From Dinoroseobacter shibae DFL 12 = DSM 16493 (GTDB lineage Bacteria > Pseudomonadota > Alphaproteobacteria > Rhodobacterales > Rhodobacteraceae): a DNA stretch of 64,000 bases. Location: assembly GCF_000018145.1 (NCBI RefSeq), contig NC_009952.1:377501-441500 (forward strand). Reading direction: 5' to 3'. This document shows, piece after piece, positions 1 to 64,000 of the stretch. The notes below the pieces were generated by a model, which saw nothing but the letters and a program-made list of their open reading frames with translations, did not search any database and had not been told where the DNA came from. How positions within the stretch are numbered: position 1 is the first letter of the stretch; each line of letters begins with the position of its first letter. The position numbers were made by a program, and so were the translations under genes.

Positions 1-1408
<1,408 letters not shown>

Positions 1409-1570
1409 CCAGTAGACGGCAAATGCCCCTACACACAAATCAAAGCATACACGAACTTGGCTTGGACGCCGATGTGAAGACCCACCTGAATATCAGGTGG
1501 TAAGCGCTGCACCTGGATAACCCGCGGTGTTGGAACGCGTTGTCGGCTCCGCCGAAACGCTGCCTCCAAC

Positions 1571-1608
1571 CAGGAAAAACCCAAGTGCAACGCACTTGGT
1601 TTTTTCCT
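1571..1608 (+). terminator. Strong hairpin with T-run between 23S and 5S
   Basis: CCAAGTGC (1581-1588) and GCACTTGG (1592-1599) form a perfect 8-bp stem with a 3-base loop. The flanks GGAAAAAC and TTTTTTCC extend the stem to about 15 of 16 pairs. It ends in six T residues, so it has the form of an intrinsic terminator but sits upstream of 5S. It may instead be an RNase III processing stalk. Confidence 0.6.
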
Positions 1609-1610
1609 CG

Positions 1611-1727
1611 GTTTGGTGGTCATAGCGCGAGCAAAACACCCGATCCCATCCCGAACTCGGTCGTTAAGTGCCGTAGCGCCGATGGTACTGCGTCTCAAGA
1701 CGTGGGAGAGTAGGTCACCGCCAAACC
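1611..1727 (+). rRNA. rrf: 5S rRNA
   Basis: A 5S rRNA of about 117 nt. The 5' strand GTTTGGTGGTCATAGCG pairs with the 3' strand CACCGCCAAACC to form helix I. The conserved loop block CCCGATCCCATCCCGAACTC and the GTGGGAGAGTAGG segment are both present. The position directly after the 23S gene and before tRNA-fMet is the standard order. The ends are inferred from helix I closure and may be off by 1-3 bases. Confidence 0.95.
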
Positions 1728-1795
1728 TAGAAAAAAACCAATAACTCTCATGCGATAAGAATTTCCACGAGTTGGCACTTGCCTTCTCGTTTTGG

Positions 1796-1872
<77 letters not shown>

Positions 1873-1900
1873 AAAATTCAAACATTAGATCAATCTTTTA

Positions 1901-1922
1901 GCGCCTCAGGGCGCAATTTTTG
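1901..1922 (+). terminator. Hairpin terminator after tRNA-fMet
   Basis: GCGCC (1901-1905) pairs with GGCGC (1910-1914) across a TCAG loop, followed by AATTTTT. It is placed to end the rrn transcript. It lies inside element A, so the element may have supplied its own terminator on integration. Confidence 0.6.
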
Positions 1923-1938
1923 CGTTCCAACAACGGAA

Positions 1939-1962
1939 GCCGTGGAAGCTCTGTGGAAGCAA
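1939..1962 (+). repeat. GTGGAAGC double repeat near attL
   Basis: GTGGAAGC occurs twice, spaced by three bases, inside a 24-bp block that recurs at 20320-20343 with a single mismatch. A related TGGAAGC...GTGGAAG pair is at 8487-8503. The position just inside element ends suggests integrase arm-binding sites. The rest of 1963-2182 contains no convincing gene. Confidence 0.5.
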
Positions 1963-2182
1963 TCAACGCGAACTGAGGCGTGTGACGGAAAGGTTACACC
2001 ACATGCGGTTGGGGGGAACCGGCCCTTTGCCGCCGCTCAATGGTCGGCAATTCAATGGCGGCTTCGCCCCCCAATTCCAAATATTAGGCAAGCTTCCCAC
2101 TTTCTTTTTAGCGGACGTTGACGGTCAATCGATCAACCCATCAGGATAGTTGATCATCACCTATCGGACGCAGCGAGCACTT

Positions 2183-4690
2183 ATGTCGGTAACCAGGAAG
2201 AACCACTATGTCCCGCAATGGCATCAGGAAAGGTTCTTCGCCCCCGGGAGAACCACGCATTTCCTCCTCGACCTGAAACCGCCCACCTTCAAACGGCGGG
2301 ACGGAACGCTGGCCAGCGGGCGCTGTCTTTTCGATTCACCAACGTCGCGGGCGTTTGTCGCACAGGACCTCTATTCGACGTTCTTCGGGGTCGAGGTCAA
2401 CGATGAGATCGAGAAAATGTTCTTCGGGGATATCGACAGGCGAGGTGCCGACGCGGTTCGGGCTTTCTGCGGCGATGACCAAGGTGCTTGGCATCAACAC
2501 TTCGAGGACCTCTTCGAATTCCTGGACATTCAGAAGTTGCGGACGCCCAAAGGTCTCGCATGGCTGCGCCAACAGTATCCGGAAATCGGTCGGCTCGGTG
2601 AGATGTTGCCGGGTGTTGCCCAGAACCAGCTAATGGCCGAGATGCAGAGTATCCGCATGCTCAACGTTACGACCTGGACCACCGGAGTCCGGGAGATCGT
2701 CTCGGCAGAGCAGGCGGGAGCCAAGTTCATCCTGAGCGACCATCCTGTCACGGTCTACAACCATGCCATACCGCCGTCCGACGCACGCAACCGGTATCCC
2801 GAAGATCCGTCGAGCGCCCTCAAAGGCTCCCAGACGCTTTTTCCGTTGGGGCCGGATCACCTCCTTATCCTGACCAACCTCGAATACGCGAAGACTCCCG
2901 AGACTTGCCCCAACGCGAAGCGGACGTTTGCGCGAAACTACCAATCTACGATGGTGTCGACGATCGAATTCATCAAGGATCGGTACCTCACCGATGAACA
3001 GGTCGCCGAGGTAAACTTCGTGATCAAGGCTCGTGCGGACCGGTATGTCGCCGGATCCAGCCGGGAGGACATTTTCCCCGAAAAGGTGGTTTCCAAGTCC
3101 TGGGCTGACCTGCGTACGACGTTCCTGCCGCCGGCTGACAAGCTCTACCGATACGGCGGAGAGATGTATGCCAGATTTGAGAGCGGAGATGTCTACTATC
3201 AGGACAAGTTCGGGCGAACCGAGAAGCCGCGGGAATGGCTGCTGAAGGAGGAGCCGAAGACCCCGCCCCGGCCACGTGATTACTGTCCGTGTGGATCCGG
3301 CCTGTCGTTCGGGAAATGCTGTCGGGACAAGCCGGTGCACCTACGCACGTCGTGGACAGAGAAGAGTATTCGTGAGCGCAACATGATGTTCATGGACGCG
3401 CTGACCCAGCTCTTTGAATTGGGGACCAAGGATTGGGATACGATCCGCCGCGAAATGACCGATGAAAAGATCGCGCGGATGTATCGCCTTTACGAGGCCC
3501 TGTGGCCGCTTGAGACTGACCTGCTGGCCCTCTTGCCGAAGCCGGATGGCAAGATGCGCTCTGTCTATACAGGATCGCTGCATCCCAAACTGATCATTGA
3601 GTTCGCGCTCGGGGCACCACTGTATTTCGGTGAGGTCATTGTCCAGAACCCATTCTTAATCTCTCGGACTCTCCAGAAGGACAAGCGACCTACTGAGCAC
3701 CCTCGTCAGTACCGAGGCGAAGCTCTCAAAACCTTGATGACCTTCTTTCAGCTCATGCCACTCGTAGAGGCCGGTCTGGTCAGGCTGATCCCGGATCCAT
3801 GCGATTTTGATTTACACCTCCGTGACCAGATGATGGCCATGGCTCAGGCCCGTTCCCATGACATCAAATTCGTCCCCTCGGACGACCCGAGGCTCGAGGC
3901 CGTGATGCAGGAAGATCTGCGCCGCACGATGCTGTACTGGCCAAAGGAAGCACTTGCTGAGCGCATATTGAAGACGGCTGAAGTTGATGAGCCAATCGAA
4001 ACGGATACACTCGTCGGTATTATCGAACAGATGAAGGTCAAAGACGAACTGGCCATCCTTCAGAATGATCCGTTCGCGGAGGGCGGCCAGTTCGAAATAA
4101 TGAAGATGGCACCCAACTTCGAAATTGCGATGTACTTGGCGCAGGCCACCGGCGCGCAGATACTGACCGACAGTCCCTTTCGCTGGAGAGAACTCGACGC
4201 GGCGCTCGCTAGGCGGCACCTCGGAACCAGCCCCGCCCTGATCCAGTTGCAGCGTGAAATCTCATCAACTCCAGTCGAATTTCCGGTCGGTCACCAAGCG
4301 ATACTCCAGGTGTTCGACGATCCTTCGTTTCGTGGGACGGAGTCGCTTTTCCATGCTGCCTTCGCCTACACGTCCGCTCGCACCGCGGACAAACTGAAAC
4401 CGAACTTCGAGGCACACCTCGCGGCACGCTTCCGACGGCAGCGGGACTCGATGAAGTCCTTGATCACCAGCACCAAAATCCCTGCCGTTGCGGCGCGCCT
4501 TTCGACAGCGTTTCGCTTCGGAGGGTTTCAGGACAACACCATCAATCGGCTCCTGCTGATGTCAGGCTCTGAACACCACTTGCACTCCGTTCCTATGGCG
4601 ACGTTGATAGAGCGTTGGGATGCTGCACCACAAGCGGACACCGTGAAGTCTCGGGCAACACTGAGACCGGAGCGCAACCGAGGTCTATAG
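2183..4690 (+). CDS. DUF4238 / SEC-C motif protein, element cargo
   Basis: An 835-residue protein. The N-terminal ~320 residues match the DUF4238 pattern (NHYVPQWHQERF near the start, and the segment FILSDHPVTVYN). A SEC-C zinc motif, CPCGSGLSFGKCC, sits mid-protein at about residues 367-379. The C-terminal ~450 residues show no family that I recognise. I chose ATG 2183 because the NHYVPQ block begins six residues later; an upstream ATG at 2150 adds only eleven residues. DUF4238 proteins are often found in mobile elements and defence-gene neighbourhoods, but the function is unknown. It stands alone on the plus strand while the rest of element A is on the minus strand, so it is probably cargo. 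Confidence 0.8.
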   Translation: MSVTRKNHYVPQWHQERFFAPGRTTHFLLDLKPPTFKRRDGTLASGRCLFDSPTSRAFVAQDLYSTFFGVEVNDEIEKMFFGDIDRRGADAVRAFCGDDQGAWHQHFEDLFEFLDIQKLRTPKGLAWLRQQYPEIGRLGEMLPGVAQNQLMAEMQSIRMLNVTTWTTGVREIVSAEQAGAKFILSDHPVTVYNHAIPPSDARNRYPEDPSSALKGSQTLFPLGPDHLLILTNLEYAKTPETCPNAKRTFARNYQSTMVSTIEFIKDRYLTDEQVAEVNFVIKARADRYVAGSSREDIFPEKVVSKSWADLRTTFLPPADKLYRYGGEMYARFESGDVYYQDKFGRTEKPREWLLKEEPKTPPRPRDYCPCGSGLSFGKCCRDKPVHLRTSWTEKSIRERNMMFMDALTQLFELGTKDWDTIRREMTDEKIARMYRLYEALWPLETDLLALLPKPDGKMRSVYTGSLHPKLIIEFALGAPLYFGEVIVQNPFLISRTLQKDKRPTEHPRQYRGEALKTLMTFFQLMPLVEAGLVRLIPDPCDFDLHLRDQMMAMAQARSHDIKFVPSDDPRLEAVMQEDLRRTMLYWPKEALAERILKTAEVDEPIETDTLVGIIEQMKVKDELAILQNDPFAEGGQFEIMKMAPNFEIAMYLAQATGAQILTDSPFRWRELDAALARRHLGTSPALIQLQREISSTPVEFPVGHQAILQVFDDPSFRGTESLFHAAFAYTSARTADKLKPNFEAHLAARFRRQRDSMKSLITSTKIPAVAARLSTAFRFGGFQDNTINRLLLMSGSEHHLHSVPMATLIERWDAAPQADTVKSRATLRPERNRGL

Positions 4691-4788
4691 GCTGCTCTGG
4701 CTTGCTCTATGTCGAAAGCTGCCGGTCTGCTGTCCGCCCCCAGACCTGCCATTCCGCCCCGCCGCAGCGAAGGTCGGCTTCCCGCCCA

Positions 4789-5937
4789 TCAATTCCAGCG
4801 GTACTTGCTTCCAGCCTTCTGCAGCCGTTCAGCGAGGGTTTGGGGATGGTCCTTTGCGTATTCAAGCAGAGCTTCAACATGACGTTCCATGAAGGCTGGT
4901 AGGTCGGTCTCTTGCACATCCGAGATCGCGGCGCGTGTTAAAAAGAGGCCCATGAGTTGGGCATCTAGCTGGCGGATTTTGGCGAGCTTGTTTGCGTAGA
5001 TGATATCTGTTGGCACGAGGCCGCAACTATGGTCCGCGAGGTTCTCTTGCACGGTGTCCGAGAACTTGCGCCAGAGCTCATGTGACGGCCACCGCGAGCG
5101 ATTGGTGTCTTGGGTTGGTGAACAGTAGCGTATGCGGCTAAAGGCGTCTCGATAGGCGTCGCCGATACCCGCGCGAAGATCATCCCAGGAGTGGAGCTCG
5201 AACTGATTGCGGAGTTGTTTGGATCCAAGGCGCAGCTCAAACCGCCAGACCAGACTCTTGTCTCGCTCACGCAAGTTTAGAGGACCGTTCCCCTGCTTAT
5301 TGCGCGTTTTGTTCCAAATCTCTAGCCAGCCCAGCTTTCCTGTCTTCATCACCTCCAGCCGCTTGTCATAGATCGCCAGTTGGCGATTGCTCACTGCTCC
5401 GGCACGAAGGCCAGTGACGCGCGCGCCGGTCGCTTGTGTGGCCGTCTCATCAATCCCGGTATACTCCGTGACTTTGGTACCTGGTGGAACAACGAGAGCG
5501 GTGCGGTCGGGTTCAAACCAGGGCGCAAGCATGTCCACGGCGACGTCCACGCGAGAGATACGCATGAGCTGATCCGAGTATCGAATGCGGAGATCCTCAG
5601 TCACGCGGCGGAAGTGGTCTTCTGCTTGACCGAGCCCACCCGTCGCCAGGCCGAACGCGCGGAAGTCGACAATTATTCCCGGATTGTGAGGAACCCGATC
5701 AAGTGGATCTTGGAACATCCAGACAGCACCAAGGTCTCCGGTATGGCAGGCAAACCCGCGTGCTCCCTTTGGTGTCATTGAGAAGGCTGTGTCGCCAATC
5801 TGGACGATGCATTCACTGTTCGTCTTTCGACACTGGGTCTTCGCTTGGGAGAATTGGTTCTGTAGAGCCAATGGAATATCCGCCTGAACGGTAACCTTCA
5901 GGCCGTCAAACCCGACGTGGAGGATTTCTGCGCCCAT
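4789..5937 (-). CDS. Rep_trans-like replication initiation protein
   Basis: A 382-residue protein resembling the replication-initiation-factor family (Rep_trans, PF02486) of rolling-circle plasmids and integrative elements. Seen directly: RISRVDVAVDM near the middle-left and the tyrosine-containing LAIYDKRLEV, both typical of the family's nicking domain. The C-terminal third is helical and of unknown role. Such initiators allow an excised element to replicate briefly as a circle before reintegration. It lies downstream of the AlpA-like gene on the same strand, separated by about 260 bp of very GC-rich DNA that could contain its origin. The family assignment is from motif recall, not a search. 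Confidence 0.7.
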   Translation of the reverse strand: MGAEILHVGFDGLKVTVQADIPLALQNQFSQAKTQCRKTNSECIVQIGDTAFSMTPKGARGFACHTGDLGAVWMFQDPLDRVPHNPGIIVDFRAFGLATGGLGQAEDHFRRVTEDLRIRYSDQLMRISRVDVAVDMLAPWFEPDRTALVVPPGTKVTEYTGIDETATQATGARVTGLRAGAVSNRQLAIYDKRLEVMKTGKLGWLEIWNKTRNKQGNGPLNLRERDKSLVWRFELRLGSKQLRNQFELHSWDDLRAGIGDAYRDAFSRIRYCSPTQDTNRSRWPSHELWRKFSDTVQENLADHSCGLVPTDIIYANKLAKIRQLDAQLMGLFLTRAAISDVQETDLPAFMERHVEALLEYAKDHPQTLAERLQKAGSKYRWN

Positions 5938-6196
5938 ATACTCTGTCTTTCATTTTCGTATTCGTGGAGGGGGGTGTTACATGACCCCCCCTTGCTCGCT
6001 CCGCTCCGAGCGCAGAGCGCGCTGGCGGCGGGCCGCCGCGCGTCGCGCTCGGGCGAACCGAATAAGAGGGTGAGAGCACCATTGCTTATCGCAACCGTAT
6101 CTGCGCTCGGAGGCTGTCCCTCCGGGACTGAGACTTCACCGGGGCCACTCCCCCTGGAGAACGCGGCAACAGATGCTGAGAAAGAAAGCGCTGCGC
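5938..6196. other. GC-rich non-coding gap, possible origin region
   Basis: There is no convincing gene here. The stretch 5985-6060 is rich in short overlapping inverted copies of CGCTC and GAGCG. It lies directly upstream of the Rep-like gene, where a nick site or origin would be expected, but no conserved nick site could be recognised. Confidence 0.3.
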
Positions 6197-6418
6197 TCAT
6201 TCGGAGGTGTGCGCTCTGCGGCGCGCGTCCGCCCAGCCGAGAACTTCGTCTTGGCGATACCGCACCGACCGTCCGAGCTTGTAGAACGCGGGCCCATACC
6301 CGGTAACACGCCATTTCTGAATGGTGCGCACCGATTGGCAAAGCATGTCGGCCACCGCAACTTCGTCAAGGAACGCGGGCGCTTGGCCGGATTGCTCAGG
6401 GTCAAGGAGATCTCTCAT
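6197..6418 (-). CDS. AlpA-like / excisionase HTH protein
   Basis: A 73-residue protein of the MerR-like winged-helix HTH_17 type. The core FLDEVAVADMLCQSVRTIQKW is followed by GPAFYKLGRSVRYRQDEVLGW, the usual recognition-helix and wing pattern. Proteins of this type act as excisionases (recombination directionality factors) or as activators of integrase genes in P4-like elements. It sits between the integrase side and the Rep-like gene, which fits a switch from the integrated to the excised state. Confidence 0.8.
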   Translation of the reverse strand: MRDLLDPEQSGQAPAFLDEVAVADMLCQSVRTIQKWRVTGYGPAFYKLGRSVRYRQDEVLGWADARRRAHTSE

Positions 6419-6477
6419 GTCTCGTCCTCATTAGTTGGATCAATGACGACGAGTTACGCAGGCGCAGCCGGGCGACG

Positions 6478-7260
6478 CTATCCGAACTGCTTGCGATAAT
6501 GTTTCATGATTTCGGGCGTTAAACCCAAGTCGCTGACAGCCATGCTTTTTTCGCGAACCGTGCGCGACGCGTTTGCGATGCGGCCGAAGGAGATCGTCGG
6601 GTCCACCACCTGGGCAATGCGCACGCAGAACCGAGCGGCATCGGTGATCGGCTCGGAATCACCTGTCCAGTCGAGTTTGAAGGGTCTGCGCAAAATGGCC
6701 TCCCATACTTGAAAGGCTGCATGAAGCAGATGAAGCGTCGCGTCGTCTTCAGGTCGGCCCACCCGTCCTTTGCCGACCATCCTTGTTGCGATTTTTGTTG
6801 TCTCGGCGAGCGCGGAGAGCTTTGCAGCAAGATCGACCACATCCCCTTTGGTAAGGCGCGGTGGTGTGGCCTCCGCGTCTGAAGATTTGGAACCACGCTG
6901 ATCGGGATACAGAGCTGGAGAAAGGTCGTGGGCGAGTTGGAAGCTGTCTATCGCCCGCCAAGCCTCGCCGGTCATTATCGACAGCATGTCCGCGAGCTCC
7001 GATGCCTTTTGGGTCAGACGGTCGAGGTCCTTGCGCACAGTTTTCTTGTTTGCATGATCCTGTTTTCTCAGGTTCCAATAAAGGAGCGCACCGCATTCAA
7101 GGCTCAGAAAGACGGTGGAAGAGGTATCTGACGGAATTCCGAACTCTCGTTCTATTGAGCTGCTTAGAGCCTCGGAGAAGTATTTCCGCTTTCTGATCTC
7201 TTCTAGCTGGAGAAGCGCAAGGAACTCTTTGTTCGCGAAGAGACCATTCAAGTAGCTCAT
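6478..7260 (-). CDS. Hypothetical protein downstream of integrase
   Basis: About 260 residues, with no family that I recognise. It is mostly helical and charged, with a possible coiled segment around KKTVRKDLDRLTQKASELAD. I chose ATG 7260 because a GGATAGCAGG-like ribosome site precedes it and it starts four bases after the integrase stop; a longer frame starting at 7326 would overlap the integrase gene. The tight spacing suggests it is cotranscribed with the integrase. Confidence 0.6.
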   Translation of the reverse strand: MSYLNGLFANKEFLALLQLEEIRKRKYFSEALSSSIEREFGIPSDTSSTVFLSLECGALLYWNLRKQDHANKKTVRKDLDRLTQKASELADMLSIMTGEAWRAIDSFQLAHDLSPALYPDQRGSKSSDAEATPPRLTKGDVVDLAAKLSALAETTKIATRMVGKGRVGRPEDDATLHLLHAAFQVWEAILRRPFKLDWTGDSEPITDAARFCVRIAQVVDPTISFGRIANASRTVREKSMAVSDLGLTPEIMKHYRKQFG

Positions 7261-7264
7261 CCTG

Positions 7265-8458
7265 CTATCCTTTGACCACGCGTAGCGGTGTGGTTCTTGC
7301 GCGCAAACCCAGTCCCAACCCTTCACTCAATGCTGCAGCGTTTTCCTCTGCCGCCTTGCGCACCGGATCATCCGCAAGGTGTGCATAGCGCATGGTTGTC
7401 TGAAGCTGAGTATGCCCGAGCAAGCGTCCCACCATCTGTATTGGCATCCCAGACGATACCGCGTTTGAGGCATAGGTATGGCGCAGATCATGAATCCGGA
7501 CGTCATTCAGGCCCGCCAGATCGCGAATGCGCCGCCAAGGGTGCTGCAAGTCGGTGATGTGCTGGCCTTCAATCCTTCCCGCAATGACATAGGGATTGCC
7601 GGGATCGTGGGGCAGGGCGTCCAGGACTGCGCGGGCAGCTGATGGCAGAGGAATGCGCCGCGCCCCGGTTTTGCTGTCCGGCAGTTCCATCCCGTTGGGC
7701 GTAAGGTAGTCCCAACGTAACGTCTGAATTTCTCCGAGGCGGCAGCCGGTGAGGATCAGCAACTTGAACGCGGCCACAACATAGGGGCTTTCCGAACCGG
7801 ACCGTTCGCAGTCAGCAAGCACTTCGCCCAACCGACGCAACTCCGCTTGGCTCAGGTAGCGCTCCCGTTTTCGTTCGCGGTACTTGGGAACATGGCGGCA
7901 AGGGTTGGATCCATCCGGGCGAAGGCCCCAGACTTCAGCCAGGTTGAACATCTTCGACAACACACCGAGCGTTCGGTTGGCTTGGTATGGCTTGTCTCTG
8001 AGTTTGTGGTGCAGTTCCGCGATATCGCGGCGTTCGACATCGACGACTTTGAAGGTGCCTATGGCTGGATTAATGAAGAAGTCGATAGATCGGCGATACT
8101 CGCGCTGAGTGCTTGGCTTGCAGCGCTCCATGACATGAGCCTCGAAAAACCGTTCACAGAGGGCCGCGACGGTTGAGGCGCGCCGGTGCTGGCTGATCTC
8201 TTCCACCGGGTTACCGCCACTGGCCACGTCCCCAAGCAGCTCTTTGGCGCGTTGCCGGGCCTGCTGGACTGTCACGGTTCCATGCCGACCGATGGAGGCG
8301 CGACGGGTCCGTCCGCCTTTGCGATACTGGACTTGATAAGTGCGGGTTCCGGAGCGCATGACACGGACACCAAAGCCTTTCACCTCGTCGTCCCACACGA
8401 AGTAATCACGGCTTTCGACGGTTAGGCTTTCGACAAGGCGCTTGGTCAGTTTTGGCAT
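7265..8458 (-). CDS. P4-type tyrosine integrase of element A
   Basis: A 397-residue site-specific tyrosine recombinase. It has an N-terminal arm-binding/DUF4102-like domain (LTKRLVESL, then the YFVWDDEVKGFGVRV block), a central SAM-like core-binding domain, and a catalytic domain. Catalytic residues are visible: Arg in TGCRLGEI, the HDLRHT box, the GH of LLGHTQLQTT, and the nucleophilic Tyr in TTMRYAHL. Start ATG 8458 gives MPKLTKRL, the usual start of this family; ATG 8473 is five residues upstream. It lies next to attR (8636-8680), as expected for the enzyme that inserted element A into tRNA-fMet. Confidence 0.93.
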   Translation of the reverse strand: MPKLTKRLVESLTVESRDYFVWDDEVKGFGVRVMRSGTRTYQVQYRKGGRTRRASIGRHGTVTVQQARQRAKELLGDVASGGNPVEEISQHRRASTVAALCERFFEAHVMERCKPSTQREYRRSIDFFINPAIGTFKVVDVERRDIAELHHKLRDKPYQANRTLGVLSKMFNLAEVWGLRPDGSNPCRHVPKYRERKRERYLSQAELRRLGEVLADCERSGSESPYVVAAFKLLILTGCRLGEIQTLRWDYLTPNGMELPDSKTGARRIPLPSAARAVLDALPHDPGNPYVIAGRIEGQHITDLQHPWRRIRDLAGLNDVRIHDLRHTYASNAVSSGMPIQMVGRLLGHTQLQTTMRYAHLADDPVRKAAEENAAALSEGLGLGLRARTTPLRVVKG

Positions 8459-8486
8459 TCGAACTCTCCGCAACAGGCCCGATCCA

Positions 8487-8503
8487 TGGAAGCAAGGTGG
8501 AAG
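8487..8503 (+). repeat. TGGAAG double repeat next to integrase
   Basis: A TGGAAGCAAGGTGGAAG block lies between the integrase start and the right att copy. It resembles the GTGGAAGC pairs at 1939-1962 and 20320-20343, so it is a candidate integrase arm site. Confidence 0.35.
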
Positions 8504-8635
8504 ATCGGAGGGGCGTTTCAGTGCGCAAGAGGTAGAAAGCCAGCGTGCGAGTGGTCAATGAAAAATGCTTCGATTCAATAAGATAGGGTAGAGCAGAGGA
8601 GTTCAGCGCAGCCCGTAGAAATGCTCAGAGGCGAT

Positions 8636-8680
8636 CTCATAACCTGAAGGTCGTAGGTTCAAATCCTACTCCCGCAACCA
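8636..8680 (+). repeat. attR core: second copy of tRNA-fMet 3' end
   Basis: A 45-bp exact duplicate of 1828-1872, cut off before the anticodon stem, so it is a fragment and not a working tRNA. It separates element A from element B. The stop codon and last codons of the serine recombinase gene lie in its complementary strand. Confidence 0.92.
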
Positions 8681-10274
8681 TTGATGTCGAACAGACCGCC
8701 TTCGGGCGGTCGTTCGCATTCTGGATCCCCCCAAGACCCAAAAGTCCGGCAAGTTCGCCAACAAGCTCAATGGTCAAGCCATCCGCTTCCGGAACAAGAC
8801 GGATCTCCGACAAAAGGCTGCGGATAGCATCCGCCGCTTCCACTGATCTCTGCGGGTCGGCCAGCGCCCCTTCCAGGCTCTCGACCTGTGCGCGATACCG
8901 ATCCGCAAGACCGGGATGAATAAGGACCGGTGACTCTTCTTCTGTCTCGCGCAACTCCTGCTCAAGACGCAGCTTCTCCGCCTCCAGCGCCGTCATCTTG
9001 TCCTTCATGCTGATGTGGAACATCCCCTGGGCAATCGCATCGACGATCTGGTCTATCTGTCGATTGACGGCGGCGAGTTTGCGCGCGTTCTGGGCGCGCT
9101 CCTTGCGCACCGTCCCCGCAAGGCGATTGAACTCTTCCTGGTAGGCCCGGACATATTCCGCGATAAGGTCGGGCTGCAAAAGCTGCTCCTTTAGCCCGCT
9201 GAGGATACGGGCCTCCAAGTCTTCTCGTCTGATCGTCAATCGGTTGTCGCATGTGCCTTTGTTGCGGACACTTGCGCAGCCATAGAATTGGCTTCCAACC
9301 TGAACAAAGCCACCACCGCAGCGGCCGCACTTGAGCATCCCGGAAAACAGATGCCGGGCGCGCCTCGCCCGGCCGAGCTTCTTGATGCCGTCACTGATTG
9401 CCATATTCCGGGTTTGAAGCTGTCGTGCCTTCACGGCGTCCCAAAGGTCCTCGTCCACGATCCGCAGGTGTGGCACGTCTTCGATTACCCACGCGTCTGG
9501 CGGGTTTGGGCGGGCCTGGCGTTTGCCGGTCGCTGGATCCTTGATGAAGCGTTGGCGGTTCCAGACGAGGCGTCCGATATAGAGTTCGTTGTTCAGGATG
9601 CCGGTGCCGCGCTGGTGGTTGCCGTAGATCGTCGAGGCCCCCCATGTCCCGCGAGGGCCTGGGACACCTTCCGCGTTCAAGGTGCTCGCGATCGCCCTCG
9701 GGCTGAGCCCATTCTTGTAGTCTTCCAAAATCCTGCGCACGACCTCGGCCTGATCCGGGTTGATGGCCCGTTCCCCGGTGGCCAGGGTCCCGTCGGCTTG
9801 CATCTGACGCAGGACGTCATAGCCAAAGGTAACGCCTCCGGCCGACTTGCCCTTGCGCACTCTGCCTTCCAGACCCCGGTGCGTCTTCTGGGCGAGATCC
9901 TTGAGAAACAGGCTGCTCATGGTGCCCTTGAGGCCGATATGAAGCTCGGAGATCTCCCCCTCTGCCACCGTGAACACAGGAATGCCCTGGAACCGCATCT
10001 GTTTGAAGAAGGCCGCGATGTGCTCCTGATCCCGGCTTATCCGGTCGAGCCCTTCCGCGACCACGATATCGAACGCGTTGCCGCGCGCGTCCTCCAGCAA
10101 ACGCTGGTAGGCGGGGCGCAAATGTGACGCACCGCTGAGCCCCCGGTCGGAATAGGTCTCGGCCTCCCTCCAGCCGTTGCTGGTGATCAAACGGGCACAG
10201 AGGCGATGTTGATCCTCTATGGAACTGTCGCTTTGGAGATCCGTGGAATAGCGGGCGTAAATGGCGGCGCGCAT
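8637..10274 (-). CDS. Large serine recombinase of element B
   Basis: A 545-residue large serine recombinase. The N-terminal resolvase domain has the catalytic Ser in AIYARYSTDLQSDSS and the downstream DRISRD block. It is followed by the recombinase domain (GVTFGYDVL, NPDQAEVVRRI), a zinc ribbon (CGRCGGGF ... YGCASVRNKGTC) and a coiled-coil tail. ATG 10274 starts MRAAIYARYS; the longer frame to 10385 lacks family similarity. Oddity: the last 14 residues, ending GVGFEPTTFRL, are an antisense reading of the tRNA-fMet fragment, so the gene's end is supplied by the integration target. A hairpin-forming repeat is just upstream of the start (10306-10338). Confidence 0.92.
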   Translation of the reverse strand: MRAAIYARYSTDLQSDSSIEDQHRLCARLITSNGWREAETYSDRGLSGASHLRPAYQRLLEDARGNAFDIVVAEGLDRISRDQEHIAAFFKQMRFQGIPVFTVAEGEISELHIGLKGTMSSLFLKDLAQKTHRGLEGRVRKGKSAGGVTFGYDVLRQMQADGTLATGERAINPDQAEVVRRILEDYKNGLSPRAIASTLNAEGVPGPRGTWGASTIYGNHQRGTGILNNELYIGRLVWNRQRFIKDPATGKRQARPNPPDAWVIEDVPHLRIVDEDLWDAVKARQLQTRNMAISDGIKKLGRARRARHLFSGMLKCGRCGGGFVQVGSQFYGCASVRNKGTCDNRLTIRREDLEARILSGLKEQLLQPDLIAEYVRAYQEEFNRLAGTVRKERAQNARKLAAVNRQIDQIVDAIAQGMFHISMKDKMTALEAEKLRLEQELRETEEESPVLIHPGLADRYRAQVESLEGALADPQRSVEAADAIRSLLSEIRLVPEADGLTIELVGELAGLLGLGGIQNANDRPKAVCSTSMVAGVGFEPTTFRL

Positions 10275-10305
10275 GGGTCGGGCCTTTCGGTTTGGTACAC
10301 TAGAC

Positions 10306-10338
10306 GGGCCCATCCAAGTATAGGCATGGGATGGGCCC
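10306..10338. promoter_or_regulatory. 10-bp inverted repeat upstream of serine recombinase
   Basis: GGGCCCATCC (10306-10315) and GGATGGGCCC (10329-10338) are perfect inverted repeats with a 13-base gap. They lie about 30 bp upstream of the recombinase start. They could be an operator, a recombinase binding site or a terminator stem for the genes arriving from the right. Confidence 0.45.
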
Positions 10339-10354
10339 TGTCTTCCACTTTCGA

Positions 10355-10370
10355 TTGCAACCCGTTGCAA
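10355..10370. repeat. TTGCAAC-CC-GTTGCAA palindrome, left of recombinase trio
   Basis: A 16-bp palindrome with perfect 7-bp arms. A near-identical copy in inverted orientation is at 13544-13559. The two flank the two tyrosine recombinases and the HTH gene. Confidence 0.5.
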
Positions 10371-10409
10371 CGGAAAATCGATCAAATTGATACCTGGCGG
10401 GTGCCTCGG

Positions 10410-11486
10410 TCACGTCTGGCGGACTTTGGGCCGCTTCCCCGAGAGGCGCTTCAACGTCGCTTGAACCAGGTCCTGGTACTCGGAACAGGCTGACAGGCCA
10501 GTGGCGCGGTTATAGTGCTTCTCGGCCATGTCGAGGGTCGCGTGCCCGAGTATGTCGCGGATGATGTTGACATGCTCGGGGTCCTGCTCGGCGATGCTGG
10601 TCGCGGCGATGGTGCGAAACGCATGGGGTCGCAGTGCGTGGCCGAGGAGGCGCTCGGTGACCTTGGGAAACTGGCGCGACAAACCGTCGGGCGTGATGGC
10701 ACCCCCGTATCGGTTGATCCAAAGCGCCTTCGTGTCTGCACCGCCCAAGAGCCTGACCCGATAGGTGGTCAGATAGACCTCCATGGGGCCAACGAGGACC
10801 TTTGGCAGCGGAAACCAACGGTCTTTCTTGTCCTTCATGTCCTCGGCGGAAAAGTGGACCTCAAAGCCGGTCCCAACCCGTCGGACGTGCCGATCCGTGG
10901 TCATGGACAACAGCGTGCGGCGGCGCACGGGCCGGGAAATCAGAAAGCCGACCATGAGCGCCTCGCGGAACCGGATCGCTCGCTTCATCTCGCTCGTATG
11001 ACGGGAGGTCTCGACCTCCTCCAGAGCCGCGAGGCACTTGGCGAGAACCTCGCCGGCCGAGAGGGGCGGAGCTGCTGGCAGGCTTTTGCGATCTGCCCGG
11101 TGCATCAGGCGCCTCGACACTGTGTTCAGCCAACCCCAATCGGTCGATGGCTGAAGCGCCCGTGTAACGACATAGAGGTCATTGATCAGGTTCTTGATCG
11201 TTCCGATCTGAACCCGCGCCTCAAGTTCGTCCATGAACCCGCGCACCGCATCTCGCGTGACGCGATCTGCGGGCGGATGTTCGAGCAGGGCAGGGCGGTG
11301 CCGAGCGAGCCAGGAAAGCCACTGTCCATAACTCTGACGCCGCTTGATGCGACTGCCCTCCGACCAGCTGGCGCAAGGCCCCGTGCCGTCGAAGATATCC
11401 CCTTCCGCGAAGAGGTCCTCCCAGGCGGATCGATCCGCCTGAGGCCAGTCAGAGAAACGGAGAACGAGCGGGATTGCGTCAGACAT
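10410..11486 (-). CDS. Tyrosine recombinase, second of a tandem pair
   Basis: A 358-residue phage-integrase-family recombinase. The catalytic domain is seen in the C-terminal half: Arg in FLISRPVRRRTLL, the box HAFRT, the GH of DILGHATLDM, and the Tyr in AEKHYNRA. I chose ATG 11486 (MSDAIPLVL) because it overlaps the stop of the upstream recombinase gene by eight bases, a translational coupling arrangement; a longer frame from 11534 would overlap more. Paired or triple tyrosine recombinases of this kind occur in Tn554-like and RIT-like elements, where all members are needed for movement. It differs strongly from the element A integrase. Confidence 0.87.
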   Translation of the reverse strand: MSDAIPLVLRFSDWPQADRSAWEDLFAEGDIFDGTGPCASWSEGSRIKRRQSYGQWLSWLARHRPALLEHPPADRVTRDAVRGFMDELEARVQIGTIKNLINDLYVVTRALQPSTDWGWLNTVSRRLMHRADRKSLPAAPPLSAGEVLAKCLAALEEVETSRHTSEMKRAIRFREALMVGFLISRPVRRRTLLSMTTDRHVRRVGTGFEVHFSAEDMKDKKDRWFPLPKVLVGPMEVYLTTYRVRLLGGADTKALWINRYGGAITPDGLSRQFPKVTERLLGHALRPHAFRTIAATSIAEQDPEHVNIIRDILGHATLDMAEKHYNRATGLSACSEYQDLVQATLKRLSGKRPKVRQT

Positions 11487-13158
11487 CGATCTTGCCCCTC
11501 CATTTGGACAGCACGACCTTGTCGTAATGGTCATGGGCCCACTGGTTGCTGAGTTCCGCGTAGAAATCCATCGTGGTCTGCAGGCGCTTGTGCTTCAGCA
11601 ACCGGCGCACAACCTCGAAATTGCCCGGGCACTCCTCCAGATACATCTTGGCCGCGACGTGGCGGAACAGGTGGGGATTGACCGAAAGGCCCGTCTCCCG
11701 TTGAACGCGTTGCGTGAGTTCGCCACCAAAATTGCTGGGGCAACGGGGCTTTCCATCGCTCATGCGGGGAAAGAGGGCGCGTCCATCCGCGCGCGAAACC
11801 TGCGAGCGGAATTGCATGATGTAGCGATGCAGGAGTTTGGAACTGCCTGCGTTCAGACGGACTTCGATGGGCTCACTGTTCTTGACCTCTACCCCCTCGA
11901 TACGGATCGTGTAGAGCGTGTGGGTCCCGGAGCGCTGCGGGAGCAGGTGCCTGTCCAGGTCAAGTCCGGCCAGGTTCTTGATCCGCATCGGGCAACCTAG
12001 CAAGATAGCGAGCGCCGCAGCGTGCATTGCTGCCAGCGCGCTGTCGCGGGAGAGAGGCCGCTCTTGCGCGCGCGACATCAATGTACTCGGCAGGCTTATC
12101 AACTGTTCGAGGTTGTCCCAACTGTTGAACTGAGCAAGGCGTTTCCTGTTTTTGGAGCTCATGCCAACCGCTGATCCTGCGACCCGCTTTTGGATCGCCT
12201 TGAGTGCCTTGATCTGTTCCTCAGGCGCGTTCAGATGGTGCCGCGCGATGGCGATGGCGGTTCCCGCGATATTGCCCAGCCCCGAAGGGATATCGTCGCC
12301 GCCACGCCTCGCCTTCATCTTGCGAAAGGCAGTTTTGAGATTGTCTGCCGTGATCACTTCGGCGAGCTGGGTGAACTCTGACGGCTCATGGCCCACAGAG
12401 ATCAGCGCATCCAGAATCTGTCTGAGATGCGCTTTGATATTGCGCAGGCTTGTCTCGCGCAGGGGTTTGTCGGGGCCGTCATCACTGAAGAGATCCCTAT
12501 GGGAGACGCGGTCGAGATAGTCCTGGATCTCCTTCTGGAGGCTCGCCGGGTAGTCCGAGAGGGGGCGTGCCAAGTAGCGCGTTGAGGGCGCGCGCTTCAA
12601 CACCGGCAGATCAAGTCCAGACCTCCGGATCACATGGTTCCACGTGTCGATCATCGACTTGACGTGCTTGTCCGGGTCCCTGGTCAGCAGGGTGGCGTCA
12701 AGCTCCGCGCGAAACGCCTCGACGACTTCCGTATTTACGTCCTCTGGCTGAATGGACCGGGCGCTGCAATACCGCGCGAAACGGTGCAGCCCCCAAACTT
12801 GATGGGAGGAGTGCACGCTTGCCAGAAATCGATCCCAGGGCGGGGTCAGAGGCTGGGCGGTCTCGCGATCCTGCAACACGCCCGTTGCCCGCAACGCCGC
12901 GGCCAGATCGGTCCTCAACGTGCTGAGCGATTTGGGTTTGACCCCACAGCGGACGGGATGCAACGTCTCGAGCAGGCGGCGGAGCTGCGGAATATCTGTC
13001 GGAATATCCGATGGGGGGCGATGGAGATATTTGGAGACGCGCGATATCGCTGACTGCCTGGCGCTTTGGCGCTTCTGGTCAGGATCAGGATGGGCCTCCA
13101 GGGCCTCGAGAATGTCTGCCAGGGATGTGGGCAGTTTGAAAGACCTATGGTGGGTCAT
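11479..13158 (-). CDS. Tyrosine recombinase, first of a tandem pair
   Basis: A 559-residue site-specific recombinase. It has a long helical N-terminal half (about 330 residues), longer than in standard integrases, then a catalytic domain. The catalytic Arg is in GCPMRIKNLAGLDL, the box is HLFRHVAAK, Lys replaces the second His/Trp region in RLLKHKRLQTT, and the Tyr is in TTMDFYAEL. The gene ends in ATGTCTGA, overlapping the start of the next recombinase. The two are almost certainly made from one message with the HTH gene at 13317-13529, which lies 158 bp upstream. Confidence 0.87.
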   Translation of the reverse strand: MTHHRSFKLPTSLADILEALEAHPDPDQKRQSARQSAISRVSKYLHRPPSDIPTDIPQLRRLLETLHPVRCGVKPKSLSTLRTDLAAALRATGVLQDRETAQPLTPPWDRFLASVHSSHQVWGLHRFARYCSARSIQPEDVNTEVVEAFRAELDATLLTRDPDKHVKSMIDTWNHVIRRSGLDLPVLKRAPSTRYLARPLSDYPASLQKEIQDYLDRVSHRDLFSDDGPDKPLRETSLRNIKAHLRQILDALISVGHEPSEFTQLAEVITADNLKTAFRKMKARRGGDDIPSGLGNIAGTAIAIARHHLNAPEEQIKALKAIQKRVAGSAVGMSSKNRKRLAQFNSWDNLEQLISLPSTLMSRAQERPLSRDSALAAMHAAALAILLGCPMRIKNLAGLDLDRHLLPQRSGTHTLYTIRIEGVEVKNSEPIEVRLNAGSSKLLHRYIMQFRSQVSRADGRALFPRMSDGKPRCPSNFGGELTQRVQRETGLSVNPHLFRHVAAKMYLEECPGNFEVVRRLLKHKRLQTTMDFYAELSNQWAHDHYDKVVLSKWRGKIDV

Positions 13159-13316
13159 GATATACCTCTTTGATCATTGGGTAGGGGACATTGGGGGACG
13201 TTCGGGGCCATGGCGGCCCTCTTGCGGACATTCGGGAAACCAAGGGCTTGGTTTTGAAGCCGAAGTTGTCGGATCCGTTCTCCCGACAGCCTGAAAAACC
13301 GCCCCAGAAGAGGACG

Positions 13317-13529
13317 TTAGAGGACATCGGCCAGACCCGTCTTTCCGCGAGCAGCGGCAAGCGCCCTCAGGTCTGATCTGGCAATGCGCCAGTCGCGTCC
13401 CAGCCGCGTGGCCGGGAGCTGACCGGACGCGATCCAGCGCCGGACGGTCTTCGGGCAGATCCGGAAAACCTGCGCGACTTCCTTGACGCTCAGGTACGGG
13501 GCGTTGGGCGGAAACGGCCAATCAGTCAT
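13317..13529 (-). CDS. Small HTH_17 DNA-binding protein
   Basis: About 70 residues from MTDWPFPP. The HTH core is YLSVKEVAQVFRICPKTVRRWIASGQ followed by ATRLGRDWRI, the excisionase/MerR-like pattern. A longer frame starts at 13598, but MTDWPF at 13529 is closer to the domain. It heads the recombinase genes on the same strand and may be their directionality factor or regulator. A palindrome (13544-13559) lies 15 bp upstream of the chosen start and could be its operator. Confidence 0.75.
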   Translation of the reverse strand: MTDWPFPPNAPYLSVKEVAQVFRICPKTVRRWIASGQLPATRLGRDWRIARSDLRALAAARGKTGLADVL

Positions 13530-13543
13530 GGTCCGCCTTCCCC

Positions 13544-13559
13544 GTGCAACGAGTTGCAA
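13544..13559. repeat. GTGCAAC-GA-GTTGCAA palindrome, right of recombinase trio
   Basis: Read in reverse, it matches 10355-10370 at 14 of 16 bases, including the two 6-bp core arms. Position and orientation mirror the left copy, so the recombinase genes are flanked by an inverted pair. Confidence 0.5.
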
Positions 13560-13598
13560 AGTCATTGCGTGCCGCCTCTCGCGCCAGAAGGCGCACAA

Positions 13599-14125
13599 GA
13601 GAAAGCAGCGCAGAGAGATCAGGGGAGGACAGACGGTCCTCGGGAGCGACAGTGCTTGTCGTCATCGATAAGTTCCTCAATTGGAACCGCTCGTGACAAT
13701 GTCAGGTGGTGTAGGCGCACGCCTTCACTCAATGCACAGGTGCACCGATCTCTTCCGAGATTCGGACCATCGTCATCGAGTGCTCCCTCGGGCGTGCAAA
13801 CGCCCAGAGTGCTCCCTGCGGCCCAGCCTCGCGGGCTGGTGTCAGGTCAAAGTCTTCCGCATGCCAGCAAACTCACGCCAGCACGCGCATCGACCTTAAT
13901 GGCCGGAACCTAAACCTGCATTAAGCGACCGTTCGGAAAACGAGGCTCCGGCTGCTAAGCCGCGACTGGCCTCCCTTTTTCGCTGAACCGGATTTGCTTT
14001 GCAAATGAAGGGCATTCTGCGCGAAAAAAGTTTTTCTCAGCGACCTAAAACAAGCATGCGAAGGTATCAGGGTTGACGTAAGTTCATTACGCCGTCGGCA
14101 GCGGTGGACCAACATTCAACTGCGC
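13599..14125. other. Non-coding gap between recombinases and CRISPR-Cas
   Basis: No convincing gene on either strand. Seen: an 11-bp palindrome TGACAATGTCA at 13694-13704 and a GTGCTCCCT 9-mer present twice (about 13782 and 13811). The right part (13920-14120) is AT-richer than its surroundings. It ends at the terminator of the tracrRNA gene. Confidence 0.4.
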
Positions 14126-14209
14126 AAAAAAGAAAACGCGCCCCGCAGGACGCGTTTTAATGTGGTGCTTCTTCGAGCTTGTTAACGGCTCGACCGCGAA
14201 TTCTGAACG
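14126..14209 (-). ncRNA. tracrRNA of the type II-C system
   Basis: On the minus strand, the segment 14209 to about 14179 is an imperfect complement of the CRISPR repeat RNA. It includes an uninterrupted 12-base match through GTTCAGAATTCG, then CGGTC, AGCCG and GTTAAC blocks with small mismatches. It is followed by a GAGC...GCTC nexus-like stem and a strong intrinsic terminator: AAAACGCG pairs with CGCGTTTT (14133-14158), then CTTTTTT. A promoter lies upstream: TTGAAA (complement of 14238-14243), 17 bases, TACTGT (complement of 14215-14220). This gives an RNA of about 84 nt, transcribed away from cas9. It also fixes the direction of crRNA as minus strand. Confidence 0.85.
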
Positions 14210-14214
14210 TAAAG

Positions 14215-14243
14215 ACAGTAACTCGGCCCGGAAACAATTTCAA
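14215..14243 (-). promoter_or_regulatory. Promoter of tracrRNA
   Basis: The -35 is TTGAAA at 14243-14238, with a 17-base spacer and -10 TACTGT at 14220-14215, read on the minus strand. A start near 14208-14210 would place the anti-repeat at the very 5' end of the RNA. Confidence 0.6.
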
Positions 14244-14297
14244 GTTGCGTTACGCGCCTCCACTTCGCATTCTTCTCGGCGATTAGGGAGATAAGCG

Positions 14298-17200
14298 ATG
14301 CGCCTGGGCCTTGACATAGGAACCAGCTCAATCGGCTGGTGGCTGTACGAAACCGACGGCGCCGGGTCGGATGCCCGCATAACCGGTGTCGTGGATGGGG
14401 GCGTGCGTATCTTCTCCGACGGGCGCGATCCGAAATCCGGTGCATCGCTGGCCGTGGACCGTCGGGCCGCCCGTGCCATGCGCCGCCGCCGCGACCGGTA
14501 TCTGCGTCGGCGCGCCACCCTGATGAAAGTGCTTGCCGAGACAGGCCTGATGCCCGCGGACCCGGCCGAGGCGAAGGCGCTGGAAGCCCTTGATCCCTTC
14601 GCCCTGCGGGCCGCCGGGCTGGACGAACCCCTGCCCTTGCCCCATCTCGGTCGCGCGCTGTTTCACCTCAACCAGCGGCGGGGCTTCAAGTCGAACCGCA
14701 AGACCGATCGGGGCGACAACGAAAGCGGCAAGATCAAGGACGCGACCGCGCGGCTCGACATGGAGATGATGGCCAACGGCGCCCGCACCTATGGCGAGTT
14801 CCTGCACAAGCGCCGGCAGAAGGCGACCGATCCGCGCCATGTGCCCAGCGTGCGCACCCGCCTGTCGATTGCCAATCGCGGTGGGCCGGATGGCAAGGAA
14901 GAAGCCGGGTATGATTTCTACCCGGACCGGCGGCACCTGGAGGAGGAGTTTCACAAGCTCTGGGCCGCGCAGGGGGCCCATCACCCGGAACTGACCGAGA
15001 CCCTGCGCGATCTGCTGTTCGAAAAGATCTTCTTTCAGCGGCCCCTGAAAGAACCCGAGGTCGGGCTTTGCCTCTTCTCCGGCCATCACGGGGTTCCGCC
15101 GAAAGACCCCCGCTTGCCCAAGGCGCACCCCCTGACACAGCGCCGGGTGCTCTACGAGACAGTCAACCAGCTACGTGTCACGGCGGACGGGCGCGAGGCT
15201 CGTCCCCTGACGCGGGAAGAGCGCGACCAGGTCATCCACGCGCTCGACAACAAGAAGCCGACGAAATCGCTTTCGTCGATGGTCCTGAAACTGCCCGCGC
15301 TGGCGAAGGTTCTGAAACTCCGCGATGGTGAGCGGTTCACCCTGGAAACCGGCGTGCGAGACGCCATCGCCTGCGACCCGTTGCGCGCCAGCCCTGCCCA
15401 TCCGGACCGCTTCGGCCCGCGCTGGTCCATCCTTGATGCCGATGCCCAATGGGAGGTGATCTCGCGCATCCGCCGAGTGCAGAGCGATGCCGAACATGCC
15501 GCCTTGGTGGATTGGCTGACCGAGGCACACGGGCTCGACCGCGCGCATGCTGAGGCGACGGCCCATGCCCCCCTGCCCGATGGCTACGGACGGCTGGGCC
15601 TGACCGCGACGACCCGTATCCTCTACCAGCTTACGGCGGACGTGGTGACCTACGCCGATGCGGTCAAGGCCTGCGGCTGGCACCATTCCGACGGGCGGAC
15701 CGGCGAATGCTTCGACCGCCTGCCCTATTACGGCGAAGTGCTCGAACGCCACGTCATTCCCGGCAGCTACCACCCCGACGACGACGACATCACGCGGTTC
15801 GGCCGGATCACCAATCCGACGGTTCATATTGGCCTGAACCAGCTTCGCCGCCTCGTGAACAGGATCATTGAAACCCATGGCAAGCCCCATCAAATCGTCG
15901 TGGAGCTTGCCCGCGATCTCAAGAAGTCCGAAGAGCAGAAGCGCGCCGACATCAAGCGTATCCGCGACACGACCGAGGCGGCGAAGAAGCGGAGCGAAAA
16001 GCTCGAAGAGCTGGAGATCGAAGACAATGGCCGCAACCGGATGCTCCTGCGGCTGTGGGAGGATCTGAACCCCGACGATGCGATGCGCCGGTTCTGCCCC
16101 TACACGGGCACGCGTATCTCGGCCGCCATGATTTTCGACGGCAGCTGCGACGTGGATCACATCCTGCCCTATTCGCGCACGCTGGACGACAGTTTCCCCA
16201 ACCGGACGCTCTGCCTGCGCGAAGCCAACCGGCAGAAGCGCAACCAGACCCCATGGCAGGCCTGGGGCGATACCCCGCACTGGCACGCCATCGCCGCCAA
16301 CCTGAAGAACCTGCCCGAGAACAAGCGCTGGCGTTTCGCCCCGGATGCTATGACGCGGTTCGAGGGCGAAAACGGGTTCCTCGATCGGGCGCTAAAGGAC
16401 ACGCAATACCTCGCCCGGATCTCTCGCAGCTACCTCGACACGCTCTTCACCAAGGGTGGGCACGTCTGGGTGGTGCCTGGTCGGTTTACTGAAATGCTCC
16501 GTAGACACTGGGGCCTGAACTCTCTGCTTAGCGATGCCGGGCGCGGCGCGGTAAAGGCCAAGAACCGAACCGACCACCGCCATCACGCCATCGATGCCGC
16601 CGTGATCGCCGCAACCGACCCTGGCCTGCTCAACCGGATCAGCCGCGCTGCGGGTCAGGGCGAGGCAGCCGGCCAGTCCGCGGAACTGATCGCCCGGGAC
16701 ACACCCCCGCCCTGGGAAGGCTTCCGCGACGACCTGCGCGTCCGGCTCGATCGGATCATCGTCAGCCACCGCGCGGATCACGGGCGCATCGACCACGCGG
16801 CCCGCAAACAGGGCCGGGACAGCACCGCGGGGCAATTGCACCAGGAGACAGCCTATTCCATCGTCGATGATATCCACGTTGCCAGCCGGACCGATCTTCT
16901 GAGCTTGAAACCCGCGCAGCTGCTGGATGAGCCGGGCCGAAGCGGCCAGGTGCGCGACCCGCAGTTGCGAAAGGCCTTGCGCGTGGCGACTGGCGGCAAG
17001 ACCGGCAAGGATTTCGAGAACGCCCTGCGCTACTTCGCGTCCAAGCCCGGCCCATATCAGGCCATCCGCCGGGTGCGCATCATCAAGCCGCTGCAAGCGC
17101 AGGCGCGCGTTCCCGTGCCCGCGCAGGACCCGATCAAGGCCTACCAGGGCGGCAGCAACCACCTGTTCGAGATCTGGCGACTTCCGGACGGAGAGATCGA

Positions 17201-17537
17201 AGCACAGGTCATCACGAGTTTCGAGGCCCATACCCTCGAAGGCGAGAAGCGTCCTCACCCTGCGGCCAAGCGTCTTTTGCGTGTGCACAAGGGGGACATG
17301 GTGGCTTTGGAACGGGACGGTCGACGGGTCGTCGGACATGTCCAAAAAATGGACATTGCAAACGGCTTGTTTATTGTCCCGCACAATGAGGCGAACGCCG
17401 ATACACGCAACAACGACAAATCGGACCCGTTCAAATGGATTCAAATCGGCGCGCGGCCCGCGATCGCATCCGGAATTCGCCGCGTATCCGTCGATGAAAT
17501 CGGCCGCCTTCGCGACGGGGGAACCAGGCCCATATAG
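14298..17537 (+). CDS. cas9: Cas9, type II-C
   Basis: A 1079-residue RNA-guided DNA endonuclease, the short length usual for II-C. Domains in order: RuvC-I (GLDIGTSSIGW, catalytic Asp6), an arginine-rich bridge helix (RRAARAMRRRRDRYLRRR, about 52-70), a short REC lobe, RuvC-II (IVVELARDLKK, Glu536), HNH (CDVDHILPYSRTLDDS, His621, with the following NRTLCLREANRQK), RuvC-III (HHAIDAAVIAA, His763 and Asp766) and a C-terminal PAM-interacting region. All four RuvC and the HNH key residues are present, so it should be active. GGGAGATAAGCG precedes the ATG. The cas1 gene follows 60 bp downstream. Confidence 0.97.
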   Translation: MRLGLDIGTSSIGWWLYETDGAGSDARITGVVDGGVRIFSDGRDPKSGASLAVDRRAARAMRRRRDRYLRRRATLMKVLAETGLMPADPAEAKALEALDPFALRAAGLDEPLPLPHLGRALFHLNQRRGFKSNRKTDRGDNESGKIKDATARLDMEMMANGARTYGEFLHKRRQKATDPRHVPSVRTRLSIANRGGPDGKEEAGYDFYPDRRHLEEEFHKLWAAQGAHHPELTETLRDLLFEKIFFQRPLKEPEVGLCLFSGHHGVPPKDPRLPKAHPLTQRRVLYETVNQLRVTADGREARPLTREERDQVIHALDNKKPTKSLSSMVLKLPALAKVLKLRDGERFTLETGVRDAIACDPLRASPAHPDRFGPRWSILDADAQWEVISRIRRVQSDAEHAALVDWLTEAHGLDRAHAEATAHAPLPDGYGRLGLTATTRILYQLTADVVTYADAVKACGWHHSDGRTGECFDRLPYYGEVLERHVIPGSYHPDDDDITRFGRITNPTVHIGLNQLRRLVNRIIETHGKPHQIVVELARDLKKSEEQKRADIKRIRDTTEAAKKRSEKLEELEIEDNGRNRMLLRLWEDLNPDDAMRRFCPYTGTRISAAMIFDGSCDVDHILPYSRTLDDSFPNRTLCLREANRQKRNQTPWQAWGDTPHWHAIAANLKNLPENKRWRFAPDAMTRFEGENGFLDRALKDTQYLARISRSYLDTLFTKGGHVWVVPGRFTEMLRRHWGLNSLLSDAGRGAVKAKNRTDHRHHAIDAAVIAATDPGLLNRISRAAGQGEAAGQSAELIARDTPPPWEGFRDDLRVRLDRIIVSHRADHGRIDHAARKQGRDSTAGQLHQETAYSIVDDIHVASRTDLLSLKPAQLLDEPGRSGQVRDPQLRKALRVATGGKTGKDFENALRYFASKPGPYQAIRRVRIIKPLQAQARVPVPAQDPIKAYQGGSNHLFEIWRLPDGEIEAQVITSFEAHTLEGEKRPHPAAKRLLRVHKGDMVALERDGRRVVGHVQKMDIANGLFIVPHNEANADTRNNDKSDPFKWIQIGARPAIASGIRRVSVDEIGRLRDGGTRPI

Positions 17538-17597
17538 GCCGGAGTCGCACGAATCGAAAAAACATGTCATGCTTCCAACGGCTTGGAGGGATGGCCA

Positions 17598-18509
17598 ATG
17601 GACCAGATCGTCGATATCGCCACGGATGGGCGGCATCTCTCGCGTGACCGGGGCTTCCTGAAGGTCAGCGAGGGCGCCCGGGAAATCGGCCGTATCCCCC
17701 TGGACCAGATCGCGGGCGTCATCGTGCACGCCCATGGCACCACCTGGACCACCTCCCTTCTGACCGAGCTGGCGGATCGCGGGGCGCCGGTCGTGCTCTG
17801 CGGGGCCAACCACGCGCCGCGCTCGGTCCTCATGCCGCTCGACGGGCACCATGCCCAGGGCGCGCGCCTGCGGGCACAGTGGCAGGCCAGGGCCCCGCTC
17901 GTGAAACAGGCCTGGAAGCAGACGGTAATCGCGAAGATCGCCATGCAGGCCGCCGCCTTGGAGGCCATGGGCGAACCCCATGCCCCCGTCGGCATGCTCG
18001 CGCGCAAGGTGACCAGCGGCGATGCCACCAATGTCGAGGCGCAGGCCGCGCGTCTCTACTGGCCCCGAATGATGGGCACCGAGTTCCGCCGCGACCGCAC
18101 CGCCCCCGACCTCAACGCGCTCCTGAACTATGGCTACACGGTGCTGCGCGCCGCCACCGCCCGTGCGGTCGTGGCCGCAGGGCTGCACCCGACCATCGGC
18201 CTGCACCATTCGAACCGCGGCAACGCCTTTGCCCTGGCCGACGACCTGATGGAGCCGTTCCGCCCGCTCGTCGATTGTTGCGTGCGCGGCCTAGCCGCCC
18301 GTAACGGACCCCAGGTCGATCCCGCGGCCAAGCAGTCCCTAGCGCGGCTCATCGCGCTGGACCTGCCCCTCGGCGACAGCCTCACCCCGGTTTCCGTCGC
18401 GCTCGGCAAGCTTGCCATCTCTCTCGGTCAGAGCTTCGAGTCCGGAACGCTGGATCTCGCCCTGCCTGCACCGCCCGATGCGCTGACCCTTGCAGGCCTC
18501 GGCGCATGA
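17598..18509 (+). CDS. cas1: Cas1 integrase, type II-C
   Basis: A 303-residue spacer-acquisition integrase that works with Cas2. Metal ligands are visible: Glu147 in NVEAQAARLYWPRM, the His pair 203-204 in GLHHSNRGNAFALADD, and Asp215/216. I chose ATG 17598 (MDQIVDIATDGRHLS) because GGAGG lies eight bases upstream; the TTG at 17583 adds only five unlikely residues. The stop overlaps the start of cas2 by four bases (ATGA), so the two are translationally coupled. Confidence 0.96.
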   Translation: MDQIVDIATDGRHLSRDRGFLKVSEGAREIGRIPLDQIAGVIVHAHGTTWTTSLLTELADRGAPVVLCGANHAPRSVLMPLDGHHAQGARLRAQWQARAPLVKQAWKQTVIAKIAMQAAALEAMGEPHAPVGMLARKVTSGDATNVEAQAARLYWPRMMGTEFRRDRTAPDLNALLNYGYTVLRAATARAVVAAGLHPTIGLHHSNRGNAFALADDLMEPFRPLVDCCVRGLAARNGPQVDPAAKQSLARLIALDLPLGDSLTPVSVALGKLAISLGQSFESGTLDLALPAPPDALTLAGLGA

Positions 18510-18850
18510 CCGACGCCCCCGCCTTTCTCTCTGGATACCGGATCATGTGGATACTCGTGATGTTCGACCTGCCCACCGACACCAAGTCCCAGCGCAAGGC
18601 CGCCACCGCATTCCGGAATTTCCTTCTGGATGAAGGGTTCGAGCGGAGCCAGTTCTCGGTCTACGCCCGCTTCGTGAACGGCAAGGAGGCGTTCCAGACC
18701 CGCGTGCGCCGGATCGAACGAAACCTGCCCGAGAAAGGCGACATCCAGGTCCTGAACTTCACGGACCGCCAATACCGTGATATCGTCCACTTCTCGGATC
18801 AGGGCCGAAGGGCGGCTCGGAAGAATCCAGAGCAGCTTGCGCTTTTTTGA
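18506..18850 (+). CDS. cas2: Cas2, type II-C
   Basis: A 114-residue partner of Cas1 in spacer integration. The ferredoxin-like first strand carries the conserved Asp21 in WILVMFDLPTDTKSQR, then FRNFLLDEGFERSQFSVYARF. It overlaps cas1 by four bases. The array starts 73 bp downstream. No cas4 or csn2 is present, which together with the short Cas9 gives subtype II-C. Confidence 0.95.
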   Translation: MTDAPAFLSGYRIMWILVMFDLPTDTKSQRKAATAFRNFLLDEGFERSQFSVYARFVNGKEAFQTRVRRIERNLPEKGDIQVLNFTDRQYRDIVHFSDQGRRAARKNPEQLALF

Positions 18851-18923
18851 TGAATTTTTTCCAGATTGCCTCACTTGTCCTCTTCCAAAACCACTGTTGT
18901 TTCAGGGGCTTGGAAAAGGAACA

Positions 18924-20189
18924 AGTTTAGCTGTTCAGAATTCGGGGTCCAGCCGCAACCGCGTCCAGACACGACATTCGGGGGGCAAGAGTTTAGCTGT
19001 TCAGAATTCGGGGTCCAGCCGCAACAAGCGTGTGGGCGTCCCGCCCGTCAGCCACAGTTTAGCTGTTCAGAATTCGGGGTCCAGCCGCAACACATTTACC
19101 ACTCGGCGCGTTGATACCGTTAGTTTAGCTGTTCAGAATTCGGGGTCCAGCCGCAACGTGTTTGGCCATCTCCCGCAGCTTGTTGTAAGTTTAGCTGTTC
19201 AGAATTCGGGGTCCAGCCGCAACCGCACAAAAGCTCGTAGCTGATCTGAAAGAGTTTAGCTGTTCAGAATTCGGGGTCCAGCCGCAACTGAACCCATCCG
19301 CGCCTGCACTCTGACATGAGTTTAGCTGTTCAGAATTCGGGGTCCAGCCGCAACGAAATCGCAACCCGGTGCTACGCGCAACCGAGTTTAGCTGTTCAGA
19401 ATTCGGGGTCCAGCCGCAACCGTTGGCGAAGGCTCCACACATATCGAAAAGTTTAGCTGTTCAGAATTCGGGGTCCAGCCGCAACTTGAACGTTGGCGCG
19501 TGTATCCTCGTACCGAGTTTAGCTGTTCAGAATTCGGGGTCCAGCCGCAACCTGACGAACATCGCCCTGACTGACGTAAGTAGTTTAGCTGTTCAGAATT
19601 CGGGGTCCAGCCGCAACCTGCACGTCGCGCGCTCACGCCATGCCTGCAGTTTAGCTGTTCAGAATTCGGGGTCCAGCCGCAACACATCGGGCATCCGCGC
19701 CCACAAAGGAGTAAGTTTAGCTGTTCAGAATTCGGGGTCCAGCCGCAACGGAGTTCGCGCCCTCCTGCTGAACGGCGCCAGTTTAGCTGTTCAGAATTCG
19801 GGGTCCAGCCGCAAAAAAGCCGCCCTCGCCTGCGCGTGTGAGCGCAGTTTAGCTGTTCAGAATTCGGGGTCCAGCCGCAACACCGCCGCGTTGCCTTTCG
19901 CGGCTGAATAGAGTTTAGCTGTTCAGAATTCGGGGTCCAGCCGCAACACAAAGAAAGACGGTAACGGGAAAGAGCGAGTTTAGCTGTTCAGAATTCGGGG
20001 TCCAGCCGCAACGTGGCGGTGAATTTCGGCGGGTTTGCCGAGAGTTTAGCTGTTCAGAATTCGGGGTCCAGCCGCAACCGACAACGCCGACGAGAGCGGA
20101 TACGCCTGAGTTTAGCTGTTCAAAATTCGGGGTCCAGCCGCAACCCACATTTGACACGGGAACAGCGCCAACCCAGTTTAGCTGTTCAG
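18924..20189 (-). CRISPR. CRISPR array, 19 full 36-bp repeats plus a truncated one
   Basis: The 36-bp repeat reads AGTTTAGCTGTTCAG...CCAGCCGCAAC on the plus strand. Full copies start at 18924, 18990, 19056, 19122, 19188, 19253, 19319, 19385, 19450, 19516, 19582, 19648, 19714, 19780, 19846, 19912, 19977, 20043 and 20109. The 19 spacers are 29-30 bp and all different. Variants: the copy at 19780 ends in A instead of C; the copy at 20109 has one G-to-A change; the last copy (20175-20189) keeps only 15 bp. Complementarity to the tracrRNA shows that crRNA is read from the minus strand, toward cas2. On that strand each repeat ends GCTAAACT, a possible -10 element, as in other II-C arrays with promoters inside repeats. 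Confidence 0.97.
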
Positions 20190-20244
20190 CTATTTCTTCC
20201 GGAAATACGACAAACTAGCCGAGTTCGACAACGGTGGTTGCGCC

Positions 20245-20256
20245 CTCCCGCAACCA
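20245..20256 (+). repeat. 12-bp remnant of the tRNA-fMet att core
   Basis: CTCCCGCAACCA equals the last 12 bases of tRNA-fMet. On its own it could be chance, but the downstream hairpin and 24-bp GTGGAAGC block match the region after the tRNA too. With the upstream GGTTGCG it can also form a small hairpin. Confidence 0.45.
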
Positions 20257-20319
20257 AATTTTTACTCGTTTCCAAACGCTTATGCGCCGCCCTCCGGGGC
20301 GGCGTTTGCGTTTCCAGCC

Positions 20320-20343
20320 GCCGTGGAAGCACTGTGGAAGCAA
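20320..20343 (+). repeat. Second copy of the GTGGAAGC double repeat
   Basis: Matches 1939-1962 at 23 of 24 bases. An inverted GCTTCCAC follows at about 20363-20370. Likely integrase arm sites of a now-truncated element. Confidence 0.45.
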
Positions 20344-20488
20344 GAGGGGCCGAAGTCCTTCGTGCTTCCACATGAGCAGTTGGGCTCAGCGCTCCTCGAT
20401 GAAGACACTGCATTCCTTCGAGTGAGTGACCTGAGAGCCGCTTCTTCCTCCAGTTTGAGGTAGAGTCCGCCCAACCAGGAGACGGACA

Positions 20489-20755
20489 ATGAAGCGATCA
20501 AGGTTCACGGAAGAGCAGATCATCGGGATGCTGAAGGAGCAGGAGGCCGGAATGACGACGGCCGATGTCTGCCGCAAGCACGGGGTCAGCACGGCAACGT
20601 TTTACAAATACAAGGCGCGGTTCGGCGGCCTCGAGGTATCGGACGCGCGCCGACTGAGGGCGCTCGAGGACGAGAACGCCAAGCTGAAGAAGCTGCTGGC
20701 CGAAGCGATGCTCGACAATGCGATACTGAAGGATGTCACTTCGCGAAAGTGGTAG
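20489..20755 (+). CDS. IS3 transposase OrfA
   Basis: An 88-residue helix-turn-helix protein: [16 protein letters not shown], then [20 protein letters not shown], followed by a leucine-zipper segment [19 protein letters not shown]. It overlaps orfB by seven bases. In the family, a programmed -1 frameshift near the end makes the OrfAB transposase; GCGAAAG just before the stop is a possible slip site. The sequence type is close to the IS407 group. Confidence 0.93.
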
Positions 20756-21588
20756 CGCCCGGCGTCAGGCGGGAAGCGGTGGCACACGTTGTGGAAGTCC
20801 ACGGAGTGAGCCAGCGACGGGCGGGCAAGGCACTGGCCGTGGATCGGTCGAGCGTGCGCTATCGCAGCGTGCGGCCTGACGATGCCGAAGCGAGGGCCGC
20901 CATGAAGGCTGTCGCGGCCGAGAGGCGGCGGTTTGGCTATCGCCGCATCCACGTGATGCTGGAACGGCAGGGGATCATGATGAACCTGAAGAAGCTCAGG
21001 CGGCTCTATCGCGAGGAGAAGCTCCAAGTGCGCCGCCGGGGCGGCCGAAAGCGGGCTCTGGGGACACGCTGGCCGATGCTGGTGCCAGATGCCCCCAACC
21101 AGCACTGGAGCCTGGACTTCGTCAGCGATGCGCTGACGGATGGCAGACAGTTCCGCGTTCTGGCCGTGGTCGACGACTACAGCCGGGAGTGCCTGGCCTT
21201 GGTGGCGGACACGTCGCTCTCTGGCCTGCGCGTCGTGCGCGAGCTCGATGCGTTGATGTTGCGCCGCGGCCAGCCTGCAATGGTGGTTTCGGACAATGGA
21301 ACGGAACTGACCTCGGTGGCTGTCCTGAGCTGGTGCCAGCGCACGGGCATCGAATGGCACTACATCGCGCCAGGAAAGCCCATGCAGAATGGCTTCGTCG
21401 AAAGCTTCAACGGACGCTTCCGGGACGAGCTTCTCAACGAGTCGCTATTCTCGTCTCTGGCCGATGCCCGCGAGCAGATCCGGGCATGGCAGCACGACTA
21501 CAACCACCATCGCCCTCACTCAGGACTGGGGAACATTCCGCCCGTCGAGTTCGTGGCAAAGAAGGGGCTGGAAATGCGCGCCGCGTAG
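20749..21588 (+). CDS. IS3 transposase OrfB (DDE integrase domain)
   Basis: A 279-residue transposase. Catalytic residues: Asp in HWSLDFVSD, Asp in VVSDNGTE, and Glu in [14 protein letters not shown], the spacing of the rve integrase core. The N-terminal HTH_21 segment [14 protein letters not shown] is present. The frame starts at GTG 20749, but the active protein is probably the OrfAB fusion. It looks intact. Confidence 0.94.
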
Positions 21589-21726
21589 CCTCAGAGATCA
21601 ACCTGCGGACTCTCCGAAAATCCGGAGGAGAGTCGGGTCTCAGGTCAGGAGACATCAAATTGTCGATGCCCGCGGTCACGTCCCATCTCAGATTGACCCT
21701 CGGCCTGTCATCGACGGTTTGAATCG

Positions 21727-23112
21727 TCACAACGCGGTCATGGAAATGGCGGTTGCGTGCAGATCGGTGATGGAGTTCGGGTGTAGGCGCGCTGTATTGA
21801 GCGTGGCGAGCGCGGCCATCTCGGCGACATCCGGATCAACGGATGCCGCCAGAGCGGCGAATGCCTGCGGCGCTGCAGCATATAGATCCGGAGCGAACTG
21901 CAGAGGGTGGAGGATCGGCACCCAGTCGGGTGCCGCATGGTCGGGAGGCGGCAAGCAGGCCGCTCGCATAACTGCTCCATCGCCACCACGAAGTTCTCGC
22001 AGCCGACAGCCGAGCTCCTGCCAGCGTGGCACCAATGTGCGCTCCAGCGTTGGCCAGCACTCTGCTGCGTAGCAATCCGACAACCAGCGGCTGAGAGCCT
22101 CGAACCGACGCTGAAGCTCTCCGTCCTGCACGAATCCTTCTGCCGCCGGGTTGGCAATGGCGACGGCGAAACTGTCGCCGCGCGAATTGCGCAGCGGTCG
22201 CCAACCATCGCGTCCTTCGGGTCGGATCAAGAGCCGGGCGAGACAGGGGCCGTCATCAATCCAATCGGCATCGAGGGTCAGTTCGAGGCCGTGCGCGTCG
22301 TTGTCGTTTAACTCGGCATGGAACCAGTCTGGCCGACGCGTCGCCACCGGCCGATGCCGTAGGGCGGCTTCGGCGAAAACGACTGCGCCCGTTTCGTTCT
22401 CGACCTCGACCGCCACTGCATCGACCGGATCTCCGAATTTTAGCTGCAGTCGGATCGCGTTGCGAGCGGGCAGGAGGTTGATTGCCTGCGGCGCCAGTGC
22501 CGCGACCAGTTCGAATAGCAGGACTTCCGATCCGTTTCCGCGCTGAAGCAACACACGTTCATCGGAGGCGGGAGCCAGAAGATCCCGCACAGCAAGACTG
22601 CGTGTCAGCCCCCCATAGAATGGCCGTTCTTCGCGTCTTCCACGAATGATCAGCTGTGCCTTCTGGTCAGGGCATCGGATGCTGATCGTATCGAAGCGGT
22701 CGTCTTCACCAACCGAGAGCCGCGTGCCATGCGGAAGCTGGGCGACACTTCCCTCAGCACGGCGCCTTGATACGGTGACATCGGGCCAAGGCAGATCGAA
22801 AGGAACATGTACGCCTTCGATCTCGAATACGACCCGTGCGACGCTGTATCCGCCGCCGGGCTCAAGGCATAGACGCCCCTGGTCATCACGACCGACGTGG
22901 AGGCATTCATCCTGGACTAGGTTGCGGACTTGGCGTTCGCTATGGAACACGATGCCGTCTGAGCCGCTGAAGCCAGGCCACACCCATGCGGCAAGCGCGA
23001 TCCCGGACGCATGAGAGGCGGCACCATCGGCGCTTGGCGCCATCAGTTCCATCCGGAGCCGCACAGGGTCTGCTGCCTCAGCCTCCGCAAAGCCAGCGAG
23101 CACCTCTTCCAT
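21727..23112 (-). CDS. Unknown protein, distal half of a split or coupled gene
   Basis: A 461-residue protein of no family that I recognise. It appears built of beta-rich repeats in its first part (VARVVFEIEGVHVPFDLPWPDVTVSRR), with a helical C-terminal third ending near ITDLHATAIS. Its start overlaps the end of the upstream frame by 70 bp in a different reading frame, and an in-frame stop lies nine bases before its ATG. It may be a coupled second gene, or the distal half of one gene of about 970 residues broken by a frameshift. The IS3 element ends about 80 bp downstream of its stop. Confidence 0.6.
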   Translation of the reverse strand: MEEVLAGFAEAEAADPVRLRMELMAPSADGAASHASGIALAAWVWPGFSGSDGIVFHSERQVRNLVQDECLHVGRDDQGRLCLEPGGGYSVARVVFEIEGVHVPFDLPWPDVTVSRRRAEGSVAQLPHGTRLSVGEDDRFDTISIRCPDQKAQLIIRGRREERPFYGGLTRSLAVRDLLAPASDERVLLQRGNGSEVLLFELVAALAPQAINLLPARNAIRLQLKFGDPVDAVAVEVENETGAVVFAEAALRHRPVATRRPDWFHAELNDNDAHGLELTLDADWIDDGPCLARLLIRPEGRDGWRPLRNSRGDSFAVAIANPAAEGFVQDGELQRRFEALSRWLSDCYAAECWPTLERTLVPRWQELGCRLRELRGGDGAVMRAACLPPPDHAAPDWVPILHPLQFAPDLYAAAPQAFAALAASVDPDVAEMAALATLNTARLHPNSITDLHATAISMTAL

Positions 23113-24605
23113 CCGACATCACCAAAACCGTCATCTGAAATCGGTACCCCGATGAGGCGCGACTGCAAGCCGAGAGTGAACCGTACCGCTCGTGTCTCGG
23201 AGCGACCCAATCCAGTTTCGATCCGAAGGCGTGCAGAACGCCCATGAAGTGCGCCCCGTGGTCCGCTTGCGATTTCGTCTCCTGCCAAGCAAAGGCGTCT
23301 TCTCGGACGGGCCGTGAGACCCGTTTGCAGGCCGTCAAGTTCGAGCACTAAGGGGCGCGGCCCGAGTACTGCGAAGCCGACGAAACTATCGGCTTCCGGT
23401 TCAAGAGCGGGTTCGCCTGCTATCGAGAATGGCGTCCGCGCGAGGAGAACGATGTCCGTTGAGTCTAGTTCGATATCGACCGAACCCCGTGGGATCTCGC
23501 GCAGATAGTGACCGGTGATCCTGTCGAACGCGGCACATCCCCCTTGAGCGAGGAGCTCGAGTTCCCCGGTCTGGCCAGAGACTTCCCAACGGAGCTCGCG
23601 GGGCCAGGGCTGAGGTAGTGTCCAGTCCTCACCTCCGCGCAAACGGCGCGGTCGTTGCGCGCCATCGAGCCAGAGGCGAATTCGCCCCTCGCTTCGAGGC
23701 AATCTCAATACAAGCCCACCAGATTGCCAATGGAGCCGCGGCCTCGGTGCCAGCGCCTCGCTTCCTCCTCTGCTCAATGTTGGCCGTGTTTCTTTCAGTC
23801 TTTGGTCAAAGACTTCCTTGAAAGATCTCTCGAACTCGATTGCGGGGACGAAGGCCTCCGGGTCTTGGCGTATCCGTGCAAACAGGGCTGCATGCCACGC
23901 AGTCTCGTCCCAGAGGATCGCACGGCGAAGCACGTTGACCGCAGGAGGGAGAAAATACAGTGCATCGTCTTCCCAGCGGTTGAGCAGAACGGTCGTTTCG
24001 ACAGGGGGCGGGCCAAAAGCTGCTTCCTGTCTCAGAAACGCGTCGATCAGGTGTGGAAGCTGCGCTTGGCTTACGCCGGCATGAAGAAGGTAGACGTCGA
24101 CATCGCGATCTAAGCCTCGGGTAGGTAACCCGAACCGGTCGCAAACCGCACAGAATGAGCGGAACAGCACCTTGCGATGCGGCTGGAAATCTAGCGGAAC
24201 TTGGAGAACGTCAGCGATGTGTGGGTATACCGCATTGCCGGCGTCTCCATATCCTTCGCTTAGCGAATGGGTGACAAGCCATGCCGCGAGGCTTGGAAAT
24301 CCGCGGAACAACGCTTGCAGCCTGTCGGGCCGACCGCCCAAGAACTGTCGCGTGCGCTCAACGGCTCGCTCTTGCGCTGTCTCATCTAGCGGAATGAGCC
24401 CAATGAAGGGCGGCGCCCCAGCTTCTTGGCGACATCTGCTGATCAAGAAGTCCGCGGTCCTGCAACCCACAGCACACCTTTCCCTCTTCCCTGCCCGCTG
24501 GTCGCGAGTCCGGTTCACTGTTGATCCCCTTGTGGATAAGGAGTAACAACTCGCAAATCCGCGAACAAGCGGATTGACAGGGAGATGAAGCGATGAACCG
24601 GCCAT
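23043..24605 (-). CDS. Unknown protein, proximal half of a split or coupled gene
   Basis: Up to 520 residues, with no family that I recognise. The first ~250 residues are helical (FRGFPSLAAWLVTHSLSEGYGD, then VDVYLLHAGVSQAQLPHLIDAFLRQE), followed by beta-rich, Ig-like stretches. The start is uncertain: the longest frame begins at 24605 and would overlap the divergent regulator start, so a GTG or TTG about 45-55 codons inside is more likely, just before the segment GAPPFIGLIPLDETAQERA. It is divergent from an XRE/ImmA pair, a setting common for defence or phage-related cargo, but no function can be claimed. Confidence 0.6.
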   Translation of the reverse strand: MAGSSLHLPVNPLVRGFASCYSLSTRGSTVNRTRDQRAGKRERCAVGCRTADFLISRCRQEAGAPPFIGLIPLDETAQERAVERTRQFLGGRPDRLQALFRGFPSLAAWLVTHSLSEGYGDAGNAVYPHIADVLQVPLDFQPHRKVLFRSFCAVCDRFGLPTRGLDRDVDVYLLHAGVSQAQLPHLIDAFLRQEAAFGPPPVETTVLLNRWEDDALYFLPPAVNVLRRAILWDETAWHAALFARIRQDPEAFVPAIEFERSFKEVFDQRLKETRPTLSRGGSEALAPRPRLHWQSGGLVLRLPRSEGRIRLWLDGAQRPRRLRGGEDWTLPQPWPRELRWEVSGQTGELELLAQGGCAAFDRITGHYLREIPRGSVDIELDSTDIVLLARTPFSIAGEPALEPEADSFVGFAVLGPRPLVLELDGLQTGLTARPRRRLCLAGDEIASGPRGALHGRSARLRIETGLGRSETRAVRFTLGLQSRLIGVPISDDGFGDVGWKRCSLALRRLRQQTLCGSGWN

Positions 24606-24930
24606 GTCCGCCGACGGTGTGACCTTCGGTCAGGCGATTTCGAAGGCCCGCAAGGCACTCGGTCTCAGCCAGAAGGAGCTCGCAGCGCGCGTGATGAAGG
24701 AAGAGGGCGGCGGGTCGATATCCCCGCAGTACCTCAACGACATCGAGCACGATCGGCGCAGCCCCAGCTCGGGGCACCTGATCCGCCAGTTTTCCGGCAT
24801 CCTGAACATTCCGGAGGACTACTTGTACGCACTCGCAGGCCGGCTGCCGGATGATCTGCGACCGGATGCGTCAACCCCGGACAAGGTCGTCGAGGCCTTC
24901 GCCAATTTCAGGAAGACGTTGAAAGAGTAA
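24604..24930 (+). CDS. XRE-family HTH regulator
   Basis: A 108-residue Cro/CI-type repressor. The HTH reads FGQAISKARKALGLSQKELAARV, with recognition around SPQYLNDIEHDRRSPSS, then a C-terminal tail EDYLYALAGRLPDDL. It is followed 10 bp later by an ImmA/IrrE protease. In ICEBs1-type modules such a protease cleaves the neighbouring repressor to derepress the element, so the two probably form a switch. The divergent unknown gene at 21727-24605 is a likely target. Confidence 0.88.
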   Translation: MSADGVTFGQAISKARKALGLSQKELAARVMKEEGGGSISPQYLNDIEHDRRSPSSGHLIRQFSGILNIPEDYLYALAGRLPDDLRPDASTPDKVVEAFANFRKTLKE

Positions 24931-24940
24931 GGAGGTTCGC

Positions 24941-25663
24941 ATGGTGAAGATGATCCGTGACAACACGGGCCGCTTTGCCGAGCGACCCTTCTACCGCGAG
25001 CGGGATCTCGACGATGAATGCGAGCGGCTGATCCGTGAGCTTTTGATGAAGCGCCACGGAAAGGTCGACTATCCCGTGGAGACCGACGACCTGACCGTGC
25101 TGATCGAGATGCACGACGCGGGCCTCGACCCGTACGCCGACCTGTTCGCCTACGGCGCAGATGTCGAAGGGGTGACCGAGTTCTTCCCCGACCGGGGGCC
25201 CAAGGTCTCCATCTCGGAACGCATCGCCGCCGACGAGCGGCGCGAGAATCGCTTCCGCACCACGCTCACCCATGAGTTCGGGCACGTGAAGTTTCACGGG
25301 CCTCTCTGGGCGCAGAAATTTGCCAACGGCGACCTGCTCGAGCGCGGCGTGAACGCCAAAAAGGCGCTCTCCAAGCGCGAAAATATCCTGGACGCCCCGC
25401 AGTCGGACTGGATGGAATGGCAGGCCGGCTATATCAGCGGCGCGCTGCTGATGCCGGCCACGCCGGTCCGTCGCCTCATGTCCGACTACTGCAGCCCGCG
25501 CGAGCTGCATAGCGATATCCATGTTTCGACGGAGCATGCTGCGCGGCTGATCCAGATGGTCATGGAGCGTTTCGCGGTTTCCGAAGAGGCCGCTCGCATC
25601 AGGCTGCTGAAGCTGAACCTGATCACTTCGGCACGCGGACAGCCCTCGCTCTTCGGCCCCTGA
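24941..25663 (+). CDS. ImmA/IrrE-type metalloprotease
   Basis: A 240-residue zinc peptidase of the ImmA/IrrE (DUF955) family. The zinc motif is HEFGH with His111, Glu112 and His115 (TLTHEFGHVKFHG); the third ligand region is likely in SDWMEWQAGYISGALLMP. AAGGAGGTTCGC precedes the ATG. The C-terminus carries a short helical domain (FAVSEEAARIRLLKLNLI). Its partner is probably the XRE regulator just upstream. Confidence 0.9.
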   Translation: MVKMIRDNTGRFAERPFYRERDLDDECERLIRELLMKRHGKVDYPVETDDLTVLIEMHDAGLDPYADLFAYGADVEGVTEFFPDRGPKVSISERIAADERRENRFRTTLTHEFGHVKFHGPLWAQKFANGDLLERGVNAKKALSKRENILDAPQSDWMEWQAGYISGALLMPATPVRRLMSDYCSPRELHSDIHVSTEHAARLIQMVMERFAVSEEAARIRLLKLNLITSARGQPSLFGP

Positions 25664-25767
25664 TCGCGAATCCGCGGAAGTGCGTATTTTTTCGATTGTC
25701 TCCTCTCTGAAGCGATATACGCTGATTAGCAGATCAGCCGATACAGGGAAACGCCAGAAAAGAGATC

Positions 25768-26412
25768 ATGGCGACTGCACTGTCCGCCTTCCTTCGCAAG
25801 ACGCCCGGCGAGGCGCTGCGCGAATACTTCGACCGGCCGGAGATCGGCCTGCCCACCGAGTTCGACTGGCCCGCATCGGACGCCGAACTCTCCGGGCCGC
25901 TTCTCGGCGCCATCGAGAAGATGTCCCGCGTCCAGCGCGACCGGATCTCGAACGACGCCGAGCGCGTCCATGCCCTGTCCGACGAGCCGGGGCAGGCCGC
26001 GATCTACAGCGTGGCCGAGGATCCTGCCCTCCTCGGCGGGCTCGCGAACCCGCACGCGCGGTCGCTCTGGATTTTCCTGAACGCGCAGGACCGCTTTAGT
26101 CACGCTGAGGAAGTTCGCTTCACGGAGGACCGCCGGCGCGGTCGGATGTGGGCCGGCTACATTACCGAGCCGGGTAGCGTCGTACAGCGCAACGCGTTGG
26201 CCCGCTACGCCTTCGTCTCCGCGAACAAGGAGTTCTCGGGCGCCGCCCATGCCCATGTCGACAACTTCGACCGGGTGAGGACGACCCATGCTCTACAAGG
26301 TCAACGCGCGCACGTCGGCGCGGATGGCCGTTCAGTTCGCGGACAGGGAACAGTATCTCGTGCCAGAGGGTTGCGCCTAGCGCGTCTTCAAGTTCCAAGA
26401 CTTCATCACTAG
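25768..26412 (+). CDS. Hypothetical protein, C-terminus probably broken
   Basis: A 214-residue frame. The first ~170 residues look like a real protein (FDWPASDAELSGPLLGAIEKM, HARSLWIFLNAQDRF, RRGRMWAGYI). After HAHVDNFDRVR the sequence turns into low-complexity Arg/Gly-rich residues (GQRAHVGADGRSVRGQGTVSRARG), which suggests a frameshift near 26280. A different frame there reads MLYKVNARTSARMAVQF and soon stops. I recall similar proteins of roughly twice this length next to XRE/ImmA genes, so this is probably a truncated member. It is in line with the XRE-ImmA genes on the same strand. Confidence 0.55.
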   Translation: MATALSAFLRKTPGEALREYFDRPEIGLPTEFDWPASDAELSGPLLGAIEKMSRVQRDRISNDAERVHALSDEPGQAAIYSVAEDPALLGGLANPHARSLWIFLNAQDRFSHAEEVRFTEDRRRGRMWAGYITEPGSVVQRNALARYAFVSANKEFSGAAHAHVDNFDRVRTTHALQGQRAHVGADGRSVRGQGTVSRARGLRLARLQVPRLHH

Positions 26413-26745
26413 CCGGGCCCAGGTTGATCTGTTCGCCGCCAACGCGTCAAGTGACAAGACGACCCGATAGAACCGGCTTTGACAGACCGAGATCACGCTC
26501 CTCAAGCTTGGGGGCATGGCAACGAATACCCATCTGCCCGCGGTCACACCTCGCTCCTTGGGCCGAAATCTAGGCTGAGTTACCGGGCCCTCCCACCGGC
26601 GAAAACCAGTGGAGCGATATCTGCGGTGGGAGCGCCGCAGGTGAAGCAGGTTCGACGCCCCGCGCAGGTCGCTGGCGTCCATGAGGGAGCAGGGGGTGGG
26701 AGGATTTCTGCCCTTGGCCACTGCGCAGAGCCGTTTTCGCGAAGC
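26413..26745. other. Gene-less stretch, decayed sequence
   Basis: No convincing frame. The plus strand from 26289 onward keeps short protein-like pieces (VFKFQDFITSRAQVDLFAA) separated by stops, as in a decaying gene. It marks the right edge of the accessory region before the DUF5666/DUF6502 pair. Confidence 0.35.
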
Positions 26746-27696
26746 TCACAGGTCAAGGACAGGGCCCGGAAACTCCGCCTGTATCCCGTTTCGTAGCAGG
26801 CGGGCGCGGGCCGTGGCATCCTCGGGCAAGAGATACCCGCGCGCGGCGGCGAACCGGCCCGTGTAGCGGCCGAAGTAGAGCGCGCGCCGGTCGCCGATTG
26901 CCGCCGCGCGCACATCTGTCGCGAAGTTATGGCCCAGTCCCGCGATCCGCAGACCCGGCGCGCTCGGGGCGGGCTCCAGATAGCCTTCAACCGACAGGAG
27001 GCGCAGGTTGGACAGACGTGCGAACCGCCCCGAATGAACCCGTTCGGCCAGGAAACGCTCGGTGTTCGCGCGCCCGAAGGCGGTGGCATAAGCGCCGGAA
27101 GCCGGGGGGGTCGCAGCGGAGGAAATCGGGAGACCGCCGATCGTGCCGGTGCCGTCGGGGCTGCGCCCCACTGTCCCTGCGATCAGGTCCTGCGTGCCGG
27201 TGGGGGCGGGGTCGATCCGGCTGGGGCGGAGGCCTTGGGCCGTCCATAGCCCGCTGACTGCGACCCGGGTTCCGGGCGCGCCATCACCCCGGGCCGCGAC
27301 CGGATCCATCAGGGGCACGCCATTGACCGACAGCCGCCCGGCGTCCTCGCGCAACACCCCCACGAGGGCGAAATCGACCGACACCTCGCGGGCGAGGATG
27401 CCACTAGCGTCCCGCATCGCGGCAATGGTCAGCACATGGCCCGGCGCGAGGATCTCGCCGGTGGTGATCCCGTAGGGCGTCCGGTAGCGCGTGCGCCCGT
27501 CGCGCCGCACTCGCAGCCCGTTGATCCGCAGGCTGCCGAACCCGGTGAGCGTGCCGACGATCCCGGTCCCGCCGATCCCGCCCTCGAACGGATCGTTCGG
27601 GTCGCGGGACACGATGGCGGGTGCGCAGGAGGCCGAGCAAAGCGTGGCCCCGAAAAGCCCCAATATGTGGCGCCTAGTTCTTGTCACCACCGTCAT
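26746..27696 (-). CDS. DUF5666-type exported protein
   Basis: A 316-residue exported protein. The N-terminus TRTRRHILGLFGATLCSASCAP has a twin-arginine-like motif, a hydrophobic core and a Cys that could be lipidated. The body carries repeated short beta-barrel units of the DUF5666 kind (GFGSLRINGLRV, then GEILAPGHVLTIAAM and DFALVGVLREDAG). It overlaps the upstream DUF6502 gene by 23 bp, so the two form one unit. The function is unknown; it probably sits in the periplasm or outer membrane. Confidence 0.78.
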   Translation of the reverse strand: MTVVTRTRRHILGLFGATLCSASCAPAIVSRDPNDPFEGGIGGTGIVGTLTGFGSLRINGLRVRRDGRTRYRTPYGITTGEILAPGHVLTIAAMRDASGILAREVSVDFALVGVLREDAGRLSVNGVPLMDPVAARGDGAPGTRVAVSGLWTAQGLRPSRIDPAPTGTQDLIAGTVGRSPDGTGTIGGLPISSAATPPASGAYATAFGRANTERFLAERVHSGRFARLSNLRLLSVEGYLEPAPSAPGLRIAGLGHNFATDVRAAAIGDRRALYFGRYTGRFAAARGYLLPEDATARARLLRNGIQAEFPGPVLDL

Positions 27697-28522
27697 CCCT
27701 CGTCGGCTCTTGGGCGGGTGTGTCCGCCTCGCGGTAGAAATAGATCCCCAGACGGTACCGTTCGGTTCCGTCCTCCGGGGTTGTGTCGGCCGCCCGTTGG
27801 CTCAGGCTCTCGGCATTCAGGGTCTCCAGCAGGTCCTGGGACAAGGTGCGGGCGCGGTCCTCGATCCGGTCGACGGCTTCGCTCGGAAGGCGGTTGTAGA
27901 ACACCGCGCGTTCGAAAAAGGGCGGGTCCTCGGCCATCAGGTTTTCCGAGGCCGCGGCGATGTGGTCGCCCACATTGGCCGCGAAGAACACGAGCCGGTC
28001 CGCATCAGAGGCCGGGCCGCGCCGGGCGGTGTCCGAGATCCGCAGGCGCCCCTCCGCGTCCTCTGTCACAAGGCCCTGGCGCAAGAGTTCGTCCAGCACG
28101 GTGCGCGGGCGGATGTCGGTGTTGATCGCACGCACCAGCGCCTCGAAACTCGGGCCGCTCTCGGCGGTCCGGGGCAGGGGGCGCGGCGCGCCGGTGTCGT
28201 CGCGATAGTCGGCTCGGGCCATCCACTGACCGAGCACGGTGGCGAACATCGCCGATTTGGCCCGGGCGCTTTCCCAGCGCTCGCCGCCCTGGGACAGGAT
28301 TGCGCGGACATCGCGGCGGTGGACCCCGGTCAGCAGGGTGATCCGGCTGTCGGTGGGCGGCTCGGAGCCAATGCGGAACGCGTCATGGGCGATTTCCACG
28401 TAGACCGATTTCAGGAGCTTGTAGAAGGCTGGCGCGGTCACCCCCCGGGCGATCAGCGTGCGCACGATGGGGCGCATCAGGCCCCGCATGACCTTCAGAA
28501 ACCGTTGACTGTCCTGCTCCAT
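27674..28522 (-). CDS. DUF6502 family protein
   Basis: A 282-residue cytosolic protein. The N-terminus FLKVMRGLMRPIVRTLIARGVT, then FYKLLKSVYVEIA and TGVHRRDVRAIL, is the DUF6502 pattern and looks like a winged-helix DNA-binding fold. The partner gene for a DUF5666 exported protein follows with overlap. It may regulate its neighbour, but no direct evidence exists. It is divergent from the fasciclin gene. Confidence 0.8.
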   Translation of the reverse strand: MEQDSQRFLKVMRGLMRPIVRTLIARGVTAPAFYKLLKSVYVEIAHDAFRIGSEPPTDSRITLLTGVHRRDVRAILSQGGERWESARAKSAMFATVLGQWMARADYRDDTGAPRPLPRTAESGPSFEALVRAINTDIRPRTVLDELLRQGLVTEDAEGRLRISDTARRGPASDADRLVFFAANVGDHIAAASENLMAEDPPFFERAVFYNRLPSEAVDRIEDRARTLSQDLLETLNAESLSQRAADTTPEDGTERYRLGIYFYREADTPAQEPTRDDGGDKN

Positions 28523-28753
28523 GGACGGAGAGGATAAACTTCGTGTGATAATTTTCCACAGTTAACTTGACCCAATTTGACGCAGCTATAGGTTCCGAAG
28601 TGTGAAAATTGCACACACGCCCTATCTTGGGCGTTCCGCTGGGAGGGCAGGGGGCATGACAGGTCCGATTTCACAGGGTGCCTCCGGGCGTCCACGGACG
28701 CCCGCCGAAGCCGACCCGGACGACAGCGAAACCGCGACAAGGAGTGACCACCC

Positions 28754-30286
28754 ATGACCAGATTTTCCACGAAGCTGCCGAATATCGTGGCGATTGCCGC
28801 CGGGTCCGATGATTTCAACCTGCTGGTGAAGGCGCTCACGGCAGCCGACCTCGTTGGCACGGTGCAGGGACTGAAGGACATCACCGTCTTCGCGCCGACG
28901 GACGCGGCCTTCACCCAACTGGCGGTCGATCTGGGCTTTGCCGGCGACACCGGGGACGAGGATGCAGTGTTCGCCAGCCTTGTCGCCAGCCTGACCGAGT
29001 TGGGCGGGGGCGATCCGATCCCTCTGCTGACAGATGTGCTGCTCTATCACGTCTCGGCGGGCGCCAAGACGGCGGCGGAGATCGATGCGCTGGAGGTGGT
29101 CGGGACCTTCTTGCCCGGGGCCACCTTCGGATCGGAGGGCACCGAACTGGTCGATAACGAGCCGGATGTGGCGAACCCGAACATCGTGATCCCGGACATC
29201 GCGGCCTCAAACGGAACGATCCAGGCGATCGACCGGGTTCTCTTGCCGATCGACATTCCGGGCAATGAGCCTCCCGCGCCGACCGAGACCCTTGCGGGAA
29301 TCGTCGCGGCCAGTGGCGGGGTTTTCGACGGGGACAAATCGGATTTCGACCTTCTGCTGAACGCGGTGCAGGCCGCGGGGCTGGTCGGGGCGCTGGACGA
29401 TCCGGAGGCCGACCTGACCGTGTTTGCGCCCAATGACGCGGCTTTCATCGGGTTGGCGCAGACGCTGGGCTTTGACGGGGAGGACGAGGGCGCGGCCTTC
29501 GCCCATATCGTCGAGGCGCTGACCCTGTTGTCGGGGGGCGGGGATCCGATCCCGCTGTTGCAGGATATCCTGCTCTACCACGTGGTGCCCGAAGCGCTGG
29601 GGTCGGACGCGGTGCTGTCGGCCGAGAGCATTCCGACCCTTCTGGGTGCACCTCTGGGCGTGGACGGGGTGAGCCTCGTCGACGCGGACCCTGATATCGG
29701 CGATCCGGCGCTGATCGAAACCGATATCGCGGCCACGAACGGGATCGCCCATGTGCTCGACGGGGTGCTCTTGCCGGCGGATATCCTGAACGGGGACGGC
29801 GGGCGCGGGCGCGTCGATTTCGAGATCGGAGACGCGGGCAACGAGCGCTTCTTCACCGGGGCGAATACGGATTTCGTCTCGGGGCTTGGTGGAAATGACG
29901 TGATCCGGCTGGGAGCGGGCGATGATGTCGGCCTTGGCGGTGCGGGCAACGACACGCTGCAGGGTGGTCGGGGGGCCGACACCCTCGATGGCGGGGCCGG
30001 GCGCGATGTGCTGAAAGGAGGCCTTGGGGATGACCTGCTCACCGGCGGCGCGGATGCGGATGTGTTCCTGTTCAATGGCTTCAGCGGTGCCGACACGATC
30101 ACTGATTTCTCCCTGGGCGAAGATCTGCTCCAGATCCGGGCGCGCGGCATCGACGATTATGGCGACCTCGCCCATCGCATCAGTGACAGCGACGCGGGCG
30201 CGGTGATCGCCTTCGGCGGTACCGAGATCACTCTGGCCGGGATCGGTGCCGATGCCCTGACCGCCAGCGATTTCCAGTTCATCTGA
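28754..30286 (+). CDS. Double fasciclin domain protein with RTX tail
   Basis: A 510-residue extracellular adhesin-like protein. Two FAS1 domains are visible (about residues 8-165 and 175-345), each with the block TVFAPTDAAF/TVFAPNDAAF and a closing GTIQAIDRVLLP/GIAHVLDGVLLP. About residues 370-440 hold glycine-aspartate RTX repeats (GGNDVIRLGAGDD, GGAGNDTL, GGRGADTLDGG, GGLGDDLLTGG), which bind calcium and usually mark type I secretion. There is no Sec signal; the tail ADVFLFNGFSGADTITDF fits a C-terminal type I signal. No transporter genes are nearby. Confidence 0.9.
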   Translation: MTRFSTKLPNIVAIAAGSDDFNLLVKALTAADLVGTVQGLKDITVFAPTDAAFTQLAVDLGFAGDTGDEDAVFASLVASLTELGGGDPIPLLTDVLLYHVSAGAKTAAEIDALEVVGTFLPGATFGSEGTELVDNEPDVANPNIVIPDIAASNGTIQAIDRVLLPIDIPGNEPPAPTETLAGIVAASGGVFDGDKSDFDLLLNAVQAAGLVGALDDPEADLTVFAPNDAAFIGLAQTLGFDGEDEGAAFAHIVEALTLLSGGGDPIPLLQDILLYHVVPEALGSDAVLSAESIPTLLGAPLGVDGVSLVDADPDIGDPALIETDIAATNGIAHVLDGVLLPADILNGDGGRGRVDFEIGDAGNERFFTGANTDFVSGLGGNDVIRLGAGDDVGLGGAGNDTLQGGRGADTLDGGAGRDVLKGGLGDDLLTGGADADVFLFNGFSGADTITDFSLGEDLLQIRARGIDDYGDLAHRISDSDAGAVIAFGGTEITLAGIGADALTASDFQFI

Positions 30287-30335
30287 AGCAATATCGGCGG
30301 CCTCGCAATCCGGGGCCGCCGGTTATCTCGGGCAG

Positions 30336-30695
30336 ATGCATGCCGAGGCGGGTGTTGCCCTTCTCGGGCCACGCCGGGTTGGTGAGACGACGCTCGGGCT
30401 GGATCTCTCAGAGATCCGGGAGACCTTTTATTCCGACATGGCGCGCACCGCGGACCGACAGATCCTTGATGAGCCCGATGTTTATCTCGACGAGCTGTTG
30501 GGCAAACTGGTGGTGATCGACGAGGTCCAGTCAATACCGGGGCGCTTCTGTGCGCCCGGAGCGCAGATCGCCCGCCCCACGGCCGAACACCGCACCGGGC
30601 AATTTCTGTTGCTTGGCTCGACCTCAAATACCCTGCTCCAGCAGAGCGCGGAATTGCTCATGGTCCGGGCCAGCCACCACGATCTGACCTTTTAA
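30336..30695 (+). pseudogene. Remnant of an AAA / DUF4143 ATPase
   Basis: 119 residues corresponding to the N-terminal ATPase part of a family normally about 400 residues long. Walker A is decayed: GPRRVGETTL has Glu where the family has Lys. Walker B VVIDEVQ and the sensor block FLLLGSTSNTLLQQS are still readable. The DUF4143 C-terminal domain is missing, and the following 230 bp contain no open continuation. It is a broken gene. Confidence 0.75.
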
Positions 30696-30926
30696 ACGCG
30701 AGATGAACAGGCTCAGCGCGCTCTACAATTGCTTGGGTCTCCTGGCGGTTTCCTGCCCAATCGGACCGCACCAGGCTGACCTTGCGGGAGGATTTCATCC
30801 CTTCCTGATTGCAAGGCGATATGCTGAGCTTCGCCCTGCGCCCAAGCGATAGTTTGCAGGGGCGTTTTTCCCAAGCGGCGGCGCCTCGGCACCGCCGCCA
30901 GGAAGATCACGCGGCGCGGGGGACGA

Positions 30927-31379
30927 TCACGCGCTCTCGGGCGCGGCGGGATCGGACACGCGGATCACGGTGAGCATGCGCCGCTCTTCGCCCCGCGTGT
31001 TCCAGTGGAACACGGCCCCCTCGGCCAGCCCCAGAAGCGCTACGCCGATCGGGGTCATCACCGACACCCGCGCGCGAGAGATGTCTGCATCCTCGGGATA
31101 GACCAGCGTCACGGTGCGTTCCTGGCCCGTGGTCTCGTCGCGAAAGGTGGCGGATTTGCCGATCCCGATCACGTTGAGCGGCATCTTGGCGGCCGGCACG
31201 ATACGGGCGCGCGCGATCTCTTCCAAAAGCCGGTCGGCCAGCGCCGGGTTGCGATCCATCGCGCCTTCGGCCAGGGCTTCGATATGCGACAGGTCGTCGG
31301 CGTTGATCACGATGCGGGGCCTGCGTCCTTTGGGCTTGGGCGCGGCCTGGGGTCGAGATCTGGTATCGGGCATTTTCAT
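30927..31379 (-). CDS. rnk: Rnk-like nucleoside diphosphate kinase regulator (GreA/GreB C-domain)
   Basis: A 150-residue protein with a basic N-terminus (RPQAAPKPKGRRPRIVI), a short coiled segment and a GreA/GreB C-terminal FKBP-like domain: NVIGIGKSATFRD, VTLVYPEDADISRARVSVMTPIGVALLGL, AVFHWN. Rnk proteins bind RNA polymerase near the secondary channel. It stands alone, divergent from DUF1127. The ATG is preceded by GGAGG at about 31381-31385 on the minus strand. Confidence 0.85.
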   Translation of the reverse strand: MKMPDTRSRPQAAPKPKGRRPRIVINADDLSHIEALAEGAMDRNPALADRLLEEIARARIVPAAKMPLNVIGIGKSATFRDETTGQERTVTLVYPEDADISRARVSVMTPIGVALLGLAEGAVFHWNTRGEERRMLTVIRVSDPAAPESA

Positions 31380-32119
31380 ACCTCCTTGAGGTTCGAGCGG
31401 GCGACATCGCGGATCGGGGTGGGGCGGCTGCCGCGGTGCTAGTTGGCGCGTGCAACAGTGCGGGGGCGCCGGCCGTCAAGCGCCAACGGACCGGGCCAGG
31501 CGGTCTGCAACGCGCAGACATGCCGGTCCTGTCCGTAGGTGATGTTCTGCAAATCCTGGATATTGGTCATGCCCTTGCCCCCCAACGATCTGACGTCGCG
31601 ATTGTACTTCGGAAAATCGAGGATCCCCGGATGGGATCGGAGGCGCTTGCGCCTACGCCATCGGGGGAAGCGGGCGGGTCAGAAGAAGAACTCGAAGTGC
31701 AACTGCGTCACCTGAGATACTGCGGAGGTAAGTACTCATCTGCTATAGGTCAATCGGCGTAAGACGCGCGCTTCAACCACAGGCACTGGGTTGAGAGGGG
31801 CATCGGCGCTTTCGCGCCTATCGGAGATCGGAGCCGTTGGAGAGATTGAATCCACGGGTTGGCATAGCTATATGTAATTTATGAAAAAGTTCGGTGTTCA
31901 TAAGAGGTTCCTGCCCACCGCAGGGAAGCTTCTGAACCGCCATTGACCCCGGCGGCGCGCGGTCACGCGTGCTCATGAAATGCCGGGGCGAAACCTCCCA
32001 GTTTTGATAAACTCAAGGACGGGCGCAAATCCGTCGCGGCGGATCGGAATGTCGTCTTCCGGCCTCGATAACCGCGCCCTGCCAGGCTCTTGTTCTCTCT
32101 CTCAGGAATGGAGGATGTC
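31380..32119. other. Long non-coding stretch
   Basis: No well-supported gene. A plus-strand frame at 31436-31762 (108 residues) lacks a ribosome site and family similarity. A TTGAT-AAA-CTCAA inverted repeat near 32005 resembles an Fnr box but has a 3-base spacer. The right end holds the promoter area of the DUF1127 gene. Confidence 0.4.
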
Positions 32120-32419
32120 ATGTCTGTCTTCATTACCCGTGAAATGATCGCGTCCAATACGCCGACCGCGCCGCGGTCTGCCGAACCCGGTGTGATCGGG
32201 CGTTTCATGCAACGTGCCGCGCGCCAGTGGCGGGATCGCAGGATGATCGCGCAGCTGCAGTCCATGGAGGACTGGGTGTTGCGCGATATCGGGATCGAGC
32301 GGGGCGAAATCCCCGCCATCGTCGCCCGGCTCAACGACCGGGAAGTGCGCATGACGCCCGTGTCGAAACCCGACCAGCAGTCTTCCGTGATGCAGCATGC
32401 CTATCAGAAAGCGGCCTGA
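32120..32419 (+). CDS. DUF1127 domain protein
   Basis: About 99 residues. The DUF1127 (YjiS-like) core is QWRDRRMIAQLQSMEDWVLRDIGIERGEIPAIV, an arginine-rich helix pair that binds small RNAs in some alphaproteobacteria. I chose ATG 32120 (MSVFITREM) because GGAGGA lies 6-11 bases upstream. It is a stand-alone gene before the USP locus. Confidence 0.85.
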   Translation: MSVFITREMIASNTPTAPRSAEPGVIGRFMQRAARQWRDRRMIAQLQSMEDWVLRDIGIERGEIPAIVARLNDREVRMTPVSKPDQQSSVMQHAYQKAA

Positions 32420-32502
32420 CCCCATGCCGCCATGCCATGATCCGGCGGGGCGGCCACCCTGGCCGCGCTTCCATTCTCGCTTCTTCAGAAAGGACCAGTC
32501 CC

Positions 32503-32709
32503 ATGATGCTCAGTAAAGTCGATTTCGAAGATCTCTTCCCCCACCTGTTCCCACCTGCTGCCAGGCCTGCCCACCCGCCTGTCATCGGGGCCAAGGCAGA
32601 AGCGGGCCCTGACCGGGCCGTTTCCGAGGTTCGGGCAGATGACGCGATGATTGGGGCGAAGCCGGTGGCCGCGAACCTGAACGGCATGCGGCAAAAAGAG
32701 ATCGCCTGA
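32503..32709 (+). CDS. Small hypothetical protein
   Basis: A 68-residue protein, MMLSKVDFEDLFPHLF..., Pro- and Ala-rich, of no family that I recognise. AAAGGA lies about nine bases before the ATG. It stands between DUF1127 and the universal stress protein on the same strand and may be cotranscribed with one of them. The long frame from 32227 through DUF1127 is a shadow; only this tail looks real. Confidence 0.45.
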   Translation: MMLSKVDFEDLFPHLFPPAARPAHPPVIGAKAEAGPDRAVSEVRADDAMIGAKPVAANLNGMRQKEIA

Positions 32710-32783
32710 CGGCACTCATCGCGCACCGCGGCGGCTTCTGGGGAAGCCTGCCGCGGTCCATTTGAGCGAAGGAAGGGGTCGTT

Positions 32784-33677
32784 GTGAGCGTAAGGTGCAT
32801 TCTCGCCGCCGTGGGCGGTTTTCCACAGGACGAAGCCGTCCTTGAACGGGCGGTAGATATCGCAGCGCGCCACCGCGCCGCTCTCGTCGTCGTCCATATC
32901 GTGGATCTGCCCGTCATGGGCGGTCTGTCGGCCGATTCCGATACCCTGCGTGACCAGGCGGCCCAGGCCGCGCGAGACCGGATCGAGGTTTGCGCGGCCA
33001 GGCTGGGACAGCAGGCGCCCGCCCTGGATATCCGGGTCGCAAGCGGCGCACCGGCCCTGTGCCTGATCGCGATGAGCGATGAGATCGACCCCGATCTGAT
33101 CGTGATGCGGGCCCACCAGCGCACGAGCATCGCCGACAAGATCCTCGGGTCCACGACGGACCGCGTGATCGCCGGAGGCTCGCGTCCCGTCCTGGTGGTC
33201 AAACGAGCCGTGGAAGGCGCCTATGCCAGCGTTTTCGTGACCACCAATGGCAAGGATGACGCCGAAGGCGCGCTGCGCTTCACCCGGCGCCTGCTTCCGG
33301 CGGCGGAGCTGAACCTCGTGCAGGCTGTTCAGGTCGCTCCGCAACTGGAAGAGGCGATGCTCCGGATCGGGACCGGCCAGTCGGAGGTGCGCGCTCATCT
33401 CGACGAACTGGCGCAGATCGCCACCGCCGAGTTGGGCGCGCTCGTGGCGCAGGCGGAAGGCGGCGTTGCGCACAGGGTCCTGCGCGGGGATCCGGCCGCA
33501 GCGCTGGTGCGCGAGGCGCGGGCGACCTCGGTCGATCTGATTGTGGCCGGGGCCGGTCGGAGCGGCTTGTTGCGCCGCGCGTTCGTCGGCAGCGTTGCGC
33601 GGCGTCTGCTGCGCGATGCCGAGTGCGATGTGCTGATCCTGTATCCCGAGGCGTCGGACGAGGCCCATGGCGCGTAA
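32784..33677 (+). CDS. Tandem universal stress protein
   Basis: A 297-residue protein with two UspA domains. Domain 1 (1-145) begins CILAAVGGFPQDEAVLERAVDIA and has RAHQRTSIADKILGSTTDRVI; domain 2 ends AGAGRSGLLRRAFVGSVARRLL then CDVLILYP. The G-x2-G-x9-G-S/T ATP-binding pattern is present in some form in both. Tandem USPs are common in the anaerobic-stress regions of proteobacteria with PHA and fermentation genes, as here. The start is GTG or ATG near 32784; GTGAGC matches MSVRC. Confidence 0.88.
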   Translation: MSVRCILAAVGGFPQDEAVLERAVDIAARHRAALVVVHIVDLPVMGGLSADSDTLRDQAAQAARDRIEVCAARLGQQAPALDIRVASGAPALCLIAMSDEIDPDLIVMRAHQRTSIADKILGSTTDRVIAGGSRPVLVVKRAVEGAYASVFVTTNGKDDAEGALRFTRRLLPAAELNLVQAVQVAPQLEEAMLRIGTGQSEVRAHLDELAQIATAELGALVAQAEGGVAHRVLRGDPAAALVREARATSVDLIVAGAGRSGLLRRAFVGSVARRLLRDAECDVLILYPEASDEAHGA

Positions 33678-33830
33678 CCCGCGGACCGGGCCTGAAGGGG
33701 GCTCCCGCTTGCGCTATCTGAGCAGCCCGGAATGCGTTAGCCTTCCCGGATTGCGCCACCTTGTGTCCGTTGGAGGTCGAAAATTCCCTTTCATGCCAAC
33801 CCTGCGAGACTGAGAGACCTTCTCGCGCCA

Positions 33831-35084
33831 GTGCGGTCGCTATTGACGGCCACGGTCGCGCTGATGGCCGGGAACGGTCTGTTGGGTGTCGTGCTGCCCC
33901 TGCGCATGGAGGCGGCGGAGTATCCCGTCGCTCTGACCGGGGCGATCATGGCGGCTTATTACCTCGGGCTCGCATTGGGGGGATTTCGGGCCAAGCGGGT
34001 CATTCTACGCATCGGTCACATCCGCGCCTTCGCGGCCTTCGCGGCGCTGACCTCGACTGTTTGCCTGGCGTATGCGTTCTTCTTCAACCCCGCGGCCTGG
34101 GTGCTCCTGAGGGTGATCAACGGGTTCTGCATCGCGGGCATGACGACAACCATCGAAAGCTGGCTCAACGAACGCAGTAGTAACGCCACCCGCGGGCGCG
34201 TTCTGGGCTATTACATGCTGGCCTTCTATCTCGCGATTGCGCTGGGTCAGACCCTGGTGAACGTCGCGCCCGTCAACGGTGACGATCACCTGATGATCGC
34301 CGCGGCCCTGATCGGCTTGTCACTGGTTCCCGTCGCGATGACCCGCCTGGGCGAGCCTGACCTGCGCGAGGTGCGCAGCCTGGGGGTGGGGGACCTGTAT
34401 GCCGCGTCGAAGGTCGGTGTCGTGGGTGCCAGCGTGGCCGGCATTCTGGTCGGATCCTTCTATGCCCTGGCCATGGTGTTCGCCCGGCAGATCGGCCTCG
34501 GCGTCACCGAGGCGGCGTTGTTCATGAGCACCGTGGTCATCGGCGGGCTGGCCGCACAGGTGCCCGTGGGCATGCTGGCGGACCGGTTCGACCGGCGTAT
34601 CGTCATGGCCTGCATCCTGCTGGCCGTGGGGCTGTCCTGGGGCCTTCTTTCTGGCGCGATCACCAATGGGGGGGTGCCGCTTGCGGTGCTGGTCGTCATG
34701 GCGCTGGCCTTCGGCGGGGCGATCAGCTCTGTCTATCCGCTCTGCGTTGCGCAGACTTTCGACCGGCTGGACCGCCGGGCCTATGTCGCGGCTTCGGGGC
34801 GGCTTTTGATGATCTATTCCATCGGGGCGACCATCGGGCCGTTGCTGGCCTCGGCATTGATGTCGGTTTACGGGCCCCGCTCGTTCTTCCTGTTCGAGTC
34901 GGCGCTGGCCATGGCTTACGCGTGTTTCGTGTTGCTGCGGGTCGTGACGGGCGCGAAACCGCCCGCCGCGGGGGAGCGGGAGAAATACGTGCCCTTGCCC
35001 GACACCTCTGCGGTGGCGAGCGCACTCGATCCGCGGACCGAGCCGGAGCCGGAGCCCGTGGCCCAGCCGGACCCGAAACCATAG
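33831..35084 (+). CDS. MFS transporter, YcaD-like
   Basis: A 417-residue inner-membrane protein with about 12 hydrophobic segments. Family features: NGLLGVVLPLRM in TM1, YYLGLALGGFRAKR, NGFCIAGMTTTIESWLNE in TM4, RVLGYYMLAFYLAIALGQ in TM5 and GMLADRFDRR in the central loop. It resembles the YcaD subgroup of the MFS; the substrate is unknown. Start GTG 33831. The C-terminal tail is Pro/Glu-rich (EPEPEPVAQPDPKP). Confidence 0.87.
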   Translation: MRSLLTATVALMAGNGLLGVVLPLRMEAAEYPVALTGAIMAAYYLGLALGGFRAKRVILRIGHIRAFAAFAALTSTVCLAYAFFFNPAAWVLLRVINGFCIAGMTTTIESWLNERSSNATRGRVLGYYMLAFYLAIALGQTLVNVAPVNGDDHLMIAAALIGLSLVPVAMTRLGEPDLREVRSLGVGDLYAASKVGVVGASVAGILVGSFYALAMVFARQIGLGVTEAALFMSTVVIGGLAAQVPVGMLADRFDRRIVMACILLAVGLSWGLLSGAITNGGVPLAVLVVMALAFGGAISSVYPLCVAQTFDRLDRRAYVAASGRLLMIYSIGATIGPLLASALMSVYGPRSFFLFESALAMAYACFVLLRVVTGAKPPAAGEREKYVPLPDTSAVASALDPRTEPEPEPVAQPDPKP

Positions 35085-35223
35085 GCGCGCGCAGATCGGT
35101 TCGTGCCGCGTGGGAGACGTTTTTCGCGGGATCCAAACGTCCGGTGGCGCGTTTCGTGGCATACCTCTTGGTCAGCCAGGATGCTACCAATGGCACCGAT
35201 CAGGTCTCGGAGGACGGTTGTTG

Positions 35224-35934
35224 ATGGAATTCACACTGGCAAGCTGGAACATTCGTGCCGGTTTGGGGCGGGATCTGCGCCGACGCCCGTTGCGCACGAT
35301 CGAGGTGATCACCGGGCTCGATGCCGATATTCTGGTCCTGCAGGAAGCGGATTTCCGCATGCAACCTCGGCCTGCCGCCCTGCCGGCACCGCGCGGGCGG
35401 ATCGGCCCGTTTCGCGTGATCGACCTGACCCCGGATGCGGTCGGGCTGGGCTGGCACGGGATCGCGGTGCTCAAACACCCCGCTGTCAAGGTGGACGGGA
35501 TCCGGCGCTACGATCTGCCGGCGCTGGAGCCGCGCGGGGCGGTCGTGGTCGATATCCGCGTCAGGCAGTGCCCGTTACGGGTGGTCGGTGTGCATCTGGG
35601 GCTGTTGCGGGGCAACCGGCGCAAGCAGATCGCGTATATCGCCGAGCAACTTGCGGCGCTGGACCAGCGGCCTACGATCATCGCGGGCGATTTCAACGAA
35701 TGGCGGGAGCGCAAGGGGCTCGAGACCTTGCCCGACTGGCTGCGCACGCACAGTCCCGGGCCGACCTTCCCTGCCGGGCGGCCCTTGCTGAAGCTGGACA
35801 AGATCGCGATGAGCCATGACATCACACTGATGGACTCGGTGGTGGTGGGCGATCCGGCCGCGAAGGTCGCCTCCGATCACCGGCCGATCTGGGCGCGGTT
35901 CCGCCTGGCCCCGGAACACGAGGAGGCCTGCTAG
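35224..35934 (+). CDS. Endonuclease/exonuclease/phosphatase family protein
   Basis: A 236-residue EEP-fold hydrolase. Motifs: LASWNIRAG, ILVLQEAD (metal Glu), VVGVHLGLLRGNRR, IIAGDFNEWRE (Asp/Asn) and the closing SDHRPIWARF (catalytic His). ATG 35224 follows GGAGG at about 35209; the frame's earlier start at 35110 is not supported. The stop abuts the next ATG at 35935, so it is coupled with the phospholipase D-like gene. A substrate in nucleic acid or membrane lipid is possible; the pairing with a PLD enzyme is common. Confidence 0.88.
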   Translation: MEFTLASWNIRAGLGRDLRRRPLRTIEVITGLDADILVLQEADFRMQPRPAALPAPRGRIGPFRVIDLTPDAVGLGWHGIAVLKHPAVKVDGIRRYDLPALEPRGAVVVDIRVRQCPLRVVGVHLGLLRGNRRKQIAYIAEQLAALDQRPTIIAGDFNEWRERKGLETLPDWLRTHSPGPTFPAGRPLLKLDKIAMSHDITLMDSVVVGDPAAKVASDHRPIWARFRLAPEHEEAC

Positions 35935-37479
35935 ATGGTTCCGATCGAGATACGGGTTCTGCTGTTTGCGGTCGGGGCGCTGGTGTTGGCGGTCCTGGTC
36001 GCTCGGCTGGTCTTTCCGGCGCCGACGCCCGAGCCGCAGAAGACGGGGCGCGCCCTTCCCCCCGCAGCCGAAGGTGTGCTGACCGAAGCGATGAGCACGC
36101 GGGCCGCGCAGCACCCGGGTCAGAGCGGCATCGCCGCGCTATCGGACGGCATGGAGGCCTATGTGGCGCGCATGGTGCTCGCCAACGCGGCCGCTTCGTC
36201 GATCGACGCGCAATACTACATCTGGCGCAACGACATGACCGGGCATCTGTTTCTGCAGGCGCTGTGGCGGGCGGCCGAACGGGGTGTGCGGGTGCGCCTT
36301 TTGCTCGACGATAACGGCATCCATGATCTCGATGGCATGCTGGCCACGCTGGACTCGCATCCGAATATCGAGGTGCGGCTGTTCAACCCTTTCGTCCTGC
36401 GTCGGTTCAAGCGGCTGTCCTACGCTTTCGACCTGTTCCGGCTGAACCACCGGATGCACAACAAGGCATTCACCGTCGATGGCCGCGTCAGCATTTTGGG
36501 CGGGCGCAACATCGGAGACGAGTATTTCGGGACCGGCGAAATCCCGTTGCAGATGGATCTGGACGTTCTGGCAGTGGGCGCGGTCGTCCCGGAGATCTCG
36601 GCCGATTTCGATCGCTACTGGAATGCCGACGCCACCCATTCGGCGGCGCGCATCCTGCACAGTCGCGCGGATCCGGAGGCGATGGCGGCGCAGTTCGACC
36701 GGGTCGAGAACGATCCGCGTCATGCGACCTACCGCGCGCAGCTCGAACAATCCGACCTGGTGTCCAGGCTGGCCAAGGGCGGGCTTGCGCTGGACTGGAC
36801 GAACGCCACCCTGATCAGCGACGATCCGGCCCGGGTGTTCGACCGTGTGCCGCGGTCGAAACGGTTTACCGCGCGTCTGTTGGATGCAATCGGGCCGATC
36901 GAGCACAGGTTCGATGGGGTCACGCCCTATTTCGTGCCGGGCGAGGCCGGGGTTGCGGCCTTCACCGCCATGGTGCGCAACGGCGTCACGGTCCGCATGC
37001 TGACCAATTCGCTGGAGGCGACCAACATGCTGCCGGTTCATGCCGGTTACAGCAAACGCCGCGCGCCCCTGTTACGCGTGGGCGTCGGTCTGTTCGAATT
37101 GCGCGCCCAGGCGGCCGGGGCCTCCGAGCGCGACAGGCTGGGCCCGCTGGGTTCATCGGGTTCGAACCTGCATGCCAAGACCTTCGCAGTGGACGGGGCG
37201 CGCATTTTCATAGGGTCGTTCAATTTCGATCCCAGATCGGCCTTGCTCAATACCGAAATGGGGCTGGTGATCGAGAGCGAGAGGATGGCGCAGGTACTGC
37301 ACGAGGCCTTCGACCGGGGGCTGGGCGGCATGGCCTGGCAGGTGAAGCTGGAGCGCGGCAAACCGGTCTGGATCGACGCCGAGAAGGCAATCCGCACCGA
37401 TGACGAGCCCGGCACGACCCTGGTCAGACGGATCGCCCTGCGGGTGATCGGATCGCTGCCGGTCGAATGGTTGCTGTGA
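35935..37479 (+). CDS. Phospholipase D / cardiolipin synthase-like protein
   Basis: A 514-residue protein with an N-terminal membrane anchor (LLFAVGALVLAVLVARLVF) and two HKD motifs: HNKAFTVDGRVSILGGRN (His175) and HAKTFAVDGARIFIGSFNFD (His413). Both are complete. The family transfers phosphatidyl groups or cleaves phosphodiesters at the membrane. It starts one base after the stop of the EEP gene, so the two are cotranscribed. Confidence 0.9.
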   Translation: MVPIEIRVLLFAVGALVLAVLVARLVFPAPTPEPQKTGRALPPAAEGVLTEAMSTRAAQHPGQSGIAALSDGMEAYVARMVLANAAASSIDAQYYIWRNDMTGHLFLQALWRAAERGVRVRLLLDDNGIHDLDGMLATLDSHPNIEVRLFNPFVLRRFKRLSYAFDLFRLNHRMHNKAFTVDGRVSILGGRNIGDEYFGTGEIPLQMDLDVLAVGAVVPEISADFDRYWNADATHSAARILHSRADPEAMAAQFDRVENDPRHATYRAQLEQSDLVSRLAKGGLALDWTNATLISDDPARVFDRVPRSKRFTARLLDAIGPIEHRFDGVTPYFVPGEAGVAAFTAMVRNGVTVRMLTNSLEATNMLPVHAGYSKRRAPLLRVGVGLFELRAQAAGASERDRLGPLGSSGSNLHAKTFAVDGARIFIGSFNFDPRSALLNTEMGLVIESERMAQVLHEAFDRGLGGMAWQVKLERGKPVWIDAEKAIRTDDEPGTTLVRRIALRVIGSLPVEWLL

Positions 37480-37663
37480 CGCGGTCGGTCCGGATGCGGG
37501 CGGATCGGCCCGGCGCGATCCGGTTAAGGATGCGCGGCGGGGCAGGGGGGGGCTGACCGGGATCGCGCCGTCCCGGATATTTGATGCCGCGGTGCCGCAT
37601 CGGCGGGAACCGTTCCACATCCGGCGCGTTACCCTTCGAGTACAACTCCAAAAGGAGGTCGAC

Positions 37664-38185
37664 ATGGCCCGTTCCATTCTTGCAGTGACCCTTGCCGTGG
37701 CAAATGCCATCGCGGTGCCCGCCGCCGTGGCCCAGACGCCGCAAACGACACAAACCATCGGCATGGCGCGCGCGGTCGCGATTGCCCAGGAGGCGCGCCC
37801 CGGCGGTATCCTCGAGGCGGAACTGGACAGTGATCTGGGCGCGCTGGTCTACGAAATCGAAATCGTCAGCGATGGCACCATTCACGAAGCGGTCATCGAT
37901 GCGCGCAGTGGTGAGCTGATCGAACTGGAGGAGCACACCATCGAGGCCACTTGGCTTGGCTGGTTCGATGAGGAACGGCTGGCCGCCGCGAAGCAGGCCA
38001 GCGGAACCGTGCAGGACGCGATCGCCCAGGCCGAAGCCATGTTTGGCGGGCAGGTGGTCGAATTGTCTCTCGAAGAGGATAACGACCGGCTGTTCTGGGA
38101 ATTCGAAATCGCCACCGGCGATCGCGAGCTGGAAGCCTACATGAATATCCAGACCGGGGAGATTTTCGCCGGTGAAATGGACTGA
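37664..38185 (+). CDS. PepSY domain periplasmic protein
   Basis: 173 residues with a Sec signal peptide (SILAVTLAVANAIAVPAAVAQT) and two PepSY-type units: IAQEARPGGILEAELDSDLGALVYEIEIVSDGTIHEAVIDARSGEL and the later AIAQAEAMFGGQVVELSL with YMNIQTGEIF. AGGAGG lies 6-11 bases before ATG 37664. PepSY proteins are thought to hold peptidases or metals in check. It is probably separate from the PLD operon. Confidence 0.85.
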   Translation: MARSILAVTLAVANAIAVPAAVAQTPQTTQTIGMARAVAIAQEARPGGILEAELDSDLGALVYEIEIVSDGTIHEAVIDARSGELIELEEHTIEATWLGWFDEERLAAAKQASGTVQDAIAQAEAMFGGQVVELSLEEDNDRLFWEFEIATGDRELEAYMNIQTGEIFAGEMD

Positions 38186-38262
38186 CCTCAGCCAGTAAGG
38201 GTCGCCGCGCATCGTTTCGGTGCTTGGCGGCAGCGCCGCCGCGCGGTCGGGCCGGTCGGCCC

Positions 38263-38988
38263 TCAGGTGTCGGGCCCCGGGCGTGACGAACGATCCTGCG
38301 GCCCGGCCCGGTCCAGAAACCGCGCAAAGATTCCGCAAAACAGCGCCCATCCTGCGCCGATGATCCACGCCGCCAGCACATCCGTGGGCCAATGCACCCC
38401 CAGATACACCCGGCTGATCCCGACGCCGAGGACGATCAGGATCGCGAGCGACACCACATATCCCTTTTCCCGACGCCTCTTGAGCGTCCGCGCCGCAAGC
38501 ACGGCCAACGTCAGGTAGACGACCGCTGCCATCATCGAGTGACCGCTGGGGAAACTGGCGGTGTATATGGCTGTTTCCTGCGACACGAGATCGGGCCGCG
38601 GACGGTCGAACCCGGCCTTGAGCAGCTGGCTCAGGCCGACGCCCGTGGTCACCGCCAGCAACAGGAATGCCGAGGTGATCCGCCGCCGCTGCAACCAGAA
38701 GAGACCCGCGACCGACAATGTCAGGAAGCTCAACACGAACGTCCCGCCCAGAGCGGACAGATCGCGCCCCAGCTCTTCGATCCAGATGGGCCCCAGCGGG
38801 TCGGTGAGGTCCGCAGGATTGCGCAGCGCGATCAGCAGAGACGTATCGAAGGCCCGGGTTTCGCCGCCGACCACGGCATTCGTGATCCGTGCGAAGGCCC
38901 AAAGCAGCGCGGCCACGATTAGAAGGCCTGTGATCTGAGGGTTCGGCCTGACGTCGCGCAGCAAGTGCAAGTGCGATTTGTTTGCCAT
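38263..38988 (-). CDS. PAP2-family membrane phosphatase
   Basis: A 241-residue integral membrane lipid phosphatase. The three signature motifs are visible: KAGFDRPRPD, SFPSGHSMMA and SRVYLGVHWPTDVLAAW, with about five hydrophobic helices. ATG 38988 (MANKSHLHLL) is chosen over the longer frame to 39147, whose first 53 residues are Cys-rich and not family-like. It may act on undecaprenyl pyrophosphate or phosphatidic acid. Confidence 0.88.
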   Translation of the reverse strand: MANKSHLHLLRDVRPNPQITGLLIVAALLWAFARITNAVVGGETRAFDTSLLIALRNPADLTDPLGPIWIEELGRDLSALGGTFVLSFLTLSVAGLFWLQRRRITSAFLLLAVTTGVGLSQLLKAGFDRPRPDLVSQETAIYTASFPSGHSMMAAVVYLTLAVLAARTLKRRREKGYVVSLAILIVLGVGISRVYLGVHWPTDVLAAWIIGAGWALFCGIFARFLDRAGPQDRSSRPGPDT

Positions 38989-39473
38989 CGGGACCCGGGT
39001 ATTGTTCGTGGCGATCGCGCGGGAAGAGGGGAGGCGCCGCGAATTGTTGATGCAGCAGCTTGGCCTGTGGCACAAGGTGCACATGCACAACTTCATGATG
39101 CAGAGGGTGAGCAAAGACCACCCACGCCGGGTGAAGGCCTGCGTCACTTCGTGCGGTAGTCTGCTCGACCTTCAGGGCGCCGCCCATCACCAGCAGCACC
39201 ACCTCCAGCAGCGCGCCCGCCATGCACCAAAAGGCGCCAGAAGCGTCACCAGCCCAGCAACGCAGACCACCCAGCCAGTGAGCAGCAGGATGCCGACCAC
39301 GCCCAGAATGGCCCCAGTGCCCGCCGCGTCGCAGAGGCGTCGGTCTTGGTCTGTTTAACGGGGGGTGTCGTGGGTCGGTTTCCTTATGCCAGTGCGCGTT
39401 TCCGTTTCTCGGGGATGACGGGTCTGACTGCGCATCCATGGCGCTTCGCAACTGCAAACCGCGGCCTCTGGCA

Positions 39474-39487
39474 TTAACGCGGATCAA
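39474..39487. promoter_or_regulatory. Fnr/Dnr-type box
   Basis: TTAAC-GCGG-ATCAA matches TTRAY-N4-RTYAA fully. It lies about 120 bp upstream of the FtsH chimera and dnaJ genes. Confidence 0.6.
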
Positions 39488-39529
39488 TATCTCTGCGGGC
39501 AGAGGTCAGGGCGGCTTTCCCGGGGTCGA

Positions 39530-39543
39530 TTGATCTGCGTTAA
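39530..39543. promoter_or_regulatory. Fnr/Dnr-type box
   Basis: TTGAT-CTGC-GTTAA matches TTRAY-N4-RTYAA fully. It is 62 bp upstream of ATG 39605, a normal activator distance. Confidence 0.6.
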
Positions 39544-39604
39544 ACGTTCGGGCCCGTGGTCTGGGGTAGATCGGATACATGATGAAAGAACATGGATCGC
39601 GGCG

Positions 39605-40066
39605 ATGGCTACCGGGACTGAAGAACGGGTCTATTCTTGGGATATTACCAGTGTGGCCGCCAACCTGCATGTGGACGAAGCGGTGCTGACCGGCGAGTCG
39701 GTGCCGGTGCGCAAGCAGACCGACCCCGTTGCCGCAGAGGCGGTGGTGGCCGAGTGCTGCAACATGGCCTTCAAGGGATCCTCCGTGACCCAGCAAAGCA
39801 GTTTCCTGGAAGGCCAGGCGCCGCGCTATATCGCGCGCAGCTATTCCGAGGCCACGGCGGAGGCGATGGACGCCGCCGTGCGCGGGGTGCTGCGCGAGGT
39901 GTCGGACGAGGCGCTGGAAATCCTGACGCAGAATCGGGATATTCTGGAGACGTCCGCGCGCCGCCTGCTGGAGGTCGAAACCCTGGACGAGGCGGAGTTG
40001 CGCGACCTGGCCCGTGGATTGAGCGTTGACATTTCGACAGAAAACAAAGGCGCGGTGAATGAGTGA
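39605..40066 (+). pseudogene. Chimera of P-type ATPase fragment and FtsH C-terminus
   Basis: A 153-residue frame. Residues 20-62 are a piece of a cation P-type ATPase actuator domain (VDEAVLTGESVPV, with the TGES motif, then CNMAFKGSSV). From about residue 65 the sequence is the C-terminal end of the FtsH protease (ARSYSEATAEAMDAAVRGVL, ALEILTQNRDILETSARRLL, ETLDEAEL). Neither the ATPase nor the protease catalytic domain is present. It looks like a deletion fusion of two once-separate genes that kept the frame. It overlaps the dnaJ start by eight bases. Confidence 0.75.
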
Positions 40067-40988
40067 AGACCCCTACAAGGTGCTTGGCGTTGCCAAGGAC
40101 GCGACCCAGGCCGAGATCAAGAAGGCCTATCGCAAGCTGGCCAAGGCGCTGCATCCCGACCTGCACCCGGGCGACAAGACCAAGGAGGCGCAGTTCCAGG
40201 CGGTTGCGGCGGCCAACGACCTGCTGGGCGACCCGGAGAAGCGCAAGCGCTTCGATGCGGGCGAGATCGACGCCAGCGGGCAGGAGCGCCCGCAACGGCA
40301 GTATTACCGCGACCACGCGGGGGCCGATCCCCAGGGGCGCTATGCCTCCGGCGCGGGGTATGGCGATTTCGAGGATCTGTCGGGGGTGTTTTCCGACCTG
40401 TTCGGGCGGCGCGGGCAGGCGCGGGGCGGGGCGCAGGGCTTTGCCGCGCGCGGCGCGGATGTACGCTATCGCCTGGTGGTGGATTTCATGGATGCGGCCA
40501 TGGGGGCCAAGCGGCCCGTGCCCCTGCCGGACGGGAGTGCCATCGACCTGACCATCCCGGCGGGCGTGCGCGACGGTCAGACCCTGCGCCTGCGGGGCAA
40601 GGGCCAGCCGGGTTTCGGCGGCGGCCCGGAGGGCGACGCCTATGTCGAGATCTAAGTGCGCCCGCACAAGGTCTTTGCCCGCGACGAGAACGACATCGAG
40701 GTGGAGGTGCCGATCACCTTCGACGAGGCCGTTCTGGGCGCGAAGGTCGAGGTGCCCACGCTGTCCGGCAAGGTGTCGATGGGCATTCCCAGGGGTGCCA
40801 CCTCGGGGCAGCGCCTGCGCCTGAAGGGCCGGGGCATCAAGCCTGCCAAGGGGGAGGCGGGCGATCAATACGTGCGGCTGAAGATCGTCACGCCCCCGAA
40901 GATCGACGCCGAGATGGAAGATATCGCGCGGCGCTGGCGCGACCTGGGCGCGCCCGATCCCCGCGCGAGCTTGTGGAGGGAATTGTGA
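40059..40988 (+). pseudogene. cbpA: DnaJ/CbpA-type co-chaperone broken by an in-frame stop
   Basis: A DnaJ-domain protein of about 309 codons. The J domain has the HPD motif (ALHPDLHPGDK) after PYKVLGVAKDATQAEIKKAYRK; a Gly-rich linker and the C-terminal substrate domain follow (VRYRLVVDFMDAAMG, LTIPAGVRDGQTLRLRGKG). At 40653-40655 codon TAA interrupts GDAYVEI|VRPHKVFARD in the same frame, where other members have a coding residue. Downstream the frame stays open to 40988 (GVPIPRGATSGQRL-like block). The result is either a 198-residue protein plus a possible GTG restart at 40656, or a dead gene. A sequencing error is possible. Confidence 0.8.
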
Positions 40989-41350
40989 TGCTGGACGAAC
41001 GCGATGTCGTGGCGCGGGTCGCGCGGGTGGAGTTGCGCGAATTGCGGCTGTGGGTGCGGGAGGGCTGGGTCAAGCCGGTCGAAACCGAAACCGGCCCGGT
41101 ATTCGACGATCTCGACGTGGCGCGCATCCGGTTGGTTTGCGACCTGCGGCAGGACCTGGAGCTGCCCGATGACGCGGTGCCGGTGATCCTGTCGCTGCTG
41201 GACCAGCTTCATGGGATGCGCCGGGACCTGCGGGCGCTGGTCCGCGCGGTGGAGGCGCAGACCCCCGAGACCCGGCGCGCGATCGTCGCCGCCGCGAGCG
41301 AGCTGATGGCGAGCGAGCTAATGGCGGGCGAGCCGACCGAGCGCGGCTGA
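40988..41350 (+). CDS. cbpM: CbpM-like chaperone modulator
   Basis: A 120-residue MerR-like HTH protein: ARVELRELRLWVREGWVKPV, then FDDLDVARIRLVCDLRQDLELPDDAVPVILSLLDQLHGM, the CbpM pattern. CbpM binds and inhibits the J domain of CbpA. It starts at the stop of dnaJ (TGATG), so they are coupled. The C-terminus contains a repeat ASELMASELMAGE. Confidence 0.85.
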   Translation: MLDERDVVARVARVELRELRLWVREGWVKPVETETGPVFDDLDVARIRLVCDLRQDLELPDDAVPVILSLLDQLHGMRRDLRALVRAVEAQTPETRRAIVAAASELMASELMAGEPTERG

Positions 41351-41383
41351 GCCGCGCGGGCCGGGCCGGTGCGCGCGCGGGTG

Positions 41384-41397
41384 TTAACCGGTGTTAA
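41384..41397. promoter_or_regulatory. Fnr/Dnr-type box, perfect palindrome
   Basis: TTAAC-CGGT-GTTAA, a full match to TTRAY-N4-RTYAA with both half-sites identical. It lies about 100 bp upstream of the YgaP-like gene. Confidence 0.6.
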
Positions 41398-41497
41398 GGC
41401 GCGTCTGGCCCGCCGGGGCTAGGTCTGGGGCGTTGCCGAGGACCCGGCCGCATTTCGCGGGGATCGGTCGGCAGACACGCGTGCAAGGGGTCGGAAA

Positions 41498-41749
41498 ATG
41501 ACCGCGAACATGGGAAGTCTCGACCGTGCGTTGCGCGGGATCATCGGCCTGCTGCTGATCGTTCTGCCCCTGGTGACCACCTTGGGCATCCATGCGGCCG
41601 CATGGGGGCTGTGGCTGAGCGTGATCCTGGGGGCCATTCTGGCGGTGACGGCGATTTACGGGGTCTGTCCGGTCTATTTCCTGCTCGGGGTGAAGACCTG
41701 CAAGACCCGAGGCAGCATCCCGGGACGGATCACGATGCGGACAAGCTGA
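41498..41749 (+). CDS. YgaP-like small membrane protein (DUF2892)
   Basis: 83 residues with two membrane helices (ALRGIIGLLLIVLPLV and LWLSVILGAILAVTAIYGVCPVYFLLG). The N-terminal NMGSLDRALRGIIG and the CPVY turn are typical of the DUF2892 family. It precedes phaC by 20 bp and is probably cotranscribed. Confidence 0.85.
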   Translation: MTANMGSLDRALRGIIGLLLIVLPLVTTLGIHAAAWGLWLSVILGAILAVTAIYGVCPVYFLLGVKTCKTRGSIPGRITMRTS

Positions 41750-41768
41750 ACTGAGAGGCACCCAAGAC

Positions 41769-43652
41769 ATGACAAAACGGCAGACCATTTCCGCACCGAC
41801 GGACGACATCGATCCGCGCGCGGACCATCGGGGCGGCCCGGTCGCAGCACCTGTACCCTCGACACCCCCGGCACGGGCCGCCGACGGTCCGGAGGTCGCG
41901 CCGGAGCTTGGCCCGCTCTGCCCTGCCGAGAAGCCGGACAGGCACGGGCTGTCGATGCTCGACCAGGCGACCAAGGCACATCTGGCGCGGCTCACGCAGG
42001 GTATCTCGCCCTTCGGGCTGACCTCCAGTTTCTTCGATTGGGGGATGCATCTGGCCGCCTCGCCGGGCAAGCAGATGCAACTGGCCGACAAGGCGCAGCG
42101 CAAGGCGGCGAAGCTGGCAATGGCGGCGAGCCGGATGGCCCTGGGCAAGTCCGGTGCCCCCTGCATCGATCCGCTGATCTATGACAAGCGTTTCGTGGCC
42201 CCGGAATGGCAACGCTGGCCCCATAACCTGATCTACCAGAGTTTCCTGATGACCCAGCAGTGGTGGTACAACGCCACCAACGATATAGACGGTCTGTCGC
42301 GGTGCGACGAGCAGGTGGTGTCCTTCGTCATGCGCCAGCTGCTCGACATGATGTCGCCGGCGAACGGTCTGTGGACCAACCCGGAGGTTCTGGCCGAAAC
42401 CACGCGGACCTTCGGGGCCAATCTGGTGCAGGGGACCCAGAACCTGATCGAGGACATGGAACGGGCGCTGGCGGGCAAGCCGCCCGTGGGCGCGGAAGAC
42501 TACCTGCCCGGGCGCGAGGTCGCGGTGACGCCGGGCAAGGTCGTCCATCGCAGCCACCTGTTCGAGCTGATCCAGTACGCGCCGCAGACCGAGACGGTTG
42601 CGGCCGAGCCCATCCTGATCGTGCCGGCCTGGATCATGAAATACTATATTCTCGACCTGTCGCCGCATAACTCGCTGGTCCGCTACCTGGTGGAGCAGGG
42701 CTTCACCGTCTTCATGATCTCGTGGCGCAACCCGGATGCGGGGGACCGCGATCTGGGCATGGAGGATTATCTGGCCGCGCTCGATACGGCGCTCGACGAG
42801 ATCGGTGCGATCGTGCCCGAAACGGGTGTGCACGGTGTCGGCTACTGCTTGGGCGGTACGCTGTTGTCGGTGAAGGCGGCGCTAATGGCGCGCGACGGGG
42901 ACGACCGGCTGAAGACGCTGAGCCTGCTGGCGACCCAGACCGATTTCGAAGACCCCGGCGAGTTGCAACTGTTCATCAGCGAGAGCCAGCTGTCCTATCT
43001 CGACCACATGATGTGGGACCAGGGGTATCTGGACACCAAGCAGATGGCGGGGGCGTTCCAGCTTCTGCGGTCGCGCGACCTGATCTGGTCGCGCTATGTC
43101 CACGAGTACCTGATGGGCCGCCGTCAGCCGATGTTCGACCTGATGGCGTGGAACGCGGATGCCACGCGCATGCCCTACCGGATGCACAGCGAGTATCTGC
43201 GCAGCATGTTCCTCGACAACCAACTGGCGCAGGGGCAATACCGGGTCGGCGGCAGGCCGGTGGCGCTCAGCGATATCCGGGCGCCGGTGTTCTGCGTCTC
43301 GACCACGGGCGATCACGTCGCGCCGTGGCAGTCGGTCTACAAGCTGCACCTGCTGGCCGATACCGACATCACCTTCGTGCTGACATCGGGCGGGCACAAT
43401 GCCGGCATCGTCAGCGAACCGGGGCACAAGGGCCGCAGCTATCAGATCCGGACCCTTCCGGACGCCGAGCATTACATCCCGCCCGAGGACTGGCGCGCGC
43501 AGACGCAGGTGCAGGACGGGTCCTGGTGGCCTGAGCATGTCGCCTGGCTGCGGGCGCATGGCGCGCCAGAAGAGGGGCCGCCGCCGCCCATGGGGCGCAA
43601 GGGTGCGGGCGATCTGCGAGACGCGCCGGGCGCCTATGTCCTGCAACCCTGA
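41769..43652 (+). CDS. phaC: Poly(3-hydroxyalkanoate) synthase
   Basis: A 627-residue class I PHA synthase that polymerises hydroxyacyl-CoA into storage granules. The lipase-like box is GYCLGGTLL with catalytic Cys360; the Asp is in STTGDHVAPW (Asp515) and the His in TSGGHNAGI (His543). The N-terminal region NPSFxx-type block is seen as LIYQSFLMTQQWWYNAT. The first ~55 residues are Pro-rich and variable. Phasin genes lie convergently downstream. An Fnr-type box is upstream of the preceding gene. Confidence 0.93.
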   Translation: MTKRQTISAPTDDIDPRADHRGGPVAAPVPSTPPARAADGPEVAPELGPLCPAEKPDRHGLSMLDQATKAHLARLTQGISPFGLTSSFFDWGMHLAASPGKQMQLADKAQRKAAKLAMAASRMALGKSGAPCIDPLIYDKRFVAPEWQRWPHNLIYQSFLMTQQWWYNATNDIDGLSRCDEQVVSFVMRQLLDMMSPANGLWTNPEVLAETTRTFGANLVQGTQNLIEDMERALAGKPPVGAEDYLPGREVAVTPGKVVHRSHLFELIQYAPQTETVAAEPILIVPAWIMKYYILDLSPHNSLVRYLVEQGFTVFMISWRNPDAGDRDLGMEDYLAALDTALDEIGAIVPETGVHGVGYCLGGTLLSVKAALMARDGDDRLKTLSLLATQTDFEDPGELQLFISESQLSYLDHMMWDQGYLDTKQMAGAFQLLRSRDLIWSRYVHEYLMGRRQPMFDLMAWNADATRMPYRMHSEYLRSMFLDNQLAQGQYRVGGRPVALSDIRAPVFCVSTTGDHVAPWQSVYKLHLLADTDITFVLTSGGHNAGIVSEPGHKGRSYQIRTLPDAEHYIPPEDWRAQTQVQDGSWWPEHVAWLRAHGAPEEGPPPPMGRKGAGDLRDAPGAYVLQP

Positions 43653-43709
43653 TCCGCGCATGATCCCTGGCCGCCAAAAGCGGCTGGGGCAAGGAGTGCG
43701 CAGCGCATG

Positions 43710-43739
43710 AAAAAGCCCACCGCTGCGACAGCGGTGGGC
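43710..43739 (-). terminator. Intrinsic terminator between phaC and phasin genes
   Basis: GCCCACCGCTG (43715-43725) pairs with CAGCGGTGGGC (43729-43739) over a 3-base loop. Read on the minus strand it is followed by TTTTT (43714-43710), so it ends the minus-strand genes; it may also stop phaC read-through. Confidence 0.8.
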
Positions 43740-43764
43740 CTGGCCTAGAACACCGGCGAACGGG

Positions 43765-44052
43765 TCAGGAAAACCGGGATCGGGCGCGTTTCAGGGCGGC
43801 TTCGAGATCGTCCCAGGCGGCTTCGGTGCCCTTCCTGAGATCCTTCCATGCCTCGCCCCCGGCTTCGTTGAGGGCGTCGAGCCGGGCCTCGGCCCTTTCC
43901 TGCCGGCCTTTGAGTTCCTCCATTTCTTCCATGTATTTCAGGCGCGCATCCGCGCTGGCCCCGCGGAACTTGGCGCGCAGCTGGTCGATCTGGGCTTCCC
44001 ACTCGTCGAGCTGGGCCCGGAACTTGTCCTGGTAGGCTTTCTTTTCGTCCAT
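43765..44052 (-). CDS. Small coiled-coil protein next to phasin
   Basis: A 95-residue protein that is almost entirely helical and highly charged: FRAQLDEWEAQIDQLRAKF, then MEELKGRQERAEARLDALNE. Similar coiled-coil proteins of unknown role are frequent beside PHA genes. It follows the phasin gene by 22 bp on the same strand and shares its terminator. Confidence 0.75.
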   Translation of the reverse strand: MDEKKAYQDKFRAQLDEWEAQIDQLRAKFRGASADARLKYMEEMEELKGRQERAEARLDALNEAGGEAWKDLRKGTEAAWDDLEAALKRARSRFS

Positions 44053-44074
44053 GAGCTTTTTCCTTTCGGTCGGT

Positions 44075-44509
44075 TCAGACAGGTGTGGCGCGCGTCTTGC
44101 TCATCGCATGCTTGGTATTCTCGGCCGCTTCTTCCGTGGCCTCGATTTCGTGTTCGATCATCGTGCGCGCGCATTGGGACATGAATTCGGTGCAATCGCG
44201 GGCATCCTCGGCCAGCCGTGCTGCGGAGCGGGTTTGCCATTCGGCCATGGCCTGCATCGCGCCGGCGGGATTCATCATCCCCGTGGAGGCGATGTGGGAG
44301 GTCACTTCCAGCGCGGAATGCAGGGCCTCGTGACGGCGCTTGAACCAAGCGGACGAGAACTTCTCGGCCTCCTTCATGAGCTCCTGCTGGGCCTGGGCCA
44401 GATGCTCTGACTGCGGTCTGAAGGCCGGGTTGAGAGAAAAGACAACCTGCGCGGCGTTCAGGGCAGTCTCGGTCGCGTCGTTCGCGGGCGGTTTTGCAGT
44501 TCTGGCCAT
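44075..44509 (-). CDS. Phasin family protein
   Basis: A 144-residue granule-associated protein. Phasin-like features: helical with no Cys in the core, the segment EKFSSAWFKRRHEALHSALEVTSHIA and ISSTGMMNPAGAMQAMAEWQTRSAARLAED-type amphipathic helices. It faces phaC convergently and is divergent from arcD, with two Fnr-type boxes in the shared upstream region. Confidence 0.8.
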   Translation of the reverse strand: MARTAKPPANDATETALNAAQVVFSLNPAFRPQSEHLAQAQQELMKEAEKFSSAWFKRRHEALHSALEVTSHIASTGMMNPAGAMQAMAEWQTRSAARLAEDARDCTEFMSQCARTMIEHEIEATEEAAENTKHAMSKTRATPV

Positions 44510-44575
44510 GGGAGTTTCCTTTCAAGGGTTCAGCGGAGAATCGACCTCAGTATCGTTAACGCGACCCGGGCTGCA

Positions 44576-44589
44576 TTAACCTTCGTCAA
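44576..44589. promoter_or_regulatory. Fnr/Dnr-type box, phasin side
   Basis: TTAAC-CTTC-GTCAA, a full match to TTRAY-N4-RTYAA, 67 bp upstream of the phasin start and 124 bp upstream of arcD. Confidence 0.6.
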
Positions 44590-44636
44590 CATGGCCTCCG
44601 ATGGTCGCCCTGACTGCGCAGGTAGGGCGGGCGCGG

Positions 44637-44650
44637 TTAACGCGGGTTAA
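44637..44650. promoter_or_regulatory. Fnr/Dnr-type box, arcD side
   Basis: TTAAC-GCGG-GTTAA, with identical half-sites, 63 bp upstream of the arcD ATG. The position fits activation of the arc operon under low oxygen, as known for Fnr/Anr-controlled arginine deiminase genes. Confidence 0.65.
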
Positions 44651-44712
44651 TGCGCGGGGGCGACGGCGGGCTAAGGCTGGGGCGTGACTTTTCGAACCAA
44701 GGGAGGCTCCTG

Positions 44713-46161
44713 ATGGCCGACGGAACGCAACCGCCGAAAGATCCCGAGCACGACCTGTCCTCGCGGTTCCCGACCGCCTATACGATCCTTTTCGGGCTCA
44801 TCATTCTTGTCGCCGCCCTGACCTGGTTCATACCGGCCGGTCAGTACGAGCGCGTGATGAACGAGGAGGTCGGCCGCGAGGTCGCCGTGGCCGGAACCTA
44901 CACCGAGGTGGCACCCAACCCGCAAGGTTTCGTCGAGGTGATGCTGGCGCCGATTGCCGGGTTCTACGACCCCGACAGCTATGCCGCGAATGCCATTGAC
45001 GTCGCGCTCTTCGTGCTGCTGCTGGGCGGGTTCCTGGGGGTCGTGAACGCCACCGGGTCGATCGACACCGGCATCCGCACCGCCATGGCAGGCATGAAGG
45101 GGCGCGAGATCTGGATGATTCCGATCATGATGTCGCTGTTTGCCATCGGCGGCACGACCTATGGGATGGCCGAGGAAACGCTGGCCTTCTATGCGATCCT
45201 GATCCCGGTGATGATTGCCGCGGGCTACGACGCGGTTACCGGCGTTGCGATCATCCTGATCGGGGCGGGGATCGGCGTTCTCGGCTCCACCATCAACCCG
45301 TTTGCGACGGTGATCGCCTCGGATGCGGCGGGCATTCCGTTCACCGACGGGATCGTGCTGCGCCTGATCATCCTGCTGGGCGGGCTGGCGATCTGCGCGG
45401 CCTATGTCATGCGCTACTCCAAGCGGGTCAAGCAGGACCCGTCGCGTTCGGTCGTGGCGAAACAGGGCGCCGCCCATCGGCGCCTGTTTCTGGCCGATGC
45501 CGAGACCGCCGACGTGAATGACAGCCTCACGGGCACGCAGAAGATCATCCTGGTTCTGTTCGCGATCACCTTCGCGGTCATGATCTGGGGCGTCGCCAGC
45601 CAGGGCTGGTGGATGGCCCGGATGGGCGCGCTGTTCCTGTTCGCGGCGATTGTCGTGGGTATCGTCGGGCGCCTGGGCGAGAAGAAGCTCACCGGCAGTT
45701 TCGTCGACGGGGCGCGGGATCTTCTGGGTGTGGCGCTGGTCGTCGGGCTGGCGCGCGGGATCGTGGTGATCATGGAGCAGGGGCTGATCGCCGACACGAT
45801 CCTCTACAGCGCCGAGCAATCGCTGGGGGGCCTCGGCGATCTGGCCTTCATCAACCTGATGTTCTGGATCGAGATCGGTATGAGCTTCTTCGTGCCGTCC
45901 TCTTCGGGCCTCGCCGTCCTGTCGATGCCCATCCTCGCGCCGCTGGCCGATTTCGCCGGTGTCGGGCGCGACCTGGTGGTGACGGCCTACCAGTCCGCCA
46001 ACGGGCTGGTGAACCTGATCAACCCGACCTTCGCGGTGGTGATCGGCGGGCTTGCGATCGGGCGGGTCGGCTATGACCGCTGGATCGTCTTCATCTGGCC
46101 GCTGATGCTGATCTTGCTGGTGTTCATCTCGGCTGCGCTCAGCCTTGCCGCGATACTTTGA
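44713..46161 (+). CDS. arcD: YfcC/ArcD2-type arginine-ornithine exchanger
   Basis: A 482-residue inner-membrane protein with about 12 segments, of the YfcC/DcuC-like family (PF03606). Signature stretches: FPTAYTILFGLIILVAALTWFIPAGQY near the start, GGTTYGMAEETLAFY, and FFVPSSSGLAVLSMPILAPLADF near the end. Position first in an arcABC operon makes arginine/ornithine exchange the likely role. I chose ATG 44713 (MADGTQPP) after GGGAGG; a frame from 44650 is longer but lacks a site. arcA follows 15 bp later. Confidence 0.85.
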   Translation: MADGTQPPKDPEHDLSSRFPTAYTILFGLIILVAALTWFIPAGQYERVMNEEVGREVAVAGTYTEVAPNPQGFVEVMLAPIAGFYDPDSYAANAIDVALFVLLLGGFLGVVNATGSIDTGIRTAMAGMKGREIWMIPIMMSLFAIGGTTYGMAEETLAFYAILIPVMIAAGYDAVTGVAIILIGAGIGVLGSTINPFATVIASDAAGIPFTDGIVLRLIILLGGLAICAAYVMRYSKRVKQDPSRSVVAKQGAAHRRLFLADAETADVNDSLTGTQKIILVLFAITFAVMIWGVASQGWWMARMGALFLFAAIVVGIVGRLGEKKLTGSFVDGARDLLGVALVVGLARGIVVIMEQGLIADTILYSAEQSLGGLGDLAFINLMFWIEIGMSFFVPSSSGLAVLSMPILAPLADFAGVGRDLVVTAYQSANGLVNLINPTFAVVIGGLAIGRVGYDRWIVFIWPLMLILLVFISAALSLAAIL

Positions 46162-46176
46162 CTGGAAGGAAGAAAC

Positions 46177-47406
46177 ATGACCGCTCACAAGCTTGGCGTT
46201 CATTCGGAAACCGGAACACTGCGGCAGGTGATCATCTGCCGCCCCGGCCTGGCGCATCGGCGGCTGACGCCGGAGAATTGCGAGGAATTGCTGTTCGACG
46301 ATGTGTTCTGGGTCAAGCAGGCAAAGCAGGACCACGAGGCCTTTGGCGCCGCCATGACGCAGGAGGGGGTCGAGGTTCTGGAAACCGGCGCGCTGCTGGG
46401 GGAGACGCTGGAGATACCGGAGGCGCGCAAATGGGTGCTGGATCACCGGATTTCGGCCAATGACGTGGGCGTCGGGATGCGCAAGGACCTGCGCGACTGG
46501 ATGGACGAGTTGCCCGGTACGGAGTTGGCGACATGGCTGATCGGCGGGCTGACCGTGGGCGATGTGCCGTTCGAGGCAACGAGCATGTTCGGCGCTTACC
46601 TGGGGCGTCACGGCTTCATCCTGCCGCCCTTGCCCAACTTCCTGTTCACCCGGGACAACTCGTCCTGGGTGTATGGGGGTGTCACGCTGAACCCGATGTA
46701 TTGGCAGGCCCGCCGTCCCGAGACGCTGCTGACCGCGGCGATCTACAGGTACCACCCGAAATTCGCCGGCAAGGTCCACGAGATCTGGGCGGATCCGTTG
46801 AAGAACCACGGGCTGGCCACGCTGGAGGGTGGTGACGTGATGCCGGTGGGCAATGGTCTGGTGCTGGTCGGGATGGGCGAGCGGACCTCGCCCCAGGGCG
46901 TCGGCCTGATGGCGCAGGCGCTGTTCGGCGAGGGGCGCGCCACCCGCGTCATCGCCTGCCAGATGCCGAAATCGCGCGCGGCGATGCATCTGGATACGGT
47001 CTTCACCTTCTGCGGCGACAATATCGTCACCAGCTTCAAGGAGGTGGCCGACGAGATGACCTGCTATGACCTGCATCCCGGCGAGGGGGACAAGCCGCTG
47101 GACATGCGCCATGACACCCGGCCGATGTTCGAGGTGGTGGCCGAGGCCATGGGCTTCAAGAAGCTGAACGTGGTGCCCACCGGCGGCTCGGACCCGTTCG
47201 AGCAATCGCGCGAGCAGTGGAACGATGGCAACAACGTGCTTGCCCTGCGTCCCGGCGTGGTCATGGGCTACGACCGCAACGACGACACCAACGCGGCCCT
47301 GCGGGCCGAGGGCATCAAGGTGATCGAGCTGCCGGGCGCCGAGTTGGGCCGGGGCCGGGGCGGCAGCCGCTGCATGTCCTGCCCGACCATTCGCGACGCT
47401 GTGTAG
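46177..47406 (+). CDS. arcA: Arginine deiminase
   Basis: A 409-residue enzyme hydrolysing arginine to citrulline and ammonia. Start [27 protein letters not shown], then [21 protein letters not shown] (catalytic His/Asp region) and the C-terminal nucleophile Cys in [12 protein letters not shown]. The length is normal. A GGAAGGAA site precedes the ATG. First enzyme of the ADI pathway; arcB follows 13 bp later. Confidence 0.95.
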
Positions 47407-47419
47407 GAGGGCAAATTCA

Positions 47420-48421
47420 ATGGCTTTCAACCTCAAGAACCGGCATTTCCTGACCCTGCGGGGTTTCACGCCCGAGGAAATCGGATTTCTGCTGAAACTG
47501 TCCGCGGATCTGAAATCGGCGAAATACGCGGGCACCGAGGTGCCGACCCTGCGGGGCAAGGAAATCGCGCTGATCTTCGAGAAGGACAGCACCCGCACCC
47601 GGGTGGGTTTCGAGGTGGCCGCCCATGATCAGGGCGCGACCGTCACCTATCTGGGGCCGTCGGGCACCCATCTGGGCAAGAAGGAAACCGTCAAGGACAC
47701 CGCCCGTGTGCTGGGCCGGGTGTATGACGCGATCGAGTATCGCGGTTTCGGCCAGGAGATCGTGCAGGAGCTGGCCGACTGGGCCGGTGTGCCGGTCTAT
47801 AACGGGCTGACGGACGAGTTTCACCCGACGCAGATCCTCGCCGATTTCCTGACCATGCAGGAGCATTGCGAAAAGCCCCTGCGCGAGGTGGCCTATTGTT
47901 TCATGGGCGACGCGGGCAACAACATGGGTGACAGCCTTCTGATCGGTGGGGCCAAGATGGGCATGGACGTGCGCCTTTGCGCGCCGCGAAGCCTGTGGCC
48001 GGTGCAGTCCATTCAGGACGAGGCGCGGGCGATCGCTGAGCATACGGGCGCGCGCGTCACGCTGACCGAGGATGTCGACAAGGCCGTCAAGGGCGTCGAT
48101 TTCGTCTATACCGATGTCTGGGTGTCGATGGGCGAGCCAGTGGAAAAATGGGCCGAGCGGATCGATCTGTTGATGCCGTACCAGGTCAACGCGGATGTGA
48201 TGGCCCGGACGGGCAATCCGCGGGTGCGGTTCATGCATTGCCTGCCGGCTTTCCACAACGCCGAGACCGAGGTCGGCTGCGACATTCAAGACAAGTTCGG
48301 GCTGGAGGCGATGGAGGTCACCGAGGAGGTGTTCGAAAGCCCCGCCTCGATCGTCTTCGACCAAGCGGAGAACCGGATGCACACGATCAAGGCGGTTCTT
48401 GTCGCCACGTTGGGGGGCTGA
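47420..48421 (+). CDS. arcB: Catabolic ornithine carbamoyltransferase
   Basis: A 333-residue enzyme which here runs in the phosphorolytic direction, turning citrulline and phosphate into ornithine and carbamoyl phosphate. Carbamoyl-phosphate site: [10 protein letters not shown]; then [12 protein letters not shown] and the HCLPAF motif with FMHC. AGGAGG lies before the ATG. arcC starts 3 bp after its stop. Confidence 0.95.
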
Positions 48422-48424
48422 GCC

Positions 48425-49359
48425 ATGCTGGTCGTTGCGGCATTGGGGGGCAATGCGCTCCTGAAACGGGGTGAACCGCTGACAGCGGAAAATCAGCGCA
48501 GGAACGTGCGCGAGGCGGCCGTGGCCCTGGCCCGGATCGTGCGCGCGGGGCACCGGCTGGTGGTGACCCATGGCAACGGGCCGCAGGTGGGGCTTCTGGC
48601 CTTGCAAGGCGCGGCCTACAAGCCCGAGGAGGCCTATCCGCTGGATGTTCTGGGGGCCGAGACCGGCGGCATGATCGGCTATATCATCGAGCAGGAGCTG
48701 GAAAACGCCCTGGATCACGACCGCGCGGTGGCCACGTTGCTGACCCAGATCGTCGTCGATCCCGACGACCTGGCATTTCGCGATCCGGCCAAGTTCATCG
48801 GCCCGGTCTATTCCCGCGACGAGGCCGAGGCGCGCGCCAAGGCCGTCGGGTGGACCATCGCACAGGACGGCGACAAGTGGCGCCGGGTCGTGCCGTCGCC
48901 CGCCCCCCAGGAAATTCCCGACATGCGGGTGATCCGGATGCTGCTGGAGCAGGACGTGATCGTGATCTGCGGCGGCGGGGGCGGCATTCCGGTGCTGCGC
49001 CGGGCCGATGGCAGTCTGATCGGCATCGAGGCGGTGATCGACAAGGATGCCGCCAGCGCGCTGCTGGCGCGGGAACTGGAGGCGGATGCGCTGCTGCTGC
49101 TGACGGATGTCGACGGGGTTTACCGCGATTTCGGCACCGACAGGCAGGCGCGCATCGACAGTCTGACGCCGGGGGAGGCGTTCAAGCTCAATCTGCCGGC
49201 AGGCTCGATGGGGCCCAAGATGCTCGCGGCGGCGCGGTTTGCCGCCTATGGCGGGCTTGCGGGGATCGGGCGGCTGGACGAGGCCACCGACATCCTGGAG
49301 GGGCGGGCGGGCACCCGCGTGATCCCGGATGCCACCGATGAGGGCGGGTCCGGGCGTGG

Positions 49360-49363
<4 letters not shown>
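48425..49363 (+). CDS. arcC: Carbamate kinase
   Basis: A 312-residue enzyme that makes ATP from carbamoyl phosphate and ADP, the energy step of the pathway. Motifs: LGGNALLKRGEP, THGNGPQVGLLAL, the GGGGGIPV segment, and EAVIDKDAASALLA. The stop overlaps the start of the next small gene by three bases (GTGA), linking the arc operon to the ATPase genes. Confidence 0.95.
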
Positions 49364-51408
<2,045 letters not shown>

Positions 51409-51412
<4 letters not shown>

Positions 51413-51696
51413 CGCAGAAGCCAGACAGATCCGCGGAGGATATCGGCCAGCGCGCGCGCCGGATGAAGGCCGCGCGCGACGATCCCGGTCCCAGCCCGTT
51501 GCGCGGCATCGGCACGTTCGGGATGATCGGCTGGTCCATCGCGGTGCCGACGGTGGGCGGCGTGTTCCTGGGCCTGTGGCTCGACCGCGTGGCGCCGCAG
51601 ACGTTTTCCTGGACCATCGCACTGCTTCTGGGGGGCGTGGTGCTGGGGGCGCTGATCGCCTGGAACTGGATCGGCAAGGAAGGAGACGGAAGATGA
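51409..51696 (+). CDS. atpQ: N-ATPase AtpQ (AtpI-like) protein
   Basis: A 95-residue membrane protein with two helices (GMIGWSIAVPTVGGVFLGLWL and FSWTIALLLGGVVLGALIAW). The AtpI/AtpQ family helps c-ring assembly or ion uptake. It overlaps both neighbours by four bases. Confidence 0.88.
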
Positions 51697-51998
51697 TCGG
51701 GTTGGACTGGACCCTGACGGGCCTTGGGGCATTTTTGGGAGTTCTGGCGGGGGCGGCGTTCTTCGCGGGCCTGGCCTGGGGCATGCGGATCGCGTTGCGG
51801 CGGGCGCGCCCGGCGCCGGTTCTGCTGCTCAGTGCGGGTCTGCGCATCGCGGCCTTGCTGGCGGTGGGCTATTGGGTCGCGGGGGAGGGCGGGACATCCA
51901 TGTTGCTGGGCTTTGCGGGAGGTTTCCTTGTGGCGCGGGTGTGCATCCTCATGCTGGCGCGGCGGCCGGTCCCGGAGGAGGCGGCGCGATGGAACTGA
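51693..51998 (+). CDS. atpR: N-ATPase AtpR protein
   Basis: A 101-residue membrane protein with three hydrophobic helices (GLGAFLGVLAGAAFFAGLAWGM, LLLSAGLRIAALLAVGYWVA and MLLGFAGGFLVARVCILML). AtpR is unique to N-ATPase operons. ATG 51693 overlaps atpQ by four bases and atpB starts before its stop. Confidence 0.85.
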   Translation: MIGLDWTLTGLGAFLGVLAGAAFFAGLAWGMRIALRRARPAPVLLLSAGLRIAALLAVGYWVAGEGGTSMLLGFAGGFLVARVCILMLARRPVPEEAARWN

Positions 51999-52678
51999 CC
52001 CCCGATACCAATATCGTCTTCGCGCCTTGGGGCTTCGGCATCAATGCCACGATCGTCAACACCTGGATCATCATGGCGGTTCTGACCGGGACCGCGGCGC
52101 TGGTGACCCGTAACCTGCGCCCGGACGTGCCGCCGAACCGATGGCGCACGACGCTGGAAGTGATCGTCGGGGGCATCGTCGGCCAGATCGCCGAGATCAC
52201 CGAGCGGCGCGACCCGCGCATCCTGTATTTCAGCGGCACATTGTTTCTGTTCATCGTCACCGCAAACCTGCTGACGGTGGTGCCGGGCTTCGACACGCCC
52301 ACCGCGTCGCTGTCGACCACGGTGGCGCTGGCGTTGTCGGTGCTGATCGCGGTGCCGCTGTTCGGGATCGGCAGCCGGGGACTGGGCGGCTACCTGCGCA
52401 CCTATCTGGAGCCGTCGGTGATCATGCTGCCCTTCAACATCATTTCGGAGGTGTCGCGGGGCATCTCGCTGGCCATCCGGCTTTACGGGAACATCATGTC
52501 CGGCGCGGTGATCGCCGCGATCCTGCTGGGTGTCGCGCCGTTCTTCTTCCCGGTGGTGATGGACATGCTGGGCCTGCTCACCGGCGTGATCCAGGCCTAC
52601 ATCTTCGCGATCCTCGCCACTGTCTACATCTCGTCGGCCACGGCCGCGACGCCGAAACCGCCCAAGGAGGCCCCATGA
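51989..52678 (+). CDS. atpB: N-ATPase a subunit
   Basis: A 229-residue Fo stator. The essential Arg is in the segment SLAIRLYGNIMSG; the C-terminal helix reads IQAYIFAILATVYISSA, with the Gln and Tyr usual there. The start overlaps atpR by ten bases and the end overlaps atpE by four (ATGA). Confidence 0.93.
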   Translation: MELTPDTNIVFAPWGFGINATIVNTWIIMAVLTGTAALVTRNLRPDVPPNRWRTTLEVIVGGIVGQIAEITERRDPRILYFSGTLFLFIVTANLLTVVPGFDTPTASLSTTVALALSVLIAVPLFGIGSRGLGGYLRTYLEPSVIMLPFNIISEVSRGISLAIRLYGNIMSGAVIAAILLGVAPFFFPVVMDMLGLLTGVIQAYIFAILATVYISSATAATPKPPKEAP

Positions 52679-52965
52679 CCGATCTTGCCATCATTGCCGC
52701 CGTGTCCATCTTCACCGCCGGGTTGACCATCGCCATCGGCGCCATCGGCCCGGCGCTTGGCGAGGGGCGCGCGGCGTCGACCGCCCTGAGCGCCATCGCG
52801 CAGCAGCCCGACGCGGCCTCGACCCTGTCGCGGACATTGTTCGTCAGCCTTGCGATGATCGAATCCACCGCGATCTACTGCTTCGTGGTGGCGATGATCC
52901 TGATCTTCGCCAACCCGTTCTGGGAGGCCGCGCTGGAGGCTGCCACCGTCGGCGCCGGAGGCTAG
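52675..52965 (+). CDS. atpE: N-ATPase c subunit
   Basis: A 96-residue two-helix rotor protein. The ion site can be read: Glu30 in GPALGEGRAAS on helix 1 and Glu63-Ser64-Thr65...Tyr68 in MIESTAIYCFV on helix 2. The E-S-T-x2-Y pattern resembles sodium-binding c subunits, and a second carboxylate on helix 1 is a known N-ATPase feature. It is followed by atpF after four bases. Confidence 0.93.
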   Translation: MTDLAIIAAVSIFTAGLTIAIGAIGPALGEGRAASTALSAIAQQPDAASTLSRTLFVSLAMIESTAIYCFVVAMILIFANPFWEAALEAATVGAGG

Positions 52966-52969
52966 GGCC

Positions 52970-53737
52970 ATGTCGATCGACTGGATCACGGTGGCGGCGC
53001 AGATCGTCAACTTCCTGCTGCTGATCTGGCTGCTCAAGCGGTTTCTCTATCGTCCCATCCTGGACGGGATCGACGCGCGGGAGGCCGAGATCGCCGCCCG
53101 GATGGGGGAGGCCGCGGCCGTGCGCCAACAGGCGGAGGCGCGAGAGACCGAGTACGAGGCCCGCATCGCCCAGCTGTCATCGAGCCGGGCCGAGCTGCTG
53201 GAGGAGGCCCGCCGCGCGGCCGAGGCGGAACGGGACGCGTTGCTGAGCAAGGCCCGCGCACGGCTGGAGGAGGAGCAGGCCGAGCGTGCCGCGCACCGCG
53301 CCGAGGAGGCCGCGCGGCATCGTGCCGACCTGCAGCGGCGCGGGGCCGAGGCGCTGCTTGCGCTGACCCGCAAGGCGCTGCGCGATCTGGCCGACGAGGG
53401 GCTGGAGCGGCGCATCGTGCTGCAGGCCGCCGGGCGCCTGGCGGATATGGGGGATGATCTGCGCGAGGCCGCCGGAGACGCGCGGCAGGCCGTGGCCCTG
53501 ACCCGCGATCCCCTGCCAGAGGAGGTGCAAGCGCGCCTGCGATCGGATCTCGGCGATGTGCTGGAGGGTGTGAGCCTGCGGTTCGAGGTCGATCCCGGGC
53601 AGTCGCCTGGTCTCAACCTGCGGCTGGGGGGCGCGCAGCTCGGCTGGACGGTGGACAGTTATCTCAACGGGTTGGAGGCGACCCTGGCGGAGGCCGCCGG
53701 GCGGCCCGCGCGCAGGGGGGGTCACGATGCGGCATGA
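52970..53737 (+). CDS. atpF: N-ATPase b subunit, long form
   Basis: A 255-residue protein: an N-terminal membrane helix ([21 protein letters not shown]) with the usual [15 protein letters not shown] start of the stalk, then a long coiled coil rich in Ala, Glu and Arg, and a C-terminal domain ([23 protein letters not shown]) that resembles the end of delta subunits. N-ATPase operons lack a separate delta gene, and the length supports a fused role. Confidence 0.9.
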
Positions 53738-55256
53738 CACCGATCCCCGGCCCAGCACGGCCGATCTGATCGACGCGGTGCTGGACGCGCCGCCGCCGCG
53801 CCCCGAGGTCAGCGAGGTGGGCCGCGTGGCCGAGCTTGGCGACGGGATCGCCATCGTGACCGGCCTCGCCCGGGCGCTGGCCGACGAGGTGCTCGATTTC
53901 GCCTCGGGTGTTTCGGGGATCGTGTTCGACCTGGAACCGGGGCGCCTGGGCGTGGTGCTGCTGGGCCCGTCGCAGAACGTCGCCATGGGCGAGGATGTGC
54001 GCCGCACGGGCCGCGTGGTGAGTGTGCCGGTCGGCCCTGCCACGCTGGGCCGGGTTGTCGATGCCCTGGGGCGGCCGCGCGACGAGCGCGACCCGGTGAC
54101 GGACAGTCCGCTGGCACCGGTGGAGGCCGAGGCCCCCGATATCCTGTCGCGCACGCCGGTGTCGCGCCCGCTCGCCACCGGGCTGAAGGCGGTGGATGCC
54201 GCCGTGCCGGTAGGGCTGGGCCAGCGGCAATTGATCATCGGCGACCGGCAGACCGGCAAGACCTCGATCGCGGTGGATACGATCCTCAACCAGAAGGATA
54301 CCGGCGTGATCTGCATCTATTGCGCCATCGGTCAGCGCGGCGATGCCGTGGCCAAGGTGATCGGCGCGCTGCAGGGCGGCGAGATGTTGGGGCAAACGGT
54401 GGTCATCGCGGCAGGCGACGAGGACGCGCCGGGGCTGGCCTATATCGCGCCTTATGCGGCGATGTCCGTGGCCGAAAGCTTCGCCGCGCAGGGGCGTGAC
54501 GTGCTGGTCGTGCTGGACGATCTGACCCATCACGCGCGCACCTATCGCGAGCTGTCGCTGCTTCTGCGGCGCCCGCCGGGACGCGAGGCGTTCCCGGGCG
54601 ACATCTTCTATGTTCATGCGCGGCTGCTGGAGCGGGCGGGGCAGTTCGGGGAAGGGGCGGGATCGATCACGGCGCTGCCGGTGGTCGAGACCCAGGCCGA
54701 GAACCTGTCGGCCTATATCCCCACCAACCTGATTTCGATCACCGATGGCCAGATCTACCTCTCGCCCAAGCTGGTACGCACGAACCAGTTCCCAGCGGTC
54801 GATCTGGGCGTCTCGGTCAGCCGGGTGGGCGGCAAGGCGCAGGCGCGTGCCTTTCGCGCGGTGGGGGGCAACCTGCGGGTCACGCTGTCGCAGTTCGAGG
54901 AGCTGGAGGAATTCGCCCGCTTCGGCACGCGGCTCGATGAGGACACCCGCGCGCGGCTGGCGCGGGGCGGGGCGGTGCGCAATGCCCTGCGCCAGGCCGA
55001 ACGCGACCCGATGGCCGCCCACGAGCAGCTTGCCGTGCTGGTCGCGGCCATGGAGGGGCTGCTCGACGGGATGGACGAGGCCGCGGCGGGGGCCGCGATG
55101 CAGGCCATTCGCGCGGCGATCCGCGCCGCGGATGGCGGACTGCCCGAGATCATTGCCGGGGACGAAAAGCTGACCGAGGACGCGCGCGGGCATATCCTTG
55201 CAACCGCCCGTGCGGCCCTGGCGCAGACGGGACGGGGCGATGGCGCAGACGCTTGA
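53727..55256 (+). CDS. atpA: N-ATPase alpha subunit
   Basis: A 509-residue regulatory alpha subunit. Walker A is GDRQTGKTS (about residues 172-180), then the block [29 protein letters not shown] (Walker B), [15 protein letters not shown] and the [17 protein letters not shown]-like segment. It overlaps atpF by 11 bases and atpG by 17. Confidence 0.95.
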
Positions 55257-56187
55257 ACGGCTCACGGGCCGCACCGAAACGATGCGCGGCATCCGCAGCA
55301 TCGTGCGGACGATGAAGACCATGTCGGCCATCAACGCGCTGCCCTATGAGCAGGCGGCCGATGCCATCGAGGCGTATCGCGACACGGCGATCCTCGGGTT
55401 CCGGGCCTTCGTGCGCAGTCACGGGCCCTTGCCGCGGGATGCCGCCACGGCGGGACAGCCGGTCGTGATCGCCTTCGGGTCGGACCACGGTTTGTGCGGT
55501 AATTACAACGAGCTTGTGGCACAACAGGTGGATCGCACCCGTCGCACCGATGTGGAGACGACGGTGATCTGCGTCGGCGCGCAGATGGAAGATGCGCTGG
55601 CGGGCCTCGGGATCGTTCCGGCAACGACACTCTTGCCGCCCGCCAATGCCGACGGGCTGGGGCGGCTGGCCGGCCGCCTGATTGCCCTGCTGGACGAGAT
55701 CCGCGCCGCGCAGCCCGATGGACAGATCAACGTGACCCTCGTGTTCACCCAGCGCGCCGAGCACGGCCAGCAATCGCCGGTGTCCAGGCGGCTCCTGCCG
55801 CTCGACCCGGAACTGACGGACGGGTTCGCGCGCCAGCCCTGGCGCTCGCGCAGCTTGCCGCGCTTCACCCTTGCGCCCGAGCAACTTCTGGCGGCCCTGA
55901 TCCGCAGCTTCCTGTTTGCGGAAATCTTCCGCGCCGCCGCTGAAGCCATGGTGACCGAGAACGCCGCGCGGCTGGCGCGGATGCAGCAGGCCGAACGTTC
56001 GGTCGACGAGCGTCTGGAGGAGCTGACCGCCGAGATGCGGTCGGTGCGCCAGAGCGAGATCACCACCGAGCTTCTGGACGTGATCATCGGGTTCGAGGCG
56101 ATCAAGGGACGTCACCTGCGCAAGCCGAAAGGCCGCGGGGCGCGACAGGAAGGTCCGGACGAAAACGCCTCGGATCAGGGGCGTTAA
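55240..56187 (+). CDS. atpG: N-ATPase gamma subunit
   Basis: A 315-residue central shaft protein. The N-terminal helix [24 protein letters not shown] and the block [15 protein letters not shown] are typical; the C-terminal helix is [30 protein letters not shown]. The last gene of the operon. An Fnr-type box with one mismatch overlaps its 3' end (56184-56197). Confidence 0.93.
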
Positions 56188-56197
56188 CCCGGATCGA
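56184..56197. promoter_or_regulatory. Fnr/Dnr-type box, one mismatch
   Basis: TTAAC-CCGG-ATCGA differs from TTRAY-N4-RTYAA only at the second-last base. It lies about 30-80 bp upstream of the broken baeRF-like gene, which may have been its target. Confidence 0.4.
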
Positions 56198-56224
56198 TGA
56201 CGTGCCGGGGTGTTTGACCTAGGG

Positions 56225-56938
56225 ATGTCATCAGCACCGCAACTCTCAGTCACGGAAAGACACAAGATGCTCTATGTCGACCTGCCTAGCCCCGCCGAAA
56301 TCGGCCATCTCGACCTGCGCCGGTTGGATGGATTTGTATCGGTCTACTTGCCGACCACGCCGCTGACGGAAGACATCCGCCAGCGCCGCACGCGGCTGAA
56401 ACAGCTCGAGGACGAGGCGGTGAGCCGACAGGAAGCATCGGGGCTTGAAAAGCTTAGGATCTGGCCGCTGGAAGAGCATTTCGAGACCGTGCTGGAGGAT
56501 GACGATTTCTAGGCGCATCAGGCCCACAGCCTCGCGATCTTCGCCATGCCGAAGCATCTTCGGACCTATCGATTGCCAAGCGATTTGGCCGTGACCGAGC
56601 AGGCGACGGCGCTGGTCCGGTCGCTCGGAACCATCGCGGTGCTCCACCGGGGCATCGAAACCTCGCCTGACCGCATGAGCGATGCGGACCTGGTGCGGGC
56701 AACGTCCTTCGGGTGTGTGCATACCCTCATGGTGGATATCGACAGCATGGTTGCCAGCACGGTGTACGAGACGACAGGGGCTGTCAGCTGCCGGCCAGAG
56801 GGCATGGTGGGCGATTACGGCGTGCGGGACGAGATTGCCGGCCTCGCCTTGCGGACCGGCGCGCGGGTTCTTGCGGTGCGCGAAAAGGAGATTCCTAGCG
56901 GCAAACTTATCGCGGCAATCCTGCGATGCTCGGTTTGA
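56225..56938 (+). pseudogene. baeRF-family (release-factor-like) protein, broken
   Basis: An open frame of 96 codons (or 82 from ATG 56267, MLYVDLPSPAEIGHLD) ends at TAG 56510-56512 in the middle of LEDDDF|AHQAHSLAIF. The same frame continues as LRTYRLPSDL and then jumps to a C-terminal block (GCVHTLMVDIDSMVASTVYE, ARVLAVREKEIPSGKLIAAILR). As I recall the family, these end pieces are normally separated by about 150 residues, so there is both a nonsense codon and an internal deletion. The family has an archaeo-eukaryotic release factor 1 fold. Confidence 0.7.
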
Positions 56939-57068
56939 TTGGGGAGGGCCGGGGTCGTGCGGATGTCGGCCCGGTTCGGCGGCTCTCATTGTCCCAGGTT
57001 AAACCGATTGTTTTTTTCGGCGGTACATTATCTTGGAACGGGTCGCGTTCAAGTTCGGGAGACTTGCC

Positions 57069-57479
57069 ATGCTGGTGAGCCGCATCATGCGTAAACCGGT
57101 GATGACCGTCGCACCGGAGGCATCGGTGCAGACCGCCGCTGCTCTGATGGCAAATCTGGACATCGGCGCCCTGGCGGTCGTTGACGATGGGCGGCCGGTG
57201 GGCATTCTGACGGATCGCGACATCGTGGTGAGACATGCTGCGAAGGCGGGCACCGATGCGCTGGTGGGGACGGTCATGACACCCTGTGTGGTGACGTGCC
57301 GTTCCGACCAGACCATCGAACGGGCCGCGCATCTGATGGCGGATCGGCAAATCCGCAGGCTCGTGGTGCTGGATGCCGATAACAGGGTCGTCGGCTTGCT
57401 GTCGCTGGGCGATATCGCCAATGACGCCAGCGAGGAACTGGCCGGTCAGACACTTGGCGAGATCGTCGAAACCCGATAG
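57069..57479 (+). CDS. CBS domain pair protein
   Basis: 136 residues with two CBS domains: MRKPVMTVAPEASVQTAAALM...GILTDRDIV and VMTPCVVTCRSDQTIERAAHLMADRQIRRLVVLD...GLLSLGDI. Such stand-alone pairs bind adenine nucleotides and sense energy state. I chose ATG 57069; the longer frame begins 36 bases earlier. It lies between the N-ATPase region and a convergent Crp/Fnr gene. Confidence 0.88.
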   Translation: MLVSRIMRKPVMTVAPEASVQTAAALMANLDIGALAVVDDGRPVGILTDRDIVVRHAAKAGTDALVGTVMTPCVVTCRSDQTIERAAHLMADRQIRRLVVLDADNRVVGLLSLGDIANDASEELAGQTLGEIVETR

Positions 57480-57480
57480 C

Positions 57481-58224
57481 TCAGGGCGCGCGCCGCGCGA
57501 TGATCTCGTTGCGAAAACTCGCCAGATCGAGACCGGCCAGCGCGCATAGGGCGTCGATGTCGCACAGGTCGATCTCGGGCGGGGCCGGATAGGCCACGAT
57601 TCCCTCGCGTTCGAAGCGCCGCAGCGTCCGGTTGACATGGACGTTGCTCATGCCAGTGAATTCGCCTAGCTTGTGCTGCGTCATGGGAAAGGCGAACCGG
57701 GTGCCGCTGGTCATCCCGACCGCTTCGAGGCGGACGAAGAATTCCAGCAAGGCATAGGCGATACGGTTCGCGGCACTGCCCTTTCCCACCCGCAATAGCA
57801 ACTCGGATGTGCGCGATTGCATCCGGACAATTTCGGCGGCCATCAGTTCGCGCAGCCTCGCCATCTCCGGCTCGGGGCCGTTGACTCGCCCCGGCCCGAT
57901 ATTGATGAAGCGCGCGTCGCTCAGGGTTTCGACCGAAAAGGCGGCCAGCGGTGCATTGGCAGCGCCAATCAGCGCAAAATCCCCGGGCAGAAGGATGTCG
58001 ATGATCTGCGATTCGCCATCGGGCAGCATTTTCGAGAAGGCGACCCATCCCTCCAGCAGAAGCATCGCATGATCCGCGAAGTCGTCCTCGCGGATGACGG
58101 CCTTGCCCCGGCGCGCGGTGTGGATTTGCGGATGCGGCTGGACGCGCAGGAAGAGGTCGATCAATGTCGGAACATGTCGTCCGACGGGCCCGTGCAAAAG
58201 CCCGGCGCGGGGTTCAGGTGCCAT
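57481..58224 (-). CDS. Crp/Fnr-family regulator
   Basis: A 247-residue regulator. The cyclic-nucleotide-like N-domain (GKAVIREDDFADHAMLLLEGWVAFSKML then DILLPGDFALIGA) is followed by a Crp-type winged helix (FPMTQHKLGEFTGMSNVHVNRTLRRFEREGIV). There is no Fnr-type Cys cluster, so it does not sense oxygen by an iron-sulfur cluster; it may be a Dnr/other-type member. I chose ATG 58224 (MAPEPR) over 58269. It may bind the boxes in 39.4-56.2 kb, but that is inference. Confidence 0.85.
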   Translation of the reverse strand: MAPEPRAGLLHGPVGRHVPTLIDLFLRVQPHPQIHTARRGKAVIREDDFADHAMLLLEGWVAFSKMLPDGESQIIDILLPGDFALIGAANAPLAAFSVETLSDARFINIGPGRVNGPEPEMARLRELMAAEIVRMQSRTSELLLRVGKGSAANRIAYALLEFFVRLEAVGMTSGTRFAFPMTQHKLGEFTGMSNVHVNRTLRRFEREGIVAYPAPPEIDLCDIDALCALAGLDLASFRNEIIARRAP

Positions 58225-58585
58225 GGATCCCGAGCCGTGAAGGAGAAGGGAGCGGGCGCGAGAAGTCATAAATTACGATCATCGCGCAGACTAACAGTCC
58301 CGCCAGGTTTTGACCAGAATGTCAATTGAGAGATGCGCGGCCTCAGAGGCGCCTCTTTCATTTGAGCTCCGCAAGGTCTCCACTCGGCAGGCCTTGACCG
58401 CAACTCTATCAACGGGAAGAAACACGAACGGCCTCTACAGCTGAACGGCTCGGATCTGGGGCCCGGAGAAATCACGGCCAACCCGCCCCATACTGGGACC
58501 AGAAACGGGGGGCGAACTCCCTAGTGGATCACAGCGCTCCTCATTCCGAGAAACTTGACGAGGCAAACTCCTGGACAGTACCGCA
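58225..58585. other. Divergent promoter region between regulator and kinase
   Basis: No gene. A TTGAC-CAGAAT-GTCAA inverted repeat lies at 58310-58325, with a 6-base spacer instead of the 4 of Fnr boxes. The position between the two divergent starts fits an operator. Confidence 0.4.
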
Positions 58586-60196
58586 ATGACATCCGCACCC
58601 GCGCGCCCCAGCATGTCCCTGAAACTACGTCTGTCCCTTGGCGCAGCGCTGCTGGCGGCTGCGACTGTTCTCACGTCCAGCATTCTCTATTTCGGCTTGA
58701 ACGAGGTTGCCGACCGGCTGGATACGGCACTCGCCTCGGAAAGGCGGATGGCGCGCTACGCCACAGCCTCAACACAGGCGGCGACCTTCCTTGTCATCGC
58801 CTCCGAGGCTGTGCAGGCTGGCCTACCCACCGAGGTGCGCCGGGAACGGATCCTGCAAGTGGTGGGTCAGTTGCAGGAGACCTTCACGCTCTTGCACGCG
58901 GATGTAGAGGAGGCGGTTTTCTCCGCGCGGGCTTTGGGCATTGATGGGCAATCCCGTTACGGCACGCAGTCCCTCGGGATCGCCCGCATGGAAGCCACCC
59001 TGGATCAAACGGTGAGGGGTTTGCTGACCGACACCCAGGACACCGAGCGGCTACGCGGCTATATCGACAGCTTCGCGACCAGTTTTGATCCCTTGCTTGG
59101 ACAGGCGATCAACACCGAACGGCTCTTCAGAAGCGAAATCTTGTCGGGAATCGAGGCTCTGAGGATACAACTTGCGTGGATGGCACTGGGCATCGCCCTG
59201 GCCGCGGGTTTGAGCGTCGCGGCGTTCTATTTCGGTCTTGTGCGTCCGCAGTTCTATCGTCTCGACGCGGTACGCAGCGCCGCCGATCAGATCGGTCGGG
59301 GCGATTTTTCAGGTGTTTTGCCAGTTTCTCGCCTCGATGAGATTGGCCAGCTTTCGCAGCAGACCAACCGGATGGCGGCCGCTTTGTCGGACCGTCAAGC
59401 CAAGGTCGACGCGGAATGGACGCAACTCAACGAGATTATCGCAACACGGACCAAGGAATTGAAACAGGCGAACGCACGACTTGAGAAGACCGACGAGGAT
59501 CGCCGCCGGTTTTTTGCGGATGTCAGTCACGAACTGCGGACACCGCTGACGGTCATATTGATGGAGGCTCAGATCGGCAGGCAATCTATCCCGGCGGCCG
59601 CCGATGCTTTTGCGACAATTGAAGCGCGCGCAGAGCGTCTTAATCGCAAGATCGATGACCTGCTTCGGCTGGCACGGTCTGAAACGGGTCAGCTTGCGCT
59701 GGCATGTGTCCCGGTCGCGTTGGACGCCCTTGTTGCGTCCGCGATCGAAGAGGTGCAGGCCGAACTCGACAACGCCGGAATGACGCTGGATCTTGTCCCT
59801 TTCCGCGAAACGCAGGTCAGGGCCGATCCCGACTGGCTCCGTCAGGTGCTGGTGAGCCTCGTTCGCAACGCGATCCGCCACGCGCGGAGCGGAGAGAAGC
59901 TCCGGATCGCCCCGGTGGTGCAACGCACGCAGGCCGGAGTATCGATCACCGACAATGGCCCCGGGATCCCTGCATCGCGACAATACCAGGTGTTCGAGCG
60001 TTTCTCTCAAGGGGCCGGCGCCACAAGCGCGCAGGGCTTCGGTATCGGCCTCGCGCTTGCCCGCTGGGTGATTGACGCACATGGCGGCGAGATATCACTG
60101 CAAAGCCCCTTGCCCCGGTCCGACGCGCTCGGAGAGCATCCGGGGCTGAGGATAACGATCCTCTTGCCCGCCGAAGACGCGATCGCAGATGCGTAG
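58586..60196 (+). CDS. Sensor histidine kinase
   Basis: A 536-residue inner-membrane kinase: a TM helix near residues 10-32 (LRLSLGAALLAAATVLTSSILYF), a periplasmic segment, a second TM near 196-215 (LAWMALGIALAAGLSVAAFYF), a HAMP domain, and the HisKA H-box DVSHELRTPLTV with phospho-His315. The ATP domain has the N-box LVRNAIRHARSG and the G-box TDNGPGIPASR. The start is ATG 58586; the response regulator follows 54 bp downstream. Confidence 0.92.
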   Translation: MTSAPARPSMSLKLRLSLGAALLAAATVLTSSILYFGLNEVADRLDTALASERRMARYATASTQAATFLVIASEAVQAGLPTEVRRERILQVVGQLQETFTLLHADVEEAVFSARALGIDGQSRYGTQSLGIARMEATLDQTVRGLLTDTQDTERLRGYIDSFATSFDPLLGQAINTERLFRSEILSGIEALRIQLAWMALGIALAAGLSVAAFYFGLVRPQFYRLDAVRSAADQIGRGDFSGVLPVSRLDEIGQLSQQTNRMAAALSDRQAKVDAEWTQLNEIIATRTKELKQANARLEKTDEDRRRFFADVSHELRTPLTVILMEAQIGRQSIPAAADAFATIEARAERLNRKIDDLLRLARSETGQLALACVPVALDALVASAIEEVQAELDNAGMTLDLVPFRETQVRADPDWLRQVLVSLVRNAIRHARSGEKLRIAPVVQRTQAGVSITDNGPGIPASRQYQVFERFSQGAGATSAQGFGIGLALARWVIDAHGGEISLQSPLPRSDALGEHPGLRITILLPAEDAIADA

Positions 60197-60250
60197 GGCA
60201 CCGGAAAATCGCGATTGCCACTCCCTGCGCAACACCGCACACTACCGCCG

Positions 60251-60934
60251 ATGACATCGCGCCTTCTGATCGTTGAGGATGACCCGGAGATCACATCGGC
60301 TCTCGTCAGAGGGCTGGCCCTACATGGCTACGAGGCGGAGGCTGAGAATCGCGCGGATCGCGCGCTCAGCCGCCTGACGGCAGGGATTTACTCCGGCGCT
60401 ATCGTTGACGTGATGCTCGGCTCGGATTCCGGCGTCGAGCTTGTGAGGACCGCCCGCGCCCATGGCGCGACATTGCCGATCCTGATGCTCTCCGCCCTGT
60501 CGGGCGTGGAAGATCGTGCCACGGGACTGGCGGCAGGAGCAGATGACTACGTGGTCAAACCGTTCCACTTCGATGAGCTTGTCGCGCGGTTGCGCGTGCA
60601 AGAGCATAGGGCGCTGGCACAGCGTGTCAGCCCTGCCCGCCTGATCCGGACCTCGCGCCGCCTCGAGATGGGTCCCGACAGCGTGACCCTGACTGAGCGG
60701 GAGTTCGATCTGCTTGCGCTTCTGATCCGATCCGGAGAAGATCCGCAACCGCGGAGCCAGCTTCATGCCACGCTCTGGGCCGCCGAGGGCGCGAGTACTG
60801 AAAACGTCGTTGACGTCTATGTGGGCTATCTGCGCCGCAAGCTGGAAACTGCTGATTTCGGTTTTGAAATCAAGACAGTCCGAAACCGTGGGTTTTGCAT
60901 CTCAGGGCGTCGCCCGGAACTCTTGGAGAGCTGA
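60251..60934 (+). CDS. OmpR-family response regulator
   Basis: A 227-residue regulator. The receiver domain has phospho-acceptor Asp53 in AIVDVMLGSDSG, the acidic pair in IVEDDPEI and Lys in YVVKPF. The C-terminal winged helix begins RRLEMGPDSVTLTEREFDLLALL and ends VRNRGFCISG. It is the partner of the kinase just upstream. It lies directly before pqqA and may control it, but no box is identified. Confidence 0.92.
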   Translation: MTSRLLIVEDDPEITSALVRGLALHGYEAEAENRADRALSRLTAGIYSGAIVDVMLGSDSGVELVRTARAHGATLPILMLSALSGVEDRATGLAAGADDYVVKPFHFDELVARLRVQEHRALAQRVSPARLIRTSRRLEMGPDSVTLTEREFDLLALLIRSGEDPQPRSQLHATLWAAEGASTENVVDVYVGYLRRKLETADFGFEIKTVRNRGFCISGRRPELLES

Positions 60935-61037
60935 GAGAGATCCGCGACCGGGATTCTTAGAATATAAGAGTCGCCCGAGACATCTCTCTCTGTCAGGCTG
61001 ACTACGTAATCAATGACCCCCGAGGGAGAAACCACTC

Positions 61038-61136
61038 ATGGCATGGACAAAGCCCATCATCCGCGAAATCGAATGCGGCATGGAAATCAACATGTACGGC
61101 CCGGACAGCGACGAAGAGCGCGAAGTCCTGTTCTGA
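61038..61136 (+). CDS. pqqA: PQQ precursor peptide PqqA
   Basis: A 32-residue peptide, MAWTKPIIREIECGMEINMY..., that is cross-linked to form pyrroloquinoline quinone. The conserved Glu16 and Tyr20 are in EINMYG, at the exact family spacing. It is too short for most gene finders. GAGGGAGAAACC precedes the ATG, and pqqB follows after 26 bp. Confidence 0.95.
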   Translation: MAWTKPIIREIECGMEINMYGPDSDEEREVLF

Positions 61137-61162
61137 GACACTTGGCGCGCGGCATGATGTGA

Positions 61163-62056
61163 ATGGCATTCCGCGCGCATATTCTGGGGGCTGCTGCCGG
61201 AGGCGGGTTGCCCCAGTGGAATTGTGGTTGTGACAACTGCAACCTCGCAAGATCCGGCACCATCCCCCCACAGACCCAGTCCTCCCTGGCCGTCACTGCA
61301 GACGGCACGTCCTGGGCGATTCTCAACGCATCGCCCGACATTCGCGGACAACTTGCCGACACACCGGCCCTGCACCCGACGGGCTTGCGCGATCTTCCGC
61401 TGCGCGCGGTGCTGGTCACGAATGGCGATATCGACCACGTGGCGGGCCTGCTGACCTTGCGCGAAATGCAGCCATTCCGTCTCTTTGCAACGGCAGGTAT
61501 CCACGAGGTGCTGGCCGAAAACCCGATCTTCAATGCGGTAAACGCGACGGTCGTGCCGCGCGAGACCATCGCGCTCGATGCGCCATTCGAGCTGGTGCCG
61601 GGTCTCATCGCCACCCTGTTTCCCGTGCCCGGCAAGGTGCCGCTTTACCTCGAGGGAGAGACAGTGGAGACTGACTTGATCGGCGATCAGACCGTGGGCG
61701 TGCGTCTTCAGGCCCTCGACTCCACGGCCTACTACATCCCGGGCTGCGCGTTGCTGACCGACGACCTTCGCGCCCGGCTGGACGGGGCCGACACGCTCTT
61801 TTTCGACGGCACACTCTGGGCGGATGATGAAATGGTACGGGCGGGTCTCGGCAAAAAGACCGGCAAGCGCATGGGCCATATGTCCATGAGCGGCCCAGAC
61901 GGGTCCATCGCCGCGTTCGAGGGCCTGTCCATCCGGCAGAAGATCTACGTCCACATGAATAACACGAACCCGGTGCTCCGCCCCAGCTCGGCCGAGAAGG
62001 CGCAAGCAGAGGCCGCGGGCTGGATCATCGGGCAAGATGGTATGGAGGTGTCCTGA
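61163..62056 (+). CDS. pqqB: PqqB hydroxylase
   Basis: A 297-residue metallo-beta-lactamase-fold protein. Start AFRAHILGAAAGGGLPQWNC, the Cys-rich CGCDNCNLAR segment, and the metal motif VLVTNGDIDHVAGLL, which replaces the usual HxHxDH. The end overlaps pqqC by one base. Thought to hydroxylate the PQQ precursor. Confidence 0.95.
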   Translation: MAFRAHILGAAAGGGLPQWNCGCDNCNLARSGTIPPQTQSSLAVTADGTSWAILNASPDIRGQLADTPALHPTGLRDLPLRAVLVTNGDIDHVAGLLTLREMQPFRLFATAGIHEVLAENPIFNAVNATVVPRETIALDAPFELVPGLIATLFPVPGKVPLYLEGETVETDLIGDQTVGVRLQALDSTAYYIPGCALLTDDLRARLDGADTLFFDGTLWADDEMVRAGLGKKTGKRMGHMSMSGPDGSIAAFEGLSIRQKIYVHMNNTNPVLRPSSAEKAQAEAAGWIIGQDGMEVS

Positions 62057-62808
62057 TGGCCCAAACCCGTGAGCAATTCGAAGCCCGCCTGCGCCAGATC
62101 GGCGCCGAACGTTACCACGACCTGCACCCGTTTCACGACCGGCTGCATGGAGGATCCTGCACCCCGGACCAGGTCCGTGCCTGGGTAATCAACCGCTACT
62201 ACTACCAGCATTCTATTCCGATGAAGGACGCGGCCTTCATGTCGCGGGTCGAAAGCCCGGATCTGCGCCGGGCTTGGCGTTCGCGGATCGAAGACCATGA
62301 CGGCACGGCCGAGAACGAGGGCGGTATCCGGCGCTGGCTCCGGCTGGCCGAAGCGGTGGGGCTTGAGCCCGATTACGTGGCATCCTGCGAGGGCGTGCTG
62401 CCCGCCACCAGATTCGCCGTGGATGCCTATGTACGTTTCGTGCGCGAGAAGACCCTGCTCGAGGCCGTGGCGGCCTCCCTGACCGAGCTTTTCGCGCCTA
62501 AGATTCACGCCAACCGCATCCAGGGATTGTTGAAGAACTACGCCTTTGCCGATGACAGCTCGCTCAGTTATTTCCGCAATCGCCTCAAAGAGGCGCCCAA
62601 GGACGTGGCCTTTGGCCTGTCATGGGTGCTCGATCACGCGGACACGCAGGAAAAACAGGACGCTGCGGCCAAGGCGCTGGTCTTCAAGACAGATGTGCTC
62701 TGGGCGCAGCTCGACGCGCTCAGTGCGGCTTATGTCGAGCCTGCGCGCATACCGCCGGGCGCGTGGCAGCCCCACGAGGGCCTCGCCCGGCAGAGGAAGG
62801 CTTCGTGA
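62056..62808 (+). CDS. pqqC: PqqC oxidase
   Basis: A 250-residue TenA-like all-helical enzyme that catalyses the last ring-closing oxidation to PQQ without a cofactor. Motifs: YHDLHPFHDRLHGG, WVINRYYYQHSIPMKDA and SRIEDHDG. It overlaps pqqB and pqqD. Confidence 0.96.
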   Translation: MAQTREQFEARLRQIGAERYHDLHPFHDRLHGGSCTPDQVRAWVINRYYYQHSIPMKDAAFMSRVESPDLRRAWRSRIEDHDGTAENEGGIRRWLRLAEAVGLEPDYVASCEGVLPATRFAVDAYVRFVREKTLLEAVAASLTELFAPKIHANRIQGLLKNYAFADDSSLSYFRNRLKEAPKDVAFGLSWVLDHADTQEKQDAAAKALVFKTDVLWAQLDALSAAYVEPARIPPGAWQPHEGLARQRKAS

Positions 62809-63083
62809 TGGAGGCCGGAGACATCCCTGAGCTGCCGCGCGGCGTGCGGCTGCATTTCGACAAGGTCCGCGAGACCTGGGTGCTGCTTGCCCCGGAGCGC
62901 GCGGTGACGCTGGACGCCATCGGCCACGCGATCCTGTCCGAGATCGATGGCACCCGCAGCTTCGGCGAGATCACCCAGGCCCTGTCAGACGCCTACAATG
63001 CGCCACGCGACCAGATCGCCGCGGACAGCGCCGGGTTTCTGACCGCCTTGCGGAACCGCCGATTTCTGGACGTTCGGCCATGA
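62808..63083 (+). CDS. pqqD: PqqD peptide chaperone
   Basis: A 91-residue winged-helix-like protein that holds PqqA for PqqE. Motifs: GVRLHFDKVRETWVLLAPERAVTLDAIGHAIL. Start ATG 62808 overlaps the pqqC stop (TGATG) and the end overlaps pqqE by four bases. Confidence 0.94.
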   Translation: MEAGDIPELPRGVRLHFDKVRETWVLLAPERAVTLDAIGHAILSEIDGTRSFGEITQALSDAYNAPRDQIAADSAGFLTALRNRRFLDVRP

Positions 63084-64000
63084 GGCCCCCGCCCCCCATC
63101 GCGATGCTGGCCGAGCTGACCTATCGCTGCCCGCTTTCCTGCCCCTATTGCTCGAACCCGATCGAGATGGCCCGCAAGGAGGCTGAACTCGATACAGGCA
63201 CCTGGGAGCGGGTGTTTCAGGAGGCGGCCGAGCTCGGCGTGCTACAGTTGCACCTTTCAGGGGGGGAGCCCGTCTCACGGCGCGACATTGTCGATCTGGT
63301 GGCGGCCGCTCGCGCGGCGGGCCTCTATACCAACCTTATCACCTCCGGCATCGGCCTTACCGAGCGGCGGCTGGCCGACCTGGATGCGGCTGGGCTCGAT
63401 CATATCCAGCTGTCTCTGCAAGGGACCGACCCGGCGATGGCCGACGAGATCGGCGGCTACAAGGGCGGTTTTGCACGCAAGATGCAGGTCGCGGAGTGGA
63501 TCGGGGCCATCGGCTTTCCGCTGACGCTCAACGCGGTCCTGCACCGGCGCAACCTCCACCAGCTGCCCCGCGCGTTGGACATGGCGCTCGAGATGGGCGC
63601 GCGCCGGATCGAGGTTGCCACGGTCCAGTTCCATGGCTGGGCGCTCAAGAACCGGGATGCGCTCATGCCCACCCGCGACCAGGCCCGCGAGGCCACCGCC
63701 ATCGTCGCCGAGGCGCGTGCGCGCCTCAAGGGCAGGCTGGTCATCGACTACGTCCCCGCCGATTATCACGAGGACTATCCGAAGCGGTGTATGGGTGGCT
63801 GGGGCACGTCCGGGCTCAACGTCACGCCGGATGGCACTGTCCTGCCCTGCCACGCGGCGCACTCGATCCCTCATCTGACCTTTGAGACGGTCTTGGACCG
63901 CAGCCTGTCGGACATCTGGTACGAGGGCATGGCCTTCAACGCCTATCGCGGCACGGACTGGATGTCCGAACCCTGTTCCAGCTGCGAACGCAAGACCGTC
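63080..64000 (+). CDS. pqqE: PqqE radical-SAM enzyme, cut by window end
   Basis: At least 306 residues, running past the window. The radical-SAM cluster motif is seen as YRCPLSCPYCSNP. The C-terminal SPASM part includes CMGGWGTSGLNVTPDGTVLPCHAA and EPCSSCERKT. It links Glu and Tyr of PqqA. Start ATG 63080 (MRPPPPIAMLAELTYRC) overlaps the pqqD stop. Confidence 0.95.
   Translation, partial: MRPPPPIAMLAELTYRCPLSCPYCSNPIEMARKEAELDTGTWERVFQEAAELGVLQLHLSGGEPVSRRDIVDLVAAARAAGLYTNLITSGIGLTERRLADLDAAGLDHIQLSLQGTDPAMADEIGGYKGGFARKMQVAEWIGAIGFPLTLNAVLHRRNLHQLPRALDMALEMGARRIEVATVQFHGWALKNRDALMPTRDQAREATAIVAEARARLKGRLVIDYVPADYHEDYPKRCMGGWGTSGLNVTPDGTVLPCHAAHSIPHLTFETVLDRSLSDIWYEGMAFNAYRGTDWMSEPCSSCERKTV

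Follow-up and report, generated by a model that had tools for sequence, protein, structure and literature searches.

Conserved palindromes around a tyrosine recombinase pair as candidate operators in a tRNA-fMet island of Dinoroseobacter shibae

A pair of near-identical palindromes brackets two tyrosine recombinase genes in the window, the 64,000-nucleotide stretch of Dinoroseobacter shibae DFL 12 analysed here (NC_009952.1, positions 377,501 to 441,500). The pair is real and conserved, and comparison of related loci suggests that the two sites are probably protein-binding control sites (operators) rather than crossover sites. They belong to a recombinase module with the gene order small ORF, HTH, TR1, TR2 and SR, whose features in window coordinates are as follows.

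13663–13782, minus strand: structured leader RNA of the small ORF, combining a three-way junction with a hairpin ahead of the start codon
13522–13665, minus strand: small ORF of 47 aa (..LVRLLAREAARNDFATRC..), which we infer to be a candidate recombination directionality factor
13544–13559, no strand assigned: left palindrome GTGCAACGAGTTGCAA, contained in the 3'-terminal part of the small ORF; the HTH start follows 14 bp downstream
13317–13529, minus strand: HTH, HTH_17/excisionase-family DNA-binding protein of 70 aa
11479–13158, minus strand: TR1, large tyrosine recombinase of 559 aa with an RKHRHY catalytic set (read by eye)
10410–11486, minus strand: TR2, tyrosine recombinase of about 358 aa; its ORF is open from 11534 and the gene overlaps the end of TR1
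10355–10370, no strand assigned: right palindrome TTGCAACCCGTTGCAA; the SR promoter-like motif follows, its -35 element 10 bp further downstream
10317–10344, minus strand: SR promoter-like motif, with -35 AAGACA (10339–10344), a 16-bp spacer and -10 TATACT (10317–10322)
10275–10316, minus strand: SR leader, predicted to be able to fold over the SR start region
8637–10274, minus strand: SR, large serine recombinase of 545 aa, whose ORF runs into the tRNA-fMet-derived att sequence

HTH, TR1 and TR2 are as the original prediction described them, but it missed the two genes on either side: the small ORF, which holds the left palindrome in its 3' end and overlaps the HTH start by 8 bp, and SR, whose promoter region carries the right palindrome. 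Its proposal that the trio is nested within a larger element is supported, since HTH-TR1-TR2 lies between a small ORF and an SR gene that are often direct neighbours where the trio is absent (by a strict motif, 12 of the 22 SR loci without the trio have this type of small ORF immediately before SR). In 10 of 11 distant relatives the SR start falls within a span from 4 bp ahead of the TR2 stop to 11 bp past it, the 11th start not being located, and in the window's clade a separate promoter-like motif precedes SR. SR carries a resolvase domain, a recombinase domain and a zinc ribbon, and its residues 173–438 gave a profile match to YokA, with the TP901-1 integrase also matched. With TR1 as query, neither the PDB profile search nor searches of viral_contigs and phage records returned a match, and plasmid records gave 16 matches, all below 60% identity. 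With SR, viral_contigs yielded one distant relative (L110) and phage records four distant matches; the extended motif described below had no match in viral_contigs.

The module lies at one end of an island of about 11.6 kb (8636–20256; element B) with type II CRISPR-Cas9 cargo (cargo block 14298–20188). Its target, ends and cargo are listed below.

1796–1872, plus strand: tRNA-fMet gene (CAT), the integration target, behind 23S and 5S rRNA
8636–8680, plus strand: SR-side att of element B, a 45-bp copy of the tRNA-fMet 3' end, also the element A junction
14298–17537, plus strand: Cas9
17583–18509, plus strand: Cas1
18506–18850, plus strand: Cas2
18924–20188, plus strand: CRISPR array
20245–20258, plus strand: distal att of element B with core CTCCCGCAACCAAA, immediately past the CRISPR array

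SR thus adjoins a copy of the tRNA-fMet 3' end and CTCCCGCAACCAAA is found at the other end, where the flank is common to a same-genus genome; a truly empty att site was not seen. Across the 20 loci with both trio and SR, SR runs up to tRNA-fMet in 18, and the contigs of the other two end too early. SR, not TR1 or TR2, is therefore likely the integrase of the island, and with its tRNA-fMet att sites it constitutes a testable one. Defence-type cargo was present in the two islands examined for it, the window (CRISPR-Cas9) and L012, where three ORFs match parts of Dsr1. The cargo of L007, which was partly scanned, gave no defence match.

Both palindromes were found where the original prediction placed them, and read in opposite directions they match at 14 of 16 bases, as it had reported. 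Since each site is itself nearly a palindrome, the opposite directions add little. With at most one mismatch the window contains exactly two matches, the two sites themselves, compared with 0.00 in 100 dinucleotide-preserving shuffles; with at most three mismatches it contains four, compared with 1.89 expected. The core TGCAACNNGTTGCA occurs at four places in the 4.42-Mb genome, namely the left site, the right site and two elsewhere. The latter two adjoin a LacI-family-like regulator gene and sugar-type genes (L015; read by eye), and on account of that setting were rejected as relatives of the island pair.

Conservation was assessed in a close set of loci found via SR, with an extended-motif scan of 390 genomes of the order as an SR-independent check. 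Wherever a close SR locus has an intact SR start, the right palindrome accompanies it (15 of 15), in two cases as the variant TGCACC..GGTGCA. It is conserved as a unit with the sequence that follows, consisting of 10 bp (mostly TCGAAAGTGG), an AAGACA-like element, about 16 bp and a TATAAT-like element, and little is conserved on its left side. L013 and L072 each carry a one-base-pair change that is mirrored in the opposite half, leaving the core palindromic. The extended right motif occurs in 6 of the 390 genomes, once each and always just upstream of SR, and there was no reversed-control match among the matches listed. The left palindrome is present in six of seven close trio loci, and the seventh (L007) has a shorter variant at both ends, its ends matching at 17 of 18 bases. 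All close homologues with both ends available keep the sites. At the left site an Ala codon is GCA in 7/7 close loci and an Arg codon is CGT in 6/7; by comparison, none of 18 invariant Ala columns of TR1 and HTH retained one codon, and the left-site codons thus look constrained at the DNA level. Further palindromes lie within the TR2 3' end in L011 and L068, and in L012 one palindrome serves as both TR2 and SR site; these extra TR2 palindromes might reflect recombination between such sites.

In these counts, L036 and L069 (same contig as L011) and L037 and L070 (same as L013) were merged, and L117–L121, which share positions or motifs of L014, L007, L010, L008 and L009, were counted once. The contigs of L013 and L072 end before the left site, and that of L014 is without the TR1 N-terminus, HTH and left site. 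L075/L101 falls outside the 15: its SR is 66.5% identical and has no start, its first 111 residues being missing, and the locus adjoins a TR1 piece and has no palindrome. Also outside the close set are the partial SR matches L129–L131 (56–62%), none with a palindrome before SR, including L129, which matches at 60% over residues 1–321 and at 42% beyond.

Four of the 15 loci that keep the right palindrome upstream of SR have no trio in the stretch examined (L067/L096, L071/L097, L108 and L128); SR is damaged in three of them (L067, L071, L128) and intact in L108. In L108 and L096 a divergent ORF, by eye a possible regulator, lies left of the palindrome. Sixteen distant TR1-TR2 loci were tested for a flanking pair, scoring inverted matches and not direct ones, with the HTH start placed by tblastn in eight and the upstream stretch estimated from TR1 in the other eight; L053 and L054 were left out for their cut ends. 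None of the 16 had an inverted pair above background. Single close-locus pairs themselves score modestly above the cross-locus background (a fraction of 0.015–0.135 of the background pairs reach their score), in part because close-locus pairs are themselves among the background.

Because the right site persists in loci lacking the trio, the left site is kept in close loci and the distant loci tested are without a pair, operators fit these observations better than RIT/Tn554 core sites do. Of the two readings in the original prediction, operators for a shared regulator is accordingly the better supported; HTH cannot be the only regulator, since trio-less loci retain the right palindrome. The operator reading starts from what is present in the sequence itself (gene order, conservation at both places, adjacency of SR and tRNA, the promoter-like motif and the leader pairing), and from this we infer protein binding, the kind of binder, the sign of its effect and SR as an active integrase. 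One dimeric factor would bind both palindromes and would switch SR and the tyrosine recombinase genes jointly, through a roadblock, looping or activation. Against this reading, SR is damaged in three of the four trio-less loci with a right site, and HTH, TR1 and TR2 are not seen in any of them. The left site is situated within coding sequence and lacks a sigma-70-type promoter nearby (see below), and the centre of the right site is about -52 from the expected start, which is not a classical activator position. The missing palindrome in L129, the extra TR2 palindromes and the modest close-locus scores also count against it, and pairs ending a unit of about 3.1–3.2 kb also resemble terminal repeats.

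The regulatory setting of the two sites was characterized further. The SR promoter-like motif was found once, compared with 0.2 expected, and relatives carry a similar block. Folding of the leader over the SR start is predicted mainly for transcripts from upstream; in transcripts beginning at the presumed SR start site, which is assumed, the 5' arm is mostly missing. A sigma-70-type promoter search within 13300–14320 found none. Upstream of the small ORF lies a covarying RNA structure (tested in one relative), for which Rfam gave no match.

Three other explanations of the palindromes were weighed. The palindromes could be terminal recombination sites, with HTH-TR1-TR2 a mobile RIT/Tn554-like cassette that entered between the small ORF and SR. 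Seven close trio loci have a recombinase unit of about 3.1–3.2 kb with matching sites at its two ends, which would suit such a cassette, as would TR1-TR2 without SR in seven loci and the 34-bp terminal inverted repeats that RIT elements possess (excerpt of PMC10214605). The end-to-end match, however, spans only 14–19 bp in those seven loci. Where the trio is absent and the right site kept, the sequence to its left is not the small-ORF end in any of the four loci; this mark of clean excision, a single palindrome bordered on the left by the small-ORF end with no trio, was sought in L096, L097, L108 and L128 and not found. Half-sites of 7–8 bp around 2 bp are, moreover, short for a tyrosine recombinase core. 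The original prediction had named homologous trios lacking the palindrome as the finding contrary to its proposal of core sites, and its flank comparison, once run, gave that result in 16 of 16 distant loci. The core-site proposal was rejected on this ground and on the trio-less loci, and the cassette explanation is unlikely.

Half-sites around a central dinucleotide are also serine-recombinase geometry, and the palindromes could be accessory or crossover sites of SR. SR is the one gene common to loci with the right site (these were found via SR, and the 390-genome scan agrees), and the 2-bp centre is variable, with GG, AA, TT, CG, GC, CC and TC observed. The left centre is the same as the right one in L008 and in L009 but differs from it in the window, L010, L011 and L012, and att sites already exist at tRNA-fMet, with half-sites unlike TTGCAAC; a role as SR sites is quite improbable. 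Nor is there much probability that the palindromes are sites of a host regulator, for example one of the LacI family, whose operators look similar, captured by the element. The two further TGCAACCGGTTGCA sites beside the LacI-family-like regulator gene of the same genome speak for capture, whereas in operators of the LacI family the centre is usually an invariant CG and here it varies; the extended motif, in addition, is always before SR in the six genomes that have it.

Under the preferred operator reading, the palindromes offer a concrete handle on a possible coordination of serine and tyrosine recombinases. Descriptions of integrative islands usually involve a single recombinase chemistry. 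Here 14 of the 20 Rhodobacteraceae genomes with TR1, each from a different genus, have SR linked to the tyrosine recombinase pair. It is conceivable, and put forward tentatively, that the two form a two-chemistry module in which SR inserts the island, the tyrosine recombinase pair performs a second reaction on the DNA, such as resolution, circularisation or an exchange with some other element, and, in this clade, one operator pair switches both.

Several known systems share parts of this arrangement. TP901-1, SPbeta YokA and Paracoccus serine-recombinase prophages have the same Resolvase, Recombinase and zinc ribbon domains as SR, and one Paracoccus phage with a serine recombinase has been assigned to a tRNA-Met gene (excerpt of PMC6536676). 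Unlike in these systems, SR here often follows an HTH-TR1-TR2 operon, and the close clade adds the upstream palindrome. SE, Tn554 and GInt elements combine one large and one ordinary tyrosine recombinase with a small helper (excerpts of PMC10214605 and PMC5385486), and the window has the same three types of gene in a row. In contrast to these elements, its gene row starts with HTH and is accompanied by a serine integrase, and the SR island lies at tRNA-fMet. GInts (ginABCD) have three tyrosine recombinases and a small helix-loop-helix protein, whereas the window has two tyrosine recombinases. Tn554-like elements are marked by a TnpC-type third gene and a 6-bp footprint at insertion; the small gene of the window is of HTH_17/excisionase type and upstream of TR1. 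RIT elements are about 3,500 bp long (excerpt of PMC3414803) and are approached in this clade by the recombinase unit of about 3.2 kb, whose two ends carry matching palindromes, but they have three adjacent tyrosine recombinases and terminal inverted repeats of about 34 bp, against two plus one serine recombinase and the far shorter matches seen here. Finally, the SR leader, whose fold over the SR start is predicted chiefly for transcripts that enter from upstream, is reminiscent of IS10/IS50-type elements, which are protected from read-through transcription, except that this leader precedes an island serine integrase rather than an IS transposase and that its start site is assumed rather than mapped.

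The palindromes at 10355-10370 and 13544-13559 lie where the original prediction placed them, on either side of a trio formed by an HTH gene and the tyrosine recombinases TR1 and TR2, and its figure of 14 matching bases out of 16 is right. With at most one mismatch allowed, they are the only matches in the 64-kb window, and 100 shuffles gave none. The core TGCAACNNGTTGCA occurs four times in the genome, including both window palindromes; the other two sites adjoin a LacI-family-like regulator gene and sugar-type genes and are taken as an ordinary pair. A chance pair, with one site within 200 bp of each trio end, is roughly estimated at ~3e-8 from a genome-wide rate that includes the window palindromes themselves. 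On the minus strand, the genes follow the order structured leader, 47-aa ORF, HTH, TR1, TR2 and large serine recombinase (SR).

Features of the recombinase module and of the neighbouring element in the window
13663-13782, minus strand: structured leader
13522-13665, minus strand: 47-aa small ORF
13317-13529, minus strand: HTH gene
Minus strand: TR1, 559 aa
Minus strand: TR2, about 358 aa
Upstream of SR: SR promoter-like motif, AAGACA-16-TATACT
10275-10316, minus strand: SR leader, can fold over the SR start
Minus strand: SR, 545 aa
7265-8473: tyrosine integrase of the second element
4789-5937: sub-threshold Rep_trans match in the second element
2150-4690: DUF4238 protein of the second element

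The right palindrome is located 39 bp past the TR2 stop and 10 bp ahead of AAGACA in the SR promoter-like motif. An alignment of the SR upstream regions shows it in 14 of 14 loci (window, L007-L014, L067, L068, L071, L072 and L108), and L128 extends this to 15 of 15 loci with an intact SR start and an SR about 60% identical or more. L075/L101, in which the SR start is lost, falls outside this set, and the absence of the palindrome from L129 (SR 60% identical over residues 1-321, 42% beyond) counts against conservation. These loci were found via SR; an SR-independent motif search matched 6 of 390 genomes, once each and always just upstream of SR, with no match from the reversed control among the matches listed. 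Four loci keep the right palindrome without TR1 or TR2 in the upstream stretch examined, namely L096/L067 (about 3.7 kb, to the contig start), L097/L071 (about 14.5 kb), L108 (12 kb) and L128 (about 10 kb). SR is intact in L108, a Loktanella plasmid, and damaged by stops, truncation or frameshift in L067, L071 and L128. SR is the one gene common to all loci with the right site; HTH is not common to them. In L013 and L072 the palindrome reads TGCACC..GGTGCA, with both sides changed and the symmetry preserved. Further palindromes were seen within the TR2 3' coding end (L011:4436, L068 and L012:10641), the one in L012 being fused to SR promoter context.

The left palindrome spans codons GCA ACT CGT TGC of the 47-aa ORF, 14 bp upstream of the HTH start. 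In the close loci, the clade of the window, GCAACNCGTTGC is found in 6 of 7 with small ORF and HTH; L007 has lost it, GCAACAGTTGC adjoins that place, and this same shorter palindrome also lies in its TR2-SR gap, the two matching inverted at 17 of 18 bases. The alanine codon is GCA in 7/7 and the arginine codon CGT in 6/7, while among the 18 invariant alanine columns in TR1 and HTH there is none with a single codon throughout, and the share of CGT among arginine codons is 0.17.

A possible alternative is that the palindromes are terminal recombination sites. The pair is the best inverted match between the HTH upstream and TR2 downstream sequences in 7/7 close loci, where the fraction of cross-locus pairs that reach its score is 0.015-0.135, a range partly explained by the close-locus pairs within that background. 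However, this reading fails in the trio-less elements, which retain the right site without the left, and in the distant loci, the remoter TR1-TR2 relatives: in 16 of 16 tested, the best inverted match is within background (0.188-0.862), and across 18 such loci GCAACNNGTTGC is confined to the TR1 gene in L043 and to sequence well away from the trio in L044. Six more SR loci with TR2 before SR (L122-L127, genus of genome G607) lack such a site throughout the stretches examined. The comparisons point instead to putative operators, because conservation follows SR rather than the trio, the right palindrome precedes a promoter-like motif, base changes preserve the palindrome, and the left one is constrained at the DNA level inside a coding region.

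To judge from gene order, small ORF + SR and TR1 + TR2 are separable modules, since the small ORF (strict motif) lies immediately upstream of SR in 12 of 22 SR loci without the trio in the flank examined; several further ones show small-ORF-like sequence by eye. Where both are present, the trio sits between small ORF and SR (close loci and, by motif, L038, L040, L042 and L044). HTH was matched by tblastn in 8 of 18 distant loci and additionally by motif in L044. Ten of the 11 distant trio+SR loci have their SR start between 4 bp ahead of the TR2 stop and 11 bp past it, the start not being located in L042; the gap is 135 bp in the window and 128-382 bp in L007-L011, L013 and L014, L012 not being located. 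Apparent in-frame fusions after deletion join a TR1 piece to SR (L101 12629-14092) and the TR1 N-terminus to TR2 (L099 373-1431).

TR1 was found by family search in 20 of 394 genomes, 14 of which, each of a different genus, have an adjoining SR. Among 20 trio+SR loci (window, L007-L014, L038, L040-L048 and L054), ARAGORN places a tRNA-Met after SR in 14, and at least 45 bp of the tRNA-fMet 3' end follows SR in four (window, L008-L010); in L012 and L042 the contig stops within SR. Seven TR1-TR2 loci without SR (L039, L049-L053 and L055, L053 ending inside TR2) have no tRNA-Met in the stretch examined. SR is thus likely the integrase, since it accompanies tRNA-fMet while the SR-less loci show no tRNA-Met. 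The literature searched, covering few subscription journals, yielded no description of an HTH-TR-TR-SR module at tRNA-fMet or of these palindromes; PMC6536676 and PMC3925955 describe a serine-recombinase phage of Paracoccus assigned to tRNA-Met.

In the window, the SR ORF extends into a 45-bp copy of the tRNA-fMet 3' end (8636-8680). The intact tRNA-fMet (1796-1872) follows 23S and 5S rRNA. Between it and the 45-bp copy lies another element, which encodes a tyrosine integrase of its own; this second element (window 1796-8680) is stacked at that tRNA-fMet, of whose 3' end 45 bp are duplicated. CTCCCGCAACCAAA recurs at 20245-20258, directly past the CRISPR array (E 0.03 taken alone), and the stretch 20247-20361 of the window shares 94% identity with same-genus genome G035, where this flank follows another tRNA-fMet fragment. 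Element B, the island carrying the module, spans about 8636-20256 on the basis of this recurrence and shared flank. Its ends have TTCGACA and TGGTTGCG in common, inverted (18/30 positions, a figure without control), and no truly empty tRNA-fMet site was seen. Its cargo comprises Cas9, Cas1, Cas2 and the CRISPR array, a type II system carried by a tRNA-fMet serine-integrase island (8636-20258). L012 has a recognisably similar far end, its near end being cut by the contig, and carries three ORFs matching parts of Dsr1 in place of CRISPR-Cas9. Directly past element B, a two-ORF transposase unit (20426-21648, IS3 family-like by eye) recurs as copies of 100% identity in other parts of the genome. 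At about 970-1010 in L009, GGTTGCGCCCTCCCGCAACC is flanked on both sides by element-like sequence in an attP-like joint, oriented opposite to the trio, which suggests a second element.

The 120-122 bases ahead of the small ORF form a three-way junction and a hairpin. Both-side changes affect 10 of 40 pairs, against 4.3 in shuffles (0/500 reach); paired cells amount to 92.4%, with slid controls not exceeding 46.4%, and further pair types number 22 against 18.9 (42/500 reach). A covariance model recovers the leader once in the window's own genome and in the seven close trio loci used to build it (window; L007:7352-7472; L008, L009 and L010:7350-7471; L011:1138-1259; L012:7346-7466), with no match in any other of 52 sources. 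Rfam gave no family at E<=1 for the L008 copy, the one copy tested, and no leader match in the window at gathering thresholds. This covarying leader before a recombinase operon is a candidate new RNA motif.

A second leader precedes SR. Between the -10 and the SR start, a G-rich arm can pair with the ribosome-binding-site arm in 14/14 leaders, the stem being 8-10 bp in nine (9 bp in L011) and 4-6 contiguous bp in the window, L012, L067, L071 and L108. For palindrome and leader stem together, 91.5% of cells are paired against 87.3% shuffled, and the covariation score is 0.127 against 0.067 (0/500 reach either); covariation support is modest, because the three both-side-changed pairs are reached by 127/500 shuffles. 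Transcripts from an assumed start ~7 nt past the -10 retain 3-5 bp of the stem (13 leaders, L011 left out), with extra pairs inside the stem in L010, and folding over the SR start can occur mainly in read-through transcripts. In this the SR leader resembles the IS10-type insulation against read-through transcription.
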